The notes under the pieces: model-generated | Told to the model about the DNA's origin: nothing | Seen by the model: only the letters and a program-made list of their open reading frames with translations | Database searches by the model: none | Translations under genes and position numbers: made by a program | Origin: Aestuariirhabdus litorea | GTDB taxonomy: Bacteria; Pseudomonadota; Gammaproteobacteria; Pseudomonadales; Aestuariirhabdaceae | DNA: 64,000 bases | NCBI RefSeq assembly: GCF_003864255.1 | Contig: NZ_QWEZ01000001.1 | Location: 1,488,001-1,552,000 of the forward strand | Reading direction: 5' to 3' | Shown here: one piece after another, positions 1 through 64,000 of the stretch | Layout: every line of letters begins with the position of its first letter | How positions within the stretch are numbered: position 1 is the first letter of the stretch

Positions 1-1263
1 GTTGAGCAACCCGATAGCGAGCGCCTGAATTATGTCCGCCAGTTTCCGGCATCGGAGCACAGTGTCAGTGACAAAGGCCGTAAACCCAATGTGGTGCTGA
101 TCATGCTGGAGTCGCTGGGAGCGAGCCGGCTGGGCGTCTACAACAACCCACTGACCCCCTCCCCTAACCTGGATCACATTGCGCGTAACGGCTGGTTTAT
201 GCCCAATTTCTACGTGCCTGTTTCCGGTACGGCGCGCACGGTCTTTGCCAGCCTCACCGGCCTGCCCGACGTCACCCGAGTCAATACCGCCAGCCGCAAT
301 ACGCTGATTACCGAACAGCTGATGATCATCAATGAGTTCAAGGACTACCAAAAGCACTATCTGATTGGTGGCAGCCTGGGCTGGGCCAACATGAGTGCCG
401 TCATCAACCACAACATACCCGACATCCATATCTCCGAGGAGGGCTCCTTCAGCTCGCCCAACGTGGATGTCTGGGGTATCTCCGATCTGGACCTGTTCAA
501 GGAGTCCGATAAGGTCTTCCGCCAACTGCCGGATGAACAGCCCTTCCTGGCCATTATCCAGACCGCCGGTAACCACCGCCCCTTCACTATTCCCGATAAC
601 AACGATGACTTTGTCGTCGACAACAGCCACAGCGATGAGGCCCTTAGCAAGGCCGGCTTCCGCAGCGCTGCCCAGTACAATGCGGTTCGCCTGCTGGATT
701 ACAACATCGGTCGCTTTATGGAAATGGCCAAAGAGAGTGGCTACTTCGATAACACCATCTTCGTCTTCTACGGTGATCACAACAACCGAATCACCGAAAC
801 CCCACACATGAAGCCCTTTTACGAGGCGCTGGATCTGGACGGCCTCCACGTGCCCCACATGATTTACGCCCCCAAGCTGCTCCAGCCCCGGGTCATTGAG
901 GGGGCGGTCAGCCTGGTGGATGTGTTCCCCACACTGGCGGGACTGGTCGGTATCCCCTACCGCAACACCACCCTCGGACGTGACATCAATCGGCCGGCAC
1001 CCGAGGGGGAGCGGGTGGTTTACACCCAGACCTCCCACAAGACAACACCGGTGATTGGCGCCATCACCAAGGACTATATGCTACGCATCGATTACAACAA
1101 CGATGTCATCAAGTTGCACGACCTCAACTCCGACACACCGGCGGAGGATGTGAGTGGGCAGCACCCGGAAAAGGCAGAGAAACTGACCCAGCTGGCCAAG
1201 GGATTCTATGAAACCACCCGCTACCTGCTGCACCACAACAATGAACGCAGCCTGGCCCAGTAA
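1..1263 (+). CDS. LTA-synthase-type sulfatase / phosphoglycerol transferase, 5' truncated
   Basis: The reading frame is open from base 1, so the start and the expected N-terminal membrane segments lie outside the window; 420 codons are present. It belongs to the alkaline-phosphatase-like sulfatase superfamily, in the LTA synthase / phosphoglycerol transferase branch. Visible motifs are NVVLIMLES near base 91 (first metal-binding strand), a GTARTVFASLTG segment that should carry the nucleophilic Thr, the TAGNHRPFTIP motif typical of this branch, and FYGDHNN (metal ligands Asp and His). Family members sit in the inner membrane with a periplasmic catalytic domain and transfer phosphoglycerol or phosphoethanolamine groups to envelope glycans or lipids. 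The substrate cannot be told from sequence. It converges on the sialidase-like pair. Confidence 0.85.
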   Translation, partial: VEQPDSERLNYVRQFPASEHSVSDKGRKPNVVLIMLESLGASRLGVYNNPLTPSPNLDHIARNGWFMPNFYVPVSGTARTVFASLTGLPDVTRVNTASRNTLITEQLMIINEFKDYQKHYLIGGSLGWANMSAVINHNIPDIHISEEGSFSSPNVDVWGISDLDLFKESDKVFRQLPDEQPFLAIIQTAGNHRPFTIPDNNDDFVVDNSHSDEALSKAGFRSAAQYNAVRLLDYNIGRFMEMAKESGYFDNTIFVFYGDHNNRITETPHMKPFYEALDLDGLHVPHMIYAPKLLQPRVIEGAVSLVDVFPTLAGLVGIPYRNTTLGRDINRPAPEGERVVYTQTSHKTTPVIGAITKDYMLRIDYNNDVIKLHDLNSDTPAEDVSGQHPEKAEKLTQLAKGFYETTRYLLHHNNERSLAQ

Positions 1264-1296
1264 AACAGCCACCTATCCAGCCTAAACGACCAGCAA

Positions 1297-1315
1297 GGGC
1301 GCAGGGAGTGCGCCC
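1297..1315. terminator. weak hairpin between convergent genes
   Basis: GGGCGC and GCGCCC pair around a 7-base loop in the 53-bp gap between the sulfatase stop and the convergent membrane-protein stop. There is no T-run on either side, so a terminator role is only suggested by position. Confidence 0.3.
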
Positions 1316-1316
1316 G

Positions 1317-1913
1317 CTAGGGGGTGTCCGCCGCTTTACGGCCCAGCGATTTAACGGCGTCTCGCAACACCTGTGCGGCTGCATAGAAGACCAGCATAGG
1401 GTCGAGGAGATAGTCCCACAGGTTTCTCGACTCAAGCCCCCACTCCAGAATCCAGAGCAGCAAGGCCAGACAGAAGAGAGCAACAGCCCACCAACAGCGG
1501 AGGTAAACCATCGCCAGCGTCAAGGCACCCAAAGGCAACACCAGGGCTGAGCTAAACCCCCAGCGGTAAGGGTCCGTCAAACCGACCCCCAGGGAAAAGG
1601 TATAAAAGGGAATCGCAACCAGTAGCGTCAAAAGCGAGAGCATCCGCCACTGGGCCTCGTTGACCGGGCTCTTGATCAGCGCCGCCCGTTCCAGAGCACT
1701 CATCGTCAGCAGCCCCAGCGTAAGAATGGAGAAGTCCCCCAACCCGCCCCTCAGCAGATCAATGAGCGCGACACCCTCCATCAGAGGAAGGGGAAGCAGG
1801 AGAATCAGTACGATGCCCACCACCGAAAGCAGGCGGTGGGAAGAGAGGGAGCGCGGTAGCAGGCAGAAGAGCAGCAGCCCGTACCCGCTCAACGACAGGG
1901 TCCATGGAATCAT
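1317..1913 (-). CDS. multi-pass membrane protein of unknown function
   Basis: A 198-residue, very Leu-rich protein with about five or six hydrophobic stretches, starting with a segment at residues 8-20 and ending with a short basic, cytoplasm-like tail (KSLGRKAADTP). I recognise no family. Its ATG overlaps the stop of the upstream sialidase-like gene in a TAATG junction (1 bp shared), so the two are very probably translationally coupled and work together at the inner membrane. Function is not inferred beyond that. Confidence 0.7.
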   Translation of the reverse strand: MIPWTLSLSGYGLLLFCLLPRSLSSHRLLSVVGIVLILLLPLPLMEGVALIDLLRGGLGDFSILTLGLLTMSALERAALIKSPVNEAQWRMLSLLTLLVAIPFYTFSLGVGLTDPYRWGFSSALVLPLGALTLAMVYLRCWWAVALFCLALLLWILEWGLESRNLWDYLLDPMLVFYAAAQVLRDAVKSLGRKAADTP

Positions 1914-3193
1914 TACAACAGGCTCCTTAACCAGCCTTCACTGAACTCCAGATGCTTGATGGCGCTGCGGTTCCAGGTAAAAACCACCTGTATATTGCCC
2001 GACCGGGTTCTGATGGCGTAGGGGTAGTCGTATTGGAAGTAGCAGCTATCGGCCCGACACATCTCTCCGCTCGCTCTCCCTTTCAGTTCGGCCAGCTCGC
2101 CATGTCGATGGGGGTAGGGTTTTAGCAGCTCTGAAAGCTCCGCTTCCATCATCTGCTCAAACTCCCTTCGTTGCGGGCGGTTGGCGTACAAGTGGGAGGC
2201 ATCCTCAAAGTAATGCGCCACCCGCCACTCCCCCTCAGGGGACGCCACCAGGAGCGCCAGACGATCGCGTTCATCCTCGGTGTCGTTACCGATAAGCCAC
2301 TCCATGCCCAAGGCACTGAAACCGGCCAGGGCGGAATTCGGGTTGGCGACCCCGATTTTTTCCGGAGTATCAGCAGCTTCCTCATGAACAAGCCTTGTCT
2401 TGAGGACACGATAGGGTCCCTCCTCGCCGGCAAAGCGCAGATACACATGGGCATGCTCGGGCGAACGGGGCAGGACCACCGGCTGCAAGGACTCTTTGCC
2501 ATCGCTCAGGCGCACCTTATCGATCAGGCGGCCATCCTGGTCAAGACGCAAAACCTCGCCGAACTTACCAGCAAACTCGTGATACGCCGGCACCCCCAAG
2601 GTGCCATCTTCGTATCGAAAGGGAACCCCTTTGACCAGGGTGCTGAGATTAAAAAAAGGTGAGGTCACCAGCCGTTCCGGGATTCCCCAACTGAGCCCTG
2701 CATCGGTCGATTTGATCAGGTTCAGTTGACTGGTCGCCCACCCCCCAACCGAGACACTGACGTAAATCATCCATAACTGGCCATCAGGGCCATTAACCAG
2801 AACCGGGTTGCCCAGCTTCTTGATAAATCGACGGGTACCCTCCTGGGTCATCCTGGGAGAAACCAGGGTAAAACTCGGGGTCCAATTGCTGGTTTTGGGA
2901 TCATAGTAGGCGCCATCAATGGTGACATCACGGGCTCCCTCTCGACTCCCCCCGAACCAGGCGGCCAGCAGGCGCCCATCCTCGAGCTCCACGATACTGG
3001 GGGCATGCACCATTATCGTTTTACCATCGGAAGCGATGCGTTCACGCAGGATCACCTCATCACCGGTGTCAGCGTACCGGGCAAGCTGGAAGCGTTGCTC
3101 CGGCTCTCCGGGAGCCACAAGCCATACCCCTACAAACAGCAAACTTACAGCGAGCGCTATCGCCCACTGCAGTCCGAACTTAGGATCCAACAA
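1913..3193 (-). CDS. membrane-anchored sialidase-like (BNR/Asp-box) protein
   Basis: 426 residues. A hydrophobic signal-anchor at about 9-28 is followed by a sialidase-type beta-propeller. The segment MVHAPSIVELEDGRLLAAWFGGSREG (61-86) resembles the first blade of COG4692-type predicted neuraminidases, and a clear Asp-box SxDxGxxW is at 162-169 (S162, D164, G166, W169). The protein should be tethered to the inner membrane with the propeller in the periplasm. True sialidase activity is not established: propellers of this type also act on other glycans. It is coupled to the downstream membrane protein and converges with the sulfatase, suggesting an envelope-glycan locus; this is inference from context only. 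Confidence 0.75.
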   Translation of the reverse strand: MLDPKFGLQWAIALAVSLLFVGVWLVAPGEPEQRFQLARYADTGDEVILRERIASDGKTIMVHAPSIVELEDGRLLAAWFGGSREGARDVTIDGAYYDPKTSNWTPSFTLVSPRMTQEGTRRFIKKLGNPVLVNGPDGQLWMIYVSVSVGGWATSQLNLIKSTDAGLSWGIPERLVTSPFFNLSTLVKGVPFRYEDGTLGVPAYHEFAGKFGEVLRLDQDGRLIDKVRLSDGKESLQPVVLPRSPEHAHVYLRFAGEEGPYRVLKTRLVHEEAADTPEKIGVANPNSALAGFSALGMEWLIGNDTEDERDRLALLVASPEGEWRVAHYFEDASHLYANRPQRREFEQMMEAELSELLKPYPHRHGELAELKGRASGEMCRADSCYFQYDYPYAIRTRSGNIQVVFTWNRSAIKHLEFSEGWLRSLL

Positions 3194-3359
3194 GCCTATT
3201 CATCTCCCAACATCATGAACCGCCCTGGGCCTGGCGGCCACTGCGGCAACTACTGATCCGGTCCCGTGTATCTACCAATTACCGGGCTCCTCAAAAGCGG
3301 ATAGCCTAATGAGTCTGCGAACATCAGACAAGCTGTGGTCAGCCCACAAAGGAGGGAAC

Positions 3360-3602
3360 GTGATCGCCGGCACCATTATTTCCAACCTGAACCTGCGCGA
3401 GCAGGTTGCAGCCGCCCTCCTGACCCTGCAGGGCAGGCAGATCTCCCTCGACCAGTACCTGCTGGCCAAAGGCTATCGATTCACCTCTGCGGAGGTCAGG
3501 CAGCGCTTCATCCAAACCCTCAGCTATGTCAGCGAGCGCATGCGCCAGACCGTTGACGAGCTGGAGGAGAAACGCCCCCACCTTCGATTGGTTAAGGGTT
3601 AG
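3360..3602 (+). CDS. small hypothetical protein, GTG start
   Basis: An 80-residue protein from GTG 3360. An in-frame ATG exists at 3309 (97 residues), but it has no ribosome binding site, while GTG 3360 follows a strong AAAGGAGG with 4-5 bp spacing, so I prefer the GTG. The protein is soluble and helical (NLREQVAAALLTLQGRQISLDQYLLAKGY...), with a basic C-terminus. I do not recognise the family. Its stop overlaps the convergent gene at 3599-3970 by 4 bp. Confidence 0.6.
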   Translation: MIAGTIISNLNLREQVAAALLTLQGRQISLDQYLLAKGYRFTSAEVRQRFIQTLSYVSERMRQTVDELEEKRPHLRLVKG

Positions 3603-3970
3603 CCTGCGGCTCCCTCATTGGTCGCACTGCGGCGGTTGATCGGCATCATCGGATAGCCACTTACCTCTTCGAGGCGCACCTTGAGGCTGCGGATCTGCCT
3701 CAGGTTGCCGTTCCAGTCGTAGCGATAGATACCGCTTTTACGCGCCGTAACGTGCAACACCCCGGCTTCCGCAACATTGACCAGCAGATGGGTGTGACCG
3801 GCACTTGAGGTATCGAAAACCAGCGTCAGGGGCGTTGATAGAGGGTGGTCGGGCTGGAAGCTCCAGCCCAGCAGGCTCGCCACCTCCATCAGGTGACCAT
3901 AGAGCACTGCACTATCCTTGCAGGAGTGCATATAGGATCGTGAGACGACCCCTACCACTGCGCCCTTCAT
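3599..3970 (-). CDS. hypothetical protein
   Basis: About 123 residues from ATG 3970. The frame stays open further upstream to 4111, but that would overlap the dUTPase gene by 74 bp, so the internal MKGAVVGVV start is preferred. The protein is predicted soluble and mixed alpha/beta with no motif I recognise. It lies just downstream of the dUTPase on the same strand (68 bp gap) and ends against the convergent small gene. The start site is uncertain: MHSCKDS, 13 residues further in, is another option. Confidence 0.5.
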   Translation of the reverse strand: MKGAVVGVVSRSYMHSCKDSAVLYGHLMEVASLLGWSFQPDHPLSTPLTLVFDTSSAGHTHLLVNVAEAGVLHVTARKSGIYRYDWNGNLRQIRSLKVRLEEVSGYPMMPINRRSATNEGAAG

Positions 3971-4037
3971 TCGCGGACCGCCCCTTATATGACAAACCAA
4001 TGACGCTGATAATACCCAATACCGACAAATTAAACAG

Positions 4038-4664
4038 CTATTTGGGGTACCGACTGGCAAGACCTTGATAAAGGTCATGGGAAAAGCTGTCCCGGCTTGC
4101 GTCCAGCTCAAGCAATAGCTCGGTCAGGTGCTCGTTATCCTCTCGCCCCTGCCACTGTTTCTGATACTCGCCGGTTTTGTAACCGTGATCCTGGCGAAAA
4201 CGGTTGAGGATATTTTTCCCCACGTAGGAGCGGTAGAGCTCGTCAAAGCTCATGCCAACCGCCAGCATCACCCGCGCAAACGCCTCCAACTCTGCGGAGC
4301 GGGAACCCAGGGTCGCATGGGCCAGGGCTTCAAAGGCTTCAATGATACCCATCGGTTGCTCCGAATCGAGCACCCCCTGCATTTGCCGGGCAAACCCTAT
4401 AACCGCTTCATCTTGCGGAATCTCGCCACAGTCCTGGATCAGCTGCGCCCACAGGAAGTGCGCAATATCGACCACCTCCAACACAATCTGCTCACGGTTA
4501 TCACTGCCATGCTTCCACCATTTCCAGTCACAATGGTCATTCACCGCCTCGGCCGCCTCCAGCCAGACGGCCCTAAACCAGGGACGATCCAACTCGATCC
4601 AGTTATGGTTGATCTTGCGATTGATCTCATCCTGCAACTGCAGCATCGTTTTCAGTTGATTCAT
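4038..4664 (-). CDS. dimeric (all-alpha) dUTP diphosphatase
   Basis: 208 residues. It hydrolyses dUTP to dUMP and PPi, keeping uracil out of DNA and feeding dTMP synthesis. It belongs to the MazG-like all-alpha NTP pyrophosphohydrolases (dUTPase_2), not the trimeric Dut family. The metal-binding signature is visible as ExxE at 36-39 (E36, E39) and ExxD at 63-66 (E63, D66), and the family's WKWWK motif is at 47-51. Cytosolic. It sits between rmuC (38 bp upstream) and a small hypothetical gene on the same strand, so may be co-transcribed with rmuC, another DNA-maintenance gene. Confidence 0.88.
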   Translation of the reverse strand: MNQLKTMLQLQDEINRKINHNWIELDRPWFRAVWLEAAEAVNDHCDWKWWKHGSDNREQIVLEVVDIAHFLWAQLIQDCGEIPQDEAVIGFARQMQGVLDSEQPMGIIEAFEALAHATLGSRSAELEAFARVMLAVGMSFDELYRSYVGKNILNRFRQDHGYKTGEYQKQWQGREDNEHLTELLLELDASRDSFSHDLYQGLASRYPK

Positions 4665-4702
4665 GGTAACTCTCTTTTAAACCTGACCCGACCCGGACCC
4701 AA

Positions 4703-6283
4703 TTACTCTTCTGGCGCCGCCACTTTAGGGGGAGCCTCTATCTGCGAAACCTGATCACCCGCATCCCCATCGGCGGACTCCAACAATGATTTGGGGAGTT
4801 CCTTCTTGACCCGAACCCCCAGCTCAAGAAAGCGTTGACTCTGGCGCACCAGGTTTCCTCGCCCTTCGCGCAGGCTATTCCAGGCCTCATGCCAGGTTTT
4901 CTGGCTGGTATCGATCTGCTTTCCAAGCTTTTCCATCGCTTCGACGACAACCCTGAGCTTGTCGTAAACCTTGGCACCCAGATCCGCCAGTTCTCGAGCG
5001 CTGTTGTTCTGGCGTTCCAGGCTCCAGAGGTTGGAAACCGTTCTCAGGGTAGCCAGAAGCGTGGTGGGAGTAACAACGACGATCCGCTTCTCAAACGCTT
5101 CCATAAAGAGGCGCTCATCGCGCTCGAACGCGACCATAAAGGCGGGTTCCACCGGCATAAAGAGGAACACGAAATCGGGCGAATTGATGCCCGGCAGTTT
5201 CTGGTAAGCCTTGTCGGACAGCCCCCTGATGTGCTGACGAACACTTTCGATATGGGCCCGCAAGGCCACATCTCGCTGGACCTCATCCTCCGCATTCACG
5301 TAGCTGGTGTAGGCATTCAGGCTCACTTTGGCATCGACAATGACATGTTTGCCTTCAGGAAGGTCGATGATTACATCGGGGCGATAGATCTTACCCTGGT
5401 CATCCCGCACCACCTGTTCACGACGATACTCCAGCCCCTTGCGCAAGCCGCTGCGCTCCAACACGGTTTCCAGCATCAACTCGCCCCAGTTGCCCTGGGT
5501 TTTGTTCTCCCCTCGCAGCGCCTTGGTGAGATTACCCGCCTCCTCAGTCATCTTCCGGTTGAGCTTGTGCAGCTCCTCGATCTGGGTACGCAGGCTGGTT
5601 CGCTCCTGGCTTTCGCTGGCATAGACATGGTCTACCCGTTTCCGGAAGTTTTCCAGTTGATCCTTAAAGGGCGACAGCAGGGTATCCAGCCCCTTACGGC
5701 TCTGCTCCTCAAAACTCTGCTGCTTGCTCTCGAAAATCTGGTTCGCCAGGTGCTCAAACTCCAGTTTAAGCTGCTTGCGATTGTTCTCCAGCAGCGCAAG
5801 CTTTTCCTGGGCATGTTGCCGCTCCTGGTCGAGGCTCTCCTTCAGCGCTGAGTGCTGTCGCTCGAGGGCCCCGAGGGATTCCCGCAGCTGAATCAGCTCC
5901 TTTTCGGCCGCTGATTCGCGCCGCTCCTGGGACTCAAGCCGATCGCGCAACCCCTGCTCGGTAGCTTGCTGGTGACTTAAGCGCTCACGGGTCTGGGCCA
6001 GCTCCGCCAGCACTTTCTCGCGCGCATCCGACAGTTTCACCTGCTGCTCAGCCAGCTCGGAGGAGCGCTCCGACTCGTGTATCAATTGCTGCTTGGCCAG
6101 GGCCAGCTCCTGCTCAAGCAGGCTTGCCCGGCTGGCCTCCTGGTCGCAGGAGTCCTGCAAAAGGCGGTTGCAAGCCTGCGAATGGGTTAACTGCCGATAC
6201 AGCAGCCCAAGGCTCACCATCAACAGCAGCAGCCCCCCGCCCGCTCCCGCCAATACCCACAGCATCAGTTGAGCCTGATCCAC
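4703..6283 (-). CDS. rmuC: DNA recombination protein RmuC
   Basis: 526 residues. An N-terminal membrane anchor (about 8-29) is followed by a long coiled coil (about 35-210, rich in Glu, Gln and Leu with heptad spacing) and the RmuC nuclease-like domain. The domain shows the PD-(D/E)xK-like core RPDVIIDLPEGKHVIVDAK near residue 310. RmuC limits inversion at short repeats and is thought to cleave aberrant DNA structures. The C-terminus is a short acidic/proline tail. The dUTPase gene follows 38 bp downstream. The length is in the family range. Confidence 0.93.
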   Translation of the reverse strand: MDQAQLMLWVLAGAGGGLLLLMVSLGLLYRQLTHSQACNRLLQDSCDQEASRASLLEQELALAKQQLIHESERSSELAEQQVKLSDAREKVLAELAQTRERLSHQQATEQGLRDRLESQERRESAAEKELIQLRESLGALERQHSALKESLDQERQHAQEKLALLENNRKQLKLEFEHLANQIFESKQQSFEEQSRKGLDTLLSPFKDQLENFRKRVDHVYASESQERTSLRTQIEELHKLNRKMTEEAGNLTKALRGENKTQGNWGELMLETVLERSGLRKGLEYRREQVVRDDQGKIYRPDVIIDLPEGKHVIVDAKVSLNAYTSYVNAEDEVQRDVALRAHIESVRQHIRGLSDKAYQKLPGINSPDFVFLFMPVEPAFMVAFERDERLFMEAFEKRIVVVTPTTLLATLRTVSNLWSLERQNNSARELADLGAKVYDKLRVVVEAMEKLGKQIDTSQKTWHEAWNSLREGRGNLVRQSQRFLELGVRVKKELPKSLLESADGDAGDQVSQIEAPPKVAAPEE

Positions 6284-6439
6284 TTTCCCCCCTTAGACCG
6301 ATCGGCTGCCCATGCAGACCGAACATTGTTTTTTCAAGCATGCCAGCCTATCCTATCGCCCCGGCAAACCCAAGAGCGGGTAATACATCTTCCCCAGCTA
6401 ACACTGACGACGGCTGCGGTTTAAGCGCACGAGAGCACA

Positions 6440-6841
6440 ATGAGCAAAAAAGACGACCTGATCAACCAAAGCCTTGAACGCTGCATGAAAGATGGCACCT
6501 TTATGGACCACTTTTACCAGCATTTTATCGATAGCGACCCACGCATTGCTGAAAAATTCACCAATACCGACATGGATAAACAGAAGCGGATGATGGACGC
6601 TTCCCTCCATATGCTGATGTTACTCAGCGCCGATTCCTCGGCGGGCATGGGGCACCTGCGCCATATTGGCAAAACCCACAGCCGTGAGCACCACAACATC
6701 AACCCTGACCTCTACGATTGCTGGTTTAACAGCCTTATGCAGACGGTCCGCGAATACGACAGCGAACTTACCCCTGAGATAGAGACCGCCTGGGCCGACG
6801 TCCTTAAGCCGGGCATGGAGAACATGCGCTCCATGTACTAG
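6440..6841 (+). CDS. bacterial globin-like protein
   Basis: 133 residues, single domain. It fits a short bacterial globin fold: A/B helices MKDGTFMDHFYQHFIDSDP, an F-helix region GHLRHIGKTHSREHHNI, and G/H helices around LYDCWFNSLMQTV. H80 in the KTHS segment is the likely proximal haem ligand (F8 position); the neighbouring H84 and H85 are unusual extra histidines. Cytosolic. It probably binds haem and an O2- or NO-like ligand, or acts as a sensor; nothing in the neighbours fixes a pathway. Divergent from rmuC, with its own promoter region. Confidence 0.72.
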   Translation: MSKKDDLINQSLERCMKDGTFMDHFYQHFIDSDPRIAEKFTNTDMDKQKRMMDASLHMLMLLSADSSAGMGHLRHIGKTHSREHHNINPDLYDCWFNSLMQTVREYDSELTPEIETAWADVLKPGMENMRSMY

Positions 6842-6883
6842 CCCTCGCCACCGGGGCCGGCAAACCAGGCCCCGGCGACAGGC

Positions 6884-7951
6884 TCAGCGCTGACCGATAT
6901 TGAGTAACACTTTCCCCTGGCGCCCTTTGGTGCTGGCCATTTCCAGCGCAGCGACCACCTCCTCCAGCGCAAACAGGCGCTCCACCGGCGCCTCGAATAT
7001 CCCCTCCAGCTGCAGCCGCTTAAGTTCACGCAGAATCATCAACATCTGCAGCGGGTGTTGCTGCCCCAGCCAGTTGAGAGCAAAAAAACCGGTCAGGCGA
7101 GCAACCGGCATCATCAGGTCTCGCGAGGGAAGCGTGATGGGGTGGTTCGCCAGCGTGCCGAAGAGCACCATATGGCCACCAAGGCCGAGACATTGCACCA
7201 TCGCCCCAGCCAGCCCCCCCCCCACCGCATCCATGGCATAATCGGCGCCTTTGCCGCCGGTGATCTCCGCCACCTGGTCACTCAGCCCTTCACCCTCACC
7301 CACCAGCACATGCCGGGCCCCCATCGCCAACAGCTGGTCGGCGCTCTCCTTGCTGCGCACCAGATTAATGGTATTGACCCCCAACTGCTCCGCCAGCCGG
7401 ATCACTATCTTCCCGAGGGAGGAAGCAGCGGCGCTCTGCAGCAACCAGCCTCCCCGCTTTACCCGCAGCACACGAGTCAACATCACATAAGCGGACAAGG
7501 GGTTTACGATAAACATGGCCGCCTGCTCATCACTGAGCTGATCGGGAACCGGCAAGGCTTTCCTGGCATCCACCACACAGTAGTCCTGCCAGGTTCCATG
7601 GGGCGGGCCACCGGCCACTGCCACCCGCCTCCCCTTAAGGCGACGAGCCAGCCAGCCACTGCCACAGGCCTCTACCACACCCACCCCCTCACCGCCGAGG
7701 GCATAGGGCAGCTCCGGGTAGGGAAGGCGCCCCTCAGGATCAAAAACCGGGTGCGGGCGCCCACGGTTCCAGACCAGGTGCTCCAGCGCCTGTCGGTAGT
7801 CACCGCGGATAAAGTTGAGATCAGAGGGGTTAACCGGGCTCAGCAACATCTTCACCCGGACCTGCCCCGGGCCTGGGGTGGGTGGCTCTACATCGACCAG
7901 TTGTACTCGATCAAAACCTTCCGATAAGTGGGTAATCTGTACCGATCTCAT
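6884..7951 (-). CDS. zinc-independent MDR oxidoreductase (quinone / enoyl reductase type)
   Basis: 355 residues of the medium-chain dehydrogenase/reductase superfamily. The N-terminal GroES-like domain has the SPVNPSDLNFIRGDY motif of the quinone-oxidoreductase / 2-enoyl thioester reductase branch and lacks the catalytic zinc Cys/His pattern. A Rossmann domain follows (QSAAASSLGKIVIRLAEQLG, about 180-200), ending in the usual FALEEVVAALEMA...GKVLLNI tail. Likely reduces an enoyl-CoA or quinone-like substrate with NADPH. It stands alone between convergent globin and divergent hypothetical genes, so the substrate is open. Confidence 0.8.
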   Translation of the reverse strand: MRSVQITHLSEGFDRVQLVDVEPPTPGPGQVRVKMLLSPVNPSDLNFIRGDYRQALEHLVWNRGRPHPVFDPEGRLPYPELPYALGGEGVGVVEACGSGWLARRLKGRRVAVAGGPPHGTWQDYCVVDARKALPVPDQLSDEQAAMFIVNPLSAYVMLTRVLRVKRGGWLLQSAAASSLGKIVIRLAEQLGVNTINLVRSKESADQLLAMGARHVLVGEGEGLSDQVAEITGGKGADYAMDAVGGGLAGAMVQCLGLGGHMVLFGTLANHPITLPSRDLMMPVARLTGFFALNWLGQQHPLQMLMILRELKRLQLEGIFEAPVERLFALEEVVAALEMASTKGRQGKVLLNIGQR

Positions 7952-8059
7952 TCATCCCCCATAGCCCCTGCGGGCGTCCAATTAACACTTCACCCCGGCA
8001 CCGGGGCTATGAAATAATGATGATGAGAGAGCCTGCATCACCCAGTTCCGAGGGGCGCT

Positions 8060-8434
8060 ATGATCAACCACATTCAACGCGTGTTTGAACTCATTAGCCA
8101 AGGCCATTTTGCCACCATCGTTTATCAGGGGCAGCGCCTGAGTGATGCCGAACTCAATGCCCTTGCCTATATGGTTGAGCACCGCGATCCACCCTCCTTC
8201 GCCATCCCCGAACTCAACCGGGCCCTTGGGCTCAAAAGCTTCGATGCCGAACCGGTCTCCCACCTGCTGGCGCAGCTCAGTAGCAGCTGCATCGAAATCA
8301 CCCTACCGGAAAAAAGGCAGCACATCGAGTTGATCAGCCGCTACAGCATCCGCCCCCCAAAGGTAATCTGCGAATTCCCCGCCGCCTTCATCGAGCTAGT
8401 GACGACCGGAGACCTCAACCGTCGTCCGAACTGA
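8060..8434 (+). CDS. hypothetical protein
   Basis: 124 residues, no signal peptide or membrane segment. I do not recognise the family. The sequence looks helical in the first half (INHIQRVFELISQGHFATIV) with a C-terminal mixed region (RYSIRPPKVICEFPAAFIELV). Its last 39 bp overlap the 3' end of the convergent Lrp-family gene, an unusually long antisense overlap. An ATG-led frame with a plausible site (GGGGCGCT) precedes it. Divergent from the MDR oxidoreductase. Confidence 0.6.
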   Translation: MINHIQRVFELISQGHFATIVYQGQRLSDAELNALAYMVEHRDPPSFAIPELNRALGLKSFDAEPVSHLLAQLSSSCIEITLPEKRQHIELISRYSIRPPKVICEFPAAFIELVTTGDLNRRPN

Positions 8435-8923
8435 TCCCCGAGGGTCAAGTACCTCAAGCGGAAGCAGTGGCGAGGACTTGATCTGGCACAGCTGTATATT
8501 CGAGCGGATGGAGGCCACCCCGGGCATTTTCATCAACTGATCAGTAATAAAACTGGAAAACGCCTGCAGGTTACGGGCAACCACCCTGAGCTCATAATCC
8601 CCCTCCCCGGTTACCAGCAGGCACTCGGTGATCTCTGGCCTCTGCCTGACCGCCTCCTCGAAGGCCGCAGTGATGTTGTCACGATGCTTCTCGAGATTGA
8701 TATTGATGAGCGCGACTACATCCAGCCCCAGAAGGGGCGCATTCACCTGTGCATGGTAGCCGGTGATTACCCCCTCCTCCTCCAACCGCTGCAAGCGCCT
8801 GGCACATTGTGACGGAGAGAGGCTTACCCGCTCCGAGAGGGTGACATGGGAGAGCCTCGCATCGCGCTGCAGCTCGTGAATAATTCGAAGATCGTAGCGA
8901 TCCAGCACCCTCTGCTCTGCCAT
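8396..8923 (-). CDS. Lrp/AsnC family transcriptional regulator
   Basis: 175 residues: an N-terminal winged HTH (LDRYDLRIIHELQRDARLS...LSPSQCARRLQRLEEEGVITGY, about 7-52) and a C-terminal RAM/AsnC effector domain (about 65-155, with TGEGDYELRVVARN). Such regulators bind DNA as octamers or dimers and sense amino acids. It is divergent from the ThDP-dependent decarboxylase across a 158-bp gap containing a palindrome, so it likely controls that gene and senses an aromatic or branched amino acid or its 2-oxoacid. The extra C-terminal 20 residues beyond the RAM domain are not recognised. Confidence 0.9.
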   Translation of the reverse strand: MAEQRVLDRYDLRIIHELQRDARLSHVTLSERVSLSPSQCARRLQRLEEEGVITGYHAQVNAPLLGLDVVALININLEKHRDNITAAFEEAVRQRPEITECLLVTGEGDYELRVVARNLQAFSSFITDQLMKMPGVASIRSNIQLCQIKSSPLLPLEVLDPRGSVRTTVEVSGRH

Positions 8924-8945
8924 AGAATCTACCTTAAACGCTCAT

Positions 8946-8966
8946 ATATGCATGATTCACGCATAT
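8946..8966. promoter_or_regulatory. palindrome in the Lrp / decarboxylase divergent promoter
   Basis: ATATGC (8946-8951) and GCATAT (8961-8966) form an inverted repeat with a 9-bp spacer in an otherwise AT-rich stretch, 22 bp upstream of the Lrp-type start codon. The two-turn spacing suits a dimeric Lrp-family binding site controlling both divergent genes; the sequence does not prove it. Confidence 0.4.
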
Positions 8967-9081
8967 TAATGGAGATGAATACAACTTTAATGCACAGGAT
9001 AGAGAATTACCCCTGCAGAACGCAAGGATACCGCAACCCCGTTTGGCTACCATGGGAGGATTCCCGATTAAGGAGATAGCG

Positions 9082-10710
9082 ATGACGACAATGGCAGAAT
9101 CCCTTCTCAGAGGGTTAAAAGCAAACGGGGCCCGCCAGCTGTTTGGTATTCCAGGTGATTTCGCCCTTCCCTTTTTCAAGGTGATTGAGCAATCCGGGAT
9201 CCTCCCCCTTTTCACCCTGAGCCACGAGCCGGGAGTGGGCTTTGCCGCCGATGCCGCCGCTCGCAGTGGCGATGGCATCGGCGTGGCCGTGGTGACCTAT
9301 GGGGCCGGTGCCTTTAACATGGTGAACCCCGTGGCCTGCGCCTACGCCGAGAAATCGCCGCTGGTGGTTATCTCCGGTGCGCCGGGGGTAGCCGAAGGCC
9401 AGGACGGTTTGCTCCTGCACCACCAGGCTAAAACCCTCAGTTCCCAGCAGGAAATGTTCAAGGAGATCACCTGCGACCAGGCGATTCTGACCGACCCCCG
9501 AACGGCACACGCCGACATTGCACGGGTTCTGCAAAGCTGCCGGGAGCAATCGCGCCCCGTTTACATCGAGTTCCCGCGAGACCTTGTCGACGCGCCCTGC
9601 GAAGAGGTCCCCCTCCTGCAGCAAACCCCCGGCAACCCTGAGGCGGTAACCGCCTGTGCCCAGGAGGTGTTGCAGCGTATCGCCGCCGCTAACGCCCCCC
9701 TGATCCTGGCCGGGGTTGAGGTTCGCCGCTACGGGCTGGAGGCCAAAGTGGCCGAACTGTCGAGGCGGTTGCGGCTTCCGGTCGCCACCACCTTTATGGG
9801 GCGTGGCCTGTTCTCCAATACACCCTGTGAGCTGATTGGCTCCTACATTGGCATAGCTGGTGACCCTGAGGTAAGCCGGTCAGTCGAAGAGTCCGACCAG
9901 TTATTGATGCTGGGAGTCATTCTGTGCGACACCAACTTCGGAGTCTCAAGCAAACGCCTTGATATCCGTAACACCGTCAACGCCTCCGATCGGCAGGTTA
10001 AGGTGGGCTATCACCAATATCCGCAGATTCCCCTGAGCGAACTGGTTGACCAGCTACTGGTCGAAACCGCCAGTGTGGCTGAACACCGCCCGGCGACCCC
10101 TCCGGACTACCCCCGTGACCTTTGCGCCGATAACGCGCCCATCCAGCCAACCGACATCGCCCGTGCCGTTAATGACCTCTTCGCGCAACGGGGCCCGATG
10201 CCGATCGCCTCAGACATGGGCGACTGCCTCTTCACCGCGATGGATATGGAGAACACCCACCTCGTGGCTCCCGGTTATTACGCTACCATGGGCTTCGGGG
10301 TGCCGGCAGGAATCGGCCTGCAAGCCGAGCTCGGACAGCGCCCCATCATCCTCGTGGGGGACGGAGCATTCCAGATGACCGGCTGGGAGCTGGGCAACTG
10401 CCGACGCTACGGCCTGGACCCCATTGTCCTGCTCTTCAACAACTGCTGTTGGGGGATGCTCGCCACCTTCCAGCCCGAGACCCACTTCAACACCCTGGAC
10501 GACTGGCAGTTTGCGAGTATGGCGAGCGCTATGGGCGGGGATGGCACCCGGGTTAGCACACGGGCAGAGCTGGAGCATGCGCTAAAGAAAGCGGTGGAGA
10601 CGACCGACCGCTTCCAGCTGATTGAGATCATGATGACGCCCGAAGCTCGCTCCTCGACCCTGCAACATTTCGTCGACGCCCACAAAAAACGCTCAGGCAT
10701 GGGTCAATAA
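9082..10710 (+). CDS. ThDP-dependent 2-oxoacid decarboxylase (phenylpyruvate / indolepyruvate type)
   Basis: 542 residues from ATG 9082, chosen over the in-frame ATG at 9043 because AAGGAG lies 6 bp before it. The three-domain ThDP enzyme layout is clear: an N-terminal Pyr domain with the catalytic Glu in LSHEPGVGFAADAAAR (about residue 49), a central domain, and a C-terminal PP domain with the GDG...NN motif (GDGAFQMTGWELGN at about 426 to NN at about 453). It resembles phenylpyruvate/indole-3-pyruvate decarboxylases, which turn aromatic 2-oxoacids into aldehydes in an Ehrlich-type pathway. The divergent Lrp-type regulator matches the arrangement known for Azospirillum ipdC (recalled). Exact substrate is not certain. 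Confidence 0.82.
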   Translation: MTTMAESLLRGLKANGARQLFGIPGDFALPFFKVIEQSGILPLFTLSHEPGVGFAADAAARSGDGIGVAVVTYGAGAFNMVNPVACAYAEKSPLVVISGAPGVAEGQDGLLLHHQAKTLSSQQEMFKEITCDQAILTDPRTAHADIARVLQSCREQSRPVYIEFPRDLVDAPCEEVPLLQQTPGNPEAVTACAQEVLQRIAAANAPLILAGVEVRRYGLEAKVAELSRRLRLPVATTFMGRGLFSNTPCELIGSYIGIAGDPEVSRSVEESDQLLMLGVILCDTNFGVSSKRLDIRNTVNASDRQVKVGYHQYPQIPLSELVDQLLVETASVAEHRPATPPDYPRDLCADNAPIQPTDIARAVNDLFAQRGPMPIASDMGDCLFTAMDMENTHLVAPGYYATMGFGVPAGIGLQAELGQRPIILVGDGAFQMTGWELGNCRRYGLDPIVLLFNNCCWGMLATFQPETHFNTLDDWQFASMASAMGGDGTRVSTRAELEHALKKAVETTDRFQLIEIMMTPEARSSTLQHFVDAHKKRSGMGQ

Positions 10711-10741
10711 ACAAAGGAAGACTGAGGGGTAAGGCAAGCGG

Positions 10742-10770
10742 TTACCCTGAACCGCTTTGCCACGTATAAT
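10742..10770 (+). promoter_or_regulatory. putative sigma-70 promoter for dusA
   Basis: A perfect TATAAT at 10765-10770 lies 17 bp after a weak -35 TTACCC (10742-10747). The predicted transcription start is about 30 bp before the dusA GTG codon. Confidence 0.5.
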
Positions 10771-10805
10771 GGCGCGCCCTACCCCAGTGACAAGGCCCCT
10801 GTACC

Positions 10806-11786
10806 GTGACCGCTCTCGATCGCACCTTCTCAGTCGCCCCCATGATGGACTGGACCGACCGGCACCAGCGTTACTTCCTGCGACTGATCAGCCAACACTG
10901 CCTGCTGTACACCGAGATGGTCACCACCGGCGCCTTGATCCACGGCGACCGTGAGCGTTTCCTGCGCTTCAATGCAGAGGAGCATCCTGTGGCGATCCAG
11001 CTGGGGGGAAGCGATCCCGCCGACCTGGCCCTCTGTGCCCGCTACGCGGAAGAGCACGGCTACGATGAGGTGAACCTCAATGTGGGTTGCCCCAGTGACC
11101 GGGTCCAGAACGGCCGTATCGGCGCCTGCCTGATGGCCGAACCCAAGACCGTAGCGGACTGCATCAAAGCGATGCAGGATCGAGTATCCATTCCGGTGAC
11201 GGTCAAGCACCGAATCGGTATCAATGGGCGGGAGTCTTTTGAGGAGCTGACTGATTTTGTTGGCACCCTTGCCGACACTGGCTGCTCCACCTTCATTGTG
11301 CATGCTCGCATCGCCATTCTGGAGGGGCTCAGCCCCAAGCAGAACCGTGAGATCCCCCCCCTTAAATACGACTGGGTGTATCGCCTGAAAACACTGTTTC
11401 CCCAGCTTGAGATCATCATCAATGGAGGCATTACCAGCCTCGAGCAGTGCCAGCAACACCTTGAAGCAGTTGATGGAGTCATGGTCGGTCGGGAAGCCTA
11501 CCACCACCCCTACCTGCTGGCCGGGGTGGATCGTCTTTTTTATGGCAGCTCAACCACCGCCCCCTCTCGCCACCAGGTCATAGAGCTGATGACCCCCTAC
11601 ATCGAGCAGCAGTTGGCAAATGGCGTGGCCCTGCAACACATCACCCGCCATATTCTGGGGCTCTTCCACCTGCAGCCGGGCGCCAAGCGATTCCGCCGCC
11701 ATCTCAGTGAAAATGCCTGGAAGGCCGGAGCCGGATTAGAGACCCTGATGGAGGCCGTATCCCTCTGCCCCGAAGGCTCCGGGTAA
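10806..11786 (+). CDS. dusA: tRNA-dihydrouridine(20/20a) synthase DusA
   Basis: 326 residues from a GTG start (10806). An FMN enzyme of the TIM-barrel Dus family that reduces U20/U20a in the tRNA D-loop with NADPH. Visible are the N-terminal VAPMMDWTDRHQR FMN motif (10-22), NVGCPSDRVQNGRIGACLM (92-110) with C108 in the catalytic GAC position, the KHRIG FMN/tRNA-binding motif, and INGGI. The TDRHQRY and GCPSDRVQNG segments are typical of DusA rather than DusB or DusC. Followed by tal 63 bp downstream on the same strand. Confidence 0.94.
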   Translation: MTALDRTFSVAPMMDWTDRHQRYFLRLISQHCLLYTEMVTTGALIHGDRERFLRFNAEEHPVAIQLGGSDPADLALCARYAEEHGYDEVNLNVGCPSDRVQNGRIGACLMAEPKTVADCIKAMQDRVSIPVTVKHRIGINGRESFEELTDFVGTLADTGCSTFIVHARIAILEGLSPKQNREIPPLKYDWVYRLKTLFPQLEIIINGGITSLEQCQQHLEAVDGVMVGREAYHHPYLLAGVDRLFYGSSTTAPSRHQVIELMTPYIEQQLANGVALQHITRHILGLFHLQPGAKRFRRHLSENAWKAGAGLETLMEAVSLCPEGSG

Positions 11787-11849
11787 GGGCACCAGGCGTT
11801 CTCCCCCCCGCTCAGGGGTGGTACACTCAATGGCCACATTGGAGGAACC

Positions 11850-12812
11850 ATGCCGCAACTCAGCCAACTCGACCAGCTTAGGGAACTGACCACCGTCGTC
11901 GCCGACACCGGCGATATCGAAGCCATTAAGCGCTACCAGCCGGTGGATGCGACCACCAACCCCTCGTTACTGCTTAAAGCCGCACAGATGGAGCAGTATG
12001 GCCCCCTACTGCGCAGTGCCAAGCAGTGGGCCGCCAGCCAGGAGGGCAGTGACGCTGAGATTCTCGGTTACTGCGTGGACAAGTTCGCGGTTGAGATTGG
12101 ACGCGAAATCCTGCAGGTCATCCCCGGTCGCATCTCCACCGAGGTGGATGCACGACTCTCCTTCAATACCCGGGCCACCGTCGAGCGTGCCCAGCGGCTG
12201 ATCGACCTCTACCAACAGGCCGACATACCCGCCGAACGGGTTTTGATTAAAATTGCATCGACCTGGGAAGGGGTGCGGGCCGCCGAACAGCTGGAGCGTT
12301 CGGGGATCAATTGCAACCTCACCCTGCTGTTCGGCTTCGGACAGGCCCAGGCCTGCGCCGATGCCGGCGTACACCTCATATCTCCCTTCGTCGGCCGCAT
12401 TCTCGACTGGCACAAGGCCAATAGCGGGCGGGACAGCTACCCCGCCCATGAGGACCCCGGCGTACTGTCGGTCGCTCGAATTTTTAATTACTACAAGGCT
12501 CAGGGTTACAAGACCGTAGTCATGGGGGCCAGCTTCCGCAATATCGACGAAATCCGCCACCTCGCCGGTTGTGATCGTCTCACCATCAGCCCTGCCCTGC
12601 TCGACGAGCTGGGCGCCTCCAGCGACCCCCTTCCCCGCAAGCTCTTTGCCGACAACCCGGTCAACGATGATCCAAGGCAGAGCCCAACGGAGCAGGATTT
12701 CCGCTGGACCCTCAACGAGGATGCGATGGCGACTGAGAAACTGGCGGAGGGAATCCGTAACTTTGCCGCCGACCAGAACAAGCTCGAAGCCATGCTGAAG
12801 GCGATGGGGTAA
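11850..12812 (+). CDS. tal: transaldolase
   Basis: 320 residues, close to E. coli TalB in length. Transfers a dihydroxyacetone unit between sedoheptulose 7-phosphate and glyceraldehyde 3-phosphate in the non-oxidative pentose phosphate pathway; cytosolic. The Schiff-base lysine is K134 in [10 protein letters not shown], and the N-terminal DATTNPSL motif (33-40) carries the catalytic Asp. A good ribosome site (GGAGGA) precedes ATG 11850. The TerB-like gene begins only 6 bp after the stop, so these are co-transcribed. Confidence 0.95.
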
Positions 12813-12818
12813 TTAGTC

Positions 12819-13271
12819 GTGCTGCAATCGCTGAAACAGTTTTTTGAGCAGCTGCAGGAGGCCCCACAGGCAGCTGAGTACAAACATAACCTGGAGCTGG
12901 CCTGTGCCGTACTCCTGATGGAGATCAGCAAGGCCGATGCCGAGACCAGCAGCGAAGAGCTTGAGCAGATACGCTCCATCGTAAATCGGCTGGGGGTGAC
13001 GACCGAGGAGATAGACAGCCTGCTGGCGATGGCGCAAGCTCAATCCGCCGAGGTCACCTCCCTCCACCCCTTCGTCAAGCTGGTAAACGACCAGCTCGAG
13101 TATTCGCAGAAGGTGGCCCTGGTCAGGTCGATGTGGCAGGTAGCCTATACCGACGACCAGCTGGATAAATACGAGGAGTACCAGATCCGTAAACTGGCGG
13201 ACCTACTCTATGTCGCCCACAGTGATTTTATTCGGACCAAAATTGAGGTGCTTGAGGCGCGACAGCCCTAG
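12819..13271 (+). CDS. TerB-family (tellurite-resistance-like) protein
   Basis: 150 residues from a GTG start 6 bp after tal. All-helical TerB-like fold with the acidic, paired Glu/Asp pattern of the family (LLMEISKADAETSSEELEQIRSIVNRLG near 30-60 and VAYTDDQLDKYEEYQIRKLADLL near 108-130). TerB-like proteins bind divalent metal and serve in membrane-associated stress complexes; this one is stand-alone without other ter genes, so tellurite resistance should not be assumed. It converges with the STAS gene over an 18-bp gap. Confidence 0.8.
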   Translation: MLQSLKQFFEQLQEAPQAAEYKHNLELACAVLLMEISKADAETSSEELEQIRSIVNRLGVTTEEIDSLLAMAQAQSAEVTSLHPFVKLVNDQLEYSQKVALVRSMWQVAYTDDQLDKYEEYQIRKLADLLYVAHSDFIRTKIEVLEARQP

Positions 13272-13286
13272 GGCGCTTGCCGCCCT
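13270..13286. terminator. short hairpin between convergent genes
   Basis: AGGGCG and CGCCCT pair around a 5-base loop exactly between the TerB-like stop and the STAS-gene stop. There is no strong T-run, so termination efficiency is doubtful. Confidence 0.35.
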
Positions 13287-13289
13287 AAC

Positions 13290-13772
13290 CTATTTGCTTT
13301 CCAGGTTTTTTACCAACTCACTAAAGGCTTCACGGTTACGCTCGTTAAGATCCATCAGGGTACGATGGGCGTTCAGCACATGCCCCTTAACCACCTGCTC
13401 GGAGCAGGTCTCGCACACAATCTCCTTCAGGGGTACCGCTTCAAATTCAGCCGTTTCCAGCAGGTTGAAGACCCTGTCAAACCCCATACTCAAAAGAATA
13501 CGGGTAATATCGGGATTCGTGGAGACAATGGTGGGCACATACTCAAAGCGCTTTTTGGCCTGTACCGCCAGCTTGGCCAGCATACCCAGCGACGTGCTAT
13601 CGATACCCTCGGTCTGGGTAAGGTCAATAAGCACCGAGTGAAAACCCGGATCCTTAAACATTTTATCAAGAAACTGATCAAGCGAATTACAGAGTGTGAG
13701 GCGCACATCACCGGTAAATTTTAACCGGTAGTCACCATGCTCACCCGCTGCTTGAATTTTGCCTGCATTCAT
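13290..13772 (-). CDS. STAS-domain anti-sigma factor antagonist (RssC-like)
   Basis: 160 residues with a STAS fold at about 10-115; the phosphorylatable-serine region is in IDLTQTEGIDSTSLGMLAKLA (49-69). A C-terminal extension with a CETC motif (CETCSEQVVKGH) is unusual. Such proteins switch partner proteins by phosphorylation. The ATG overlaps the stop of the upstream response regulator-phosphatase by 1 bp (TAATG), which strongly argues that the PP2C domain of that protein dephosphorylates this one. The same pair is known as rssB-rssC in Pseudomonas (recalled). Confidence 0.82.
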   Translation of the reverse strand: MNAGKIQAAGEHGDYRLKFTGDVRLTLCNSLDQFLDKMFKDPGFHSVLIDLTQTEGIDSTSLGMLAKLAVQAKKRFEYVPTIVSTNPDITRILLSMGFDRVFNLLETAEFEAVPLKEIVCETCSEQVVKGHVLNAHRTLMDLNERNREAFSELVKNLESK

Positions 13773-14950
13773 TAGTGGTTCCTGCTTAACACCAATACCG
13801 CAATATCATCGGGCGATTCCGTCAACGTATCCAACCCGAAGGCCGCCTTAATAGACTCTACATCCTTACTCTTTTGGATCACAGAGAGCAGCTGCGATTC
13901 CTTATCTGAGAGTCTTTTTTGGGGCAAAAGATCCAAAATACCATCGGAAAAAGCGACCAGGCTGAAGGTGTCGGGAAGACTGATCTGATGATCATCATAC
14001 TCGGCATGGTCAAAAATTCCGACCGGAAATCCACCACCCTCGAGAAACTCCGCCTTGTCACCACTGACCATGACCGGCAGCGGAAAGTGCCCACCAACCG
14101 AATAAGTGAGGGTATTGCGCCGGGTATCGATAACCCCGCCAAACATGGTGACGTGCTTGCCCAGATCCGTGTTGAGCAACCCGCGGTTCAGGTAAGCAAG
14201 AATCTCCGACGGATAGACCGGCTGGCTGGCACCCCGATCGCGATATTCCCGCCGCAACCGGAAAGTCATGTGCTTGAGCAGAATGGTGACAAAGGCCGAA
14301 GAGGCGCCATGCCCTGACACATCGGCGAGATAAAACCCGAAACTGTGGTCATTAAGGGGGATGAGATCGACGAAATCCCCACTGAGGTAGAGCGAGGGGC
14401 AGATGTGGTATTCGAAACGAAAGTCTGCAACGGTCTGGGGAGACTCCGGCAACAGCTTCTGCTGCACCTGCCGACCGGCACGCTGGTCTTCCTGCAGCTC
14501 TGCCAGGCTGGCCTGCAGGCTCTTGATCGCTGTTTCAAGGTTTTCCCGGTAAGACTGGTTATCCCGCTCCAGCTGGAGCTGCTGCAAGGCCCTCATCACC
14601 GAATGCTCAAGCACTTCGAGATCGACAATAGGCTTGATCAGGTAGTCACTGGCACCCAGGCGTAAGGCCTCAACAACATCGCTCATCACCCCCGCCCCGG
14701 AAACCACAATCACCGGGGTGTGGGGGGCAATATCCCGGATTGAGCGAAGAACAGAGAGGCCGTCCATGCGCGGCATCCTGAGATCGCAGATCACCACATC
14801 CGGCTGCTCTTTCTTGATCAGCTCCAGACCGGAAAATCCATTTTCCGCCTGAAAGATAGTGAAACCGCTGTCTTCGAGATAGGCCGCCACACTTTCTCGT
14901 ACGGGGGCCTCATCATCAATTACCAGCAGACTTTTACCTGCAGGAGCCAT
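13772..14950 (-). CDS. rssB: response regulator with PP2C/SpoIIE phosphatase output (RssB-like)
   Basis: 392 residues. A CheY-like receiver at about 7-120 has the phospho-acceptor D56 (VICDLRMPRMD), the acidic pair D12/D13, and the conserved Lys in YLIKP. A coiled linker (about 130-170) leads to a PP2C-type SpoIIE phosphatase domain with metal-binding Asp residues in SGDFVDLIP and YLADVSGHG. It is a cytosolic two-component effector whose phosphatase probably targets the coupled STAS protein. No cognate kinase is in the window. Divergent from the PilZ gene over 307 bp. Confidence 0.88.
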   Translation of the reverse strand: MAPAGKSLLVIDDEAPVRESVAAYLEDSGFTIFQAENGFSGLELIKKEQPDVVICDLRMPRMDGLSVLRSIRDIAPHTPVIVVSGAGVMSDVVEALRLGASDYLIKPIVDLEVLEHSVMRALQQLQLERDNQSYRENLETAIKSLQASLAELQEDQRAGRQVQQKLLPESPQTVADFRFEYHICPSLYLSGDFVDLIPLNDHSFGFYLADVSGHGASSAFVTILLKHMTFRLRREYRDRGASQPVYPSEILAYLNRGLLNTDLGKHVTMFGGVIDTRRNTLTYSVGGHFPLPVMVSGDKAEFLEGGGFPVGIFDHAEYDDHQISLPDTFSLVAFSDGILDLLPQKRLSDKESQLLSVIQKSKDVESIKAAFGLDTLTESPDDIAVLVLSRNH

Positions 14951-15257
14951 AGCCTTTAAAAGCCACCTCTAGTTTCGTCCAATGAGCGGGATACGTTGGA
15001 TATCTGTTAGGTATAGACCAAAGCAGCTGCCTGACGACAGCCTGCCTGGCCTGCCCGCAGGTATGGAAAATCCGAAGACCACCCTCAAGGTGGCACTATG
15101 GGGTTAAACCTTACTCCCTTATAGATTGTCTAGCAAGGGGGGCTGTAGTTTGAGAACAATTGCGCATAACCCCATATTTTGTCCCCTTTCTCATTGAAAT
15201 TACTATATGTGGGGGGTATAAAACCTATGACCATTATGACAAGTTAAGGGGGGAGCC
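14951..15257. other. 307-bp divergent intergenic region (rssB / PilZ)
   Basis: No gene is supported. It contains a small CCACC-CTCAA-GGTGG hairpin at 15079-15093 and, on the right, a strong sigma-70 promoter reading into the PilZ gene. The left side presumably holds the rssB promoter, but I see no convincing boxes. Confidence 0.6.
15194..15222 (+). promoter_or_regulatory. sigma-70 promoter for the PilZ gene
   Basis: TTGAAA (15194-15199), 17-bp spacer, TATAAA (15217-15222): five of six consensus bases in each box with ideal spacing. A 30-base leader with a strong AAGGGGGGAG ribosome site leads to ATG 15258. Confidence 0.7.
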
Positions 15258-15560
15258 ATGGCTATGTCGGATAGGCAGTACAGTGAAAAAAGGGATTTTA
15301 TGCGCATGCAGATCGATTCCACCGCCCAGGTCATTCGATCGAGCGGCGAGAGCCTGTCGGTGCGTTGCAGTAACTTGAGCAGCTCCGGGGTTCTGCTGGA
15401 GTCCCCACAGGCATTACCAGCCGGTGAACAGCTGATTATAACCATTCCATCCGAGAGACCCGAGTTTCCTGACTTCTGCGCAGAGGCCCGGGTAGTCCGT
15501 AGCAGCGAGGTGGTTGATGATCTTTGCCGTATCGCGCTGTCGATCGAACGCATTAAGTAG
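15258..15560 (+). CDS. PilZ-domain protein (c-di-GMP receptor candidate)
   Basis: 100 residues, a single PilZ domain. Both c-di-GMP-binding motifs are intact: RxxxR at R12-R16 (RDFMR) and (D/N)xSxxG at N39-L-S41-S-S-G44. Such stand-alone PilZ proteins transmit c-di-GMP levels to motility or surface functions; the partner is unknown. It has its own sigma-70 promoter and a strong downstream bidirectional terminator, so it is a monocistronic unit next to the RssB signalling pair. Confidence 0.88.
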   Translation: MAMSDRQYSEKRDFMRMQIDSTAQVIRSSGESLSVRCSNLSSSGVLLESPQALPAGEQLIITIPSERPEFPDFCAEARVVRSSEVVDDLCRIALSIERIK

Positions 15561-15570
15561 CTGAGCATCA

Positions 15571-15610
15571 AGCCAAAAAAAACCGATAGCGATATCGGTT
15601 TTTTTTGGCT
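15571..15610. terminator. bidirectional Rho-independent terminator (PilZ gene / mlaA)
   Basis: ACCGATA and TATCGGT pair around GCGA, flanked by an A-run on the left and a T-run on the right; the pairing extends outward through AGCC/GGCT. It sits between convergent genes and can stop transcription from both sides. Confidence 0.9.
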
Positions 15611-15625
15611 GAAGCGAACACAAAC

Positions 15626-16351
15626 CTAAAAGTCGTCCTCCACCCTTTCGCCGGTTATGTCGAAGCGCCGGCTCTGCAGGTAGGCGTCCCGGATAAAGCT
15701 GTACTTATCGCCGATAATCAGCTCCTCCGCCTTGAGGAGCGATGCTCTTTTTTCGACCGCAAGACCCGTCTGAAGCACAGCCCGTCGCTCCCACCCCTCG
15801 ACGTAGGTGACGGGCCACATCCGGTTTGACGGATAGATGGCCGCCGCATCCCGTAAGGTATGTGGCCCCAACAGGGGCACCATCAGGTAGGGCCCATCGC
15901 CTACCCCCCACTTACCCAGGGTAGTTCCCAGGCTGGTGGAGTCAGCTTCGATCCCAAAGGAGTCTGCCACATCCACCAGGCACACCATCCCTAAAGTGCA
16001 GTTGATGAGGAAACGGGCCAGTTGCTTCAGGCCACGGGACGGTTCTCCCTGGAGCATCAGGTTGACACCATCGGCGGGGGCAAAACTGGTGCCATAGAAG
16101 CTGGAAACCAGCCCCCTAAGCGGCTCAGGTACCGTAGACACATAACCTTCGGCTACGGGTTTAAGCAGATAGCGGTCCATCCCTTCATTGAACTGGAAAA
16201 TCTTCCGGTTCATAGGCTCCCAGGGGTCGGGATCAGTGAGCTCGTTGGCATAGACTCCGCTCCACCCGGTGAACAGGTAGCTCATTATCAGGAGGCAGCC
16301 AGCCCACCACCGCCGTTGGATTCCACGCACACCCCTTGCTATCACACCCAC
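15626..16351 (-). CDS. mlaA: MlaA (VacJ) family outer-membrane lipid asymmetry protein
   Basis: 241 residues. MlaA removes phospholipids from the outer leaflet of the outer membrane and passes them to MlaC. A signal peptide (about 1-35) ends near GVYA; no convincing lipobox cysteine is at the cleavage site, unlike E. coli MlaA, so the mature protein may not be lipidated. Family motifs present are DPWEPMNRKIFQFNEGMDRYLLKP, ARFLINCTLGMVCLVDVA, and LGKWGVGDGPYLMVPLLGPHTLRD. The rest of the mla pathway is not in this window. It ends at the shared terminator with the PilZ gene. Confidence 0.92.
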   Translation of the reverse strand: MGVIARGVRGIQRRWWAGCLLIMSYLFTGWSGVYANELTDPDPWEPMNRKIFQFNEGMDRYLLKPVAEGYVSTVPEPLRGLVSSFYGTSFAPADGVNLMLQGEPSRGLKQLARFLINCTLGMVCLVDVADSFGIEADSTSLGTTLGKWGVGDGPYLMVPLLGPHTLRDAAAIYPSNRMWPVTYVEGWERRAVLQTGLAVEKRASLLKAEELIIGDKYSFIRDAYLQSRRFDITGERVEDDF

Positions 16352-16416
16352 AAAACTGCCTGCCCTAGCCTCAGTCCACTTGTTGCCCCGCCAAAAGTCG
16401 GGGGCTCCCTCTCTGC

Positions 16417-17538
16417 CTAGATTTTTCGTACCACCACACTGCCAATCGAGTAGCCTGCACCAAAGGAGCAGATCACCCCGGTAGCACCCGACTCGATATC
16501 ATCCTGGTATTTGTGGAATGCGATGATCGATCCCGCCGAGCTGGTGTTGGCGTATTCATCCAAAATAATGGGCGCCTCTTCGGGAGCAGGGTCACGACCA
16601 AGCACTTTGCGCGCGACCAGGCTATTCATATTGATATTGGCCTGATGCAACCAGAGGCGCTTAAGCTCCTCTACTGAAACGCCCAACTCATCAATATGGT
16701 CAGTGATCTGCTGCGCCACCATCGGGCACACATCCTTGAAAACCTTGCGCCCATTCTGCACAAACAGCTTGTCCCGTGCACCGACACCGCGCTCATCGGC
16801 GCGGTTTAGAAAACCGAAGTTGTTACGAATATTGTTGGAGAACTGGGTTTGGAGCTTACACCCCAACACCTCAAACTGGTGATCCGAAACCGCCGTATCC
16901 TTGCGCTCAACCACCACGGCGGTTGCCACATCCCCGAAGATGAAATGGCTGTCTCGATCCGCAAAGTTGAGATGACCCGAGCAGATCTCAGGGTTGACCA
17001 TCAGCACCACGTTAGCAGAGCCACCTCGTAGTGCATCCACCGCAGCCTGCAGGCCAAAGGTGGCTGAAGAGCAGGCGACATTCATGTCATAGGCATACCC
17101 GCCAGCACCCAGTGCATTCTGGATTTCGATCGCCATCGCAGGATAGGCGCGCTGCATATTGGAGGCGGCACAAATCACCGCATCAACCTCAGCGGCGGTG
17201 CGGCCCGCTCGCCGGAGGGCCTCGTGGGCTGCAGCAACCGCCATTTCGGCCTGTACCGAAAGCTCCTCGTTGGAACGCTCAGGGAGGAAAGGAGTCATGC
17301 GATCAATATCCAGTATGCCGGATTTATCCATCACATAGCGGCTGCGAATTCCCGAGGCTTTCTCAATGAAAGGCGCACTGGACTCGGCCATAGGCTCCCG
17401 CTCGCCCGCTTCGATTTCGAGGCGATGCTGCTCGTTAAAGCGTTTGACGTATGCGTTGAAGGATTCAACCAGCTCTTCGTTGCTGATCGACGCTGACGGC
17501 GTATACAAGCCGGTACCGCTGATTACTACCTCTGTCAA
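16417..17538 (-). CDS. beta-ketoacyl-ACP synthase III-like thiolase-fold enzyme
   Basis: 373 residues from TTG 17538; an ATG-led frame extends to 17616 (399 residues), but only the TTG has a ribosome site (AAGGGG) and it gives the family-typical start [13 protein letters not shown]. It is a KAS III-like condensing enzyme: catalytic Cys in [10 protein letters not shown] (about 156), His in WLHQANIN (about 297) and Asn in [10 protein letters not shown] (about 330). It probably condenses an acyl-CoA with malonyl-ACP. It is divergent in detail from canonical FabH, so may be an accessory starter enzyme. It lies downstream of hrpA on the same strand (162 bp gap). Confidence 0.85.
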
Positions 17539-17700
17539 AACAATCCCCTTACATTCGCTTGCAACCTGTTTCGGGTCGACCTGGATCCCGCGTACCGCGT
17601 TGGCACAGTCGGCCATCGGGCGTACTAAAGTTTGGCTGATAATACCACAGCGCTAACAGCCCCCGGCAGAGTTTTTGTAGCGCTTTGTGATGCAGTGTAT

Positions 17701-20700
17701 TCAGGGCTGCGGCAACTCCAGCCAGAGTTTGCGGAGCCGTTTGGCCGACACCGGATGGAGTGTTTTGAGGGGCTGGGCAAAAAGTGACACCCGATATTCC
17801 TCCAACATCCAGCGATAGTCGACCAGCTCCGGCACCAGTAGATGCCGGGCCTCGTACTGCTCCCTACGCTGTTCAAACTGGTCCCATAGGCTCGCCAGCT
17901 CTTCGGTACTGGCGCGATCCCGATTGAGCGACGCCCCCATTTTGTCGAGCCGGTAGAGCATCGCATCCAGATAGCGGGGGTACTGCTGGACCCACTCCCA
18001 AGGAGTCTGGCACAAAAAGCCAGGGTAAATGAGGCGCTGCAACTGCTGCTTGATATCCGCCAGGGAGAGCGCGAGGTCCAGTGAAATCTTCCCCTTCAGC
18101 TGCTTTTGCACCTGATGGCTGCGCTTAAAAGCCTCAGCCAGCAGTTGATCGTACTGCTGGGCCACCTCCAGCAGCTCCCCACGCTTTTGCAGCAGGTGGT
18201 TAAAGTCATGCTCATTTCGGGGAGGCGGGGTATCAGTGAGAAAACAGTGACCGATGGCTGCCAGCCAGAGATCCTCCTGCAGCTCCTTCTTGGATACCAG
18301 GGTGACCCCTTGCAGGGCGCTCTGGTCGAAGCAGGCGAGGTAACGCTGACCCTCCTTGACCTGCCTCGCCAGTGCCAGCATCAAAAGCCGGCGCACCCCT
18401 TGCCAGGACTGCGACTGCGCCAGCGCCTCATTGGGGGCAACCCGGATAGCGACACTGTCACCCTCATCGACCAGCGCGGGCCAGGCCTTAAGGGTGACGC
18501 CTGCCTGCTGGCGGGCGATCTCCCTTGGCAGGTCGCCAAAGTCCCAGCGTTTGAGGCCATCGCGCTCGATCCCCCCCTCCTCGCTTTGGCTGATGCTTTC
18601 CTGGGCCCGCTGCCCAAAACGTTGCTGCAGATCGAGCAGGTCACGCCCCTGCCCCAACACAGTCTCCTCATCGTGAACCCGAATATTAAACCGGTGGTGT
18701 CGATCGAGCGCCACCCCGTCCCAGTCCTCAGGCGATAGCCGAACCCCGCTCATTTTGGCCAGCCGTTCTGCCATCGCCTCGGTCAAGGGTTTATCGTCGA
18801 CCACAAGCGAAGCCATCAGTGCATCCACGTAGTCGGGTACCGGCACAAAATTCTTCCGCAGCTGCTTGGGCAGCGCTCGAATCAGGGCGGTAATCTTCTC
18901 CCGCAGCATCCCCGGAACCAACCATTCCAGGCGGAAACGGGGCAGCCTCGGCAACAGTCCCACCGGCACCTCAAGGGTAACACCATCATCTTCCTCGCCC
19001 GGCGCAAAGTGGTAGGCGAGCGGCAGCTTCATCCCATCCAGCTCAATAAAGTCGGGGTACTGGGCTTCGGTCACCTGAGCCGCATCGTGCTGCATCAGGT
19101 ACTCCCGGGTAAGGTAGAGCGCCTGTGGGTGGTCGCGCTCCAGCGCCTTGCGCCAGCGCTCAAAACTCACCGCATCGCAGATTTCGGCGGGGATGCGCTC
19201 CTCATAGAAGGCGAACAGCGTTTCCTCGTCCACCAGAATGTCCCGGCGGCGCGACTTGGCCTCCAGCTGGTCGATCTCCTGCAGCAAGCCCCGATTATGG
19301 TCAAAAAAACCGGCGCGGGTACTGAACAACCCCTCCACCAGGGCGCTTCGTATAAAGATCTCACGCGCCACCACCGGATCCACCTTGCTGTAATCGATTC
19401 GGCGGCGAGGAACAATCACAAGGCCATAGAGCAACACCTGCTCAAAGCCCATCACCTGCCCACGTTTTTTCTGCCAATGGGGCTCAAAGTAGTTGCGTTT
19501 AAGCAGGTGACCGGCCAAAGGCTCCAGCCACTCCGGCTCCAAGGCGGCATTGGTACGCCCATAGAGGCGAGAGGTTTCAACCAGCTCCGCGCAGAGCACC
19601 CACTTGGGGCGTTTTTTAAACAGCGCAGAGCCCGGAAACAGATGAAACCTTCGGTTGCGAGCCCCCAAATAATCGGATTCTTCGGTGCGCATCCCCACAT
19701 GGCTGAGAAGCCCCGCCAACAGGGCCATATGAACCGCTCGGTAGCTGGCCGGCTCATCCCCGGCCCTGAGCCTAAAGCCCAGCTCCCGAACAGAGAGCAG
19801 CAGCTGACGGTGAAGATCCCGCCACTCCCGCATACGCTGGTAGTTCAATAGCCGACGGCTGCAGTATTTGCGCAACTGCCCCTGGCTCAGGGTCTGGCGC
19901 TGCTCCTCATAATGGCTCCACAAATTAAGGAAACCGAGGAAGTCCGACTCCTCGTGCCGATATTCGCGGTGCAGCTGATCGGCTAGCTGCTGCTTATCAG
20001 CGGGGCGCTCGCGGGGATCCTGCACACTGAGGGCCGCGGCGATCACCAACACCTCGTTCAACGATTGCTGACGCGCTGCCTCCACAATCATGCGTGCAAT
20101 GCGCGGATCCACAGGCAATTGGCTCAGCTGTCTGCCCAGCTCGGTGATGCGCCGTTGAGGCGTCACCGCTCCCAACTCCAGCAGGAGGTTAAAACCATCC
20201 TTGATAAAGCGGCTATCGGGTGGATCGACGAAGGGGAAAGCCTCAATATCCCCCAGCCCCAGTTTCAACATCTGCAGGATCACCGACGCCAGGTTGGTCC
20301 TGAGAATCTCCGGATCAGTGAACTCCGGGCGGGCCAGAAAATCCTCCTCGTCGTAGAGGCGATAACAGACCCCCGAACGGACACGCCCGCAACGCCCTTT
20401 GCGCTGGTTGGCGCTGGCCTGGGAGATCGCCTCGATCGGCAGGCGCTGCACCTTGGAGCGATAACTGTAGCGACTGATACGGGCGTAGCCCGAATCGATC
20501 ACATAGACGATACCCGGCACCGTCAGCGAGGTTTCCGCCACGTTGGTGGCGAGAATGACTCGCCTCCCCTTGTGAGGCTGAAAAATCCGCGCCTGCTCGG
20601 CCACACTCAGGCGCGCGTAAAGAGGGACCACCTCGGTATGACGTAGCTCAAGGTGACGCAGTGACTTTGCCGTGTCGCGGATCTCGCGTTCACCACTGAG

Positions 20701-21594
20701 AAACACCAGCACATCACCGGGAGCGGAACCCTGGCTTCGCTCCTCGCGCTCAATCTCTTCCAATACCGCGCTGATGCCCTGCTGCAGGTCCAGATCCTGG
20801 TCCCCCTCTCCGCCATCGATGAGGGGACGGTAACGGGTTTCAACCGGGAAGGTCCGGCCCGAAACCTCAATGATCGGTGCCCGGTTGAAGTGGCGGGAGA
20901 AACGCTCGACGTCGATGGTGGCCGAGGTAATAATCAACTTCAGGTCCGGACGCTTGGGCAGCAGCGTGCTCAGGTAGCCCAACAAAAAGTCGATATTGAG
21001 GCTGCGTTCATGGGCCTCATCGATAATCAGCGTATCGTAGCGGTTGAGGTAGCGGTCGTTCTGGATCTCCGCCAACAGGATCCCGTCCGTCATCAGCTTG
21101 ATGTGGCTACCGTCGCTGACCTGGTCGTTAAACCGCACCTGATAGCCCACCGCCCCTCCCAACTCCGAACCCAGCTCCTCAGCGATTCGACCGGCCACCG
21201 AGCGCGCGGCGATGCGGCGGGGCTGGGTATGCCCGATGAGGCCATGTACCCCGCGCCCCAACGCCAGGCAGATTTTGGGTAACTGGGTGGTTTTGCCCGA
21301 CCCGGTTTCTCCGGCCACCACCACGACCTGATGGTCACGAATAGCCTCGGCGATCTCCTCCCAGCGCTGGCTAACCGGTAACGAGAGGTCAAAACGGGGG
21401 GTTGGCAGGCTCGTCTGGCGCGCACCCGCCAACGCCAGCGAACGTTCGAGGCGCCGATGCCAGCTATCGGGCAGCGCCCGCTTCTCACGCCGGCACTGGT
21501 GCAATTGGCGTCGCAAGGGGTGGCGATCCGCCAGCATCGCCCCATCGACCATCCGTTGCAGCTCTGCCGCTGTTCTATTCACACTCTGTCCCAT
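17701..21594 (-). CDS. hrpA: ATP-dependent RNA helicase HrpA
   Basis: 1297 residues, the usual HrpA length. DEAH-box helicase with Walker A GETGSGKTTQ (K101), DEAH (about 193), SAT, the motif VI segment KGRCGR, then OB-fold and the long DUF3418 C-terminal domain. HrpA resolves stalled, collided ribosomes in E. coli. The annotated ATG directly follows the T-run of the upstream fadD terminator and has no ribosome site; an in-frame GTG at codon 5 (VNRTAAE) or ATG at codon 15 might be the real start. So it either starts poorly or has a promoter inside the fadD 3' end. Confidence 0.93.
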   Translation of the reverse strand: MGQSVNRTAAELQRMVDGAMLADRHPLRRQLHQCRREKRALPDSWHRRLERSLALAGARQTSLPTPRFDLSLPVSQRWEEIAEAIRDHQVVVVAGETGSGKTTQLPKICLALGRGVHGLIGHTQPRRIAARSVAGRIAEELGSELGGAVGYQVRFNDQVSDGSHIKLMTDGILLAEIQNDRYLNRYDTLIIDEAHERSLNIDFLLGYLSTLLPKRPDLKLIITSATIDVERFSRHFNRAPIIEVSGRTFPVETRYRPLIDGGEGDQDLDLQQGISAVLEEIEREERSQGSAPGDVLVFLSGEREIRDTAKSLRHLELRHTEVVPLYARLSVAEQARIFQPHKGRRVILATNVAETSLTVPGIVYVIDSGYARISRYSYRSKVQRLPIEAISQASANQRKGRCGRVRSGVCYRLYDEEDFLARPEFTDPEILRTNLASVILQMLKLGLGDIEAFPFVDPPDSRFIKDGFNLLLELGAVTPQRRITELGRQLSQLPVDPRIARMIVEAARQQSLNEVLVIAAALSVQDPRERPADKQQLADQLHREYRHEESDFLGFLNLWSHYEEQRQTLSQGQLRKYCSRRLLNYQRMREWRDLHRQLLLSVRELGFRLRAGDEPASYRAVHMALLAGLLSHVGMRTEESDYLGARNRRFHLFPGSALFKKRPKWVLCAELVETSRLYGRTNAALEPEWLEPLAGHLLKRNYFEPHWQKKRGQVMGFEQVLLYGLVIVPRRRIDYSKVDPVVAREIFIRSALVEGLFSTRAGFFDHNRGLLQEIDQLEAKSRRRDILVDEETLFAFYEERIPAEICDAVSFERWRKALERDHPQALYLTREYLMQHDAAQVTEAQYPDFIELDGMKLPLAYHFAPGEEDDGVTLEVPVGLLPRLPRFRLEWLVPGMLREKITALIRALPKQLRKNFVPVPDYVDALMASLVVDDKPLTEAMAERLAKMSGVRLSPEDWDGVALDRHHRFNIRVHDEETVLGQGRDLLDLQQRFGQRAQESISQSEEGGIERDGLKRWDFGDLPREIARQQAGVTLKAWPALVDEGDSVAIRVAPNEALAQSQSWQGVRRLLMLALARQVKEGQRYLACFDQSALQGVTLVSKKELQEDLWLAAIGHCFLTDTPPPRNEHDFNHLLQKRGELLEVAQQYDQLLAEAFKRSHQVQKQLKGKISLDLALSLADIKQQLQRLIYPGFLCQTPWEWVQQYPRYLDAMLYRLDKMGASLNRDRASTEELASLWDQFEQRREQYEARHLLVPELVDYRWMLEEYRVSLFAQPLKTLHPVSAKRLRKLWLELPQP

Positions 21595-21622
21595 AAAAAA
21601 ACGCCCCGCTCAATGGCGGGGC
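21595..21622 (-). terminator. Rho-independent terminator of fadD
   Basis: Read on the minus strand, GCCCCGC and GCGGGGC pair around a 6-base loop and are followed by a 7-T run (21601-21595). The T-run touches the hrpA start codon at 21594. Confidence 0.8.
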
Positions 21623-21667
21623 ATTCTATCAAAAGCCGGACCGGCGGGTTAACCGAAGTCGCGGGAT

Positions 21668-23353
21668 TTAGCTTGCGGACTTCATTTTGCCCAACTCCTC
21701 GTCCCGCAACTCACGGCGCAGGATCTTGCCCACGTTGGTGGTGGGCAGCTCGTTGCGAAACTCCACCATCCGGGGCACCTTATAGCCGGTCACGTTTTCG
21801 CGGAAGTAGGCAATCACCTCCTCCTTGCTCAGATTCGGGTTGCTCGATACCGCGAAGACCTTGATCGCCTCACCGGTCTTGTCATCGGGCACTCCAATCG
21901 CTGCACACTGGACAACATCCGGGTGTTTGGCCAGCACATCCTCAAGCTCGTTGGGGTAGACGTTGAAACCAGACACCACAATCATATCCTTCTTGCGGTC
22001 GACGATCTTGACGTAACCATCCTCCTGGATGGTGGCGATGTCTCCGGTCTTTAGCCAGCCGTCGGAGGTGATGGTTTCAGCAGTGGCTTCGGGACGCTGC
22101 CAGTAGCCCTTCATCACCTGAGGGCCACGAACGCACAACTCGCCGACACCGCCAATGGCGACATCATTACCCTCGTCGTCGATCAACTTGAGATCAGTGG
22201 AGGGAACCGGAATACCGATGGTGCCCACCTGATTGGCCCCCTGGGGGTTGATGGTGGCGATCGGAGAGGTTTCGGTCATGCCGAAGCCTTCGAAAATCTC
22301 ACACCCGGTCACCTTGTGCCAGGTGTCGGCGGTTGCCAGCTGCAGCGCCATGCCGCCCGAAAAAGTCGCCTTGAGGCCAGAAAAGTCGAGCTGGCGGAAG
22401 TTGGGGTTGTTGCACAGACCAACAAACAGCGTGTTAAGGCCGACAAAGATGTTAAAGCGATAACGCCCCAACTCCTTGATAAAACCGGGCAGGTCACGGG
22501 GGTTGGTGATTAGGAGGTTATGCCCCCCGATAATCATCATCACCATGCAGTGGAAGGTGAAGGCGTAGATGTGATAGAGCGGCAACGGCGCCACTGCCAG
22601 TTCGCCTTCGCCCAGGTTGGCTCCCATCAGGGCCTTGGCCTGCATCATATTGGATACGATATTGCGGTGAGTCAGCATCGCCCCCTTGGCGACCCCGGTG
22701 GTACCACCGGTGTACTGCAGTACGGCCACATCATCAAAACCGACCGACACAGGGCTGAAATGGGCCTCACTACCCAACTTCATCACTTTGGTAAAGGGGA
22801 CCGACTGGGGCAGCGAATAGGGGGGCACCATCTTCTTGACCCGCTTCACCACCGTATTAACCAACAGGCGCTTGAGGGGGGACTGCATATCACCCACCTC
22901 AGTGACGATCACATGCTTGATGCTGGTCTTGGGAATCACCTCTTCTGCCAGGGCGGCCATATTGGCCAGCACCACCAGCGCCTTGGCGCCAGAGTCATTG
23001 AACTGGTGCTCCATTTCACGGGCAGTGTAGAGAGGGTTGGTGTTGACCACCACCATGCCCGCCCGCATCGCACCAAACACCGCAATCGGGAACTGGATCA
23101 GGTTGGGCATCTGTACCGCGATGCGGTCGCCCGGCTTGAGATCAGTGTGGTTTTGCAGGTAAGCGGCAAAATGCCCGCTCAATGTGTAGAGCTCCTCGTA
23201 GCTGATGGTTTTACCCATATTACTGAAAGCAGGCTGGCTGGCGAACTTGCGGCAAGATTCGTCCAACACATCCAGAATGGAACCATAGGGATCCGTACTG
23301 ATCTCAGGGGACACCCCGGCGGGGTACTTATCCGCCCAGAAGTTTTCACTCAT
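21668..23353 (-). CDS. fadD: long-chain fatty acid-CoA ligase FadD
   Basis: 561 residues from ATG 23353, which has a GAGGAG ribosome site and the family start MSENFWADKYP; the frame upstream to 23506 is not expected to be translated. Activates fatty acids with ATP and CoA at the inner membrane, the entry step of beta-oxidation. The ANL-superfamily AMP-binding P-loop is YTGGTTGVAKGAML (about 213-226) and the C-terminal hinge and A10 region reads WLKTGDIATIQEDGYVKIVDRKKD. Divergent from the lipase and MaoC genes, a fatty-acid-use block. Confidence 0.93.
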   Translation of the reverse strand: MSENFWADKYPAGVSPEISTDPYGSILDVLDESCRKFASQPAFSNMGKTISYEELYTLSGHFAAYLQNHTDLKPGDRIAVQMPNLIQFPIAVFGAMRAGMVVVNTNPLYTAREMEHQFNDSGAKALVVLANMAALAEEVIPKTSIKHVIVTEVGDMQSPLKRLLVNTVVKRVKKMVPPYSLPQSVPFTKVMKLGSEAHFSPVSVGFDDVAVLQYTGGTTGVAKGAMLTHRNIVSNMMQAKALMGANLGEGELAVAPLPLYHIYAFTFHCMVMMIIGGHNLLITNPRDLPGFIKELGRYRFNIFVGLNTLFVGLCNNPNFRQLDFSGLKATFSGGMALQLATADTWHKVTGCEIFEGFGMTETSPIATINPQGANQVGTIGIPVPSTDLKLIDDEGNDVAIGGVGELCVRGPQVMKGYWQRPEATAETITSDGWLKTGDIATIQEDGYVKIVDRKKDMIVVSGFNVYPNELEDVLAKHPDVVQCAAIGVPDDKTGEAIKVFAVSSNPNLSKEEVIAYFRENVTGYKVPRMVEFRNELPTTNVGKILRRELRDEELGKMKSAS

Positions 23354-23633
23354 ATCTGCTCTCCTCACCAACTCGATCATTATTGTTGTCGCGCTCTGTT
23401 GCAGGGCCGCCCTGCGCTGCTTTCCGCTAATAGCAGTCGCGTTTGCGAGCGTACGTCCGACATCGGCACTGAATATTCCGGCACGGAGATTACCAGCTTT
23501 CCCCACCGGCTAATAGTCCAAACTCCCATAAAAAACAGGCAAACTTCCTGAAAATCGCCCATTACAGGCAACGACTTGAGTGCGCTGGCATAACGCGCAA
23601 TTATACCCCTTCAAGCCGTTAACAGGAGCCTCT

Positions 23634-24560
23634 ATGAGCTGGCACCCCCTACAACTGGAGAGCGAATCCTCCCATCCTATCCCGCTTTACCGCTGGGATA
23701 GACCCAGCTCCGCCCGGGCGGTGGTCCACATTACCCACGGCATGGCGGAGCACAGCCAGCGCTACGGGGCGCTGGCAAAGCAGCTACAGGCGGAGGGCTA
23801 TCAAGTGGTGGCCCATGATCACCGCGGTCATGGCACCTGCGCCTCCCCTCACCAGGGCCATTTTGCAGATGACCAGGGATGGTCCCTGGTGTGCGAAGAC
23901 CTGCGCCGGGTTCATCGCTGGGTAGCGCAGGAGTTCTGCGGTTTGCCCCTGTACCTGCTGGGCCACAGCATGGGCTCCTACATCAGCCTCGGTTACCTGA
24001 TGCGCGACCCCGAACCTCTGGCGGGGGTCATACTGTCCGGCTCCAACTATGGATCGCCCACCCTCTATCGCATCGCTCGCGGGGTCGCACGGATCGAGCG
24101 CTGGCGCCTGGGGGCTCGCACTCCCAGCCTGCTGATGGACCGGCTCGGTTTCGGTAGTTTTAACCGCGCTTTCAAGCCCAACCGAACACCCTTCGACTGG
24201 TTATCTCGCGACCCCGAGCAGGTGGACCGCTACCTCGCCGACCCGCTCTGTGGTTTCCCCTGCAGCAGCCAGCTGTGGATCGACCTGCTGGGGGGGCTAC
24301 TGGAGATCTCAAGCCCCATGCGGTTAACGCAGGTACCCAACCTGCCGCTGCACATCATCGGCGGCGAAGAGGACCCGGTCAGCGCCCCGCGAGGTCTGCA
24401 CGATCTCTACCGGGCCCTCAAACAACCACCCCGTGAGCAGGTATCCATCAAGCTTTACCCGGGAGCGCGTCACGAACTCTTCAATGAAATCAACCGCGAC
24501 GAAGTGGTCAGCGAGCTGCTTGATTGGCTATCATCCACTCCCACTCTCTCTGCTAGCTAA
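23634..24560 (+). CDS. alpha/beta hydrolase, monoacylglycerol lipase / lysophospholipase type
   Basis: 308 residues from ATG 23634 (AGGAG 8 bp upstream), chosen over the longer frame from 23580. Serine hydrolase with an oxyanion motif ITHGMAEHSQRY (33-44), nucleophile S112 in LLGHSMGSYIS, the acid in GGEEDPVS and the catalytic His in GARHELFNE. This is the Hydrolase_4/MAGL family that splits monoacylglycerols or lysophospholipids. No signal peptide, so probably cytosolic or peripheral. Divergent from fadD and followed 22 bp later by a MaoC hydratase, so its product fatty acid can go straight to activation and oxidation. Confidence 0.86.
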   Translation: MSWHPLQLESESSHPIPLYRWDRPSSARAVVHITHGMAEHSQRYGALAKQLQAEGYQVVAHDHRGHGTCASPHQGHFADDQGWSLVCEDLRRVHRWVAQEFCGLPLYLLGHSMGSYISLGYLMRDPEPLAGVILSGSNYGSPTLYRIARGVARIERWRLGARTPSLLMDRLGFGSFNRAFKPNRTPFDWLSRDPEQVDRYLADPLCGFPCSSQLWIDLLGGLLEISSPMRLTQVPNLPLHIIGGEEDPVSAPRGLHDLYRALKQPPREQVSIKLYPGARHELFNEINRDEVVSELLDWLSSTPTLSAS

Positions 24561-24582
24561 GCCTTTCCAAGGAGCCCCCATT

Positions 24583-25056
24583 GTGAGCAAACTGACCAAC
24601 TACACCTTCGACGAACTCGCGATCGGAGACACCGCCACCTTCACCCGCACTCTCGAAGAGAAAGACCTGATTCTGTTCGCAGCAGTATCGGGGGATATCA
24701 ACCCGTTACACCTGGATCCGGAGTTCGCCAGCACCACCCCGTTCAAGGAGCGAATTGCCCACGGAGCCTGGTCCGGCTCACTGATCTCGGCAGCCCTGGC
24801 CAACGTCATGCCAGGCCCGGGAACCGTCTACCTTGGGCAAAGCCTCAAGTTTCAACGCCCGGTCAAGTTGGGTGATACCCTTACCGTCCAACTGGAGGTC
24901 AAGGAGAAGCAAGAGAGGCGCAACCAGGTGACGTTTATCACCCAGGTGGTCAATCAGGAGGGGAAAACCGTGGTCAGCGGCGAGGCCGAGGTGATGGCCC
25001 CCAAGGAGAAGATGACCCTGGAAGCCCCCGCCTTGCCGCCAATCAGGATCGGCTGA
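24583..25056 (+). CDS. MaoC-family (R)-specific enoyl-CoA hydratase
   Basis: 157 residues from GTG 24583 (AAGGAG upstream). Hot-dog fold MaoC/PhaJ-type hydratase: the catalytic dyad D38 and H43 lies in FAAVSGDINPLHLDPEFA, followed by IAHGAWSGSLISAALA. It interconverts trans-2-enoyl-CoA and (R)-3-hydroxyacyl-CoA, linking beta-oxidation to hydroxyacyl (for example PHA) pools. Co-transcribed with the lipase gene. No PHA synthase is seen in the window. Confidence 0.87.
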   Translation: MSKLTNYTFDELAIGDTATFTRTLEEKDLILFAAVSGDINPLHLDPEFASTTPFKERIAHGAWSGSLISAALANVMPGPGTVYLGQSLKFQRPVKLGDTLTVQLEVKEKQERRNQVTFITQVVNQEGKTVVSGEAEVMAPKEKMTLEAPALPPIRIG

Positions 25057-25090
25057 GCGCGCCCGCCACGCAGGCGCACTGAATGCCCGG

Positions 25091-25594
25091 TCAGGCGCCG
25101 GGCATCTCCAGCGGCTCCGGGGAGATCACAATACCGTTGTTGTCCGAGTAGAGGTAATCCCCCGGGCAGAAGGTCAGTCCCGCAAAGGTCACGGGAATAT
25201 CCAGATCCCCAATATCCCGCTTATCGGTTTTCATCGGGTGGACCCCCAGGGCCTTGACCCCGATATCGGTCTGCGCGATCACATCCACATCGCGAATACA
25301 GCCGTACATTACAATACCCTGCCAGCCGTTGCTGGCGGCCTTTTCGGCCAGCATATCGCCGAGGCAGGCGCGACGCATCGAACCACCGGCATCCACGACC
25401 ATCACCTTGCCGTGTCCGTCCTGCTCGACCAGCTGCTTGACCTTGGAGTTATCCTCGAAGCACTTGACGGTGACGATTTGTCCGCCAAAGGAGCGCTTGC
25501 CGCCATAGTTGTTAAAAATCGGGTCAGCCACTTCGACCAGCTCCGGGTATTCATCACACAAATCGGGGGTTACGTACTCCACCTTAGTCTCCAA
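25091..25594 (-). CDS. rraA: RraA-family protein (RNase E regulator / HMG aldolase-like)
   Basis: 167 residues. RraA fold: [17 protein letters not shown] at the N-terminus, the [17 protein letters not shown] segment and [12 protein letters not shown], ending with the [16 protein letters not shown] motif. RraA inhibits RNase E in E. coli; related proteins are 4-hydroxy-4-methyl-2-oxoglutarate aldolases. The GDML and Arg-Asp motifs are shared by both groups, so the activity is not certain. It lies downstream of ppsA on the same strand, separated by hairpins. Confidence 0.85.
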
Positions 25595-25602
25595 AGGGTA
25601 TT

Positions 25603-25625
25603 TAAAAGCGGGGGTAAAGCCCCCC
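25603..25625 (-). terminator. hairpin between ppsA and rraA
   Basis: GGGGG and CCCCC pair around a 5-base loop, followed on the minus strand by CTTTTAAATA. A second, stronger stem (GGGGCC/GGCCCC, 25644-25666) lies closer to the ppsA stop. Together they may separate ppsA from rraA, or reduce read-through. Confidence 0.5.
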
Positions 25626-25676
25626 GGGTGAATGTATCGAAGCGGGGCCCGCCAACGGCAGGCCCCACCACCAGCA

Positions 25677-28049
25677 TCAGGAGAGTTCCTTATCCGCCAG
25701 GTAGAACCAGGTTTCCATAACCGAATCCGGGTTCAGGGAAACGGTATCGATCCCCTGCTCCATCAACCACTTTGCCAGGTCGGGGTGATCAGAGGGACCC
25801 TGGCCGCAGATACCGATGTATTTCCCGGCTTTCCTGCACGCCGCAATGGCGTTGGCCAGCAGCACCTTAACCGCTTCGTTACGCTCGTCGAAGAGATGGG
25901 CAATGATGCCCGAGTCGCGATCAAGCCCGAGGGTCAGCTGGGTCATATCGTTGGACCCTATGGAAAAACCGTCGAAGTACTCCAGGAACTGCTCCGCCAG
26001 CAAGGCGTTGGCCGGCAGCTCACACATCATAATCAGCCGCAGCCCATTTTCTCCCCGCTTGAGCCCTTGCGTCTCCAACAACTCAACTACCCGCTTCGCC
26101 TCACCCACGGTGCGCACAAAGGGCACCATCAGCTCGACGTTGGTCAGCCCCATCTCATCCCGGACCCGTTTCATCGCTTTGCACTCAAGGGCAAAGCAGT
26201 CCCGGAAGCTGTCCGAGATATAACGGGACGCCCCCCTGAAACCCAGCATGGGGTTCTCCTCCTCGGGCTCATACAGGCGCCCCCCGATGAGGTTGGCATA
26301 CTCGTTGGATTTGAAATCAGACAGGCGAACAATCACTTTCTTGGGTGCGAAAGCCGCCGCGATGGTGGAGACCCCTTCAACCAGCTTCTCAATATAGAAC
26401 TCCACGGGACCGGGATAGCCGGCAATGCGGTCGTCGACATTGGCCTTGATGTCCGCCGGTAGTGAGTCATAGTTCAGCAGTGCCTTCGGGTGAACGCCGA
26501 TCATGCGGTTAATAATAAACTCCAGGCGGGCCAGGCCGACCCCTTCGTTAGGAATGGCCTGGAAGTCGAACGCCCGGTCGGGATTACCCACATTCATCAT
26601 AATCTTGAAGGGCAGCTCGGGCATGGAATCGACGCTGTTTTTGCGCAGCTCAAACTCCAGGGCACCCTCATAGATCAAGCCGGTATCCCCCTCGGCACAG
26701 GAGACGGTCACCTGCTGATCATTCTGCAGTCGGGAGGTGGCGTCGCCACAACCCACCACCGCGGGAATCCCCAGTTCACGGGCAATAATGGCGGCGTGAC
26801 AGGTGCGCCCACCACGGTCGGTAACGATAGCGGAGGCGCGCTTCATGATCGGCTCCCAGTCGGGATCCGTCATATCGGTCACCAGGACATCACCCGGCTG
26901 GACCCGGTCCATCTCACTGAGGTCATAGATCACCTTGACCGGCCCACTGCCGATACGCTGGCCTATACTGCGCCCTTCAACCAGCACCGTGCCCCGCTCC
27001 CGCAGCAGGTAGCGCTCCATGGTCGCTGCATGGGCGCGACTCTTAACCGTTTCAGGACGGGCCTGCACGATGTAGAGTTTTCCGTCGTCACCATCACGGG
27101 CCCACTCCACATCCATGGGGCGTCCATAGTGGCGCTCTATGATCAACGCCTGGCGGGCCAGCTCCTCCACCTCCGCATCGCTGATACAAAAGCGCATACG
27201 GTCACTCTCGGGAACATCGACGGTATCGACCGAGCGGCCTACGCTGGCCTGCTCGCCGTAGACCATTTTGATCGCCTTGCTGCCCAGATTACGGCGCAGG
27301 ATGGCCGGTCGGTTGGCCTCCAGCGTCGGTTTATGGACATAGAACTCATCGGGATTCACCGCTCCCTGCACCACAGTCTCACCCAACCCGTAGGCCGCTG
27401 TAATAAAGACCACATCGCGGAAACCCGACTCAGTGTCGAGGGTAAAGAGCACGCCAGAGGCGCCGGTTTCACTGCGCACCATACGCTGGATGCCGGCGGA
27501 GAGGGCAACCAGTCGATGATCGAACCCCTGGTGTACCCGATAGGCTATAGCGCGATCATTGAAGAGGGAGGCAAACACCTCCTTCACCGCATGGATTACA
27601 TTCTCCAGCCCGCGGATATTGAGAAAGGTTTCCTGCTGGCCCGCAAAGGAGGCATCCGGCAGGTCTTCAGCCGTCGCTGAGGAGCGCACGGCCACGGCGA
27701 GGTTACTATTACCCTGTTGCAGGGCTGCAAAGGCCTCCTCGATCGCTTGTTCCAGCTCGGGCTGGAAGGGCTGATCCATGATCCAAGCGCGAATGGTCGA
27801 ACCGGCCACAGCCAGCGCATTCACATCGTCTACGTCCAGCTCATCCAGCAGCTCGTGGATACGCTGGTTAAGACCGCTTTCTTCAAGGAACTCCCGATAA
27901 GCGTCCGCCGTGGTGGCAAATCCCCCGGGGACACTAACCCCGGCGCCCGACAGATTGCTGATCATCTCACCAAGGGATGCGTTTTTCCCACCGACGACTT
28001 CAACGTCGCCCGCACCCAGTTCTTGTAGCGGTAATACATAATCGATCAA
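25677..28049 (-). CDS. ppsA: phosphoenolpyruvate synthase
   Basis: 790 residues from TTG 28049, preceded by GGAGG; this gives the family start ([11 protein letters not shown]) and near-exact E. coli length (792). The ATG-led frame to 28136 adds 29 residues without a ribosome site. Converts pyruvate and ATP to PEP, AMP and Pi for gluconeogenesis. Domains: N-terminal ATP-grasp ([12 protein letters not shown]), central swivelling domain with the phospho-His in [15 protein letters not shown] (about 415), C-terminal PEP-binding barrel ending [15 protein letters not shown]. Divergent from its regulator ppsR. Confidence 0.95.
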
Positions 28050-28258
28050 GGTGGAACCTCCGGTGATGCGCAGAAAATGTGGCCCACACCGATACTGCGG
28101 GTTGCTGGCCACTGCAGGCGCCTGAGTATACCTCAAGGGGAGGTAATTTCACCCTGCGGTTGATACCTACGTACAACTAGCGACCCCGGAATCCGGTCTT
28201 TGTACCGCAGGCGCTTTTTGCCTAAGATGGCGCTTTCGCTATAGGAGCCGGACCCTGT

Positions 28259-29077
28259 ATGAAGCGGTACGTATTTTTTATCTCCGACGGAACCGGCATC
28301 ACCGCCGAGTCCTTCGGCCAGAGTTTGCTGGCTCAGTTCGACCATGTAGAGTTTGATCGCCAGACCCTGCCCTACATCGATACGCCCGCCAAGGCAGAAC
28401 AGGTAGTGGCCAGAATCAACAGCTGCGCCGCCCAACAGGGAATCCCGCCGCTGGTATTCAGCACTATCGTTGATGAAGCCATCGCGGCCATTGTCTCCAA
28501 GGCCAACGCACGCCAACAGGATATCTTCGCGACGTTTCTAGCCCCTCTGGAGCAAGAGCTGCAGCTGCACTCCTCCCACGCCATTGGCAAAAAGCGTAAA
28601 ATTGACGAGAACACCCACTACTCTGAGCGCATCGACGCCGTTCATTTCGCACTGGACAATGACGACGGCGCCCGCACCCGTCATTACGACAAGGCGGATA
28701 TCATCCTGATTGGGGTCTCACGCTGCGGCAAAACCCCTACCTGCCTCTATCTGGCCCTGCAGTTCGGCATTCGCGCCGCCAACTACCCGATCACCGAAGA
28801 GGATATGGAGGACTTTCGCCTCCCAGCCCCGCTGCACCCCTATCGCCACAAGCTGTTTGGGCTCACCATCGAGCCCCAGCGGCTGGTGGCCATTCGCAGC
28901 GAACGACGCCCCAACAGCCGTTACGCCTCCCCTCGGCAGTGCCAGATGGAGATTGCCGAGGTCGCCCGCCTGCTGGAAAAGGAGCGCATCCCCTGCATCG
29001 ACACCACCCATTTTTCAGTCGAGGAGATCGCCACCCGCATCATTGCCGATGCAGGCATTGCCCGCCGCCTGAAATAG
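28259..29077 (+). CDS. ppsR: PEP synthase regulatory kinase/pyrophosphorylase
   Basis: 272 residues. DUF299 family: inactivates PpsA by ADP-dependent phosphorylation and reactivates it by Pi-dependent dephosphorylation. The N-terminal [12 protein letters not shown] motif (6-17) and the P-loop GVSRCGKT (152-159) are intact. Length matches E. coli PpsR (YdiA, about 277). It is divergent from ppsA over about 210 bp, the typical arrangement. Converges with rlmKL. Confidence 0.95.
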
Positions 29078-29101
29078 CTCGCCGGGGGCTACTGGCAAGG
29101 G

Positions 29102-31309
29102 CTACTGCCCCCAAATGGCCTTTTTTCCCTGGGCAGATGGGGCGCGATGAGTGAGTCGCCAGCAACGATGGATTTTGGGGTTACGGGCGAAATCCGGGTC
29201 CAGGGTCTGGGGACTGATCTCCTCCACCTGATAACGCTGGCTTACCCCCTCATCGAGCTGGAAACGACGGAAGTTGTTGGAAAAATAGAGTACCCCATCC
29301 TGGGCCAGCGACTTCATCGCCGCGTCAATCAATACCACCTGATCCCGCTGGACATCGAACACCCCCTCCATACGCTTGGAGTTGGAGAAGGTGGGAGGAT
29401 CGATAAAGATCAGGTCAAAGGTCTCCCTGTTATCACGAATCCACTCCATGCAGTCGGCCCGTACCAGCTGATGGCGTTCGCTGAAGCCGTTGAGCGAGAG
29501 ATTTTTACGGGCCCACTCCAGGTAGGTGGCCGACAGGTCGACACTCACCGATGATCGCGCCCCTCCGTGCGCCGCGTGGACTGTTGCAGCGCCGGTATAG
29601 CAGAACAGGTTAAGGAAACGCTTCCCCTTAGCCTCCTGGCCGATCCGGCGCCGCATCGGCCGGTGATCCAGAAACAGGCCCGTGTCCAGGTAGTCGGTCA
29701 GGTTGACCAGCAGGCGACACCCGTGTTCGACCACCTCCAGCTGCGCCCCCTGTCGGTCCTGGCGCTGGTACTGCTCCTTGCCGCTCTGGCGCTTGCGCTC
29801 CTTGAGCACTATGCGGGTGGGATCCACCTCCAGCGCCTCCGGGATAGCAGAGAGCAGCTCCCTGAGGCGCCCCGTCGCCTTGTCCGGATCAATGGACTTG
29901 GGTGCCTGGTACTCCTGCACGCAAACCCAATCCCCGTAAAGGTCCACCGCCGCCGAATACTCCGGCATATCGGCATCGTAAACCCGGTAACACTGCAGCT
30001 CCTCACGCCGCACCCACTTGGCGAGTTGGCGACGATTCTTGCGCAGGCGGTTCGCCACCATCTGGGCACCTGCGCTCAGGGGCGCTGCTCCGCTCACCCC
30101 CTGGGCTCCCGCTTCAGCACCCTCTCGCCCGCGGACAAACCACTCGGGGTCGATCTCGAACATCAACAGGCGTGTGGGCAGGGCCCCATTGAAATAGCTG
30201 TATTGGCGCCTCGCCCGAATCCCCATCCGCTTGCCCAGCTCGGGGTTACCGGTCAACACCGCCCCCCGCCAACCGAGAAACTGCTCCCGCATGGCACTCC
30301 CCAGATAGCGGTAAAGATAGAGCAGGCTCGCCTCCTCCCCCAACCGTTCACCATAGGGGGGATTAGTCACCAGGAGACCAGGAGTTGCCGCCAACTCCGG
30401 ACGTTTAAGGGTCGCCAGCTCAGCCACCTGGAGCTGGATACAGTGCCCCATACCGGCGCGTTGGATGTTGTTCTGTGCACGCTGTACCACCTTGCCGTCA
30501 CCCTCGAAGCCAGTGATTGAAGCGCGATAGCCCTCAATACCGCGAGCCTGGCGCTCAAGGGCCTCCTCGCGCACCCGTTGCCAAACCGCCGGCACATGAC
30601 CTTGCCAGCCGTGAAAGCCAAAACGCTCCCTGGCCAGGCCAGGAGCCGTATCGGTGGCCATCAGGGCCGCCTCAATCAACAAGGTCGCAGAGCCGCACAT
30701 GGGGTCAACCAAACTCCCCCCGGCAGTGGCCAACTCGGGCCAGCCGCAGCGGTAAAGTACCGCGGCCGCCAGGTTTTCCTTTAAGGGTGCCGCCCCCGCC
30801 TCTTTGCGATAGCCGCGCTGGTGCAGGCTTTGCCCAGAGAGATCAATCGATACGATGGCATGCCCCTTGGCCAGCACCAGGCTGACCCTCAGGTCGGGAT
30901 TCTGCCGATCCACAGAGGGGCGCTGGCCGCTTCTCTCACGCATCTGGTCCACAATCGCGTCCTTGGCTTTGAGTGCGCCAAAGTGGCTGTTGTTGATCCC
31001 CTTGACCTCACCCCGACAGTCCACCCGCAATGATCCGGACGGGGCCAGGTGCTCGGACCAGTCCACAGCGGCGACTCCGCGGTAGAGATCATCCCCGGAC
31101 TCGACGGCAAAGCGGGTAAGGCGCAGCAGAATACGGTTGGCCAGTCGGGACCAGAGACAGCACCGGTAAGCCACCTCCACCGGCCCCTTAAAGGAGACAC
31201 CGGCCACGGTCTCGCGGGCCTCCTCAGCCCCCAGCGACAGCAGTTCCTGCAACAGCTGGCCTTCCAGACCCTTGGGACAGGAGGCAAAGAGATCTAGGGG
31301 ATGGGTCAT
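29102..31309 (-). CDS. rlmL: bifunctional 23S rRNA (m2G2445 / m7G2069) methyltransferase RlmKL
   Basis: 735 residues from ATG 31309 (MTHPLDLFASCPKGLEGQLL); the extra 24 upstream codons are discarded. The N-terminal THUMP domain (about 45-155) and first SAM methyltransferase with NPPYGERL (about 316) form RlmL; the C-terminal half with FIDPPTFSNSKRM (about 637) forms RlmK. It modifies both sites in helix 74 of 23S rRNA. About 30 residues longer than E. coli's 702, partly through a linker near 400-440. Gene order with rmf and pyrD is a conserved block. Confidence 0.94.
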   Translation of the reverse strand: MTHPLDLFASCPKGLEGQLLQELLSLGAEEARETVAGVSFKGPVEVAYRCCLWSRLANRILLRLTRFAVESGDDLYRGVAAVDWSEHLAPSGSLRVDCRGEVKGINNSHFGALKAKDAIVDQMRERSGQRPSVDRQNPDLRVSLVLAKGHAIVSIDLSGQSLHQRGYRKEAGAAPLKENLAAAVLYRCGWPELATAGGSLVDPMCGSATLLIEAALMATDTAPGLARERFGFHGWQGHVPAVWQRVREEALERQARGIEGYRASITGFEGDGKVVQRAQNNIQRAGMGHCIQLQVAELATLKRPELAATPGLLVTNPPYGERLGEEASLLYLYRYLGSAMREQFLGWRGAVLTGNPELGKRMGIRARRQYSYFNGALPTRLLMFEIDPEWFVRGREGAEAGAQGVSGAAPLSAGAQMVANRLRKNRRQLAKWVRREELQCYRVYDADMPEYSAAVDLYGDWVCVQEYQAPKSIDPDKATGRLRELLSAIPEALEVDPTRIVLKERKRQSGKEQYQRQDRQGAQLEVVEHGCRLLVNLTDYLDTGLFLDHRPMRRRIGQEAKGKRFLNLFCYTGAATVHAAHGGARSSVSVDLSATYLEWARKNLSLNGFSERHQLVRADCMEWIRDNRETFDLIFIDPPTFSNSKRMEGVFDVQRDQVVLIDAAMKSLAQDGVLYFSNNFRRFQLDEGVSQRYQVEEISPQTLDPDFARNPKIHRCWRLTHRAPSAQGKKAIWGQ

Positions 31310-31539
31310 GGAGGGTACCTGTGAAAAAGGGGCGCATGATAAACCAGAGTAGGCGCCGGTGCGAACAAAGAAAAAGGTCACTCACTCAATGGAATTGCGT
31401 CACAAAACAGATACAAATCATAACACAGTGGCTGCATCGACCGGGCTCTGTGAAGCCCCACTCATAATTTGCGGGCCACTCCCGGTAGTATCACCTCAGG
31501 TTAATCGCAATGCATAGATAAGCCCGCAGGTGCAGCACC

Positions 31540-31827
31540 ATGAAAACCCAAGCCCTCAGCATCCTCATCGCCACTTTCCTGATGGCCTCTGCTGCCGTCA
31601 AGGCGGAGACTCTCGGTAACAGCCTGCACCCGATGCTTAACCTGTCCAATCTTGAGAGCGCGCCAGCAGCCAACGACCTGAGCGATGTAGCACCCAACAG
31701 CATCCGCCTTAATCCCAATACCGGCCTGAGCCTCGAATACACCAGCATCGACAGTGACTACGAGATTCAGGACGAACTTCTTGGCACCATTATGCAACTG
31801 CGTATAAAACTGGTTTCAACCTTTTAA
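31540..31827 (+). CDS. small secreted hypothetical protein
   Basis: 95 residues with a clear signal peptide (MKTQALSILIATFLMASAAVKA, cleavage near 22). The mature 70 residues are acidic and carry no motif I recognise; the last third (NTGLSLEYTSIDSDYEIQDELLGTIMQLRIKLVSTF) has alternating hydrophobic residues. It stands alone between rlmKL (divergent) and rmf; no ribosome site stands out upstream. Probably periplasmic; function unknown. Confidence 0.55.
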   Translation: MKTQALSILIATFLMASAAVKAETLGNSLHPMLNLSNLESAPAANDLSDVAPNSIRLNPNTGLSLEYTSIDSDYEIQDELLGTIMQLRIKLVSTF

Positions 31828-32155
31828 TTCAATAATTTACATAAAACACTTAACTTTCAGTCGAGATTTATCTCCCCACTTTGAATAAGCTTGTGCGAAT
31901 TTATTCGCAATCAATTCTCGACAAGCCTGCGCCCTTTGGGATAGAAATAATTTACAGGCTACCGAGAAAAGGAGGCGGTAGCAGCATCTGGGTTCCCTCT
32001 ATTTTCATCGTTATCCCTTCCCCTGACCCAGGTCCCTGTTTTCTGTGTTGTACAAGCCCTCCCCTGGAGGCACCGGGGTTTTGTTCATCGTCATGCTTTT
32101 CCAAACCCCCGACGGTAAAGCGGTAATAACATTAATAGCTGAGGCCAAAACAACC
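31828..32155. other. 328-bp AT-rich leader region of rmf
   Basis: No gene is supported. An open frame runs into rmf from 32045, but its extra 37 codons do not look like RMF and have no ribosome site. The stretch probably holds the rmf promoter and a long leader, as expected for a growth-phase gene; a GC-rich patch at about 32060-32085 can form only an imperfect stem. Confidence 0.5.
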
Positions 32156-32362
32156 ATGAAAAGACAGAAAAGAGACAAAATGGAACGTGCATTCGCAAAA
32201 GGATATAACACTGGCGTGTCCGGGAAATCACGCGATCAGTGCCCACATGGAACCCTTGAAACGAGACAAGCTTGGTTGACGGGCTGGCGGGAAGGCCGCT
32301 CCGACAACTGGGACGGACTCACCGGCGTATCCGGTGTTCATCGTGTGGCAGATATGCACTAA
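32156..32362 (+). CDS. rmf: ribosome modulation factor
   Basis: 68 residues from ATG 32156 (MKRQKRDKMERAFAKGYNTG). RMF converts 70S ribosomes to inactive 100S dimers in stationary phase. Conserved features: the basic start KRQKRD, GYxxGxxGKSRDQCPH, and the TRQAWLTGWREGRSDN core. It is about 13 residues longer than E. coli RMF through a C-terminal tail (TGVSGVHRVADMH). The longer in-frame start at 32045 is rejected. Converges with pyrD. Confidence 0.95.
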   Translation: MKRQKRDKMERAFAKGYNTGVSGKSRDQCPHGTLETRQAWLTGWREGRSDNWDGLTGVSGVHRVADMH

Positions 32363-32410
32363 CTCCAGACTCTTGACGTCCAGAGTAATTCGTACACCAA
32401 CAACACAACA

Positions 32411-32436
32411 AAAAAGGGGCCTTCGGGCCCCTTTGC
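32411..32436 (-). terminator. Rho-independent terminator of pyrD
   Basis: AGGGGCC and GGCCCCT pair around TTCG or CGAA, followed on the minus strand by a run of T. The T-run is weak on the plus strand, so it serves pyrD mainly and may slow rmf read-through. Confidence 0.8.
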
Positions 32437-32455
32437 TATGGCGCTTAGACTGAAG

Positions 32456-33478
32456 TCAGCCGCGCAGTGCCGCCACTGCTTCAGATGCCGCCGAAATAAG
32501 GGCAGGGCCTTTGTAAATGAAGCCGGTATAAACCTGCACCAGGCTTGCACCCGCCTGAATCTTCTCGGCCGCAGAGGCCGCATCACTCACCCCACCGACA
32601 CCAATGATCGGCAGCCGCCCTGCCAGCTCGTCCGCCAGCATGCGAATAGTGGCCGTAGAGCGGGTGCGGACCGGATCACCGCTGAGCCCGCCAGTTTCAG
32701 CCGCGTGCTCAAGACCGGCAACGGGCTCTCGATCGAGGGTAGTATTGGTGGCAATAACCCCATCCATCTCCTGCTCGAGCAATACCTGCGCCAGAGCTCG
32801 GAGCTCCTCCTCCTCCATATCAGGAGCGATCTTGATGGCAATCGGCACATAGCGCCTGGTCTGTTGGTTTAGACGGTGCTGTGCCTCTTTGAGCGCTTCC
32901 AGTAACGCCCTGAACACATCACCGTGCTGGAGGCTTCTCAGACCCGGGGTGTTCGGCGAGGAGATATTAACGGCGATGTAGTCGGCGTGGGGGTAGACCT
33001 TCTCAAAGCAGGTCAGGTAGTCACTCCGGGCTTCCTCAACAGGAGTATCAAAGTTTTTCCCGATATTGATGCCGATAACCCCCTTGTATTGCGCACGCTG
33101 CACATTCGCAACCAGGTGGTCAACCCCCTTGTTGTTAAACCCCATGCGATTGATGATCGCCTGGCGCTCAGGGATCCGGAACAGGCGGGGCTTGGGGTTA
33201 CCCGGCTGAGGCCTTGGGGTGACCGTGCCCAGTTCCAGGAACCCAAACCCAAGAGCACCAAGGCCATCAATGCAATCACCGTTCTTATCAAGGCCGGCAG
33301 CCAGCCCGACCGGGTTTTGAAAATCGATCCCCATCACTGAACAGGGCCGGGGAGCCACCCTGGCAGCCATCAGGGAACCCAGCCCCAGGCGCCCGGCCGC
33401 CCCCAGCAGGTCCAGGCTCAGGTCATGGGCGACTTCGGGGTCGAGGGTAAAGAGAAAACGGCGTGCCAGTGAATACAT
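32456..33478 (-). CDS. pyrD: dihydroorotate dehydrogenase (quinone), class 2
   Basis: 340 residues. Oxidises dihydroorotate to orotate with FMN and passes electrons to the quinone pool; membrane-associated, fourth step of pyrimidine synthesis. Family features: N-terminal quinone-tunnel helices ([25 protein letters not shown]), [19 protein letters not shown], the [11 protein letters not shown] motif with catalytic Ser, and [19 protein letters not shown]. The class 2 N-terminal extension is present. Terminator at 32411-32436. Confidence 0.96.
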
Positions 33479-33543
33479 ATCAGTTCCCAGGTTGGTCGAC
33501 GGCGCAATTATACGCAGCTACACAAAAAAGGGCAGCCACACCG

Positions 33544-33762
33544 TTACAGCCGCTCAATCTGCTGAAAACGGCCCTGCTCGTCAAAATCGATACGAAACCG
33601 CCCGGCAACACCGTCATGGGTCACAAAGGGCCTGAGGATCTCGCTGGGAAACCTTACGCTTCGCCCATCCGCTGTGCGGGCATGTATTTGCCGAATAACA
33701 CCGGCATAGTGTGCCTGGTATTGCTGCGCTGGAATCTGAATATCGACTATCACGCTCTGCAT
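33544..33762 (-). CDS. DUF2835 family protein
   Basis: 72 residues. Matches the DUF2835 pattern from memory: a start of alternating hydrophobics (VIVDIQIPAQQYQAHYAG), then the core RTADGRSVRFPSEILRPFVTHDGVAGRFRIDFDE and the terminal GRFQQIERL. Function unknown; found widely in gammaproteobacteria as a small cytosolic protein. Lies upstream of pyrD on the same strand with a 65-bp gap. Confidence 0.8.
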   Translation of the reverse strand: MQSVIVDIQIPAQQYQAHYAGVIRQIHARTADGRSVRFPSEILRPFVTHDGVAGRFRIDFDEQGRFQQIERL

Positions 33763-33829
33763 TAATGACCCACCCGCTACCGATACAGGCTATTTTTATC
33801 AAACGGAGGCACAGGGCTCAAGAGGGCAA

Positions 33830-33850
33830 CAGGGGCGCCAAGCGCCCCTG
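33830..33850 (-). terminator. 9-bp GC-rich hairpin downstream of gdhB
   Basis: CAGGGGCGC and GCGCCCCTG pair perfectly around a 3-base loop 21 bp after the gdhB stop. There is no T-run, so it is either a Rho-linked end structure or a 3' stabiliser. Confidence 0.45.
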
Positions 33851-33871
33851 CCAACACCCCGCGTGAAGCGA

Positions 33872-36800
33872 TTAAGAATGGCTGCTTTGCACCAGGTCCA
33901 CCAGTTCGCGGTTGGCCACCGTAAACATCGCCAGCTCACAACTCCCCTGGCTGCGAAGGTCAGTCAGCATGGCATCCCAGCGACGAACCAGCGCCGCATT
34001 CTGGCTTAACCAGCCTTCCAGCTGCTGCTCCACCTCCAGCTTGGCGTTAGCCCCCTTGAGAATCGCTACGGTCAATGCCCGAAGCTGCCAGTTGAGCTCG
34101 TCCCGAATACTCTCTCGAGCCATTGATTGCCACTGGTTGGATGCATCCAGGTTGCCCAACTCCTGAGCAAACCAGTTGATATCCAGCCGATCCCCCAGGG
34201 CAAAGAAAAGCCGTGCGACACTGTCCAGGGGCTGCCCGGTCTGGTCGGCCGCCTGAGTAATGGAAAGACTAGCGGAGAGAAAACGCTTGCCCGCTACCAC
34301 ACCGGCCAGGGATTTGGGAACACCTACCGCTACCAACGCCTCTAACCCCTGTTCCCACAGCGTTCTCTGTTTATCATTAAGCAACTTGGAAAACAGCGCG
34401 ATGAACTCGCTGACCTTGGGGCCGTAATGGGCAACTGCCTCCTGCACAACCAGGTCGTTCCGTTTTATACGAATAAACCAGCGGGTAGCCCGTTGGGTCA
34501 GCTGGATCAGCTCTCCCATCATCTCGTGCTGAACCTGGCTACTGACCTTATGGTCCAGCTGCTCAATCTGCTCAAAGTAACCCGCCATCCCAAACACATC
34601 CCGGGCAACGACATAGGCGCGAGCGATCTCGGCGGGCGAGGCCCCCGTGGACTGACTCAGTTTATGGGCAAAGGTGATACCCATCATGTTAATCATATGG
34701 TTGGCGATCTGGGTCGAGACGATCTCCCTGCGCAAGCGATGGCTCTCAATCAGGGAGCCATACTTTTTCACCAGTGTGCGGGGAAAAGCGGTGTTTGCCT
34801 CCTTCGCCAGATAGGGGTCATCGGGCACCCCGGAGGCCAGCAGCTGCTCCTTCAGGTCCGCTTTGCTGTAGGAGATCAGAAGGGATAGCTCAGGCCGTGT
34901 GAGCCCTTGCCCGGCGGCCAGGCGTTCGCTAAGCCCCTCATCGTCCGGCAAATACTCGATGGCCCGATTGAGCTTCCCCTCCGCTTCCAGGTGTGCAATA
35001 AAGCGCCGATACTCATCCATCCGAACTCGAGCCTGGGACTGGGCCAGCGAAATCGCCTGTACCTGGCGGTAATTGTTCTCCAGCACCAGTTCGGCCACCT
35101 CACCGGTCATTTTTCCCAGCATCACATTGCGCTGCTTGGGCGTCATGTCGCCGTTGCTGACCACCCCATTGAGCAGAATCTTGATATTGACCTCATGGTC
35201 GGAGCAGTCGACCCCTCCGGCATTGTCGATGAAGTCGGTGTTGGAGGCGCCTCCATGGAGACAGTACTCCACACGCCCCAGCTGGGTGGCCCCCAGGTTA
35301 CCCCCCTCTCCGATCACCCTGCAGGCCAGCTCATCTCCGTTCACACGAAGCGCATCGTTGGCTTTGTCACCAACATCGGCATGGCTTTCACGGCTGGATT
35401 TGACATAGGTGCCTATTCCCCCGTTCCACACCAGGTCGACCGGCGACTTGAGCAACGCTGTGATTAACTCGGTGGGTGTCATGCGCATTTCAGTAATACC
35501 AAAGCGGGACTGCATCTGCGGGCTGATGGGGATCGACTTTGCGGCCCTGGAAAAGACCCCGCCCCCCTTCGAGATGAGCGCTCTGTTGTAGTCCTCCCAG
35601 CTTGAGCGCGGGAGATCGAACAAGCGTTTGCGCTCCTTCCAGCTGGCTTCTACATCTGGCTCCGGGTCAATGAAGATATGCAGGTGGTTGAAGGCCGCCA
35701 CCATGGCCAATTTTTGGGAGAGCAGCATGCCGTTACCAAACACATCGCCGGCCATATCACCAATACCGACCACCGAGATCGACTCCTTCTGGACATCGAT
35801 ACCCCGCTCCCGGAAATGGCGCTGGACCGACACCCAGGCTCCGCGGGCTGTAATGCCCATTTTTTTATGGTCGTAACCCGCGCTGCCCCCAGAGGCAAAG
35901 GCATCGCCTAACCAGAAGCCGTATTCAGCCGCCAACTCATTGGCAATATCGGAAAAGGTCGCGGTCCCCTTATCGGCCGCAACCACCAGATAGGGATCGT
36001 CCTCGTCGTAGCGAGTTACCCGCGGGGGATGAACAACGCTGCCATCAACCAGATTGTCGGTAATATCCAACAGCGCCCGGATAAAGGTTCGGTAGGAGGC
36101 GATACCCTCGGCCAGAAATGCCTCCCGATCACTGCTATCCGGCAGGCACTTGGCGAAGAATCCCCCCTTGGCACCGACCGGCACAATCACCGCGTTCTTG
36201 ACCTGTTGTGCTTTTACCAACCCCAGCACCTCGGTGCGGAAATCCTCCTGGCGATCGGACCAACGCAACCCCCCGCGCGCCACCTTGCCGCCTCGCAGGT
36301 GCACCCCCTCGACCCGGGGTGAATAGACAAAGATCTCAAACAGCGGGGCGGGCAGCGGTATCTGAGGTATCTGCCGGGGAGCAAACTTGAAGCTGATATA
36401 ACTCTTGGGGTCACCGGACTCCCCCTGCTGGTAAAAGTTGGTCCGCAGGGTGGCCTTGATCAGGTCGAGGTAGCGCCGCAGTATTCGGTCCTCGTTGAGC
36501 ACACTCACCTCATCGAGCGCCTTAACTACCCGCTCTTCGAGCAGGCGCTGCTGCTCCTGCCGCTGTTCCTGAGAGCGTTCCAGGTCGGGATCAAAGCGAA
36601 CACTGAACAACTCGACAATGGTTCGCGTGATCTCAACATGACTGGCCAGTGTATCGGCAATATAACTTTGTCCGAGCCCGAACCGAATCTGCTTCAGGTA
36701 GCGTGCATATCCCCTTAGCATGGCCACTTCCCGCCAACTCAGCTGGGCTGCCAACACCAGGCGGTTAAATCGGTCATTTTCGGCATTGCCCAGCCAGGTC

Positions 36801-38686
36801 TGGAGAAAGGCATCCTGGAAGATACGGTTAACCTTCATCAGGTCCACCGCCCGGGCCCCGTAGTCGAGCACAAAATCATGGATCCAGATACGTTCGGAGG
36901 CCAGCCGCTTGATCACATAGGGGAACTCGCCAATCACCTTGAGTCCCAGGTTTTCAAGCATCGGAATGAGGTCGGATAGCGGCAGAGTGTAACCGTAGTG
37001 GTATACCTTGAAATGAAGGTGACCCTCCTGCTCGTCAAGGGACTGGTAAAAGCTCATGGTCAGGGGGTTATCCTCACCCAAGCTATCCAGGTGATCGATA
37101 TCAACCACCGCCGTCCGGGGTACGAATCGCTCCTTGTAGCTGGCGGGGAACCCCGTTCCATAGCGCGCGAGTATCCTGTTCCCGCTGACCTCCCCCTTGA
37201 CCTCCAGTACAGCACTACTTAGTTCATCCTCCCAGCTGCGGGATACCTGTACGATTTCACTCAGCAGCAGCTCCCGGTTGAAGCTGGTTTCCACCTCCGG
37301 ATCCAGACGCAGGTTAAACTGCACCCGGCAGAGGACCGACTCGGAAAAGTAAGTGGTAAATTCGGAGTCCTGGGCATTCAGTCCCCGCTCCAGGATCTCC
37401 TGGCTGGCCTCTCGAAAGCTGGTACTGTACACATCCCGAGGTACGTAGATTAAGCAGCTGGCAAACTGCCGCGTACGATCGATGCGGATAAAGAGTTTGA
37501 TCTGGCGCCGCTCCTGAATCTGCAGAATTTCCGACACCGTTTCAAAAAGCGCCCGGGTTGGAGTCTGGAACAGTTCATCACGGGGAAAGGTGTCCAGAAT
37601 CTGCTTCAGCTCCTTGCCGTGGTGACTGGCACGATCCAGCCCGCTTTGAGCCTCTACGCAGTGCACCTTCTCCCGCAAATAGGGAATATGGTCGGGACTC
37701 TCTGTGTAGACCGGTGAGGTATAAAGGCCCAGTATCCTTGCCTCCTGCCTCAGCTGGCCCTCGCGATCACACAACCGCACCAAAATGCAGTCGGGATAGG
37801 CCGGACGATGCACACTCGAGCGCACCGGCGACTTGGAAAAAGAGAGAATTTCGCGATTGTCCGCATCGTAGCAGTGCTTGCTGAGGCGCTTGCTGTAGTC
37901 GCTGTAGGCGCTACTGGTGAAGAGCCCTAAGCGCTTTGCCGGTTGCAGGGTAAGGCAGTCAGGGTCCGCCTCGGCATCGATATCCAGCACTTCAAACCCC
38001 AAAAAGGTGAAATTGTTATCGAGCAGCCAGCGCAAAAATGCCTGGGTTTCAGCCGAATCCTCCCGGGTCTCTTTCTCAAGCCGCTGAATCAACGCCTCGA
38101 CCTCCTGGGAGACCGCGGCAAAGCTCGACACCACCAGGGAAACATCCTGCAGGACCAGCATCAATGACTGCTTCAGGCTATCCAACTCGTCATCCGAGGC
38201 TAAGCGGTCGATCTCCAGGTAGATCAGGGCCTCCCGGCTCCCCCCCTGCCCGGAGGCCATCACCTCTCGCAGCCCTCCCGCCGCCGAGCGCTGAACGCCC
38301 ATCACCTTGTTCTGCAGGAAGTGGATGGTGGAGCCCAGCTCATTGAGCCGCATCCTCACCGAGTCGACAATAAAGGGGCTATCCGAGAGAAATATTTGCA
38401 CCACCGTGTGGGTGGAATGCCAGCCATGGTGCTCGTACACCGGGTTAAACACCTCAATTCTGGGCTGGTCCGCCGGCTTGCTCTGGTATAGCTTCCAAAA
38501 GCTGAGCGTACTGCCAACAATATCCGACTTGCTGAAACTCAGCAGGTCTTCAAACCCAACCACGGAGAAAAATTGCCGGACAAAGTGTTCAACCATCTCC
38601 GCCTGCTTGTCAGGTACATGTTTTCTGACCTCCGCCACCAGCTTGTCCATGTACTCCTGTTTGTTTTCAGCGGAAAACTGACCCAT
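33872..38686 (-). CDS. gdhB: NAD-specific glutamate dehydrogenase, GDH-180 class
   Basis: 1604 residues from ATG 38686 (AGGGAG upstream), giving the usual length of the 180-kDa class; the frame open to 38830 adds 48 unlikely residues. Oxidises glutamate to 2-oxoglutarate and ammonium with NAD. A long N-terminal regulatory region with ACT-like parts precedes the catalytic domain, where RGGLRWSDRQEDFRTEVLG and VKNAVIVPVGAKGGFF lie near 795-840; the dinucleotide region has VVGIGDMAGDVFGNG. The gene is divergent from the moxR operon. It is the main catabolic glutamate enzyme in related genomes. Confidence 0.95.
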   Translation of the reverse strand: MGQFSAENKQEYMDKLVAEVRKHVPDKQAEMVEHFVRQFFSVVGFEDLLSFSKSDIVGSTLSFWKLYQSKPADQPRIEVFNPVYEHHGWHSTHTVVQIFLSDSPFIVDSVRMRLNELGSTIHFLQNKVMGVQRSAAGGLREVMASGQGGSREALIYLEIDRLASDDELDSLKQSLMLVLQDVSLVVSSFAAVSQEVEALIQRLEKETREDSAETQAFLRWLLDNNFTFLGFEVLDIDAEADPDCLTLQPAKRLGLFTSSAYSDYSKRLSKHCYDADNREILSFSKSPVRSSVHRPAYPDCILVRLCDREGQLRQEARILGLYTSPVYTESPDHIPYLREKVHCVEAQSGLDRASHHGKELKQILDTFPRDELFQTPTRALFETVSEILQIQERRQIKLFIRIDRTRQFASCLIYVPRDVYSTSFREASQEILERGLNAQDSEFTTYFSESVLCRVQFNLRLDPEVETSFNRELLLSEIVQVSRSWEDELSSAVLEVKGEVSGNRILARYGTGFPASYKERFVPRTAVVDIDHLDSLGEDNPLTMSFYQSLDEQEGHLHFKVYHYGYTLPLSDLIPMLENLGLKVIGEFPYVIKRLASERIWIHDFVLDYGARAVDLMKVNRIFQDAFLQTWLGNAENDRFNRLVLAAQLSWREVAMLRGYARYLKQIRFGLGQSYIADTLASHVEITRTIVELFSVRFDPDLERSQEQRQEQQRLLEERVVKALDEVSVLNEDRILRRYLDLIKATLRTNFYQQGESGDPKSYISFKFAPRQIPQIPLPAPLFEIFVYSPRVEGVHLRGGKVARGGLRWSDRQEDFRTEVLGLVKAQQVKNAVIVPVGAKGGFFAKCLPDSSDREAFLAEGIASYRTFIRALLDITDNLVDGSVVHPPRVTRYDEDDPYLVVAADKGTATFSDIANELAAEYGFWLGDAFASGGSAGYDHKKMGITARGAWVSVQRHFRERGIDVQKESISVVGIGDMAGDVFGNGMLLSQKLAMVAAFNHLHIFIDPEPDVEASWKERKRLFDLPRSSWEDYNRALISKGGGVFSRAAKSIPISPQMQSRFGITEMRMTPTELITALLKSPVDLVWNGGIGTYVKSSRESHADVGDKANDALRVNGDELACRVIGEGGNLGATQLGRVEYCLHGGASNTDFIDNAGGVDCSDHEVNIKILLNGVVSNGDMTPKQRNVMLGKMTGEVAELVLENNYRQVQAISLAQSQARVRMDEYRRFIAHLEAEGKLNRAIEYLPDDEGLSERLAAGQGLTRPELSLLISYSKADLKEQLLASGVPDDPYLAKEANTAFPRTLVKKYGSLIESHRLRREIVSTQIANHMINMMGITFAHKLSQSTGASPAEIARAYVVARDVFGMAGYFEQIEQLDHKVSSQVQHEMMGELIQLTQRATRWFIRIKRNDLVVQEAVAHYGPKVSEFIALFSKLLNDKQRTLWEQGLEALVAVGVPKSLAGVVAGKRFLSASLSITQAADQTGQPLDSVARLFFALGDRLDINWFAQELGNLDASNQWQSMARESIRDELNWQLRALTVAILKGANAKLEVEQQLEGWLSQNAALVRRWDAMLTDLRSQGSCELAMFTVANRELVDLVQSSHS

Positions 38687-38829
38687 AAAATACTCCCTAT
38701 TTGCAACCTGAACGCTGTATGGCAGAGAGAGAAACCCACGCCGTAGTTTAGAATCCGTTAAGCGTAGACCATCCCTTGGGGCGAGGCTCGAAATGCCAAC
38801 AAACCACGAGATGTTTCCCTTACAAACCA

Positions 38830-38857
38830 TTGAAATATTGGCAGAAAGCCCAATAAT
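38830..38857 (+). promoter_or_regulatory. putative sigma-70 promoter of the moxR/bat operon
   Basis: TTGAAA (38830-38835), 16-bp spacer, AATAAT (38852-38857), 31 bp before the moxR ATG. The -35 box is 5/6 and the -10 box 5/6. Confidence 0.45.
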
Positions 38858-38888
38858 AGCAGTAACCCTTCCCTATCGGTAAGCCACC

Positions 38889-39851
38889 ATGTCCCATCGT
38901 GAAGCGATCCACAACCTGGAGCTGTTCCTCTCCGAAATCATTCTGGGCCAGCAGCACCTGGTCAATCGCCTGCTCATTGCCCTCCTCGCCGATGGTCACC
39001 TGCTGGTCGAGGGGGCGCCAGGACTCGCCAAAACCCGAGCGATTAAGGGCCTTGCGCAGGGGGTTGATGCCCAGTTCCATCGCATCCAGTTCACCCCGGA
39101 CCTACTGCCTGCTGACATCACCGGCACCGATATTTTCCGCCCGGAAACCGCCAGTTTTGAGTTCCAGAGGGGGCCTATTTTCCACAACCTGGTGTTAGCC
39201 GATGAGATCAACCGGGCTCCGGCCAAGGTACAGTCAGCCCTACTGGAGGCGATGGCCGAGCGCCAGGTAAGCGTCGGCAGCACCACTTACCCCCTCCCCC
39301 CACTGTTTTTGGTGATGGCCACCCAGAACCCCATCGAACAGGAGGGAACCTACCCCCTCCCCGAAGCGCAGCTGGACCGCTTCCTGATGCATGTAAAAAT
39401 AGGCTACCCCGATGCCGAAACCGAGCAGCGCATCCTGGCGATAGCGCGCCGCGATGCCCAGGCCGGTACCGATCCGCTGCCACCCGAGCGGGTGTCGCAA
39501 GAGCAGATCCTGCAGGCTCGGCAAGAGGTACTCGCGATCCATATGGCACCCGCGGTTGAGCAGTACCTGGTGAATCTGGTACTGGCGACCCGTTCGCCCT
39601 CCCACTATGACGAAGAGCTCGCCAGCTGGATCGAGTACGGTGCCAGTCCCCGGGGAACCATCGCCCTGGACCGCTGTGCCCGAGCCCGCGCGTGGCTAAG
39701 CGGCCGTGATTTCGTTACCCCCGATGACGTGCAGGCGGTCGCCTATGACACCCTGCGTCACCGCATCATTCTTAGCTACAGCGCCCAGGCACAGCAGATC
39801 GATAATGACCGCTTTATCGAGCGGCTGATCGCCTGTGTTCCTGTCGCCTGA
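38889..39851 (+). CDS. MoxR-family AAA+ ATPase
   Basis: 320 residues. AAA+ chaperone-like ATPase of the MoxR group, with Walker A GAPGLAKT (42-49), Walker B LVLADEINRAP, and the characteristic ATQNPIEQEGTYPLPEAQLDRF sensor region. MoxR proteins are thought to help VWA proteins bind metal or assemble. First gene of a six-gene operon whose members follow with 7 bp or overlapping spacing (moxR, DUF58, DUF4381, batA, batBC, batD), confirming a joint role in envelope maturation or stress. Confidence 0.93.
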   Translation: MSHREAIHNLELFLSEIILGQQHLVNRLLIALLADGHLLVEGAPGLAKTRAIKGLAQGVDAQFHRIQFTPDLLPADITGTDIFRPETASFEFQRGPIFHNLVLADEINRAPAKVQSALLEAMAERQVSVGSTTYPLPPLFLVMATQNPIEQEGTYPLPEAQLDRFLMHVKIGYPDAETEQRILAIARRDAQAGTDPLPPERVSQEQILQARQEVLAIHMAPAVEQYLVNLVLATRSPSHYDEELASWIEYGASPRGTIALDRCARARAWLSGRDFVTPDDVQAVAYDTLRHRIILSYSAQAQQIDNDRFIERLIACVPVA

Positions 39852-39858
39852 GGCTAAG

Positions 39859-40788
39859 ATGTCCGGGGCCTACACCGATCTCCATCAACTGGTTGAGCTG
39901 GGTCGCGATGCGCGCACCCTCGGCATCTATAGCGCACAGCATGTTCGCAGTGCCCTCTCAGGCCAGCACCGAAGTCGATTACGCGGCCGCGGCATTGACT
40001 TCGACGAGGTCCGTCGCTACCAGGCCGGAGACGATATCCGCAGCATCGACTGGCGGGTGACGGCGCGCAGCGGCATCGCCCACACCAAACTCTACCATGA
40101 GGAGCGAGAGCGGCCGGTGGTGGTGTTACTCGACCAGAGCCCGGCAATGTTTTTCGGCTCCCACCTCAATTTCAAATCGGTAACCGCCGCCGAGTGCGCT
40201 GCCGCGCTCGCCTGGGCCGCTCTGGAGCATGGCGACCGTATTGGCGGCCTACTCGCTACGGGAGCGCCGGAGCGCCTGTTTCGCCCCTATCGTAGTCGGC
40301 AGACCCTGCTTCACTGGTTGCAGGCCATCGTCGACGCCAACCAGCGCCTGACCAGCTCCACCCCCCCTGCGCCCGCCAACTACCTCGCCGACACCCTGGC
40401 AAGCCTATATCCCGCCATCGACTCGGGGGCAGCGCTGTTCATCATTAGCGATGGCCTATCCCTCAATGAAGCCTGCGAGCCCCACTTGCACCGACTGGGT
40501 AAGCATCACGACCTGCTGTTTCTTCGGGTAACCGACCCACTGGAACATAACCCTCCCGAGGCTGGTCTCTACCCGCTTAAACAGTCACAGGGGCAAGCGA
40601 TACTGCTGAACACCCGCTCCGCGCGCGTCCGCCAGCACTACCAGCAAGGCTGCACCGAGCAACTGCAACGGGTGGAGCAGCGCCTGGGACGTTTCGGTAT
40701 CCCCCTGCAGGAGATCGACGCCGGACAGGCTACGCTTCCCCAACTACAAGCCCTTTTCCCGGGACAGCGGGGAGCTGGCCGTGGATAA
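39859..40788 (+). CDS. DUF58 domain protein of the MoxR/Bat operon
   Basis: 309 residues from ATG 39859; an overlapping ATG at 39835 is possible but less likely. DUF58 proteins resemble VWA domains; the diagnostic YQAGDDIRSIDWRVTARSG is at 54-72, and the VWA-like strand VVVLLDQSPAMFFGS follows, with a degenerate DxSxS (DQSPA). A cytosolic or peripheral partner of MoxR. Its stop overlaps the DUF4381 GTG by 8 bp. Confidence 0.92.
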   Translation: MSGAYTDLHQLVELGRDARTLGIYSAQHVRSALSGQHRSRLRGRGIDFDEVRRYQAGDDIRSIDWRVTARSGIAHTKLYHEERERPVVVLLDQSPAMFFGSHLNFKSVTAAECAAALAWAALEHGDRIGGLLATGAPERLFRPYRSRQTLLHWLQAIVDANQRLTSSTPPAPANYLADTLASLYPAIDSGAALFIISDGLSLNEACEPHLHRLGKHHDLLFLRVTDPLEHNPPEAGLYPLKQSQGQAILLNTRSARVRQHYQQGCTEQLQRVEQRLGRFGIPLQEIDAGQATLPQLQALFPGQRGAGRG

Positions 40789-41263
40789 GAGCCAACTGCT
40801 TGAGCAGCTGGCTCCGCTGGCCGAGCCTCCCACCGTCAGCCTCTTGTGGCCACTGGCGCCTGGCTGGTATCTGCTGGGGCTACTCGGTTTGGTTGTCCTC
40901 ACGGCCGTCTATTGGCTTTACCGGCGCCGCCGGAGCGTTAAGGCACGGAACGCCTACCGCCTGATCGCTTTGAAAGAGCTCGAGACCTGCTGGCTGGAGT
41001 TCGAGGAAAAGGGCGTCATCAGCGATTTTGTCGAACAGGCAAACCAGCTACTCAAGCGGGTAGCTCTCACCGCCTACCCGGATGCAGGGGTTGCACCACT
41101 CCACGGCGAAGACTGGTGGCACTTCCTTGAGGCCCACTATCCCGGTGGAGAGAGCAGGGAGGCCCGCCAAATCGAGACGGGACGCTACCGCGGCCCTCTG
41201 ACGGATAACCCGGCGCCCCTCTATCAATACACAAAAAGCTGGATCGAACGCCATGAGCCTTGA
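40781..41263 (+). CDS. DUF4381 domain membrane protein
   Basis: 160 residues from GTG 40781 with a GGGGAG site. One transmembrane helix (about 27-48, WYLLGLLGLVVLTAVYWLY) precedes a basic stretch (RRRRSVKARN) and a soluble domain with ISDFVEQANQLLKRVAL and LHGEDWWHFLE, typical for this operon position. Overlaps the DUF58 gene by 8 bp and batA by 11 bp. Role unknown beyond the operon link. Confidence 0.88.
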   Translation: MDKSQLLEQLAPLAEPPTVSLLWPLAPGWYLLGLLGLVVLTAVYWLYRRRRSVKARNAYRLIALKELETCWLEFEEKGVISDFVEQANQLLKRVALTAYPDAGVAPLHGEDWWHFLEAHYPGGESREARQIETGRYRGPLTDNPAPLYQYTKSWIERHEP

Positions 41264-42281
41264 ACTGGAGTGGCCCTGGATCTGGGTGTTGCTACCACTA
41301 CCGCTGTTGGTCTACTGGCTCGCGCCGGCTGTGCAGCGCCCCCTCCAGTCTGGCATACAGTTACCCCATCAGCAGCAGGTAGTGGCCTCCGCCCCCATTC
41401 GCCTCAGGCCTCGTTGGGGACGGCTGGCCCCCCTCCTGCTGGTGTGGCTGCTGCTCCTGCTGGCCAGTTCGCGACCCGTTGGGGTCGGTGAGGCGATACC
41501 GATGCCCACCCTTGCCCGCGACCTGATGCTGGCCATCGACCTCTCCGGCAGTATGCAGACCCGCGACATGCAGGTTGCCGGACAGCCGGTGGACCGACTG
41601 AGTGCGGTGAAGCGGGTGATGCAGCCGTTCATCGCCCGCCGTGAAGGGGATCGGCTGGGTTTGATCCTGTTTGGTTCCCAAGCCTACCTGCAATCTCCCC
41701 TTAGTTTTGACCGCAAGAGCATCAGCATACTGCTGGATGAGACCCAGATCGCCATGGCCGGGCGCGAAACCTCCATCGGCGATGCCATCGGCCTGGCAGT
41801 CAAACGCCTGCGTGACCGCCCCGCCAGCAGCCGGGTGCTGATTCTGGTCACCGATGGTGCCAATACCGCGGGGGAGATCTCCCCCTTGCAAGCGGCTCAG
41901 CTGGCGCAGCGGGAAAAGGTACGCATCTATACCATAGGGGTGGGAGCCGATGAGATGATCCAGCCTGGTATTTTCGGCTCATCGTTTGGGGCACGGCGTG
42001 TCAACCCCTCCTCTGACCTGGACGAAAAGGGATTGACGGAGATCGCCGAGCTCACCGGGGGGCACTATTTCAGGGCGCGCAACCCCGAACAGCTGGAGCA
42101 AATCTACCGCCAACTTGACACCCTTGAACCGGTGGCACAGGAGGCACAAAGGGTTCGCCCCCATCGCAGCCTGTTTCACCTGCCCTTGGGGGCCGCGATG
42201 GGGCTGGTGCTCCTGCTCTGGCTGGGCCGGCTCATTGGGCAGCTCGGTCAACGCCTGCCGCAACAGGAGAGGATGCCATGA
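41253..42281 (+). CDS. batA: BatA-like VWA-domain membrane protein
   Basis: 342 residues. Two N-terminal helices (about 10-24 and 57-72) and one C-terminal helix (about 310-328) flank a periplasmic or cytosolic VWA domain with an intact MIDAS: D96-L-S98-G-S100, then the TSIGDAIGLAVK and VLILVTDGAN motifs. Metal-dependent protein interaction module. Overlaps the previous gene by 11 bp and the batBC gene by 4 bp (ATGA), so translation is coupled. Confidence 0.93.
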   Translation: MSLELEWPWIWVLLPLPLLVYWLAPAVQRPLQSGIQLPHQQQVVASAPIRLRPRWGRLAPLLLVWLLLLLASSRPVGVGEAIPMPTLARDLMLAIDLSGSMQTRDMQVAGQPVDRLSAVKRVMQPFIARREGDRLGLILFGSQAYLQSPLSFDRKSISILLDETQIAMAGRETSIGDAIGLAVKRLRDRPASSRVLILVTDGANTAGEISPLQAAQLAQREKVRIYTIGVGADEMIQPGIFGSSFGARRVNPSSDLDEKGLTEIAELTGGHYFRARNPEQLEQIYRQLDTLEPVAQEAQRVRPHRSLFHLPLGAAMGLVLLLWLGRLIGQLGQRLPQQERMP

Positions 42282-44200
42282 TTCTGCAGGACTGGCTGTC
42301 CGACCTTCACCTGCTGCGCCCCCATGCACTGTGGTTGCTCCCGCTGGGTTGGGGGGTTCTTTGGGCGCTCGCCCGTTTCCGCCGGGCCCACTCGGCCTGG
42401 AGCCGGGTAATACCGGAACACCTGCTTAAACACCTGCAGGATGGCCGGCAGTCAGCCCAGTCTTCCTCGCGCCTGGGTTGGATGGTGACGGCCTGGACCC
42501 TGGCTTGCCTGGCCCTGTCGGGCCCCAGCTGGCAACGCTTACCGGAGGCCGTATACAAAAACGAAGCCCCTCTGGTGGTCATTCTCGACCTTTCCTGGTC
42601 GCTTTACGCAACCGACCTTTCCCCCAACCGGCTAACCCGTGCTCGTCACAAAATTCGGGACATCATCGATAGTCGGGACGAGGGCACCACCGCCTTGATC
42701 GCTTACGCTGGCGACGCCTATCGGGTGGCCCCCCTGACCGACGACCGGGCCACCATCACCAACCTGCTCTCGGTTCTGGAGCCGTCACTGATGCCCGTCG
42801 CAGGCAGCCGTGCCAGCCAAGGTGTGCGCCTGGCCCTTGAGATGCTGGGCAATCAGCCAGCAAAAGGGGCTCATATCCTGATCCTCACCGACGAGATCAG
42901 CCCCTCTGAGGCGGAGTTGATTCGCCAGCTGATGGCGAAAAATTCCGTAACGCTCTCCATTATCGGGGTAGGTACCCCGCAAGGGGGCCCCATTCAAGTG
43001 GAAGGGGGGGGCTATCTACGCGACGGCAACGGAGCCATTGTGATCCCCCGCCTTGACGCGCCGACTCTCCAGGCCCTGGCGCGATCGCTGGGTGGCCGTT
43101 ATGCCACCATCAGCGTCAAGGACAGCGACTGGCTCTGGATTCAGGCAGATGCGCCCGCCGCGAGTCAGGAGAGCCAGCTGGAACGCACCTTTGACCAGTG
43201 GGCGGATGCGGGTTACTGGTTGCTGCTGCCACTGCTGTGCCTGACCCTGGCCAGCTTTCGGCGCGGCTGGCTACTGACCCTGCTGCTGCCTCTGCTGGTT
43301 CTGCCCGCCAAACCCAGCTACGCACTGGACTGGGACGCTCTCTGGAAAACACCCGACCAGCAGGGCGCGGACCTGCTGCAACAGAACCAGCCCGCTGAGG
43401 CAGCCCGCCACTTCCACGACCCCCAGTGGCGAGGCTACGCCCAGTTCAGGGCCGGTGACTATGCCGAGGCCGCCAACAGCTTCGCCCAGGGGGAAAGCCT
43501 GGATGACCGCTACAACCAGGCCAATGCCGAGGCGATGGCCGGCAACCTGCAAGAAGCCCTCAGCCTGTATGAGCAGGTGCTCGAGCAGCAGCCGAACCAC
43601 CCGCACGCCCTCAAAAACAGAGACCTGATTGAGCAACTGCTGCAGAAGAGTGAGGAGGCCTCAGCCTCGGAAGAGTCCCAACCGAGCTCGGAGCAGCAGA
43701 GCGGATCGCAAACCGATGCCGGCAACAGCGAGACAGGCCAGGAGGGGCAAGCCCAGGGCGCCGGGGAGGCTACCCGGTCCACCGACTCGGCCGAGATGGG
43801 TGACCCTGAGGAGACGTCCCGGGGCGCGCCGGGATCGTCCGGCAACACCACAGGACAACCGCCCTCGGAGCAGGTCGACCAACCGGCGAACCCCGCCGCT
43901 AGCTCTGCTGAAGGGGGCCGTCTGGAGCCCCCTAAAAGCGATCAACAAGGCGTCGAACAGGCGTCCAGCGTCCCCTCCCCGTCGCAAGAAGCGAGCGCCG
44001 ATGATTCGGCAGCACAGGATAGCCGTAGCCTGGCCGACACAGCAACCGATGAAGCGACACTCCCCCTGTCGGAAGACCGGCAGGCCACCGAAGGCTGGCT
44101 CAGGCGTATAAAGGACGACCCATCGGGTCTGCTCAGAAGAAAGTTTGAGTTGCAACAGCGCCAGCGCGCCCCCCAGCAGGCTGGAGAAAAAATATGGTAA
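42278..44200 (+). CDS. BatB-BatC fusion: VWA domain plus TPR and low-complexity tail
   Basis: 640 residues. N-terminal helices (about 14-32 and 67-82), VWA domain with MIDAS D104-L-S106-W-S108 and LIAYAGDAYRVAPLTDD, a further helix pair (about 315-350), then TPR repeats (about 375-455: FRAGDYAEAANSFAQGES and AGNLQEALSLYEQVLEQQP). Residues about 457-600 are Ser/Gln/Glu/Pro-rich and disordered. The domains are separate BatB and BatC genes in some bacteria; here they are one protein, as in many pseudomonads. Overlaps batD by 7 bp. Confidence 0.9.
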   Translation: MILQDWLSDLHLLRPHALWLLPLGWGVLWALARFRRAHSAWSRVIPEHLLKHLQDGRQSAQSSSRLGWMVTAWTLACLALSGPSWQRLPEAVYKNEAPLVVILDLSWSLYATDLSPNRLTRARHKIRDIIDSRDEGTTALIAYAGDAYRVAPLTDDRATITNLLSVLEPSLMPVAGSRASQGVRLALEMLGNQPAKGAHILILTDEISPSEAELIRQLMAKNSVTLSIIGVGTPQGGPIQVEGGGYLRDGNGAIVIPRLDAPTLQALARSLGGRYATISVKDSDWLWIQADAPAASQESQLERTFDQWADAGYWLLLPLLCLTLASFRRGWLLTLLLPLLVLPAKPSYALDWDALWKTPDQQGADLLQQNQPAEAARHFHDPQWRGYAQFRAGDYAEAANSFAQGESLDDRYNQANAEAMAGNLQEALSLYEQVLEQQPNHPHALKNRDLIEQLLQKSEEASASEESQPSSEQQSGSQTDAGNSETGQEGQAQGAGEATRSTDSAEMGDPEETSRGAPGSSGNTTGQPPSEQVDQPANPAASSAEGGRLEPPKSDQQGVEQASSVPSPSQEASADDSAAQDSRSLADTATDEATLPLSEDRQATEGWLRRIKDDPSGLLRRKFELQQRQRAPQQAGEKIW

Positions 44201-45945
44201 CCCCTAACCCCATGATTAGCCGAAAACACCCCGCCCTGCTCAGGGTTGTGTTTGCCCTGTGCGCTCTCCTGTGGATCTCCCCGCTCATGGCGGAGAGCTT
44301 TGTCGCCTCGGTAGACCGCACCCAAATCAGCCTCGGCGAAACCGTCGAGCTGACGCTGCGCAGCGACAAACAGCAGTTTTTCACAACCCCCGACCTCTCT
44401 CCCCTGATGGAGCATTTTGAGATACTCGGACAACGCCAGAGCAGCCAGTTCACCATCACCAACGGCAAGAGTGTCTCCTGGACCGACTGGATCATCGAGC
44501 TGCGCCCGAAACGCAGTGGCTTTGTGGTGATCCCCCCGATCGTACTCGAAGGGCTGGCGACCGACCCCATTACCCTGGAGGTTGGCGCCGCGGGCGCCCA
44601 GACACAAACGCCCAGGACAGACAGTGCTGCTCCGGTCTTTATTGAAGGCGAACTCGACCGTGAGGAGGCCTACGTCCAGCAGGAGATCATCTATAACCTG
44701 CGCATCTACCACTCGGTACCGCTGTTTGATGACAGCCAGCTCAGCGAACTGAAAATCGAAGATGCCATTGTGCAACAGCTGGGGGAACCCAACGCACGCT
44801 CTGAAGTGATCAACGGCACCCGCCACGGCGTATTCGAGCTACGATACGCGATCTACCCCCAGCGCAGCGGTGAGCTGGTTATCCCTTCGCAGATATTCAC
44901 CGCGACAGCGGCCAACAACCAGGGTCGGTTTGACCCGTTCCTGGGGGGGCGGCCTGGTAAGCGACTCGCCATCCGCTCCGCGGAGATCCGCATAGAGATT
45001 AAGGCGGCCCCGGCTGGAAGTGAGGGTAAGCCCTGGTTACCAGCCAGGGAGTTAACCCTGGAACAGCAGTGGAGCGGCGATCCCAAGGCCATGAAAGTGG
45101 GTGATGCCATTACCCGTACCCTGGTGATGCGGGCAGACGGGCTGACCTTTGCCCAGCTTCCTCCGCTACAGGCGGATGAGGTAGCGGGGCTCAAAGCCTA
45201 TCCCGACCAGTCACAAACTGAAAATCACCGCTCCGAGCAGGGGGTTCTTGGCGAGGTCCGCTTCGCCAGCGCCTACGTCGCCACGGAGCCGGGTACCTAT
45301 CGACTGCCGGCACGCAGCATCCAGTGGTTCGATACCGAACGTGGTCAGTTTAGCCAGGCGACTCTTCCCGAGGAGACCCTGACCGTGCTGCCCACGGCCA
45401 GGCTGTCACCAACGCCTCCCACCCCCCAGCCCCAGCCTCTGCTGCCGCCCCCCACCACGGAAGCTACCACTGGCCCGCTCGCCCCATCGAACGAAGCCGA
45501 CCGTACAGATCTACCCTGGCCATGGATCAGTGCCCTGCTGGCAATGCTTTGGATAGCAACTCTTATATGGGGCCTACAGCGCCGCAAGCCGCTCCCCGTC
45601 AGTGCGGCTTCCCGCCCCCCGCTTACGTCGGGGGAGGAGTCTGCTTTCCAATCGCTGGTTGCCGCCATCGAGCAGGAGGTGGATGGCCCAACCCTTCTTC
45701 AACACCTGCGCCAGTGGCTGGGACAACTGCTGCAGCAACCGGCGGACCGATCGCTGGCCAGCCTCAACCAAGAGTTGAGTGATACCGAGTTGAATGCCTT
45801 TATTCAGCAGCAGGAGCGGTCGCTATACAGCCCCCAGCAGCAACCCTCCCCTACCCCGGCTACGCTGCTGGGGATCATTCATCGACTCAGGCGGCAGCAC
45901 CTCGACACCGGGAGTGCTCCCCAGCTTAAAGCGCTGTATGGTTGA
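44194..45945 (+). CDS. batD: BatD-family protein
   Basis: 583 residues. Signal peptide at about 13-33 (LLRVVFALCALLWISPLMA), a long periplasmic Ig-like region (SFVASVDRTQISLGETVELTLRSDKQ...), and a C-terminal helix (about 445-463, WPWISALLAMLWIATLIWGL) with a cytosolic tail. Last gene of the MoxR/Bat operon, overlapping batBC by 7 bp. BatD proteins are anchored periplasmic partners of the BatA/B VWA proteins, associated with envelope or oxidative stress tolerance. I see no clear terminator directly after it. Confidence 0.9.
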   Translation: MVTPNPMISRKHPALLRVVFALCALLWISPLMAESFVASVDRTQISLGETVELTLRSDKQQFFTTPDLSPLMEHFEILGQRQSSQFTITNGKSVSWTDWIIELRPKRSGFVVIPPIVLEGLATDPITLEVGAAGAQTQTPRTDSAAPVFIEGELDREEAYVQQEIIYNLRIYHSVPLFDDSQLSELKIEDAIVQQLGEPNARSEVINGTRHGVFELRYAIYPQRSGELVIPSQIFTATAANNQGRFDPFLGGRPGKRLAIRSAEIRIEIKAAPAGSEGKPWLPARELTLEQQWSGDPKAMKVGDAITRTLVMRADGLTFAQLPPLQADEVAGLKAYPDQSQTENHRSEQGVLGEVRFASAYVATEPGTYRLPARSIQWFDTERGQFSQATLPEETLTVLPTARLSPTPPTPQPQPLLPPPTTEATTGPLAPSNEADRTDLPWPWISALLAMLWIATLIWGLQRRKPLPVSAASRPPLTSGEESAFQSLVAAIEQEVDGPTLLQHLRQWLGQLLQQPADRSLASLNQELSDTELNAFIQQQERSLYSPQQQPSPTPATLLGIIHRLRRQHLDTGSAPQLKALYG

Positions 45946-46388
45946 TTAGCGTTGGTATAAACGGGGGTATAGACACCCTGCTCTGCAGCAAGGACTGCCT
46001 TTAAGGGGGCGGTAAAGTTCGCGATCCCCAGTGATGTCCACTGCCCTGTTGGACACTGGCTGTCAGGTGCTGCGTTGCGTTGCTGCTCATGACCTGCAAT
46101 AACCGCTTTTTAACCCATAGCGGACATTGAGAGAACGGTGCGGCGGGCATCTTCCAGCTCCCAGCAAGCGTTCGGCAGGTCTGCCTGATGCCGCTTGCGG
46201 CGACTTAAGAGACATCATACCAGTGCCCCGCAGACCTTAACTTTTGACTCAGTAGCGACCATTTGTGCGGGACTAAGCCATGACTCTCTACCAGAGATAG
46301 GATACGGCTAACATCAAGCGAAATACCTGGTTTTCCCCAGTCGGAGCCCGGCTGTGCGCTGTTATCGGAAGGAGCCATGCAAGGCAGC
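45946..46388. other. 443-bp intergenic region with several inverted repeats
   Basis: No convincing gene. Two inverted repeats stand out: CCAGTG(A)TGTCCA paired with TGGACACTGG (46028-46059), and GCAAGCG...CGCTTGC enclosing GGCAG-GT-CTGCC (46164-46198). A short minus-strand frame, 46205-46378, is described separately. The composition looks unlike the neighbouring operon. It may be the relic of a mobile or repeat element; I cannot assign it. Confidence 0.5.
46205..46378 (-). CDS. possible 57-residue ORF or relic after the P460 gene
   Basis: A 57-codon ATG frame on the minus strand starting 10 bp after the P460-like gene's stop, with a protein-like sequence (SLDVSRILSLVESHGLVPHKW...GHWYDVS). 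After its stop the same frame stays open for another 67 codons. No ribosome site is seen and no family is recognised. It may be a small co-transcribed gene or a decayed remnant. Confidence 0.2.
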   Translation of the reverse strand: MAPSDNSAQPGSDWGKPGISLDVSRILSLVESHGLVPHKWSLLSQKLRSAGHWYDVS

Positions 46389-47030
46389 CTATTGAGGCTT
46401 GGCGAACGTTTTCAACACCTCATTCAGCTCCTCGAGCGCTTTATTGTCGTCTTCAGTCAGCGGTGCTGAAGCGCTACAGCGCGGGTCGGTCTTTTGCAGG
46501 GCAGCCAGCATGCGTCGGGTAATGGGTATTGGGTCGCAGCCATGACCCATTTCGCAGATCATATCGAATTCGGGGCGCGCTTTAACGTGGCAGGCAAAGC
46601 AATTACCACCGAATTTATTAACCACATCGACAAAACCGCGTTTACCAATGCGGGTTCCTTCTTTCGAGACATCCAGTTCAAAGAATTCCCAGTCTTTAGT
46701 CGCGGTGTTGAAGCCTTTGGGGTGCTTTACCATCACCTCACCCGGAATAAGTTGCACCACGGACCCCGGCGGATAAACGCCCTCACCCTTCTCCGCAACC
46801 TCCGTGGTGGCTTGGAGATTACCCAGCAGGTTATCAACAAAGAAATGACGAACCTTAACCATATCGGTCAAACACTTAAATGAGTCATCGCTGACTTCTA
46901 TCGGCTCAGGGGGGGCGGCTACCGCAAGCCCATGAGAAATGGCCAATAATGCAGTGATGGATAAAATCCACTGACGAAGCGAGAGACATCGGGATGAATG
47001 GACAGACCGGTATAGAGAGAGAATATTCAT
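46389..47030 (-). CDS. periplasmic cytochrome P460-like haem protein
   Basis: 213 residues. Signal peptide (hydrophobic about 21-39, cleavage near VAAPP), then a P460-like domain: YPPGSVVQLIPGEVMVKHPKGFNTATKDWEFFELD followed by the single c-type haem motif CFACH at C144-C147-H148 within GGNCFACHVKARPEFD. Extra Cys residues occur at 53, 159, 165 and 184. P460 relatives oxidise hydroxylamine or bind NO; some lack activity. No nitrification genes are near. It sits alone beside a decayed gene in a lower-GC patch, which suggests recent acquisition. Function is uncertain. Confidence 0.75.
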   Translation of the reverse strand: MNILSLYRSVHSSRCLSLRQWILSITALLAISHGLAVAAPPEPIEVSDDSFKCLTDMVKVRHFFVDNLLGNLQATTEVAEKGEGVYPPGSVVQLIPGEVMVKHPKGFNTATKDWEFFELDVSKEGTRIGKRGFVDVVNKFGGNCFACHVKARPEFDMICEMGHGCDPIPITRRMLAALQKTDPRCSASAPLTEDDNKALEELNEVLKTFAKPQ

Positions 47031-47062
47031 ATCGGCACCCTCAATTGTTGCACGGCAAGGAG

Positions 47063-47098
47063 AAAAGTAGTTGACCTACAGCAGGTCTGCTACTTTTT
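47063..47098. repeat. long interrupted hairpin upstream of the P460-like gene
   Basis: AAAAGTAG ... CTACTTTT encloses GACCT-ACAGC-AGGTC, giving a two-part stem with small TT/TG internal mismatches and A/T-rich ends. It looks like a bidirectional terminator, yet lies only 33 bp upstream of the P460-like ATG (47030), so it could also act as a leader structure or operator. Confidence 0.6.
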
Positions 47099-47255
47099 AT
47101 TCGCTACCCTTGAGGCTCTCAGTTGGCTAGCTTCATAAGCGGCCCGCTCAGTGTTGGTTAATCTCTGCTTTGGAGCAAAAACCACCCGCGGGCTTTCGAT
47201 GGTTCAGGGGATGCCTGGCAACACTGGACAAAAGCTTCCCGCGCTTTAACGCACA

Positions 47256-47552
47256 TTACTCAAAGGGCACAGTATCGATTTTGTATTCTTCGAGAACCTT
47301 CTGCGCTTGAAGCCGCTTATGGCCAGCGGCTACAGCCATAGCTTTGGCTAAAACTTCAGACAGTTCGCCCTTCGTTACCCCTTATTTCTTAGCTTGATGG
47401 GGATAGTAGCGGGGGCAAGGTTGGCAATTCATCGCCATTGCAGCGGCCAGGCCAACCAAGACTCCAGTTTTTTCATTCTGGTGAGTAGACTCAAAGAACG
47501 CATCGTAAAGCTCTTTTTGGTGATCGTTTAGCACTAAAATTTCCTTGTGCAC
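47256..47552 (-). pseudogene. carboxymuconolactone decarboxylase (AhpD-like) family pseudogene
   Basis: A 99-codon frame from GTG 47552 to TAA 47256 is interrupted only by one TAA at 47382-47384 (codon 57). Reading through, the sequence is KTGVLVGLAAAMAMNCQPC then PRYYPHQAKK, stop, GVTKGELSEVLAKAMAVAAG. This is the CMD/AhpD pattern: a hydrophobic helix, a CxxC redox pair (C43, C46), a His six residues on (H52), then (A)GVTxxELxEVL. The stop falls where the family has Ala. Codons either side remain family-like, so inactivation is recent. It would have been a small redox protein. Confidence 0.75.
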
Positions 47553-47756
47553 TTTAATACTTCATAGCGAGACCCTGTAATTTGGTCTAACTCTAAAACT
47601 TGGTGAATACTTGGTATGAAAAGGGTTTTTTTGGAGCGAACCCGACCGTTCAGAGAGGGGCTCAAACCACCTTAAAATTTTGCAAGACACCCTGAAAAGG
47701 GGGTGGAATCTGGCATGCAGCCAGAGCGTTCCCCACACCAATACGCACCGTATGGA

Positions 47757-47789
47757 CAAAAAAAACCGCGCCGGGGCGCGGTTTTTTTT
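47757..47789. terminator. bidirectional terminator downstream of the RND permease gene
   Basis: ACCGCGCC and GGCGCGGT form an 8-bp stem around GG, flanked by an A-run and an 8-T run. It lies 16 bp after the permease stop on the minus strand. Confidence 0.9.
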
Positions 47790-47804
47790 GGGCGAGGGTA
47801 GGAA

Positions 47805-50147
47805 TTACCCCTTAGCCGCCAACTTCTCAGGCCGTACAAAGAAGCGGGCCAATGCAGGCAGCAGCCAGAGGGCGCCCACCATGTTCCAGAGGAACATAAA
47901 GGTCAGCAGGATACCCATGTCCGCCTGGAACTTGATCGGTGACCAGATCCAGGTGCCCACACCGATCGCCAGGGTCACACCGGTGAAGCTCACGGCCTTG
48001 CCGGTGGTCCGCAGGGTAGCGTAGTAGGCCGACTGCAGGTCCATGCCCTGGCGCAGGAAGCTTTCCAGTCGACTGTAGATATAGATACCGTAGTCCACAC
48101 CGATACCCACACCCAGCGCGATAACCGGCAGGGTCGCCACCTTCACACCGATGCCCAGGTAGGCCATCAGGGCCTGGCACAGCACCGAGGTCAAGCCAAG
48201 CGGGATGATGATGCAGATTACCGCACGGATGGAGCGGAAGGTGATCAGGCACAACAAGCTGACCACTCCGTATACCCACACCAGCATCTGGTCCTGGGCC
48301 GCTTCGATCACTTCGTTGGTGGCCGCTTCGATGCCCGCGTTTCCGGCAGCCAGCTTAAACTGGATGCTGTCGGAGTTGTTGGCTTCGGCAAACTCGAGGC
48401 TGGCCTTAACCACCGCTTGCAGCGTCTCCGCCTTGTGGTCCTCAAGGAACAGCAGAACCGGTGCCAGGCTGCAATTGTTATTGAACAGGCCCTGTGCACG
48501 GCTTATGGAGTTGTTCAACACATACTGGTTACGCGAAAGCGTTTGCCACTTGAGGTTACCCTCATTCAACCCCTTGATCACCAGCTTGGAAACAGTGACC
48601 AATGAAGCTGCCGACTGGACGCCCTTTACGTTCTCCATCGTCCACATGTAGCGGTCGATCGCCTCCAGAGTGGCGTAGGTGGCACACTGCTCGGGGGCCG
48701 TTTCCACCATGATCACCATCACATCAGCACTGGTTGAGTAGTTCTGGGTGATGAAAGCGTTGTCCTTGTTGTAGCGCGAATCCGGGCGCAGTTCAGGCGC
48801 ACCCGGGTCAAGGTCACCGATTTTCAGCCCCTGGCTGGCGTAAAGCCCCACGAACAGCAGTACAAAAGCGATCCCGACCGACACCGGGGCTACTTTTGGG
48901 CTGGCAAAGCTGGACATCAGCTTCCATCCCTTAGGCTCTTCCTTAGCGTGGCGCTGCGCACGTTCGATGGAGCTCTTGCTGACACCGATGTAGGACATCA
49001 GCACCGGCAACAGCACCAGGTTGGTCAGGATAATCACCGCGACCCCGATACTGGCGGCAATGGCCAGGTCGCGGATTACGTCGATTTCGATCACCAACAG
49101 AGTCAGGAAGCCGATGGCGTCAGATACCAGAGCCAGCATCCCTGGAATGTAAAGCGAACGGAAGGTTCGACGCGCCGCCGTCAGGCTATCTGCCCCCGCC
49201 GCGGACTCGATACCCATGGCGTTGATAATCTGCACACCGTGACTCACACCGATGGCAAACACCAGGAAGGGAACCAACACCGAATAGGGGTCAAGGCCAT
49301 AGCCCAGAGTAGCCAACAGGCCCAGCTGCCAGACCACCGCTACCACCGAGCACATGAGCGGTATTACGGTACTCTTGGGGCAACGGGAGTAGAGGTAAAG
49401 CAGAATCAGGGTGATGCCAATGGCCATCGCGAAGAAGTAGGCGATAGAACCAATACCATCGATCAGGTCGCCAACCTTTTTGGCGAATCCGATAATGTGA
49501 ATCTTCACGCCATGATCGGAGAACTTCTCCCGAACTTTCTCCTCCAGCTGGTGCGATAACTCCTGGTAGTTGAGTCGCTCACCGGTCTGGGGGTTGATCT
49601 CAAACAGAGGAACAAAAATGATCGTGGATTTGAAATCATTGGCGACCAGGCGTCCAACCTGACCCGAGCGCAGCACATTGGTGCGCAGCTCTTCCAGATT
49701 GGCCGGGTTGGTAAAATCGTCATCCTCGGGGATTACGGGGCCGCCTTCGAATCCCTCTTCAGTGACCGCCAACCAACGAACATTAGCGGTCCACAGAGAC
49801 TTGAGTCCACCCCGGTCCACGCCAGGCAGGTAGAACACCTCGTCATTGATTTTTTGCAACGCTTCCATGTATTCGGGCGTAAAGATGTCGCCCTCTTCGG
49901 CTTCGACCGAAATGCGGATCGAGTTACCCAGGTTTTCCAGGTCGTCGCGCTTTTCCAGCATGTTTTTAATGAAGGGGTGCTCCAGAGGGATCAGCTTCAT
50001 AAAGCTGGCATCGGGACGCACATCCAGCATTTTGTACCCGAGGAAAAGGGTAGCCAGCAGGAAGAAGGCAAGAACAATAACGCGGTTGTTGAAAAAGAGA
50101 CGCTCGAGAAGAGGAGCTGCCTCACCGTGATGCATACGTGTTGACAT
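47805..50147 (-). CDS. RND/MMPL-type efflux permease
   Basis: 780 residues. About twelve transmembrane helices: TM1 near 27-46, a periplasmic loop of about 180 residues, a helix bundle near 225-385, a second loop, and a C-terminal bundle near 625-765. The repeated GVG(I/V)xxGVxYGIYIYSR-like segment (about 700-720) and GVSHGVQIINAM (about 300-310) match the MMPL/HpnN lipid-exporter side of the RND superfamily rather than AcrB-type pumps. Likely exports a hydrophobic molecule. Co-directional with the YCF48-like gene (14-bp gap), so they form an operon. Confidence 0.87.
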   Translation of the reverse strand: MSTRMHHGEAAPLLERLFFNNRVIVLAFFLLATLFLGYKMLDVRPDASFMKLIPLEHPFIKNMLEKRDDLENLGNSIRISVEAEEGDIFTPEYMEALQKINDEVFYLPGVDRGGLKSLWTANVRWLAVTEEGFEGGPVIPEDDDFTNPANLEELRTNVLRSGQVGRLVANDFKSTIIFVPLFEINPQTGERLNYQELSHQLEEKVREKFSDHGVKIHIIGFAKKVGDLIDGIGSIAYFFAMAIGITLILLYLYSRCPKSTVIPLMCSVVAVVWQLGLLATLGYGLDPYSVLVPFLVFAIGVSHGVQIINAMGIESAAGADSLTAARRTFRSLYIPGMLALVSDAIGFLTLLVIEIDVIRDLAIAASIGVAVIILTNLVLLPVLMSYIGVSKSSIERAQRHAKEEPKGWKLMSSFASPKVAPVSVGIAFVLLFVGLYASQGLKIGDLDPGAPELRPDSRYNKDNAFITQNYSTSADVMVIMVETAPEQCATYATLEAIDRYMWTMENVKGVQSAASLVTVSKLVIKGLNEGNLKWQTLSRNQYVLNNSISRAQGLFNNNCSLAPVLLFLEDHKAETLQAVVKASLEFAEANNSDSIQFKLAAGNAGIEAATNEVIEAAQDQMLVWVYGVVSLLCLITFRSIRAVICIIIPLGLTSVLCQALMAYLGIGVKVATLPVIALGVGIGVDYGIYIYSRLESFLRQGMDLQSAYYATLRTTGKAVSFTGVTLAIGVGTWIWSPIKFQADMGILLTFMFLWNMVGALWLLPALARFFVRPEKLAAKG

Positions 50148-50161
50148 GAGTATCCCCTGAA

Positions 50162-51214
50162 TCAGTTATCGAGTGGCTTACGATCAGAGCCACCAGCAAG
50201 CACTCGATGAGCACCGCCCTGCCCTACCAAAATCCAACCACCATCCGGTGCCTGCTCAATACCATTGATGAGCAGGCGGTTAGCCCGGGATGTCAGGGAT
50301 ACGCTATTACCGTCATCGCGGCTGATCAGGATATTACCCGAGTCGCCGACGATCACCTGGGACCCATCGCCCAGCAGACGACCGGCAAACAGGCCCTGCT
50401 CAGTGCCGCTGTCAACCTGCTGCCAGCTGTCACCAGTATCGTCGGTCCTGAAAAGGTGTCCGCGCAGGCCAAAAACCAGTGCGGATTCGGGCTTCTGGCT
50501 GGGAACAGCCCCGAAGAAGGAGCCATCATAGGGGCTTTCCAAGGCTTCAAAATAGGCGCCCTCATCAGTGGAGCGGTACAGAGTACCCTGCTCACCGGCA
50601 ATCAACAGAGTGCCATCACCCAGCGCGATCATGGCATTCAGGTGCAGCTCCTCCACATTATCAATATTCTCTTTCCACTCATCCCAGGTAGTGCCACCAT
50701 CTTCGGTGCGCAGGAAGTAGCCGTACGCACCGATGGCAAACCCGTTCAGGTCATCCTTGAACCAGACATCCAGGAAAGGGACTTCGGCATCCGGGTCATC
50801 GTACTGCTTAACCCAGGTCTCACCCCCATCGACTGTTTTCAGGATCACGGCATCGTGGCCCACTGCCCAGCCGACCTTTGGGGTTGGGAAGCTGGTTGCG
50901 GTCAGCATCTGCTGGGTAGGCACCTTGGCCTGGGTCCAGTTAGCACCGCTATCATCCGAATAGAGGATATGGCCACGATCACCGACCGCGACCATCCGGT
51001 CGCCAGCTCGGGCAACATCCAGCAAAATAGAGTGAATAGCCTTCTCAGCTATTACGGAATAACGCACAGCTTCCTCAGCTGAGGCGCTCGAAGCGGCCAC
51101 CCCTAACAGCAGCAAGGCAAGATACCTAAGGCTCAGCACCAGATTATCGTAAGTCGTTTGCAGCAGAGTCATAGCGGGGACAGAGTGAGATGATTGCCAG
51201 CGGGCATCTCGCAT
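50162..51214 (-). CDS. YCF48 / BNR-repeat secreted protein
   Basis: 350 residues; ATG 51214 has an AGGGAG site, though MTLLQTTYDN at 51172 is a possible shorter start. A signal peptide runs to about ASSASAEEA. The mature part is a beta-propeller of YCF48-like blades: DRGHILYSDDSGANWTQA, DAVILKTVDGGETWVKQY, YFLRTEDGGTTWDEW, GTLYRSTDEGAYFEA, GHLFRTDDTGDSWQQVDSG. Each has an SxDxGxxW-like Asp-box. In plant YCF48 such propellers guide assembly of photosystem II, but here the partner is unknown; the RND permease is the obvious candidate. Confidence 0.85.
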   Translation of the reverse strand: MRDARWQSSHSVPAMTLLQTTYDNLVLSLRYLALLLLGVAASSASAEEAVRYSVIAEKAIHSILLDVARAGDRMVAVGDRGHILYSDDSGANWTQAKVPTQQMLTATSFPTPKVGWAVGHDAVILKTVDGGETWVKQYDDPDAEVPFLDVWFKDDLNGFAIGAYGYFLRTEDGGTTWDEWKENIDNVEELHLNAMIALGDGTLLIAGEQGTLYRSTDEGAYFEALESPYDGSFFGAVPSQKPESALVFGLRGHLFRTDDTGDSWQQVDSGTEQGLFAGRLLGDGSQVIVGDSGNILISRDDGNSVSLTSRANRLLINGIEQAPDGGWILVGQGGAHRVLAGGSDRKPLDN

Positions 51215-51248
51215 ACAGAAACTCCCTTATTGTTATCGTTGTTCATCA

Positions 51249-51267
51249 TTTTAAACAAACGTTTAAA
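51249..51267. promoter_or_regulatory. PsrA-like palindrome upstream of the YCF48/RND genes
   Basis: TTTAAAC-AAAC-GTTTAAA (51250-51267): a perfect 7-bp inverted repeat with a 4-bp spacer, 35 bp upstream of the YCF48-like ATG. The AAAC-N4-GTTT core fits the (C/G)AAAC-N2-4-GTTT(G/C) motif of the Pseudomonas regulator PsrA, apart from the flanking bases. A second copy is at 55184-55203. Confidence 0.65.
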
Positions 51268-51395
51268 TTGCGGGGGCATTATATCGAGTTAGATTAGAAG
51301 TTTCTTGCCCTTTCTGCGGAAAAGCGGCGGGATAGATAAAAATCATCCCTTAGAGTGAAGCCGCTCAACACTGACTCTAACCCCATGAAAAACAT

Positions 51396-51426
51396 AAAAA
51401 AGCCGCCCAATGAGGGCGGCTTTTTT
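51396..51426. terminator. bidirectional terminator after the DUF1329 gene
   Basis: GCCGCCC and GGGCGGC pair around AATGA, flanked by an A-run and a T-run. It lies 15 bp after the DUF1329 stop on the minus strand and separates it from the YCF48/RND operon. Confidence 0.9.
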
Positions 51427-51441
51427 CAACCTGCAGGAGAC

Positions 51442-52818
51442 TCAGCGAGTTCCGCGACGACGCAGGGATGATGAGGTGAAATAGTTCTCTTTGGGGATAG
51501 GCTGAGAGAAGTCCACAAAGGCGGGTTCCTCGTTCGCCAACCCCTGAATGTGGTAGCGACGAGCCTGCAGATCGTGGAACACATCCAGGCCTGTCCAGGT
51601 GGTGGGCAGGTCATAGTAGTTGATCAGGTACGCCATGCTAACCCGCCACAGCTGGCCGCGACCGTCGTACTGATCAACCACTGCCGCACCCCAGCTATCC
51701 TCATCAAGATAAAGAGTACGCTTGGAGTAGACATGGCGAGCCCCCTCTTTCAGCACACCCTCAACGACCCATACCCGATGCAGTTCATAGCGAGTCAAAT
51801 CGGGGTTGACGTGACCGGGCTGCAACAACTGCTCGTAGCTCACCTCGGAAGAGATCAGGCGGTAGTTGTTGTAGGGAATATAGATCTCCTTCTTGCCCAC
51901 CAGCTTCCACTCGTAGCGATCGGGAGCCCCGTTATACATATCGGTATCGTCAGCTGTACGCAGACCATCCGCATCGGTAATGGGGGTATCGTAGGAGATG
52001 CTGGGAGCGCGACGCACCCGTCGCTGTCCGGCATTGTAGGCCCATGCCTGGCGAGGCTCTTTTACCTGATCCAGCGTCTCGTGAACCAGTACCGCACCAC
52101 CGGCCAGACGCGCTGGAGCCTTGGTAAAGGAGAGATAGTAGAAGAGGATATTCTCCAGCTCCGCCTCGGTCATGCCCGGATAGTAGTACTTGAACCCCGC
52201 CTCCTGCTGCGAGGAGACCAGCGTATAGACACCGGTACGATGCACGGCCACTTCCGATGCACTGCGCACCACATACTCACCGCGGTATCGAACCATGTGG
52301 TTCCACAACGCCTCAAGACCATTCTTCGGAATCGGGAAAGGAATCGCACCGATAGAGCCAGTCACACCATTCCCCCCCTCAACCAGCTTTGCCTTGGTGG
52401 CCGCGGCGATGGTGGCATCGTACACGCGCTGTGGAGAGGAGTGGCTGCGATGGGTCTTATAGATCGGCATCTTGAAGCTTTCCGGATAGGCTTCAAACAT
52501 CGCCAGCTGGCCCGGTGTCAGCTTATCCGCATACTGCTGGACATTGGCCGCGGTGATCACAAACTCGGGCTTCTCCCCCGCGTAGGGATCGGGATAATGC
52601 TGACCCGGCTGCTTATAGGCGGCGGGGATCTTGTCCTTGGTAATACCGCCCGTCCAGGCTGGAATTGTACCCGCAGCGTTACCCGCCTTTTCAGCCCCGA
52701 AGGGGGTCAACTCATTGCCCAGTTTTGCGGCTTCCTCGGCGCTGATGGCCGCCATGGCGGAACCAGCTGTCATGGAAAGCGCCGCAACGGCACTAATTAT
52801 CAGTTTCTTTTTGAACAT
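51442..52818 (-). CDS. DUF1329 periplasmic lipoprotein-carrier-like protein
   Basis: 458 residues. Signal peptide at 1-23 (MFKKKLIISAVAALSMTAGSAMA). The mature start ISAEEAAKLGNELTPFGAEKAGNAAGTIPAWTGG is the DUF1329 hallmark, and the rest follows the family up to YLINYYDLPTTWTGLDVFHDLQARRYHIQGL. DUF1329 proteins are predicted to have a LolA/LolB-like half-barrel fold and to bind hydrophobic groups in the periplasm. They are usually found next to DUF1302 and an RND permease, as here. Function not established. Confidence 0.92.
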   Translation of the reverse strand: MFKKKLIISAVAALSMTAGSAMAAISAEEAAKLGNELTPFGAEKAGNAAGTIPAWTGGITKDKIPAAYKQPGQHYPDPYAGEKPEFVITAANVQQYADKLTPGQLAMFEAYPESFKMPIYKTHRSHSSPQRVYDATIAAATKAKLVEGGNGVTGSIGAIPFPIPKNGLEALWNHMVRYRGEYVVRSASEVAVHRTGVYTLVSSQQEAGFKYYYPGMTEAELENILFYYLSFTKAPARLAGGAVLVHETLDQVKEPRQAWAYNAGQRRVRRAPSISYDTPITDADGLRTADDTDMYNGAPDRYEWKLVGKKEIYIPYNNYRLISSEVSYEQLLQPGHVNPDLTRYELHRVWVVEGVLKEGARHVYSKRTLYLDEDSWGAAVVDQYDGRGQLWRVSMAYLINYYDLPTTWTGLDVFHDLQARRYHIQGLANEEPAFVDFSQPIPKENYFTSSSLRRRGTR

Positions 52819-52857
52819 AATGCTTGCTCTGTATCTTAAGTAATCGGGATAACTGAG

Positions 52858-52890
52858 GATCGAGCCGTCGCACGGACGACGGGCTCGATC
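52858..52890. repeat. intergenic hairpin between DUF1302 and DUF1329 genes
   Basis: GATCGAGCC-GTCG pairs with CGAC-GGGCTCGATC around CACGGA with a single bulged base. There is no T-run, so it is not a normal terminator; it may protect or split the transcript and set unequal levels of the two proteins. Confidence 0.55.
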
Positions 52891-52899
52891 ACAGTGCCA

Positions 52900-54879
52900 T
52901 TAGAACGAGTACTTGATGTTGAACGCGACGTGGTCGCGATCGGTGTTGTTGTTGGAGCTACCGGCACCCTCATACTGGGTATAGGAGATCCCTCCGGAGA
53001 GTGTACTCAGGTAGTCAGCATTCAGCCCCAGACTATAGGCAGAGCGCCCCTCCATGAAGTTCCCCGCGCGGTGCGAGTTACCGTCAATGTCGCTCTTGAC
53101 CACCAAAACCGGGCTCAGGTTAACGCCGGCAATCACATCGTTCCAGCGCCCCTGAAGCACGGCAGTGGCTCCATAGGCGGTTCGGGTCAAACGCTTTGAC
53201 TTGACGCTGTTATCGCCAGAGTTCTGGGCGGTGGAGTTCATCACCTTCATCTCATTACTGGTGAGTTCAGGCAGCCACTCACCCGACACCTCCACAACAC
53301 CGATCAGGCGATCGAAGCTGAGAACCGGCCCAAAATTATGGATCGCATTGAGGTTCCAGTTAACGGTCTGGGTTTCAACCCAGTTATGGACGGTTTCACC
53401 TACACACACGGAGTCCAGAAGGTTCTGCTTCTGACCGGTGGCGCCATGGGGAACGTTCAGATCCGCACAGTCGGCATTGGTACCACCAAAGAATGAAGGC
53501 GCGTTCCTTACTACGGAGCCCAGCAAGTCATCCTCATGGTAGGCAAAGATCGGATTGTTGGGACGATAGGCGATATCGCCCGACACCGAGGTATCCCCGA
53601 CGAGAGTGGTAAAACTGGCCCCCCAAAGGTCGATATTCTCCTCATAGGAACGGAAAGCACGAACGCTCTGCATAACGTCAAGAGTACCGAAACCCACAGC
53701 TCCCTGAAATGCCGGGTTTGCAAGGTTCACTACACAGGCGCCCCCCTGAAGCGCAGAGCAAATACCAATAAAATTAGTACCTGAATAGTCACCCAGATTG
53801 GCAGAAATCAATGGAGTTTTGTGGTGGTAGTTGAGGTAATAGAAACCAAACTCGGTCTCGTTCAACTCTTCGGCAATGTAGCGCAGTGCTACACCGAACT
53901 GCCCACTGTCCTTGGCCTCATCGTCGTTGACGATCTGGCCAAAATTGGCCCAAGCACCATTGTTGAGGGTATTTGCGTCGATATTAAGGGAACCACTGCT
54001 GACAAACGGGTCAACAGCTGCGCTTGCTCCGCCCAGATAGGCACCAAACAATCCCTCCAGTGGTGTCCCGGCAACATCCTGCCAGATCAGGTTCCCTTCT
54101 CCACCCGGGGAGAAAAGGTCGGTGGTGCTGAAGTAGGTGCCCACCGGGTTCAAGCGGGTCTCATTCCACTCCCACTGGACAAAGGCCTCGGCACTGAGGT
54201 TATCGGTAATCCCCAGGTTGGCATAGAGCATACCGGCCGGTAGCAGCGCATCCTTCACCTCGGAGCCCGGCAGGTTGAACGCTGCCGCATCCAGGGCGTT
54301 GATGGAATTGACCCCTTCACGGTAGAAAATCCCCTCGCCCCAGCTGATTACCTGCTTACCAAGACGCAGGCTCAGGGGCATCTCGTTTTCGCCCAGATAA
54401 AAGTTGCCATACACGAAGGCGTCCATGAACTCGGCACGGGAACCCGCGTAATCCTTGGCCTTGTCGCTGTACTTACGGCCATAGCCGCTGGGCTGGTAAG
54501 GCAGGTCACCGCTGTCATTCTTCTTGTCCATGATCTCGGCATCGTAATAACCGCGAGCGCGTACAAAGGCACCGTAGTCCAGGTAGTTCATCTCCACTTC
54601 GGTATTGATTTTGTAGACTGAGGAGACGAGCCCGGTATCAAAGTTACGGTTTCCGTCGTTATCGTTAACGCCGCCATTATCGATATTGGTCTTACGCGAC
54701 TCTACCCGCCACAGCGCACCATAGGCGACAGTGGTATCGACGGAACCGGTCACTTCACCGTCCGCAAAATCAAACTCTATGGCCTGTACCGGCAGTGCTG
54801 CCATCAGGCCAGCGAGAGCGAAGCCCGCTTTAGCTGGGGCTATACGCAGAGACAGTGGATGGCTGTTCTTGGTGTTCAT
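52900..54879 (-). CDS. DUF1302 outer-membrane barrel protein
   Basis: 659 residues. Signal peptide to about residue 33 (LAGLMAALPVQA). Mature start IEFDFADGEVTGSVDTTVAYGALWRVESR is the DUF1302 signature. Beta-strand-like alternating residues run throughout and the C-terminus ends in Phe (VAFNIKYSF), the BamA-recognition pattern of outer-membrane barrels. Mid-protein it has LRLGKQVISWGEGIFYREGVNSINALD, typical of the family. Likely the outer-membrane component working with the DUF1329 and RND proteins. First gene of the cluster, 81 bp before the DUF1329 gene. Confidence 0.92.
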   Translation of the reverse strand: MNTKNSHPLSLRIAPAKAGFALAGLMAALPVQAIEFDFADGEVTGSVDTTVAYGALWRVESRKTNIDNGGVNDNDGNRNFDTGLVSSVYKINTEVEMNYLDYGAFVRARGYYDAEIMDKKNDSGDLPYQPSGYGRKYSDKAKDYAGSRAEFMDAFVYGNFYLGENEMPLSLRLGKQVISWGEGIFYREGVNSINALDAAAFNLPGSEVKDALLPAGMLYANLGITDNLSAEAFVQWEWNETRLNPVGTYFSTTDLFSPGGEGNLIWQDVAGTPLEGLFGAYLGGASAAVDPFVSSGSLNIDANTLNNGAWANFGQIVNDDEAKDSGQFGVALRYIAEELNETEFGFYYLNYHHKTPLISANLGDYSGTNFIGICSALQGGACVVNLANPAFQGAVGFGTLDVMQSVRAFRSYEENIDLWGASFTTLVGDTSVSGDIAYRPNNPIFAYHEDDLLGSVVRNAPSFFGGTNADCADLNVPHGATGQKQNLLDSVCVGETVHNWVETQTVNWNLNAIHNFGPVLSFDRLIGVVEVSGEWLPELTSNEMKVMNSTAQNSGDNSVKSKRLTRTAYGATAVLQGRWNDVIAGVNLSPVLVVKSDIDGNSHRAGNFMEGRSAYSLGLNADYLSTLSGGISYTQYEGAGSSNNNTDRDHVAFNIKYSF

Positions 54880-55463
54880 TGACTACTCCGTGAATAGTTC
54901 ATTTTTAGTGTTGTTTTGTTGTGCGACCTCCCAAGCCCAGCAGAATAACGGATAGAGGCCATATGCCCCCTCTGTCCCACAGCCAGGGTGATTGAGACGC
55001 CAACACTTTCTAACGAAGGTTTTGTGTTCTATCCGAATTAAAGGCAATTAAAGCGCCAACCCTTATAAAAACAGAGCCAAAAGTGGAACAAATGTACTAT
55101 AAAACGCTGCTCATCTATGCCGTAACGCTGGCGCAAATCATCGAACTGAACACAAGCCAAGGCATCATACCGAGGTTTTACGGTTTTAAACAGACGTTTA
55201 AGCGGCAAAAATGAAAAATGCGCCCCGCCAAACTTCAGCGAAAAACAGGGTAAACTGGATGAAAATTAGAGGTATTTAACAAAAAAAGAAGACCGAAAGC
55301 AGAAAATTAAGGCAACCCACCAACTCCTTGGCGCAAAATAAAATCCCAGCTCACCGTTGACGGCTCAGAAGGTAACAAAATATCAGAATTGGCGTAACAA
55401 AGAGCACCCATGCGGTAACACCCGCAAAAAGTTACAAACACTAACGTTCAGGTAACGGACGGC
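54880..55463. other. 584-bp AT-rich intergenic region upstream of the DUF1302 gene
   Basis: No gene is supported on either strand. It holds a PsrA-like palindrome (55184-55203) and must contain the DUF1302 promoter. It is clearly more AT-rich than its neighbours. The MFS gene on its right ends into it with no clear terminator. Confidence 0.6.
55184..55203. promoter_or_regulatory. second PsrA-like palindrome, upstream of DUF1302
   Basis: TTTAAAC-AGAC-GTTTAAG (55185-55202), differing at one spacer base and one arm base from the copy at 51250-51267. It is 305 bp before the DUF1302 ATG. Two near-identical sites flanking one gene cluster point to shared control. Confidence 0.6.
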
Positions 55464-56663
55464 TTATAGTGGCGCTGTAACAGGGTTTCCCATCAGGGCC
55501 ACCCGCGATGGTGTTGGCTGGGAAGGCACATTGCAGGCCAGGAGCAGCGAGCCCAGAGCCATCACGGCGCCGATCAGGAACACCGCTGACGGTGAACTGA
55601 GCCAAATCACACCAAAAAGCGCGGGAATCACTACCGCCGCGATATGGTTGATGGTAAAAGCCACCCCTGCCGTCGAGGCGATATCAGCAGGATCGGCTAT
55701 CTTCTGGAAGTAGGTCTTGATGGCAATCGCCAGGGCAAAAAACAGGTGATCGACGACATAGAGGGCTCCCGCTACCCAGGCCTGCTCGACGAAAGCGTAC
55801 CCGGTAAACACCAGTATCAACCCAATATATTCAATCACCAGCGCCCTGCGCTCCCCGATCCGCCCGATCAGCGCCCCGATGCGGGCGGCAAAGAACAGGT
55901 TGAACAGGTGGTTAATAATGAATAGCAGAGCGATCTCACCCACCCCATAACCAAATTTTTCCACCATCATAAAGCCGGCAAAGACTATAAAGATCTGCCG
56001 CCGGGCACCGCTCATGAAGGTCAGGGCGTAATAAAGCCAGTAGCGCTGGCGCAACACCAGGTGTTTATTCTGGATGTGGGGCTGGGGAAACAGGGGATAA
56101 GCCAGAGCGCAGAAGGCCACGATCAGGAGCGCCAGCCCTCCCCCGACCAGGTACATGACCACATAGCTTAGTCCCAGCAATTCACTCATCAGCCAGACCA
56201 GAGAGTAGACAAAGAGTGAGCTGAAGGATCCTACCGCAATCAAGCGGCCCAATACCCGAGGGGCTTCCCTCTGGTCGAGCCACTGCAGTGAGAGTGAGGT
56301 TTTCAGGGTCTCAAAATAGTGAAAGCCAACCGACATCAGTACCGTTGTGCAGTAGAGCCCAATCACCGATGGGAACCAGCCGGTGATGGCCACCCCGGCC
56401 CCCAGCAGCGCCAGGGAGAGAATGGCAAAGCGTTGTTCGCGGATCACCAGTAGCACAAACACGGCGGTAAAGGCGAGAAAACCGGGCACCTCCCTGAGGC
56501 TCTGCAGCAATCCGATCTCGGCGCCATTAAAACCCGCCTGGTCGATCACAAAGTTATTGAGCAGGGTCTGCCAGGTTGCAAAGGCCAGCGGGGTTGCCAT
56601 CGACATCAATACCAGCAATCCAGAGGGGGTTTGCCAAACTTCGCGTTTCAGCCAGCGGCGCAT
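55464..56663 (-). CDS. MFS transporter
   Basis: 399 residues, about twelve transmembrane helices in two sets of six, with a cytosolic middle loop (FPQPHIQNKHLVLRQRYW, about 193-210). The first loop has an RExR-like pattern (REQRFAI) and the second half GRIGERRALVIEYIG, a loop A-like motif of the major facilitator superfamily. Substrate unknown. It lies between the DUF1302 cluster and the prp operon on the same strand, but each is separated by a long gap or a terminator, so it is probably its own unit. Confidence 0.82.
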   Translation of the reverse strand: MRRWLKREVWQTPSGLLVLMSMATPLAFATWQTLLNNFVIDQAGFNGAEIGLLQSLREVPGFLAFTAVFVLLVIREQRFAILSLALLGAGVAITGWFPSVIGLYCTTVLMSVGFHYFETLKTSLSLQWLDQREAPRVLGRLIAVGSFSSLFVYSLVWLMSELLGLSYVVMYLVGGGLALLIVAFCALAYPLFPQPHIQNKHLVLRQRYWLYYALTFMSGARRQIFIVFAGFMMVEKFGYGVGEIALLFIINHLFNLFFAARIGALIGRIGERRALVIEYIGLILVFTGYAFVEQAWVAGALYVVDHLFFALAIAIKTYFQKIADPADIASTAGVAFTINHIAAVVIPALFGVIWLSSPSAVFLIGAVMALGSLLLACNVPSQPTPSRVALMGNPVTAPL

Positions 56664-56739
56664 CGGTGGTCCTTATCAGGTCAGGTTAGCGCCCATTATA
56701 AGCCGTGTGGCCCGGGGAGAACCATCCTCGGCCCGCAAC

Positions 56740-56770
56740 AAAAAAGCCACGACAGAATCGTGGCTTTTTT
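56740..56770. terminator. terminator of the prp operon (after prpF)
   Basis: GCCACGA and TCGTGGC pair around CAGAA, flanked by an A-run and six T. It follows the prpF stop by 38 bp on the minus strand. Confidence 0.9.
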
Positions 56771-56808
56771 GTGACCGGTGGGAAGGCCCCTACCCTCAGC
56801 GAGGCTGA

Positions 56809-57987
56809 CTAAAAGGTATCGCCCGGAATGCGGACTGCCCCCTCCATAATCACCCGCGCGCTGCGGCTCATCACCGCCTTGGTCGCAGTCCACTCCCCAT
56901 TAACCTCTGCGGCGGCAGCCCCTACCCTCAGGGTGCCAGAGGGGTGGCCGAAGGTGACCGCATCACGCGCTCCCCCACCGGCGGCCAGGTTGACCAGGGT
57001 GCCCGGCACCGCGGCCGCCGTCGCAATCGCTACTGAAGCCGTCCCCATCATGGCGTGGTGCAGCTTGCCCATGGAGAGCGCCCGTACGCAAACATCGATA
57101 TCGCTGGCGGCGATCTGCTTGCCGCTGGACGCTTGGTAGTCGGTTGCCGGCGCGACAAAGGCAATCTTCGGCGTGTGCTGGCGGGCCACCGCTTCACTGA
57201 TATCGGCGATCAACCCCATCTTCACTGCACCGTAGGCACGCATGGTTTCAAAGCGTTCCAGTGCGGCGGCATCCGAATTGATGTCTTTCTGCAGCTCGGT
57301 ACCGGTGTACCCGATATCCGCCGCGTTAACGAAGATGGTCGGAATGCCGGCGTTGATCATGGTGGCCTTGAAGGTGCCAATACCCGGCACTTCCAGATCA
57401 TCGACCAGATTGCCGGTGGGGAACATGGAGCCCTCGCCGTCAGCCGGGTCCATGAACTCGATCACCACCTCTGCCGCCGGGAAGGTAACGCCATCCAGCT
57501 CGAAATCACCGGTTTCCTGCACTTCACCGTTGGTAATAGGCACGTGGGCGATAATGGTCTTCTGGATATTCTTCTGCCAGATGCGAACAGTGCAGATGCC
57601 GTTCTCAGGAATCCGCGCCGGATCCACCAGGCCGCCGCTGATGGCGCAAGCACCTACGGCTGCGGTCAGGTTACCGCAGTTGCCGGACCAGTCGACGAAC
57701 GCCTTGTTGATAGCTACCTGACCAAACAGGTAATCGACGTCATGGTCGGGCTGGCTGCTCTTGTCGAGAATCACGGTTTTGGAGGTACTGGACGTGGCAC
57801 CGCCCATGCCGTCGATCTGCTGACCGTAGGGATCGGGTGAACCGATAACGCGCAGCAAAATCTTGTCGCGCGCCTCGCCCGGCTCCTGTGCCGCGGCAGG
57901 CAGGTCCTGTCGGCGGAAGAAAACACCTTTGCTGGTGCCACCTCGATAGTAGGTGGCAGGAATCTTGATCTGCGGTACGTGTGCCAT
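56809..57987 (-). CDS. prpF: 2-methylaconitate cis-trans isomerase PrpF
   Basis: 392 residues. Isomerises the 2-methylaconitate isomer made by AcnD so the cycle can continue to 2-methylisocitrate. Diaminopimelate-epimerase-like fold; visible are the start motif IPATYYRGGTSKGVFFRRQDLP, WSGNCGNLTAAVGAC in the middle and GHPSGTLRVGAAAAEVNG near the end. Last gene of the operon with acnD, 168 bp downstream of it. Confidence 0.95.
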   Translation of the reverse strand: MAHVPQIKIPATYYRGGTSKGVFFRRQDLPAAAQEPGEARDKILLRVIGSPDPYGQQIDGMGGATSSTSKTVILDKSSQPDHDVDYLFGQVAINKAFVDWSGNCGNLTAAVGACAISGGLVDPARIPENGICTVRIWQKNIQKTIIAHVPITNGEVQETGDFELDGVTFPAAEVVIEFMDPADGEGSMFPTGNLVDDLEVPGIGTFKATMINAGIPTIFVNAADIGYTGTELQKDINSDAAALERFETMRAYGAVKMGLIADISEAVARQHTPKIAFVAPATDYQASSGKQIAASDIDVCVRALSMGKLHHAMMGTASVAIATAAAVPGTLVNLAAGGGARDAVTFGHPSGTLRVGAAAAEVNGEWTATKAVMSRSARVIMEGAVRIPGDTF

Positions 57988-58120
57988 AGTGAGTCAATCC
58001 TGTGTGGAATCTGTTGCTATGAAACGGGTCGTTATAGGGCTGCCACCGAACCGGGTCGGCACCATGCCTATAAGGGCCTGATGATTTCTCTGATAACCAA
58101 AAGTCCGGTTAAAAATAGAA

Positions 58121-58151
58121 GCGTGGACGGACGGCTCCGTCCACGCTTTTT
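58121..58151. terminator. strong hairpin just after acnD
   Basis: GCGTGGACGGA and TCCGTCCACGC make an 11-bp stem, with TTTTT on the plus side and TTCTATTTTT on the minus side. It lies 4 bp after the acnD stop, so prpF expression needs read-through or its own promoter in the remaining gap. Confidence 0.8.
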
Positions 58152-58155
58152 CGGT

Positions 58156-60765
58156 TTAGGCGTTACCTTCCAGGAAGTCCTGAGCGAAGCGCTGCAGAAC
58201 GCCGCCAGCGGCGTGAACCACCACCTCTTCGGCGGTATCCAGACGACAGCGAACTGGTATCTCGACCTTTTCACCGTTGGTGCGGGTCATGACCACGGTC
58301 ATGTCGCAACGCGGGCTGATCTCGCCGACCACATCGAAGGTTTCGGTACCGTCGATGGCGTAAGTCTTGCGGGTCTCACCGTCCTTGAACTGCAGCGGCA
58401 GCACACCCATGCCCACCAGATTGGTGCGGTGAATTCGCTCGAAGCCTTCGGCAACGATGGTTTCAACACCCGCCAGGCGAACGCCCTTGGCCGCCCAGTC
58501 ACGGGAAGACCCCTGACCGTAGTCGGCGCCGGCGATGATGATCAGCGGCTGCTTACGTTCCATATAGGTTTCGATCGCTTCCCACATGCGGCTCTCTTTG
58601 CCTTCCGGCTCGATTCGCGCCAGCGAACCCTGCTTCACCTCTCCGTTTTCGTCACGGCACATTTCATTCAGCAGTTTCGGATTGGCGAAGGTCGCCCGCT
58701 GGGCCGTCAGGTGATCACCCCGATGGGTGGCGTAGGAGTTGTAGTCCTCCGGCGCCAGCCCCATTTTGCCGCAGTACTCACCCGCTGCGCTGTCGGGCAG
58801 GATCGCGTTGGAGGGAGACAGATGGTCGGTGGTGATGTTGTCGCCCAGTACCGCCAGCGGACGCATGCCCTTCATGGTACGCTCACCGGCCAACGCCCCT
58901 TCCCAGTAGGGAGGACGACGAATATAGGTGGTCTGCGGGCGCCAGTCGTAGAGCGGACTCGGCGATTTTTCGATCGCACCCAGGTCAAACATCGGGATGT
59001 AGATCTGGTTGAACTGCTCCGGCTTCACGCTCCTGGCGACCAGCGCGTCGATCTCCTCATCGCTCGGCCACAGGTCTTTCAGGGTGATCGGGTTACCGTT
59101 CGGGTCGGTGCCCAGCACGTCCTGCTCGATATCGAAACGGACGGTACCGGCCAGGGCGTAGGCCACCACCAGCGGCGGTGATGCCAGGAACGCCTGCTTG
59201 GCATAGGGGTGAATCCGACCATCGAAGTTACGGTTACCGGACAACACCGCAGTGGCGTACAGGTCACGGTCGATGATCTCTTGCTGGATCTTGGGATCCA
59301 GCGCACCGGACATACCGTTACAGGTGGTACAGGCATAACCGACGATACCGAAGCCCAGCTTTTCCAGCTCGGGCAGCAGGCCCGCTTCTTCCAGGTACAG
59401 TTTGGCGACCTTGGAACCCGGTGCGAAGGAGGTCTTCACCCAGGGCTTGCGAACAAGACCCAGCTCATTGGCCTTCTTGGCCAGAAGGCCTGCCGCCACG
59501 ACGTTGCGCGGGTTGGAGGTGTTGGTACAGCTGGTGATGGCAGCGATGATCACCGCGCCATCCGGCATCAGCCCTTCAGCCTCTTCTGCCTTGGCGGCGG
59601 CCAGTTTGGCTTCGTCAGCGATACCGCGCTCTTTCAGCGCAGAAGTCGGCAGACGGCGGTGCGGGTTGGACGGGCCGGCCATGTTGCGGCACACGGAGGA
59701 GAGATCGAACTCCAACACCCGCGGATACTGTGCCTCAACCAGATCGTCCGCCCACAGGCCGGTTTCCTTGGCGTACTGTTCCACCAGTGCAACCTGCTCC
59801 GGCTCACGACCGGTGAGCTTGAGGTAGTCGATGGTCTGCTCATCGATGTAGAACATCCCCGCAGAAGCACCGTATTCGGGCGTCATGTTGGAGATGGTGG
59901 CGCGGTCGCCGATCGACAGGGACGCGACACCCGGGCCGAAGAATTCCAGGTAAGCGGAAACCACCTTCTCGTTACGCAGGAACTCGGTCATCGCCAGGGC
60001 GACATCGGTCGCGGTGATACCCGGCTTACGCTCACCGACGATCTTAACGCCGATGATCTCGGGCAAACGCATCATGGAGGGACGACCCAGCATGACGGTT
60101 TCCGCTTCCAGGCCACCGACACCGATAGCAATAACGCCCAGGCAGTCAACGTGCGGGGTATGACTGTCGGTACCCACGCAGGTATCCGGGAAGGCCACGC
60201 CGTCACGGGCCTGGATCACCGGAGACATCTTCTCCAGGTTGATCTGGTGCATGATGCCGTTACCGGCCGGGATCACGTCAACGTTGTCGAACGCGGTCTT
60301 ACACCAGTTAATGAAGTGGAAGCGGTCGTCATTACGACGATCTTCGATGTCTCGGTTCTTTTGGAAGGCATCAGGATCGAAACCGGGGGCTTCAACCGCC
60401 AGCGAGTGATCGACGATCAGCTGGGTCGGCACCACCGGATTAACCTTGGCCGGGTCACCGCCCTGATCGGCGATGGCGTCACGCAGACCGGCAAGGTCAA
60501 CCAGCGCAGTCTGGCCGAGAATGTCATGACAAACAACGCGCGCCGGATACCAGGGAAAATCCAGTTCCTGCTTGCACTCGATGAGCTGCTTGAGGGAATC
60601 GGTCAGCGCTTCCGGCTCGCAGCGGCGTACCAGCTGTTCCGCCAGGACGCGGGAGGTGTAGTTCAGTTTTGCATAAGCACCGGGCTGGATCGCCTCGACC
60701 GCCGCACGGGTATCGAAGTAGTCCAGCGTAGAGCCCGGTAGCGGCTTACGGTATTCAGTGTTCAT
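58156..60765 (-). CDS. acnD: Fe/S-dependent 2-methylisocitrate dehydratase AcnD
   Basis: 869 residues. Aconitase-family enzyme that dehydrates 2-methylcitrate in the AcnD/PrpF version of the pathway (no PrpD here). Iron-sulfur ligands are in ITSCTNTSNPRN and YACTTCNGMSG; the C-terminal swivel domain contains GADYGQGSSRDWAAKGVRL. N-terminal YRKPLPGSTLDYFDTRAAVEAI is typical of AcnD. Second to last gene in the operon; a 96-bp gap separates it from prpC. Confidence 0.96.
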   Translation of the reverse strand: MNTEYRKPLPGSTLDYFDTRAAVEAIQPGAYAKLNYTSRVLAEQLVRRCEPEALTDSLKQLIECKQELDFPWYPARVVCHDILGQTALVDLAGLRDAIADQGGDPAKVNPVVPTQLIVDHSLAVEAPGFDPDAFQKNRDIEDRRNDDRFHFINWCKTAFDNVDVIPAGNGIMHQINLEKMSPVIQARDGVAFPDTCVGTDSHTPHVDCLGVIAIGVGGLEAETVMLGRPSMMRLPEIIGVKIVGERKPGITATDVALAMTEFLRNEKVVSAYLEFFGPGVASLSIGDRATISNMTPEYGASAGMFYIDEQTIDYLKLTGREPEQVALVEQYAKETGLWADDLVEAQYPRVLEFDLSSVCRNMAGPSNPHRRLPTSALKERGIADEAKLAAAKAEEAEGLMPDGAVIIAAITSCTNTSNPRNVVAAGLLAKKANELGLVRKPWVKTSFAPGSKVAKLYLEEAGLLPELEKLGFGIVGYACTTCNGMSGALDPKIQQEIIDRDLYATAVLSGNRNFDGRIHPYAKQAFLASPPLVVAYALAGTVRFDIEQDVLGTDPNGNPITLKDLWPSDEEIDALVARSVKPEQFNQIYIPMFDLGAIEKSPSPLYDWRPQTTYIRRPPYWEGALAGERTMKGMRPLAVLGDNITTDHLSPSNAILPDSAAGEYCGKMGLAPEDYNSYATHRGDHLTAQRATFANPKLLNEMCRDENGEVKQGSLARIEPEGKESRMWEAIETYMERKQPLIIIAGADYGQGSSRDWAAKGVRLAGVETIVAEGFERIHRTNLVGMGVLPLQFKDGETRKTYAIDGTETFDVVGEISPRCDMTVVMTRTNGEKVEIPVRCRLDTAEEVVVHAAGGVLQRFAQDFLEGNA

Positions 60766-60861
60766 GGGTTACTCCACCGACAAGATTAACGGGGATGAGC
60801 AGCCTTAGCGGCTGCTCTTTAATGAATAGGAGCCGAATGGGCTCAGGTTGTGCATCGCGCC

Positions 60862-61992
60862 TCAGGCACGGTCTTCGATTGCCACCCATTCACTGCTATC
60901 AGGCCCAACGTAATCCGCACTGGGGCGGATGATGCGGTTGTTGGCGCGCTGTTCCATCACGTGGGCGGTCCAGCCTGAGGCTCGCGAGCAGACAAAGATC
61001 GGCGTAAACAACTTGGTGGGAATGCCCATAAAGTGGTAAGCAGATGCATGGAAGAAGTCAGCGTTGCAGAACAGCTTCTTCTCGCGCCACATCACCGCTT
61101 CACAACGCTCGGAAACCGGATAGAGCACGGTGTCTCCTACATCAGCCGCCAGCTTCTGGGACCAGCCCTTAATCACCGCATTACGGGGATCGGACTCGCG
61201 GTAGATGGCGTGGCCGAAGCCCATGATCTTCTCCTTGCGCTCAAGCATGCCCATGATTTCAGTCTCGGCTTCATCGGCGCTCCCCCATTTTTCGATCATC
61301 TCCATCGCTGCCTCATTGGCTCCGCCGTGGAGTGGCCCGCGCAGGGAGCCGATTGCAGCGGTAACGCAGGAGTGGATATCGGAAAGGGTGGAGGCGCACA
61401 CGCGAGCGGTAAAGGTGGAGGCGTTAAACTCATGCTCCGCATAGAGAATAAGGGAAACGTTCATCACCCGGGCGTGCAGATCATTGGGCTTTTCGCCCCG
61501 AAGCATGTGCAGGAAGTGGGCACCAATGGAGTCATCATCGGTTTCCGTATCGATGCGCACGCCATCGTGGGAGAAGCGGTACCAGTAGCAGATGATGCTG
61601 GGGAAGAGCGCCATCATACGGTCGATGTGGTCGATCTGCTCGGAGAAATCCTGCTCAGTTTCCAGGTTACCCAGCACCGAGCATCCGGTACGCATCACAT
61701 CCATGGGATGAGCCGATGCAGGAATCAGCTCCAGCGCCGATTTCAGCGCCTGGGGCAGTCCCCGGAGGCTCTTGAGCTTGGCCAGGTAGGCATCCAGCTC
61801 CGCCTGGTTGGGCAGTTTGCCCCGTGAAAGCAGATAGGAGACCTCTTCGAAACGCGCCTTCTCCGCCAGCTCGACCATGTCGTAGCCTCGGTAAGTTAAC
61901 CCTGCGCCCGTTTTACCCACGGTACACAGCGCGGTTTCACCCGCTGATTGACCGCGCAGACCCGCGCCGCTCAGTTTCTTCTCAGTCATCAT
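60862..61992 (-). CDS. prpC: 2-methylcitrate synthase
   Basis: 376 residues. Condenses propionyl-CoA and oxaloacetate to 2-methylcitrate. Citrate-synthase fold with catalytic His in GPLHGGANEAAMEMI and GFGHAIYRESDPRN and Asp in CNADFFHASAYHF, plus the Arg-containing CSRASGWTAHVMEQR. Start MMTEKKLSGAGLRGQSAG is typical of PrpC. Lies 64 bp after prpB in the operon. Confidence 0.96.
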   Translation of the reverse strand: MMTEKKLSGAGLRGQSAGETALCTVGKTGAGLTYRGYDMVELAEKARFEEVSYLLSRGKLPNQAELDAYLAKLKSLRGLPQALKSALELIPASAHPMDVMRTGCSVLGNLETEQDFSEQIDHIDRMMALFPSIICYWYRFSHDGVRIDTETDDDSIGAHFLHMLRGEKPNDLHARVMNVSLILYAEHEFNASTFTARVCASTLSDIHSCVTAAIGSLRGPLHGGANEAAMEMIEKWGSADEAETEIMGMLERKEKIMGFGHAIYRESDPRNAVIKGWSQKLAADVGDTVLYPVSERCEAVMWREKKLFCNADFFHASAYHFMGIPTKLFTPIFVCSRASGWTAHVMEQRANNRIIRPSADYVGPDSSEWVAIEDRA

Positions 61993-62056
61993 CTCTCTCC
62001 TCTGTAATGCTTCGCTGTCACTCCGCTAGGCGACAACAGTGATCAGGTTTGAATCG

Positions 62057-62947
62057 TTATTTGTTCTTGCCGCTGGCAAACAGGGCGTCCAGCTTCTGCT
62101 CGTAGTCGTGGTAACCCAGGAAATCGTAAAGCTCCATCCGGGTTTGCATCAGGTCCACCACATCCTTCTGGTCACCCTTCTCCAGGATATTGCGGTACAC
62201 CGCCAAAGCGGCCTTGTTCATGGCACGGAAAGCGCTGAGGGGGTAGAGCACCATGGCGCAACCCACCTCGGCCAGCTCCTGCTTATTGAACAGGGGCGTG
62301 GCACCGAATTCGGTGATATTGGCCAGCAGCGGCGCATCGATCGCCGCGCTGAAGGCCTTGTAATCCTCCAGAGTGTGCACCGCCTCGGCAAAGATGCCGT
62401 CGGCACCCGCTTCGATGCAGGCTCGCGCACGCTCTACTGCGGCCTCAAGCCCCTCCATCTGGAAGGCATCGGTACGGGCAATGATAAAGAAGTCATCATC
62501 GGTCTTGCCGTCGGCCGCCGCCTTGACCCGATCCACCATCTCATCCTGGGAGACGATCTCCTTGTTGGGGCGGTGACCGCACCGCTTCTGCGCCACCTGA
62601 TCCTCAATATGGACCGCAGCGGCACCCGCCTTGATCATCTCCTTGACGGTACGCTGAATATTGAAGGCCCCGCCCCAGCCGGTATCGATATCCACCAGCA
62701 GCGGGGTCTCTACCGCGCTGCTGATGCGACGCACATCCTCCAGCACATCATTGCAGGAGGTCATTCCCAGGTCAGGCAGACCGTAGGAGGCGTTGGCAAC
62801 ACCACCGCCCGAGAGATAGATCGCCTGGTGCCCCACCTGCTCGGCCATCATAGCGGAGTAGGCGTTGATGGTACCGACGATCTGCAGCGGAGAATTCTCC
62901 CGCAACGCTTTGCGGAAACGTCCGCCTGCACTCAGTTTGTTACTCAT
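62057..62947 (-). CDS. prpB: 2-methylisocitrate lyase
   Basis: 296 residues from ATG 62947 (AGGAGAG upstream); the 18 extra codons to 63001 are rejected. Splits 2-methylisocitrate into pyruvate and succinate, the last step of the cycle. Isocitrate-lyase superfamily: metal site [15 protein letters not shown], catalytic Cys in [12 protein letters not shown], and the start [26 protein letters not shown]. Immediately downstream of the GntR regulator with a 46-bp gap. Confidence 0.96.
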
Positions 62948-62993
62948 GCTTCTCTCCTTTTGCTTGTTCGTTCGCGTGTTAGTTGGGACAGCG

Positions 62994-63689
62994 TCAGGCA
63001 ATTCGATTCTGTGGTGCCAGCGCCTGCTCGCGCGCCAGACGCTGCTCCAGGTGATTTCTGGAGGCGGCGATATGACGCCGCATCAGCAGCTCGGCCAGCT
63101 CGCCATCGCGGTCGCTGATGGCGTTGATGATCTGCTGATGCTCAGAAAAGGCGCGCTGGGGACGGTTACCCGAGGCGCTGAACTGGTAGCGGTACATCCG
63201 CACCAGGTGATACAGCTCACCGCCCAGAATCTGGATCAGGGTAGCGTTCTTGGAGCCCTGGATAATGCGGTAGTGGAAGTCGAGGTCACCCTCCTTCTGG
63301 TAATAGGCTTTCCCCTCCTCCTCCTCAATCTGGCGTTCGTGCTGGGTCAGCAGCGCCTGCAGGCCGTCGATATCCTGCTGGGTCATGTTGTTGGCGGCCT
63401 GGCGGCAAGCGAGCCCCTCCAGGGACTCCCTGACGTGGTAGATCTCGATCAACTCCTGCGCACTCAGGGACACCACCCGCGCGCCCACATGGGGAATGCG
63501 CACCAGCAGCTTTCGCCCCTCCAGGCGTCGGATCGCCTCACGCAAGGGGCCCCGGCTGATGCCATAGGTGCGAGCCAGTTCGGGTTCGCTGATTTTACTG
63601 CCGGGTGCAATGTCACCTTTTACAATCGCAGTTTGAATCGACTCGAACACGCGGTCCGCGATGGTTACTACATCTGCATCCTGAGTCAT
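62994..63689 (-). CDS. GntR-family (FCD) regulator of the 2-methylcitrate operon
   Basis: 231 residues from ATG 63689 ([22 protein letters not shown]). N-terminal winged HTH of the GntR type ([34 protein letters not shown], about 28-61) and a C-terminal helical FCD ligand domain (about 80-220; [17 protein letters not shown] and [14 protein letters not shown] contain likely metal ligands). It heads the prpBC-acnD-prpF operon. In Shewanella and relatives a GntR-type PrpR controls the cycle through an ATTGTCGACAAT site (recalled); the same palindrome lies upstream here. Confidence 0.92.
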
Positions 63690-63708
63690 AATTGAACGGC
63701 TCCCTGAA

Positions 63709-63720
63709 ATTGTCGACAAT
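63709..63720. promoter_or_regulatory. GntR/PrpR operator, proximal copy
   Basis: Perfect 12-bp palindrome ATTGTCGACAAT, 20 bp upstream of the regulator's ATG. A near copy (ATTGTCTACAAT) lies 63 bp away. Confidence 0.8.
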
Positions 63721-63771
63721 CCTAGCACGCCGATCCGAAGATTCCCAAGCGCGAACCTCATATCTCATACT

Positions 63772-63783
63772 ATTGTCTACAAT
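63772..63783. promoter_or_regulatory. GntR/PrpR operator, distal copy
   Basis: ATTGTCTACAAT, one base different from the proximal site. Start-to-start distance is 63 bp, six helical turns, which places both on the same face of the DNA. Confidence 0.75.
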
Positions 63784-63837
63784 CCACCAGAACCTTAACC
63801 TCCCCCTGCCAAGGGCCGCCAGCACAGGGGACAGGAG

Positions 63838-63866
63838 TTGGACTTGGCTACCATCCCCAGTACAAT
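63838..63866 (+). promoter_or_regulatory. putative sigma-70 promoter for pabB
   Basis: TTGGAC (63838-63843), 17-bp spacer, TACAAT (63861-63866), about 24 bp before the pabB ATG. The -10 box is 5/6; the -35 box is weak. Confidence 0.45.
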
Positions 63867-63890
63867 GCAGCGCTTGCAGAGCGAGTACCC

Positions 63891-64000
63891 ATGTCCGCGC
63901 CATTCCTGACCGCTATCCCTTACCACTGCGACAGCAGCCTCTACTTCGAGCGTCTTCGCCATCTCCCCTATCCGGTTTGGCTGGACTCCTGTGCCCACCA
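63891..64000 (+). CDS. pabB: aminodeoxychorismate synthase component I (PabB), 3' truncated
   Basis: Only the first 36 codons are inside the window (SAPFLTAIPYHCDSSLYFERLRHLPYPVWLDSC). The short pattern IPYxxDSSLYFxxLRxLPYPVWLDS matches the N-terminus of PabB, which makes 4-amino-4-deoxychorismate from chorismate for folate synthesis. The call rests on this short stretch only. Divergent from the GntR gene. Confidence 0.65.
   Translation, partial: MSAPFLTAIPYHCDSSLYFERLRHLPYPVWLDSCAH

Follow-up and report, generated by a model that had tools for sequence, protein, structure and literature searches.

We find that four adjacent genes on one strand of a 64,000-nucleotide stretch of the Aestuariirhabdus litorea genome (contig NZ_QWEZ01000001.1; hereafter the window) belong to the already known AmeABCD-type set, and that they form two transcription units, each preceded by a near-identical palindrome (Table 1). 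The palindromes look like operators for PsrA, a sensor of long-chain fatty acids, and, together with matrix-supported sites before DUF1302 genes at other loci, would constitute new regulatory evidence for this cassette. The best explanation, to which we give slightly less than an even chance, is an AmeABCD-type conduit for hydrophobic growth substrates that is controlled by PsrA and carries long-chain fatty acids, or lipids that give rise to them, mainly inward.

Table 1. Features of the cassette and their positions in the window
Feature	Position	Strand	Detail
DUF1302 outer-membrane barrel (AmeA-like), first gene of unit 1	52900..54879	-	Pfam PF06980, E 1.8e-156
DUF1329 periplasmic LolA/LolB-like carrier (AmeB-like)	51442..52818	-	PF07044, E 4.3e-163; also LolA_like PF17131
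YCF48-like Asp-box propeller (AmeC-like), first gene of unit 2	50162..51214	-	PSII_BNR/YCF48 PF14870, E 7.8e-22
MMPL/HAE3-like RND permease (AmeD-like)	47805..50147	-	PF03176, E 7.1e-32
PsrA-type operator (putative) TTAAACGTTTGTTTAA	51251..51266	-	~37 bp upstream of YCF48 start
PsrA-type operator (putative) TTAAACGTCTGTTTAA	55186..55201	-	~307 bp upstream of DUF1302 start
Intrinsic terminator, DUF1329/YCF48 gap	51396..51426	-	13-bp stem and T run
Perfect 16-bp inverted repeat (I2) downstream of MMPL; probable terminator	47757..47790	-	A and T runs

An AmeABCD-type gene set in two transcription units

The ORF list and Pfam place the DUF1302, DUF1329, YCF48/COG4447 and RND genes next to one another in the order of AmeABCD. 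A plain hydropathy scan, which was used for all signal-peptide and membrane-segment calls, finds an N-terminal hydrophobic stretch on the DUF1302, DUF1329 and YCF48 proteins and several hydrophobic segments in each half of the MMPL permease; the DUF1302 protein ends in ...YSF. The YCF48-like protein carries Asp-box-like motifs at residues 86, 127, 170 and 257 and matches Ycf48 relatives in the PDB (E 2e-18), and a later start of its gene, at Met15, is possible. The cassette is flanked by Bat-type genes on one side and by MFS, prpF and acnD genes on the other.

The DUF1302 protein is modeled as a barrel (pLDDT 62.8, pTM 0.65) with VIA Z scores of 20-23 to MOMP, OccK/OprD porins and AlgE; substrate-specific porins are among the tied best matches, while FadL is absent from the structural matches listed, and the model suggests a porin-like fold. 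The DUF1329 model (pLDDT 81.8, pTM 0.85) matches LolA3 (9tp6, Z 21.0), a DUF1329 structure (4z48, Z 19.0) and 3bk5 (Z 18.6), with residues 162-458 aligning to four LolA-superfamily/DUF1329 structures at Z 15.5-21.0 and rmsd 2.6-3.9, and is thus predicted to contain the LolA-superfamily half-barrel. A PDB sequence search with these two proteins returned no credible homologue. Pfam, the hydropathy scan and the two models agree with the original prediction that the products of four same-strand genes span the envelope compartments, with a LolB-like fold for DUF1329.

The best NCBIfam match of the MMPL permease is TIGR00921 (HAE3; E 4.4e-45, 154 bits), below the curated cut-off of 351.9. In MmpL3, an Asp-Tyr pair is conserved in the middle of both halves; here DY is present in the C half, and in the N half SH takes its place in 23 of the 24 proteins aligned, all but L159, a remote MMPL with 20% identity. 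Apparent in-frame TGA codons in six Pseudomonas MMPL genes proved to be an artefact: the alignments contain no internal stop in five, and the sixth match overruns the gene end.

A strong terminator between the DUF1329 and YCF48 genes divides the set, and in the same-genus genome G001 the equivalent place holds a hairpin whose stem differs in sequence.

The original prediction regarded the set as uncharacterised and its cargo as unknown, which does not hold. AmeABCD of Castellaniella defragrans was described in 2018 as conserved as a unit and read as a monoterpene exporter; in the available text it shares with the present set the DUF1302, DUF1329/LolA-like, COG4447 (YCF48-like) and HAE3-type RND components and their order, but sits in a monoterpene island, whereas the set in the window is split by a terminator and carries a pair of PsrA-type sites (PMC6394551). 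Likewise, according to Pseudomonas putida fitness data as relayed in the accessible part of PMC10866462, PP_0765, PP_0766, PP_2018 and PP_2019 are all required for growth on Tween 20; they are described there as DUF1302 and DUF1329 proteins together with an efflux transporter and one periplasmic protein, and AlphaFold contacts among the parts are proposed. By locus number the two P. putida pairs lie apart, whereas the four genes here are together; we infer that PP_2018 is YCF48-like and PP_2019 AmeD-like. As far as the sources extend, the same families recur in betaproteobacterial COG4447-COG1033-PF07044-DUF1302 operons under AphS, AphR or AphT, catabolic regulators for aromatic compounds rather than a fatty-acid sensor (PMC6449761); in an anaerobic benzene-degrader 'nanopod' cluster with DUF1329, YCF48-related, MMPL and porin-like proteins, differing in its interspersed universal stress protein and hypothetical genes (PMC13101534); and, in work on Delftia nanopod proteins, in a phenanthrene cluster with adjacent DUF1302 and DUF1329 genes (PMC3110197).

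PsrA-type palindromes and their distribution

The sequence TTAAACNNNNGTTTAA is matched exactly at just two places in the 3.66-Mb genome, the two cassette palindromes, in keeping with the two shared palindromes of the original prediction. Compared with G001, TTAAACGTTTGTTTAA keeps 16/16 bases (flanks, 134/178 columns) and TTAAACGTCTGTTTAA 15/16 (flanks, 101/200 columns). Both have the core AAACN4GTTT, with T/A as the outer base versus C/G in the published PsrA operator consensus, which was taken as (G/C)AAACN2-4GTTT(G/C).

The genome encodes a PsrA homologue, scoring 95.6 bits (cut-off 26.3) against PF17939, which we take to be the PsrA C-terminal family. The lexA-, psrA- and nagZ-like ORFs stand in that order (lexA and nagZ named from sequence), with CAAACGTATGTTTG upstream of the psrA homologue, and the core is also present at the etfBA/ETF-QO promoter and ahead of a gene for an acyl-CoA dehydrogenase (names likewise). 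These promoters are of the same kinds as the known P. aeruginosa PsrA targets psrA, PA0506 and PA2951-2953, as given in the available text (PMC13104628), which counts for PsrA control. The Pseudomonas regulon, as far as it is described there and in the accessible part of PMC11890623, shares the core, the position of psrA beside lexA, and the acyl-CoA dehydrogenase and etf co-targets, and differs in its C/G outer bases; PsrA itself binds fatty acids above C12 (PMC11890623). The available portions of these two papers list no transport cassette among PsrA targets. Taken together, these comparisons suggest that PsrA would bind the cassette palindromes.

Allowing at most one mismatch to TTAAACNNNNGTTTAA yields 8 places in the genome, against 4 in a reversed control. 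Among the six inexact places, the etf site resembles a PsrA target; a second, lying ahead of a rhodanese-like gene, is a possible target, and the remainder are taken for chance. One of the chance class lies within a gene in the window, at 5754-5769. Genome-wide enrichment of the core motif was rejected, with 52 occurrences vs 48 in the reversed control.

A plain scan of named relatives finds exact AAACNNNNGTTT before DUF1302 at 4/77 loci (1.1 expected) and before YCF48 at 0/61, on which basis conservation of the exact site was rejected; a degenerate Pseudomonas form, ATAC-N4-GTTTGAA, is revealed only by a matrix scan. Trained without the cassette sites and applied at a score of at least 12 (the cut-offs of 12 and 15 were our choice and were not set beforehand), the matrix finds sites upstream of DUF1302 at 26/92 loci, compared to 2/74 before YCF48, 1/99 before DUF1329 and 0/74 before MMPL. 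Because the loci are mostly from related Pseudomonas, column-permuted matrices run on the same loci served as the control, and 60 of these gave a maximum of 4/92 before DUF1302. The rarity of AAACNNNNGTTT, the weak core enrichment and the T/A outer base count against PsrA control. We take PA3079-PA3082 to be the P. aeruginosa cassette. These locus tags do not occur in a PsrA overexpression paper (PMC11233452). The sites, the psrA homologue, the matrix scan and the available accounts of the regulon (PMC13104628, PMC11890623) nonetheless favor the hydrophobic, lipid-like cargo and fatty-acid control that had been predicted.

Candidate cargo and direction of transport

In the mechanism we propose, DUF1302 would be an outer-membrane pore, and DUF1329, a periplasmic carrier of the LolA kind, would keep the substrate shielded on its way from the pore to the MMPL permease. 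YCF48 and MMPL would form an inner-membrane unit, probably powered by the proton gradient, with MMPL inserting the substrate into the inner membrane, where acyl-CoA synthesis could use it. A PsrA-type TetR regulator would repress both transcription units, and long-chain fatty acids, which themselves or as a lipid source are the most likely cargo, would release this repression jointly with that of the acyl-CoA dehydrogenase and etf genes. With a sensor of known ligands in control, the inducer would be defined and a cargo suggested, so that direction could be tested directly.

Growth phenotypes argue for a growth-substrate conduit. Besides the Tween 20 requirement, the accessible texts report a lower yield of an ameABCD deletion strain with monoterpenes as the only carbon source and a monoterpene growth phenotype of an ameB transposon mutant (PMC6394551), and cite a phenanthrene growth phenotype of a DUF1329 deletion (PMC13101534). 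Weighing against an inward reading, the well-studied bacterial RND pumps export, AlgE, which also matches the DUF1302 model, is an exporter, and the genome's own FadL-family protein offers an alternative route for fatty-acid uptake.

Export, the function originally predicted, is one group's interpretation: the ameABCD deletion strain was less tolerant of monoterpenes and, when treated with CCCP, accumulated more Nile Red, and acetate as co-substrate partly relieved monoterpene toxicity (PMC6394551, available text). Applied here, MMPL would expel membrane-damaging compounds, in this case fatty acids, with DUF1329 and YCF48 as adaptors, DUF1302 as the exit pore and PsrA inducing the set since its substrate is toxic; this gains some weight from the exporter or lipid-transporter annotations of RND proteins such as MmpL3, MmpL4, MmpL5, HpnN and multidrug pumps. 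We nevertheless regard it as a fairly unlikely alternative, given the reduced yield of the same deletion, the Tween 20 requirement, control that appears common to beta-oxidation genes, and plasmid neighbors that are mostly degradation genes. The growth phenotypes, as available, and PsrA-type control fit uptake equally well or better, and inward transport is the more likely direction. Inward pumping, if it does occur, would cast a bacterial RND protein in an unusual role and add a new route by which hydrophobic nutrients are taken up.

Gene neighborhoods also bear on the cargo. Such cassettes adjoin terpene, aromatic and lipid degradation genes in Proteobacteria, and most inspected plasmid copies adjoin degradation genes, including those for aromatic compounds, which argues that the cargo of the family is not lipid alone. 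A lipase of the L117 kind (PF12262) lies beside the set at 4/42 order-relative loci vs 0/20 control loci, the latter probed with five proteins only. This lipase and the degradation-gene neighbors favor the conduit for growth substrates, against which counts the lack of the lipase beside the set at all 80 named loci. The same lipase, with a hydrolase role once suspected for PP_0765/PP_0766 (PMC10866462, available text), would suit a set serving secretion or assembly of a surface esterase or lipase acting on Tween and lipids; we consider this very improbable, as its absence from the named loci disagrees with it and growth on monoterpenes and phenanthrene ought not to need an esterase.

Linkage and copy number

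The conserved linkage of the four families that had been predicted is borne out at 60 of 80 named loci, 19 others having DUF1302-DUF1329 alone and one being cut by a contig edge, and in 7/8 inspected plasmid regions. Four-gene adjacency is not universal, since 5/20 fetched order-relative loci have no detectable DUF1302 beside DUF1329-YCF48-MMPL. YCF48-MMPL is the constant unit and is outnumbered by DUF1329 copies, of which there are many per genome. This multiplicity is ill-suited to a single structural lipid and, with the degradation genes that predominate in the inspected plasmid regions, makes it improbable that the set exports a lipid of the cell's own making to its surface or outer membrane, as HpnN does hopanoids and BstA sterols; to its credit, this alternative has a weak resemblance of the MMPL permease to the models for HpnN, BstA and MmpL3, with scores well under the respective cut-offs, and the outward movement of lipoproteins by LolA-like carriers.

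The preferred conduit for growth substrates might, by analogy with the many TonB-dependent receptors that use one TonB, be modular: many DUF1302-DUF1329 pairs, one per substrate, would share a few YCF48-MMPL engines in a proton-driven, inward RND system, in which MMPL would accept the carrier's load into the inner membrane much as NPC1 takes cholesterol from NPC2, with PsrA inducing both pair and engine in this genus, a tentative and on balance doubtful extension. On one Vibrio plasmid, the order of DUF1302 and DUF1329 is swapped.

Cassette composition and predicted folds

The four-gene set of the original prediction is confirmed in order, strand and extent, and a strong intrinsic terminator lies between DUF1329 and YCF48, so that the cassette comprises two transcription units. 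In G001, a genome of the same genus, a hairpin with a different stem sequence occupies this gap, and the genes follow in the same order, as do the MFS, prpF and acnD genes upstream.

Features of the cassette region and related sites in the window
Feature	Coordinates	Strand	Remark
DUF1302, DUF1329, YCF48-like, MMPL, in that order	54879-47805	minus	ORF list and Pfam
Strong intrinsic terminator	51426-51396	minus	between DUF1329 and YCF48
MFS, prpF (TIGR02334), presumably AcnD-like gene of the methylcitrate pathway	55464-60765		directly upstream of DUF1302
Bat-type gene homologues	39844-45387		near the cassette
Small protein	46389-47030		between Bat-type genes and cassette; weak match to Cytochrome P460 that stays under the cut-off
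One-mismatch version of the operator	5754-5769		inside a gene we take to be RmuC-like; probably chance

The predicted DUF1329 model (pLDDT 81.8, pTM 0.85) aligns over residues 162-458 with LolA-type structures, including LolA3 (Z 21.0, rmsd 2.6, 236 residues), the solved DUF1329 protein 4z48 (Z 19.0), 3bk5 (18.6), 3buu (15.5) and a LolB (10.8). The DUF1302 model is moderate (pLDDT 62.8, pTM 0.65) and clearly a barrel; its best matches are MOMP and the OccK/OprD substrate-specific porins, with the alginate exporter AlgE slightly lower (Z about 20-23, rmsd 3.0-4.7, about 290-360 residues). An MMPL alignment reveals GVGIG(V/I)DYG in the C half and FA(I/L)(G/A/S)(V/I)SH(G/S/A) in the N half of 23 of 24 proteins, the exception being that of locus L159; by comparison with MmpL3, only one of the two usual acidic residues is retained.

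The cassette had been described as uncharacterised and its cargo as unknown, which does not hold as stated, as similar genes appear in published reports. AmeABCD of Castellaniella defragrans is the same cassette (AmeA, DUF1302; AmeB, DUF1329; AmeC, COG4447; AmeD, HAE3-type RND), and mutants deleted for it grow on monoterpenes with reduced yield and are less tolerant of them (PMC6394551). In Pseudomonas putida, PP_0765 (DUF1302), PP_0766 (DUF1329) and two further genes are required for Tween 20, and AlphaFold contacts among the proteins prompted the suggestion that they form a novel transport system (PMC10866462). The same four families occur in Betaproteobacteria under aromatic-degradation regulators (PMC6449761); they are also present in gene clusters associated with benzene and phenanthrene (PMC13101534, PMC3110197). 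The cassette kind itself is already known; the PsrA-type regulatory evidence is new, and the set also offers a candidate engine-sharing architecture that can be tested.

PsrA-type sites and the direction of transport

The whole 3.66-Mb genome has just two exact matches to TTAAACNNNNGTTTAA, one lying about 37 bp upstream of YCF48 and the other 307 bp upstream of DUF1302; AAACGTYTGTTT is common to both sites on the minus strand. In the alignment with G001, all 16 bases of the YCF48 site are conserved, as are 134 of 178 columns in its flanks; at the DUF1302 site the figures are 15 of 16 bases and 101 of 200 flanking columns. The genome encodes one PF17939 protein, which we take to be the family of the C-terminal domain of PsrA, the TetR-type long-chain-fatty-acid sensor; its gene lies between lexA-like and nagZ-like genes and is preceded by CAAACGTATGTTTG. 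The core AAACN4GTTT is also present in two copies ahead of an acyl-CoA dehydrogenase gene and in one copy between the etfBA and ETF-QO genes (names from sequence). Pseudomonas PsrA binds (C/G)AAACN2-4GTTT(G/C), represses its own gene, directly targets PA0506 (acyl-CoA dehydrogenase), PA2952-2951 (etf) and PA2953 (ETF-QO), and regulates PA2953 and mmsR positively (PMC13104628); its ligands are fatty acids above 12 carbons (PMC11890623). The cassette thus has a motif in common with the classic PsrA targets in its own genome, although the outer base of its sites differs from the published Pseudomonas consensus. Genome-wide the core is hardly enriched (52 vs 48 for the reversed control). A AAACGTTTGTTT site, with a core identical to that of the YCF48 site, stands near the start of a gene named rhodanese-like from its sequence (L129:1501; G000:C1:622938-622949), and may mark one more PsrA-type target.

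Five non-cassette sites (psrA, two at acyl-CoA dehydrogenase, etf, and acyl-CoA dehydrogenase of the relative G039) were used to train a matrix, which was run over the 300 bp ahead of each gene and roughly the first 60 bases of the gene itself, in the named and order-relative loci with that stretch present. Scores of at least 12 are found before DUF1302 in 26 of 92 loci, compared with 2/74 for YCF48 (G001 and G035), 1/99 for DUF1329 and 0/74 for MMPL; sixty column-permuted palindromic matrices average 0.5 such loci for DUF1302 and never exceed 4. Judged by shuffled upstream sequence at p of 0.01, the counts are 23/92, 1/74, 3/99 and 0/74 for DUF1302, YCF48, DUF1329 and MMPL, respectively; at 0.05, DUF1329 reaches 18/99 vs 5 expected, with low scores. 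The plain motif is rare in named relatives (4/77 before DUF1302, 0/61 before YCF48), which, like the near lack of core enrichment in the own genome, counts against wider PsrA control. With these sites, the PsrA homologue and the matrix scan, the predicted control by fatty acids gains sequence-based evidence, and among the literature matches listed, no title or excerpt of an open-licence full-text report ties the cassette to PsrA.

We favor inward delivery of a hydrophobic substrate, because growth loss on such a substrate is the common phenotype in the published accounts considered and because the cassette appears, from its motifs, to be switched on together with beta-oxidation genes. Substrate would cross the pore and be handed by the LolA-like carrier to YCF48-MMPL at the inner membrane; we infer the energy source, PsrA binding and cargo identity. 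The serious rival is that the cassette is an exporter, as the habits of the RND family suggest; NPC1, an RND-superfamily protein, receives lipid on the non-cytoplasmic side from a soluble carrier and passes it into the membrane, so family membership is compatible with inward transport as well. The modeled outer-membrane barrel leaves the direction undecided. Export is further backed by greater Nile Red accumulation in CCCP-treated cells upon AmeABCD deletion, and the authors proposed it (PMC6394551). The original interpretation is supported in part: its claim of export does not stand as stated, while that of a lipid-like cargo is strengthened.

Linkage across genomes and a possible shared YCF48-MMPL engine

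A named-genome scan with the DUF1329 protein as query yielded 526 confirmed relatives; among the best 80 of these, with flanks up to 10 kb, 60 loci contain all four genes and 19 only DUF1302 and DUF1329, and one begins inside DUF1329 at a contig edge. DUF1329 matches occur in 32 of 56 whole genomes (own genome counted; the rest mostly represent different families within the order). Twenty order-relative places, a non-random sample fetched for high score, comprise eight with all four families, five with DUF1329-YCF48-MMPL and no detectable DUF1302, and seven with DUF1302-DUF1329 only, among them L116, which sits at a contig edge; two of the eight are not one compact run, L104 having other ORFs interspersed and L120 two divergent pairs.

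The YCF48-like gene directly precedes the AmeD-type MMPL gene in all 61 named loci with MMPL, and directly precedes MMPL in 13/13 such order-relative loci among L103-L122, in the own genome's second full cassette and in 20/20 further loci, a count that excludes locus L159, whose distant MMPL (20% identity) showed no accompanying YCF48. One plasmid has YCF48 without annotated MMPL. The DUF1302-DUF1329 pairs are less tightly linked, and the own genome has four DUF1329 genes vs two AmeD-type MMPL genes. Eighteen genomes were searched, reached via 18 of the 19 pair-only named loci (the nineteenth, L084, shares its strain with L082); every one of them encodes an MMPL orthologue (63-65% identity). 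DUF1329 matches total 217 and MMPL matches at E < 1e-60 total 64 by our own count, 61 of them at least 40% identical, a ratio of matches rather than hand-checked genes that is not general, as these genomes were chosen for extra pairs. Many carriers to few engines is a candidate pattern. In-frame TGA reported in MMPL matches of G059, G060, G061, G062, G064 and G069 proved on inspection not to be a recoded stop inside the gene.

Genomic neighborhoods and plasmid copies

Among the 61 named loci with MMPL, a presumably pepN-like aminopeptidase gene lies upstream in 47 and genes we take to be Bat-type lie downstream in 38. Four of these Bat-type neighbors have homologues at 39.8-45.4 kb of the window, and the pepN-like protein has no match anywhere in the 64 kb; the window and Pseudomonas loci therefore probably go back to a single ancestral locus, with a rearrangement on one side. 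Bat-type neighbors at both suggest an old chromosomal neighborhood rather than a recent island.

Neighbors were surveyed at 32 loci with other DUF1329 copies and 10 order-relative loci, alongside 20 control loci, of which 19 come from genomes that also supplied test loci. The L117 lipase (PF12262), or an ORF 27-33% identical to it, lies beside DUF1302/DUF1329 in 4/42 loci vs 0/20 controls (0/80 named loci), and a thiolase probe matches 6/32 loci vs 1/20 controls (1/80 named loci); these counts are modest. The own-genome pair at L013 is flanked on one side by an AMP-ligase-like gene, followed further out by a thiolase-like one, and on the other by a gene for a LuxR/MalT-like regulator; enoyl-CoA-hydratase-like genes, read from sequence, lie a few kilobases from the second full cassette, L015.

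A DUF1329 relative is encoded in 42 of 72,556 plasmid records. Among eight regions picked from the 30 matches listed, seven contain the full annotated cassette, one of them, from Vibrio, with DUF1329 before DUF1302, and the eighth lacks an annotated MMPL. Their neighbors are mostly degradation genes (acyl-CoA dehydrogenase, long-chain-fatty-acid-CoA ligase, dioxygenases, fumarylacetoacetate hydrolase, aldehyde dehydrogenases), with no obvious one among the neighbors of the Pseudomonas sp. MPC6 copy. The chromosomal cassette, which has predicted methylcitrate-pathway genes upstream, may possibly be tied to propionyl-CoA from odd-chain or branched substrates.
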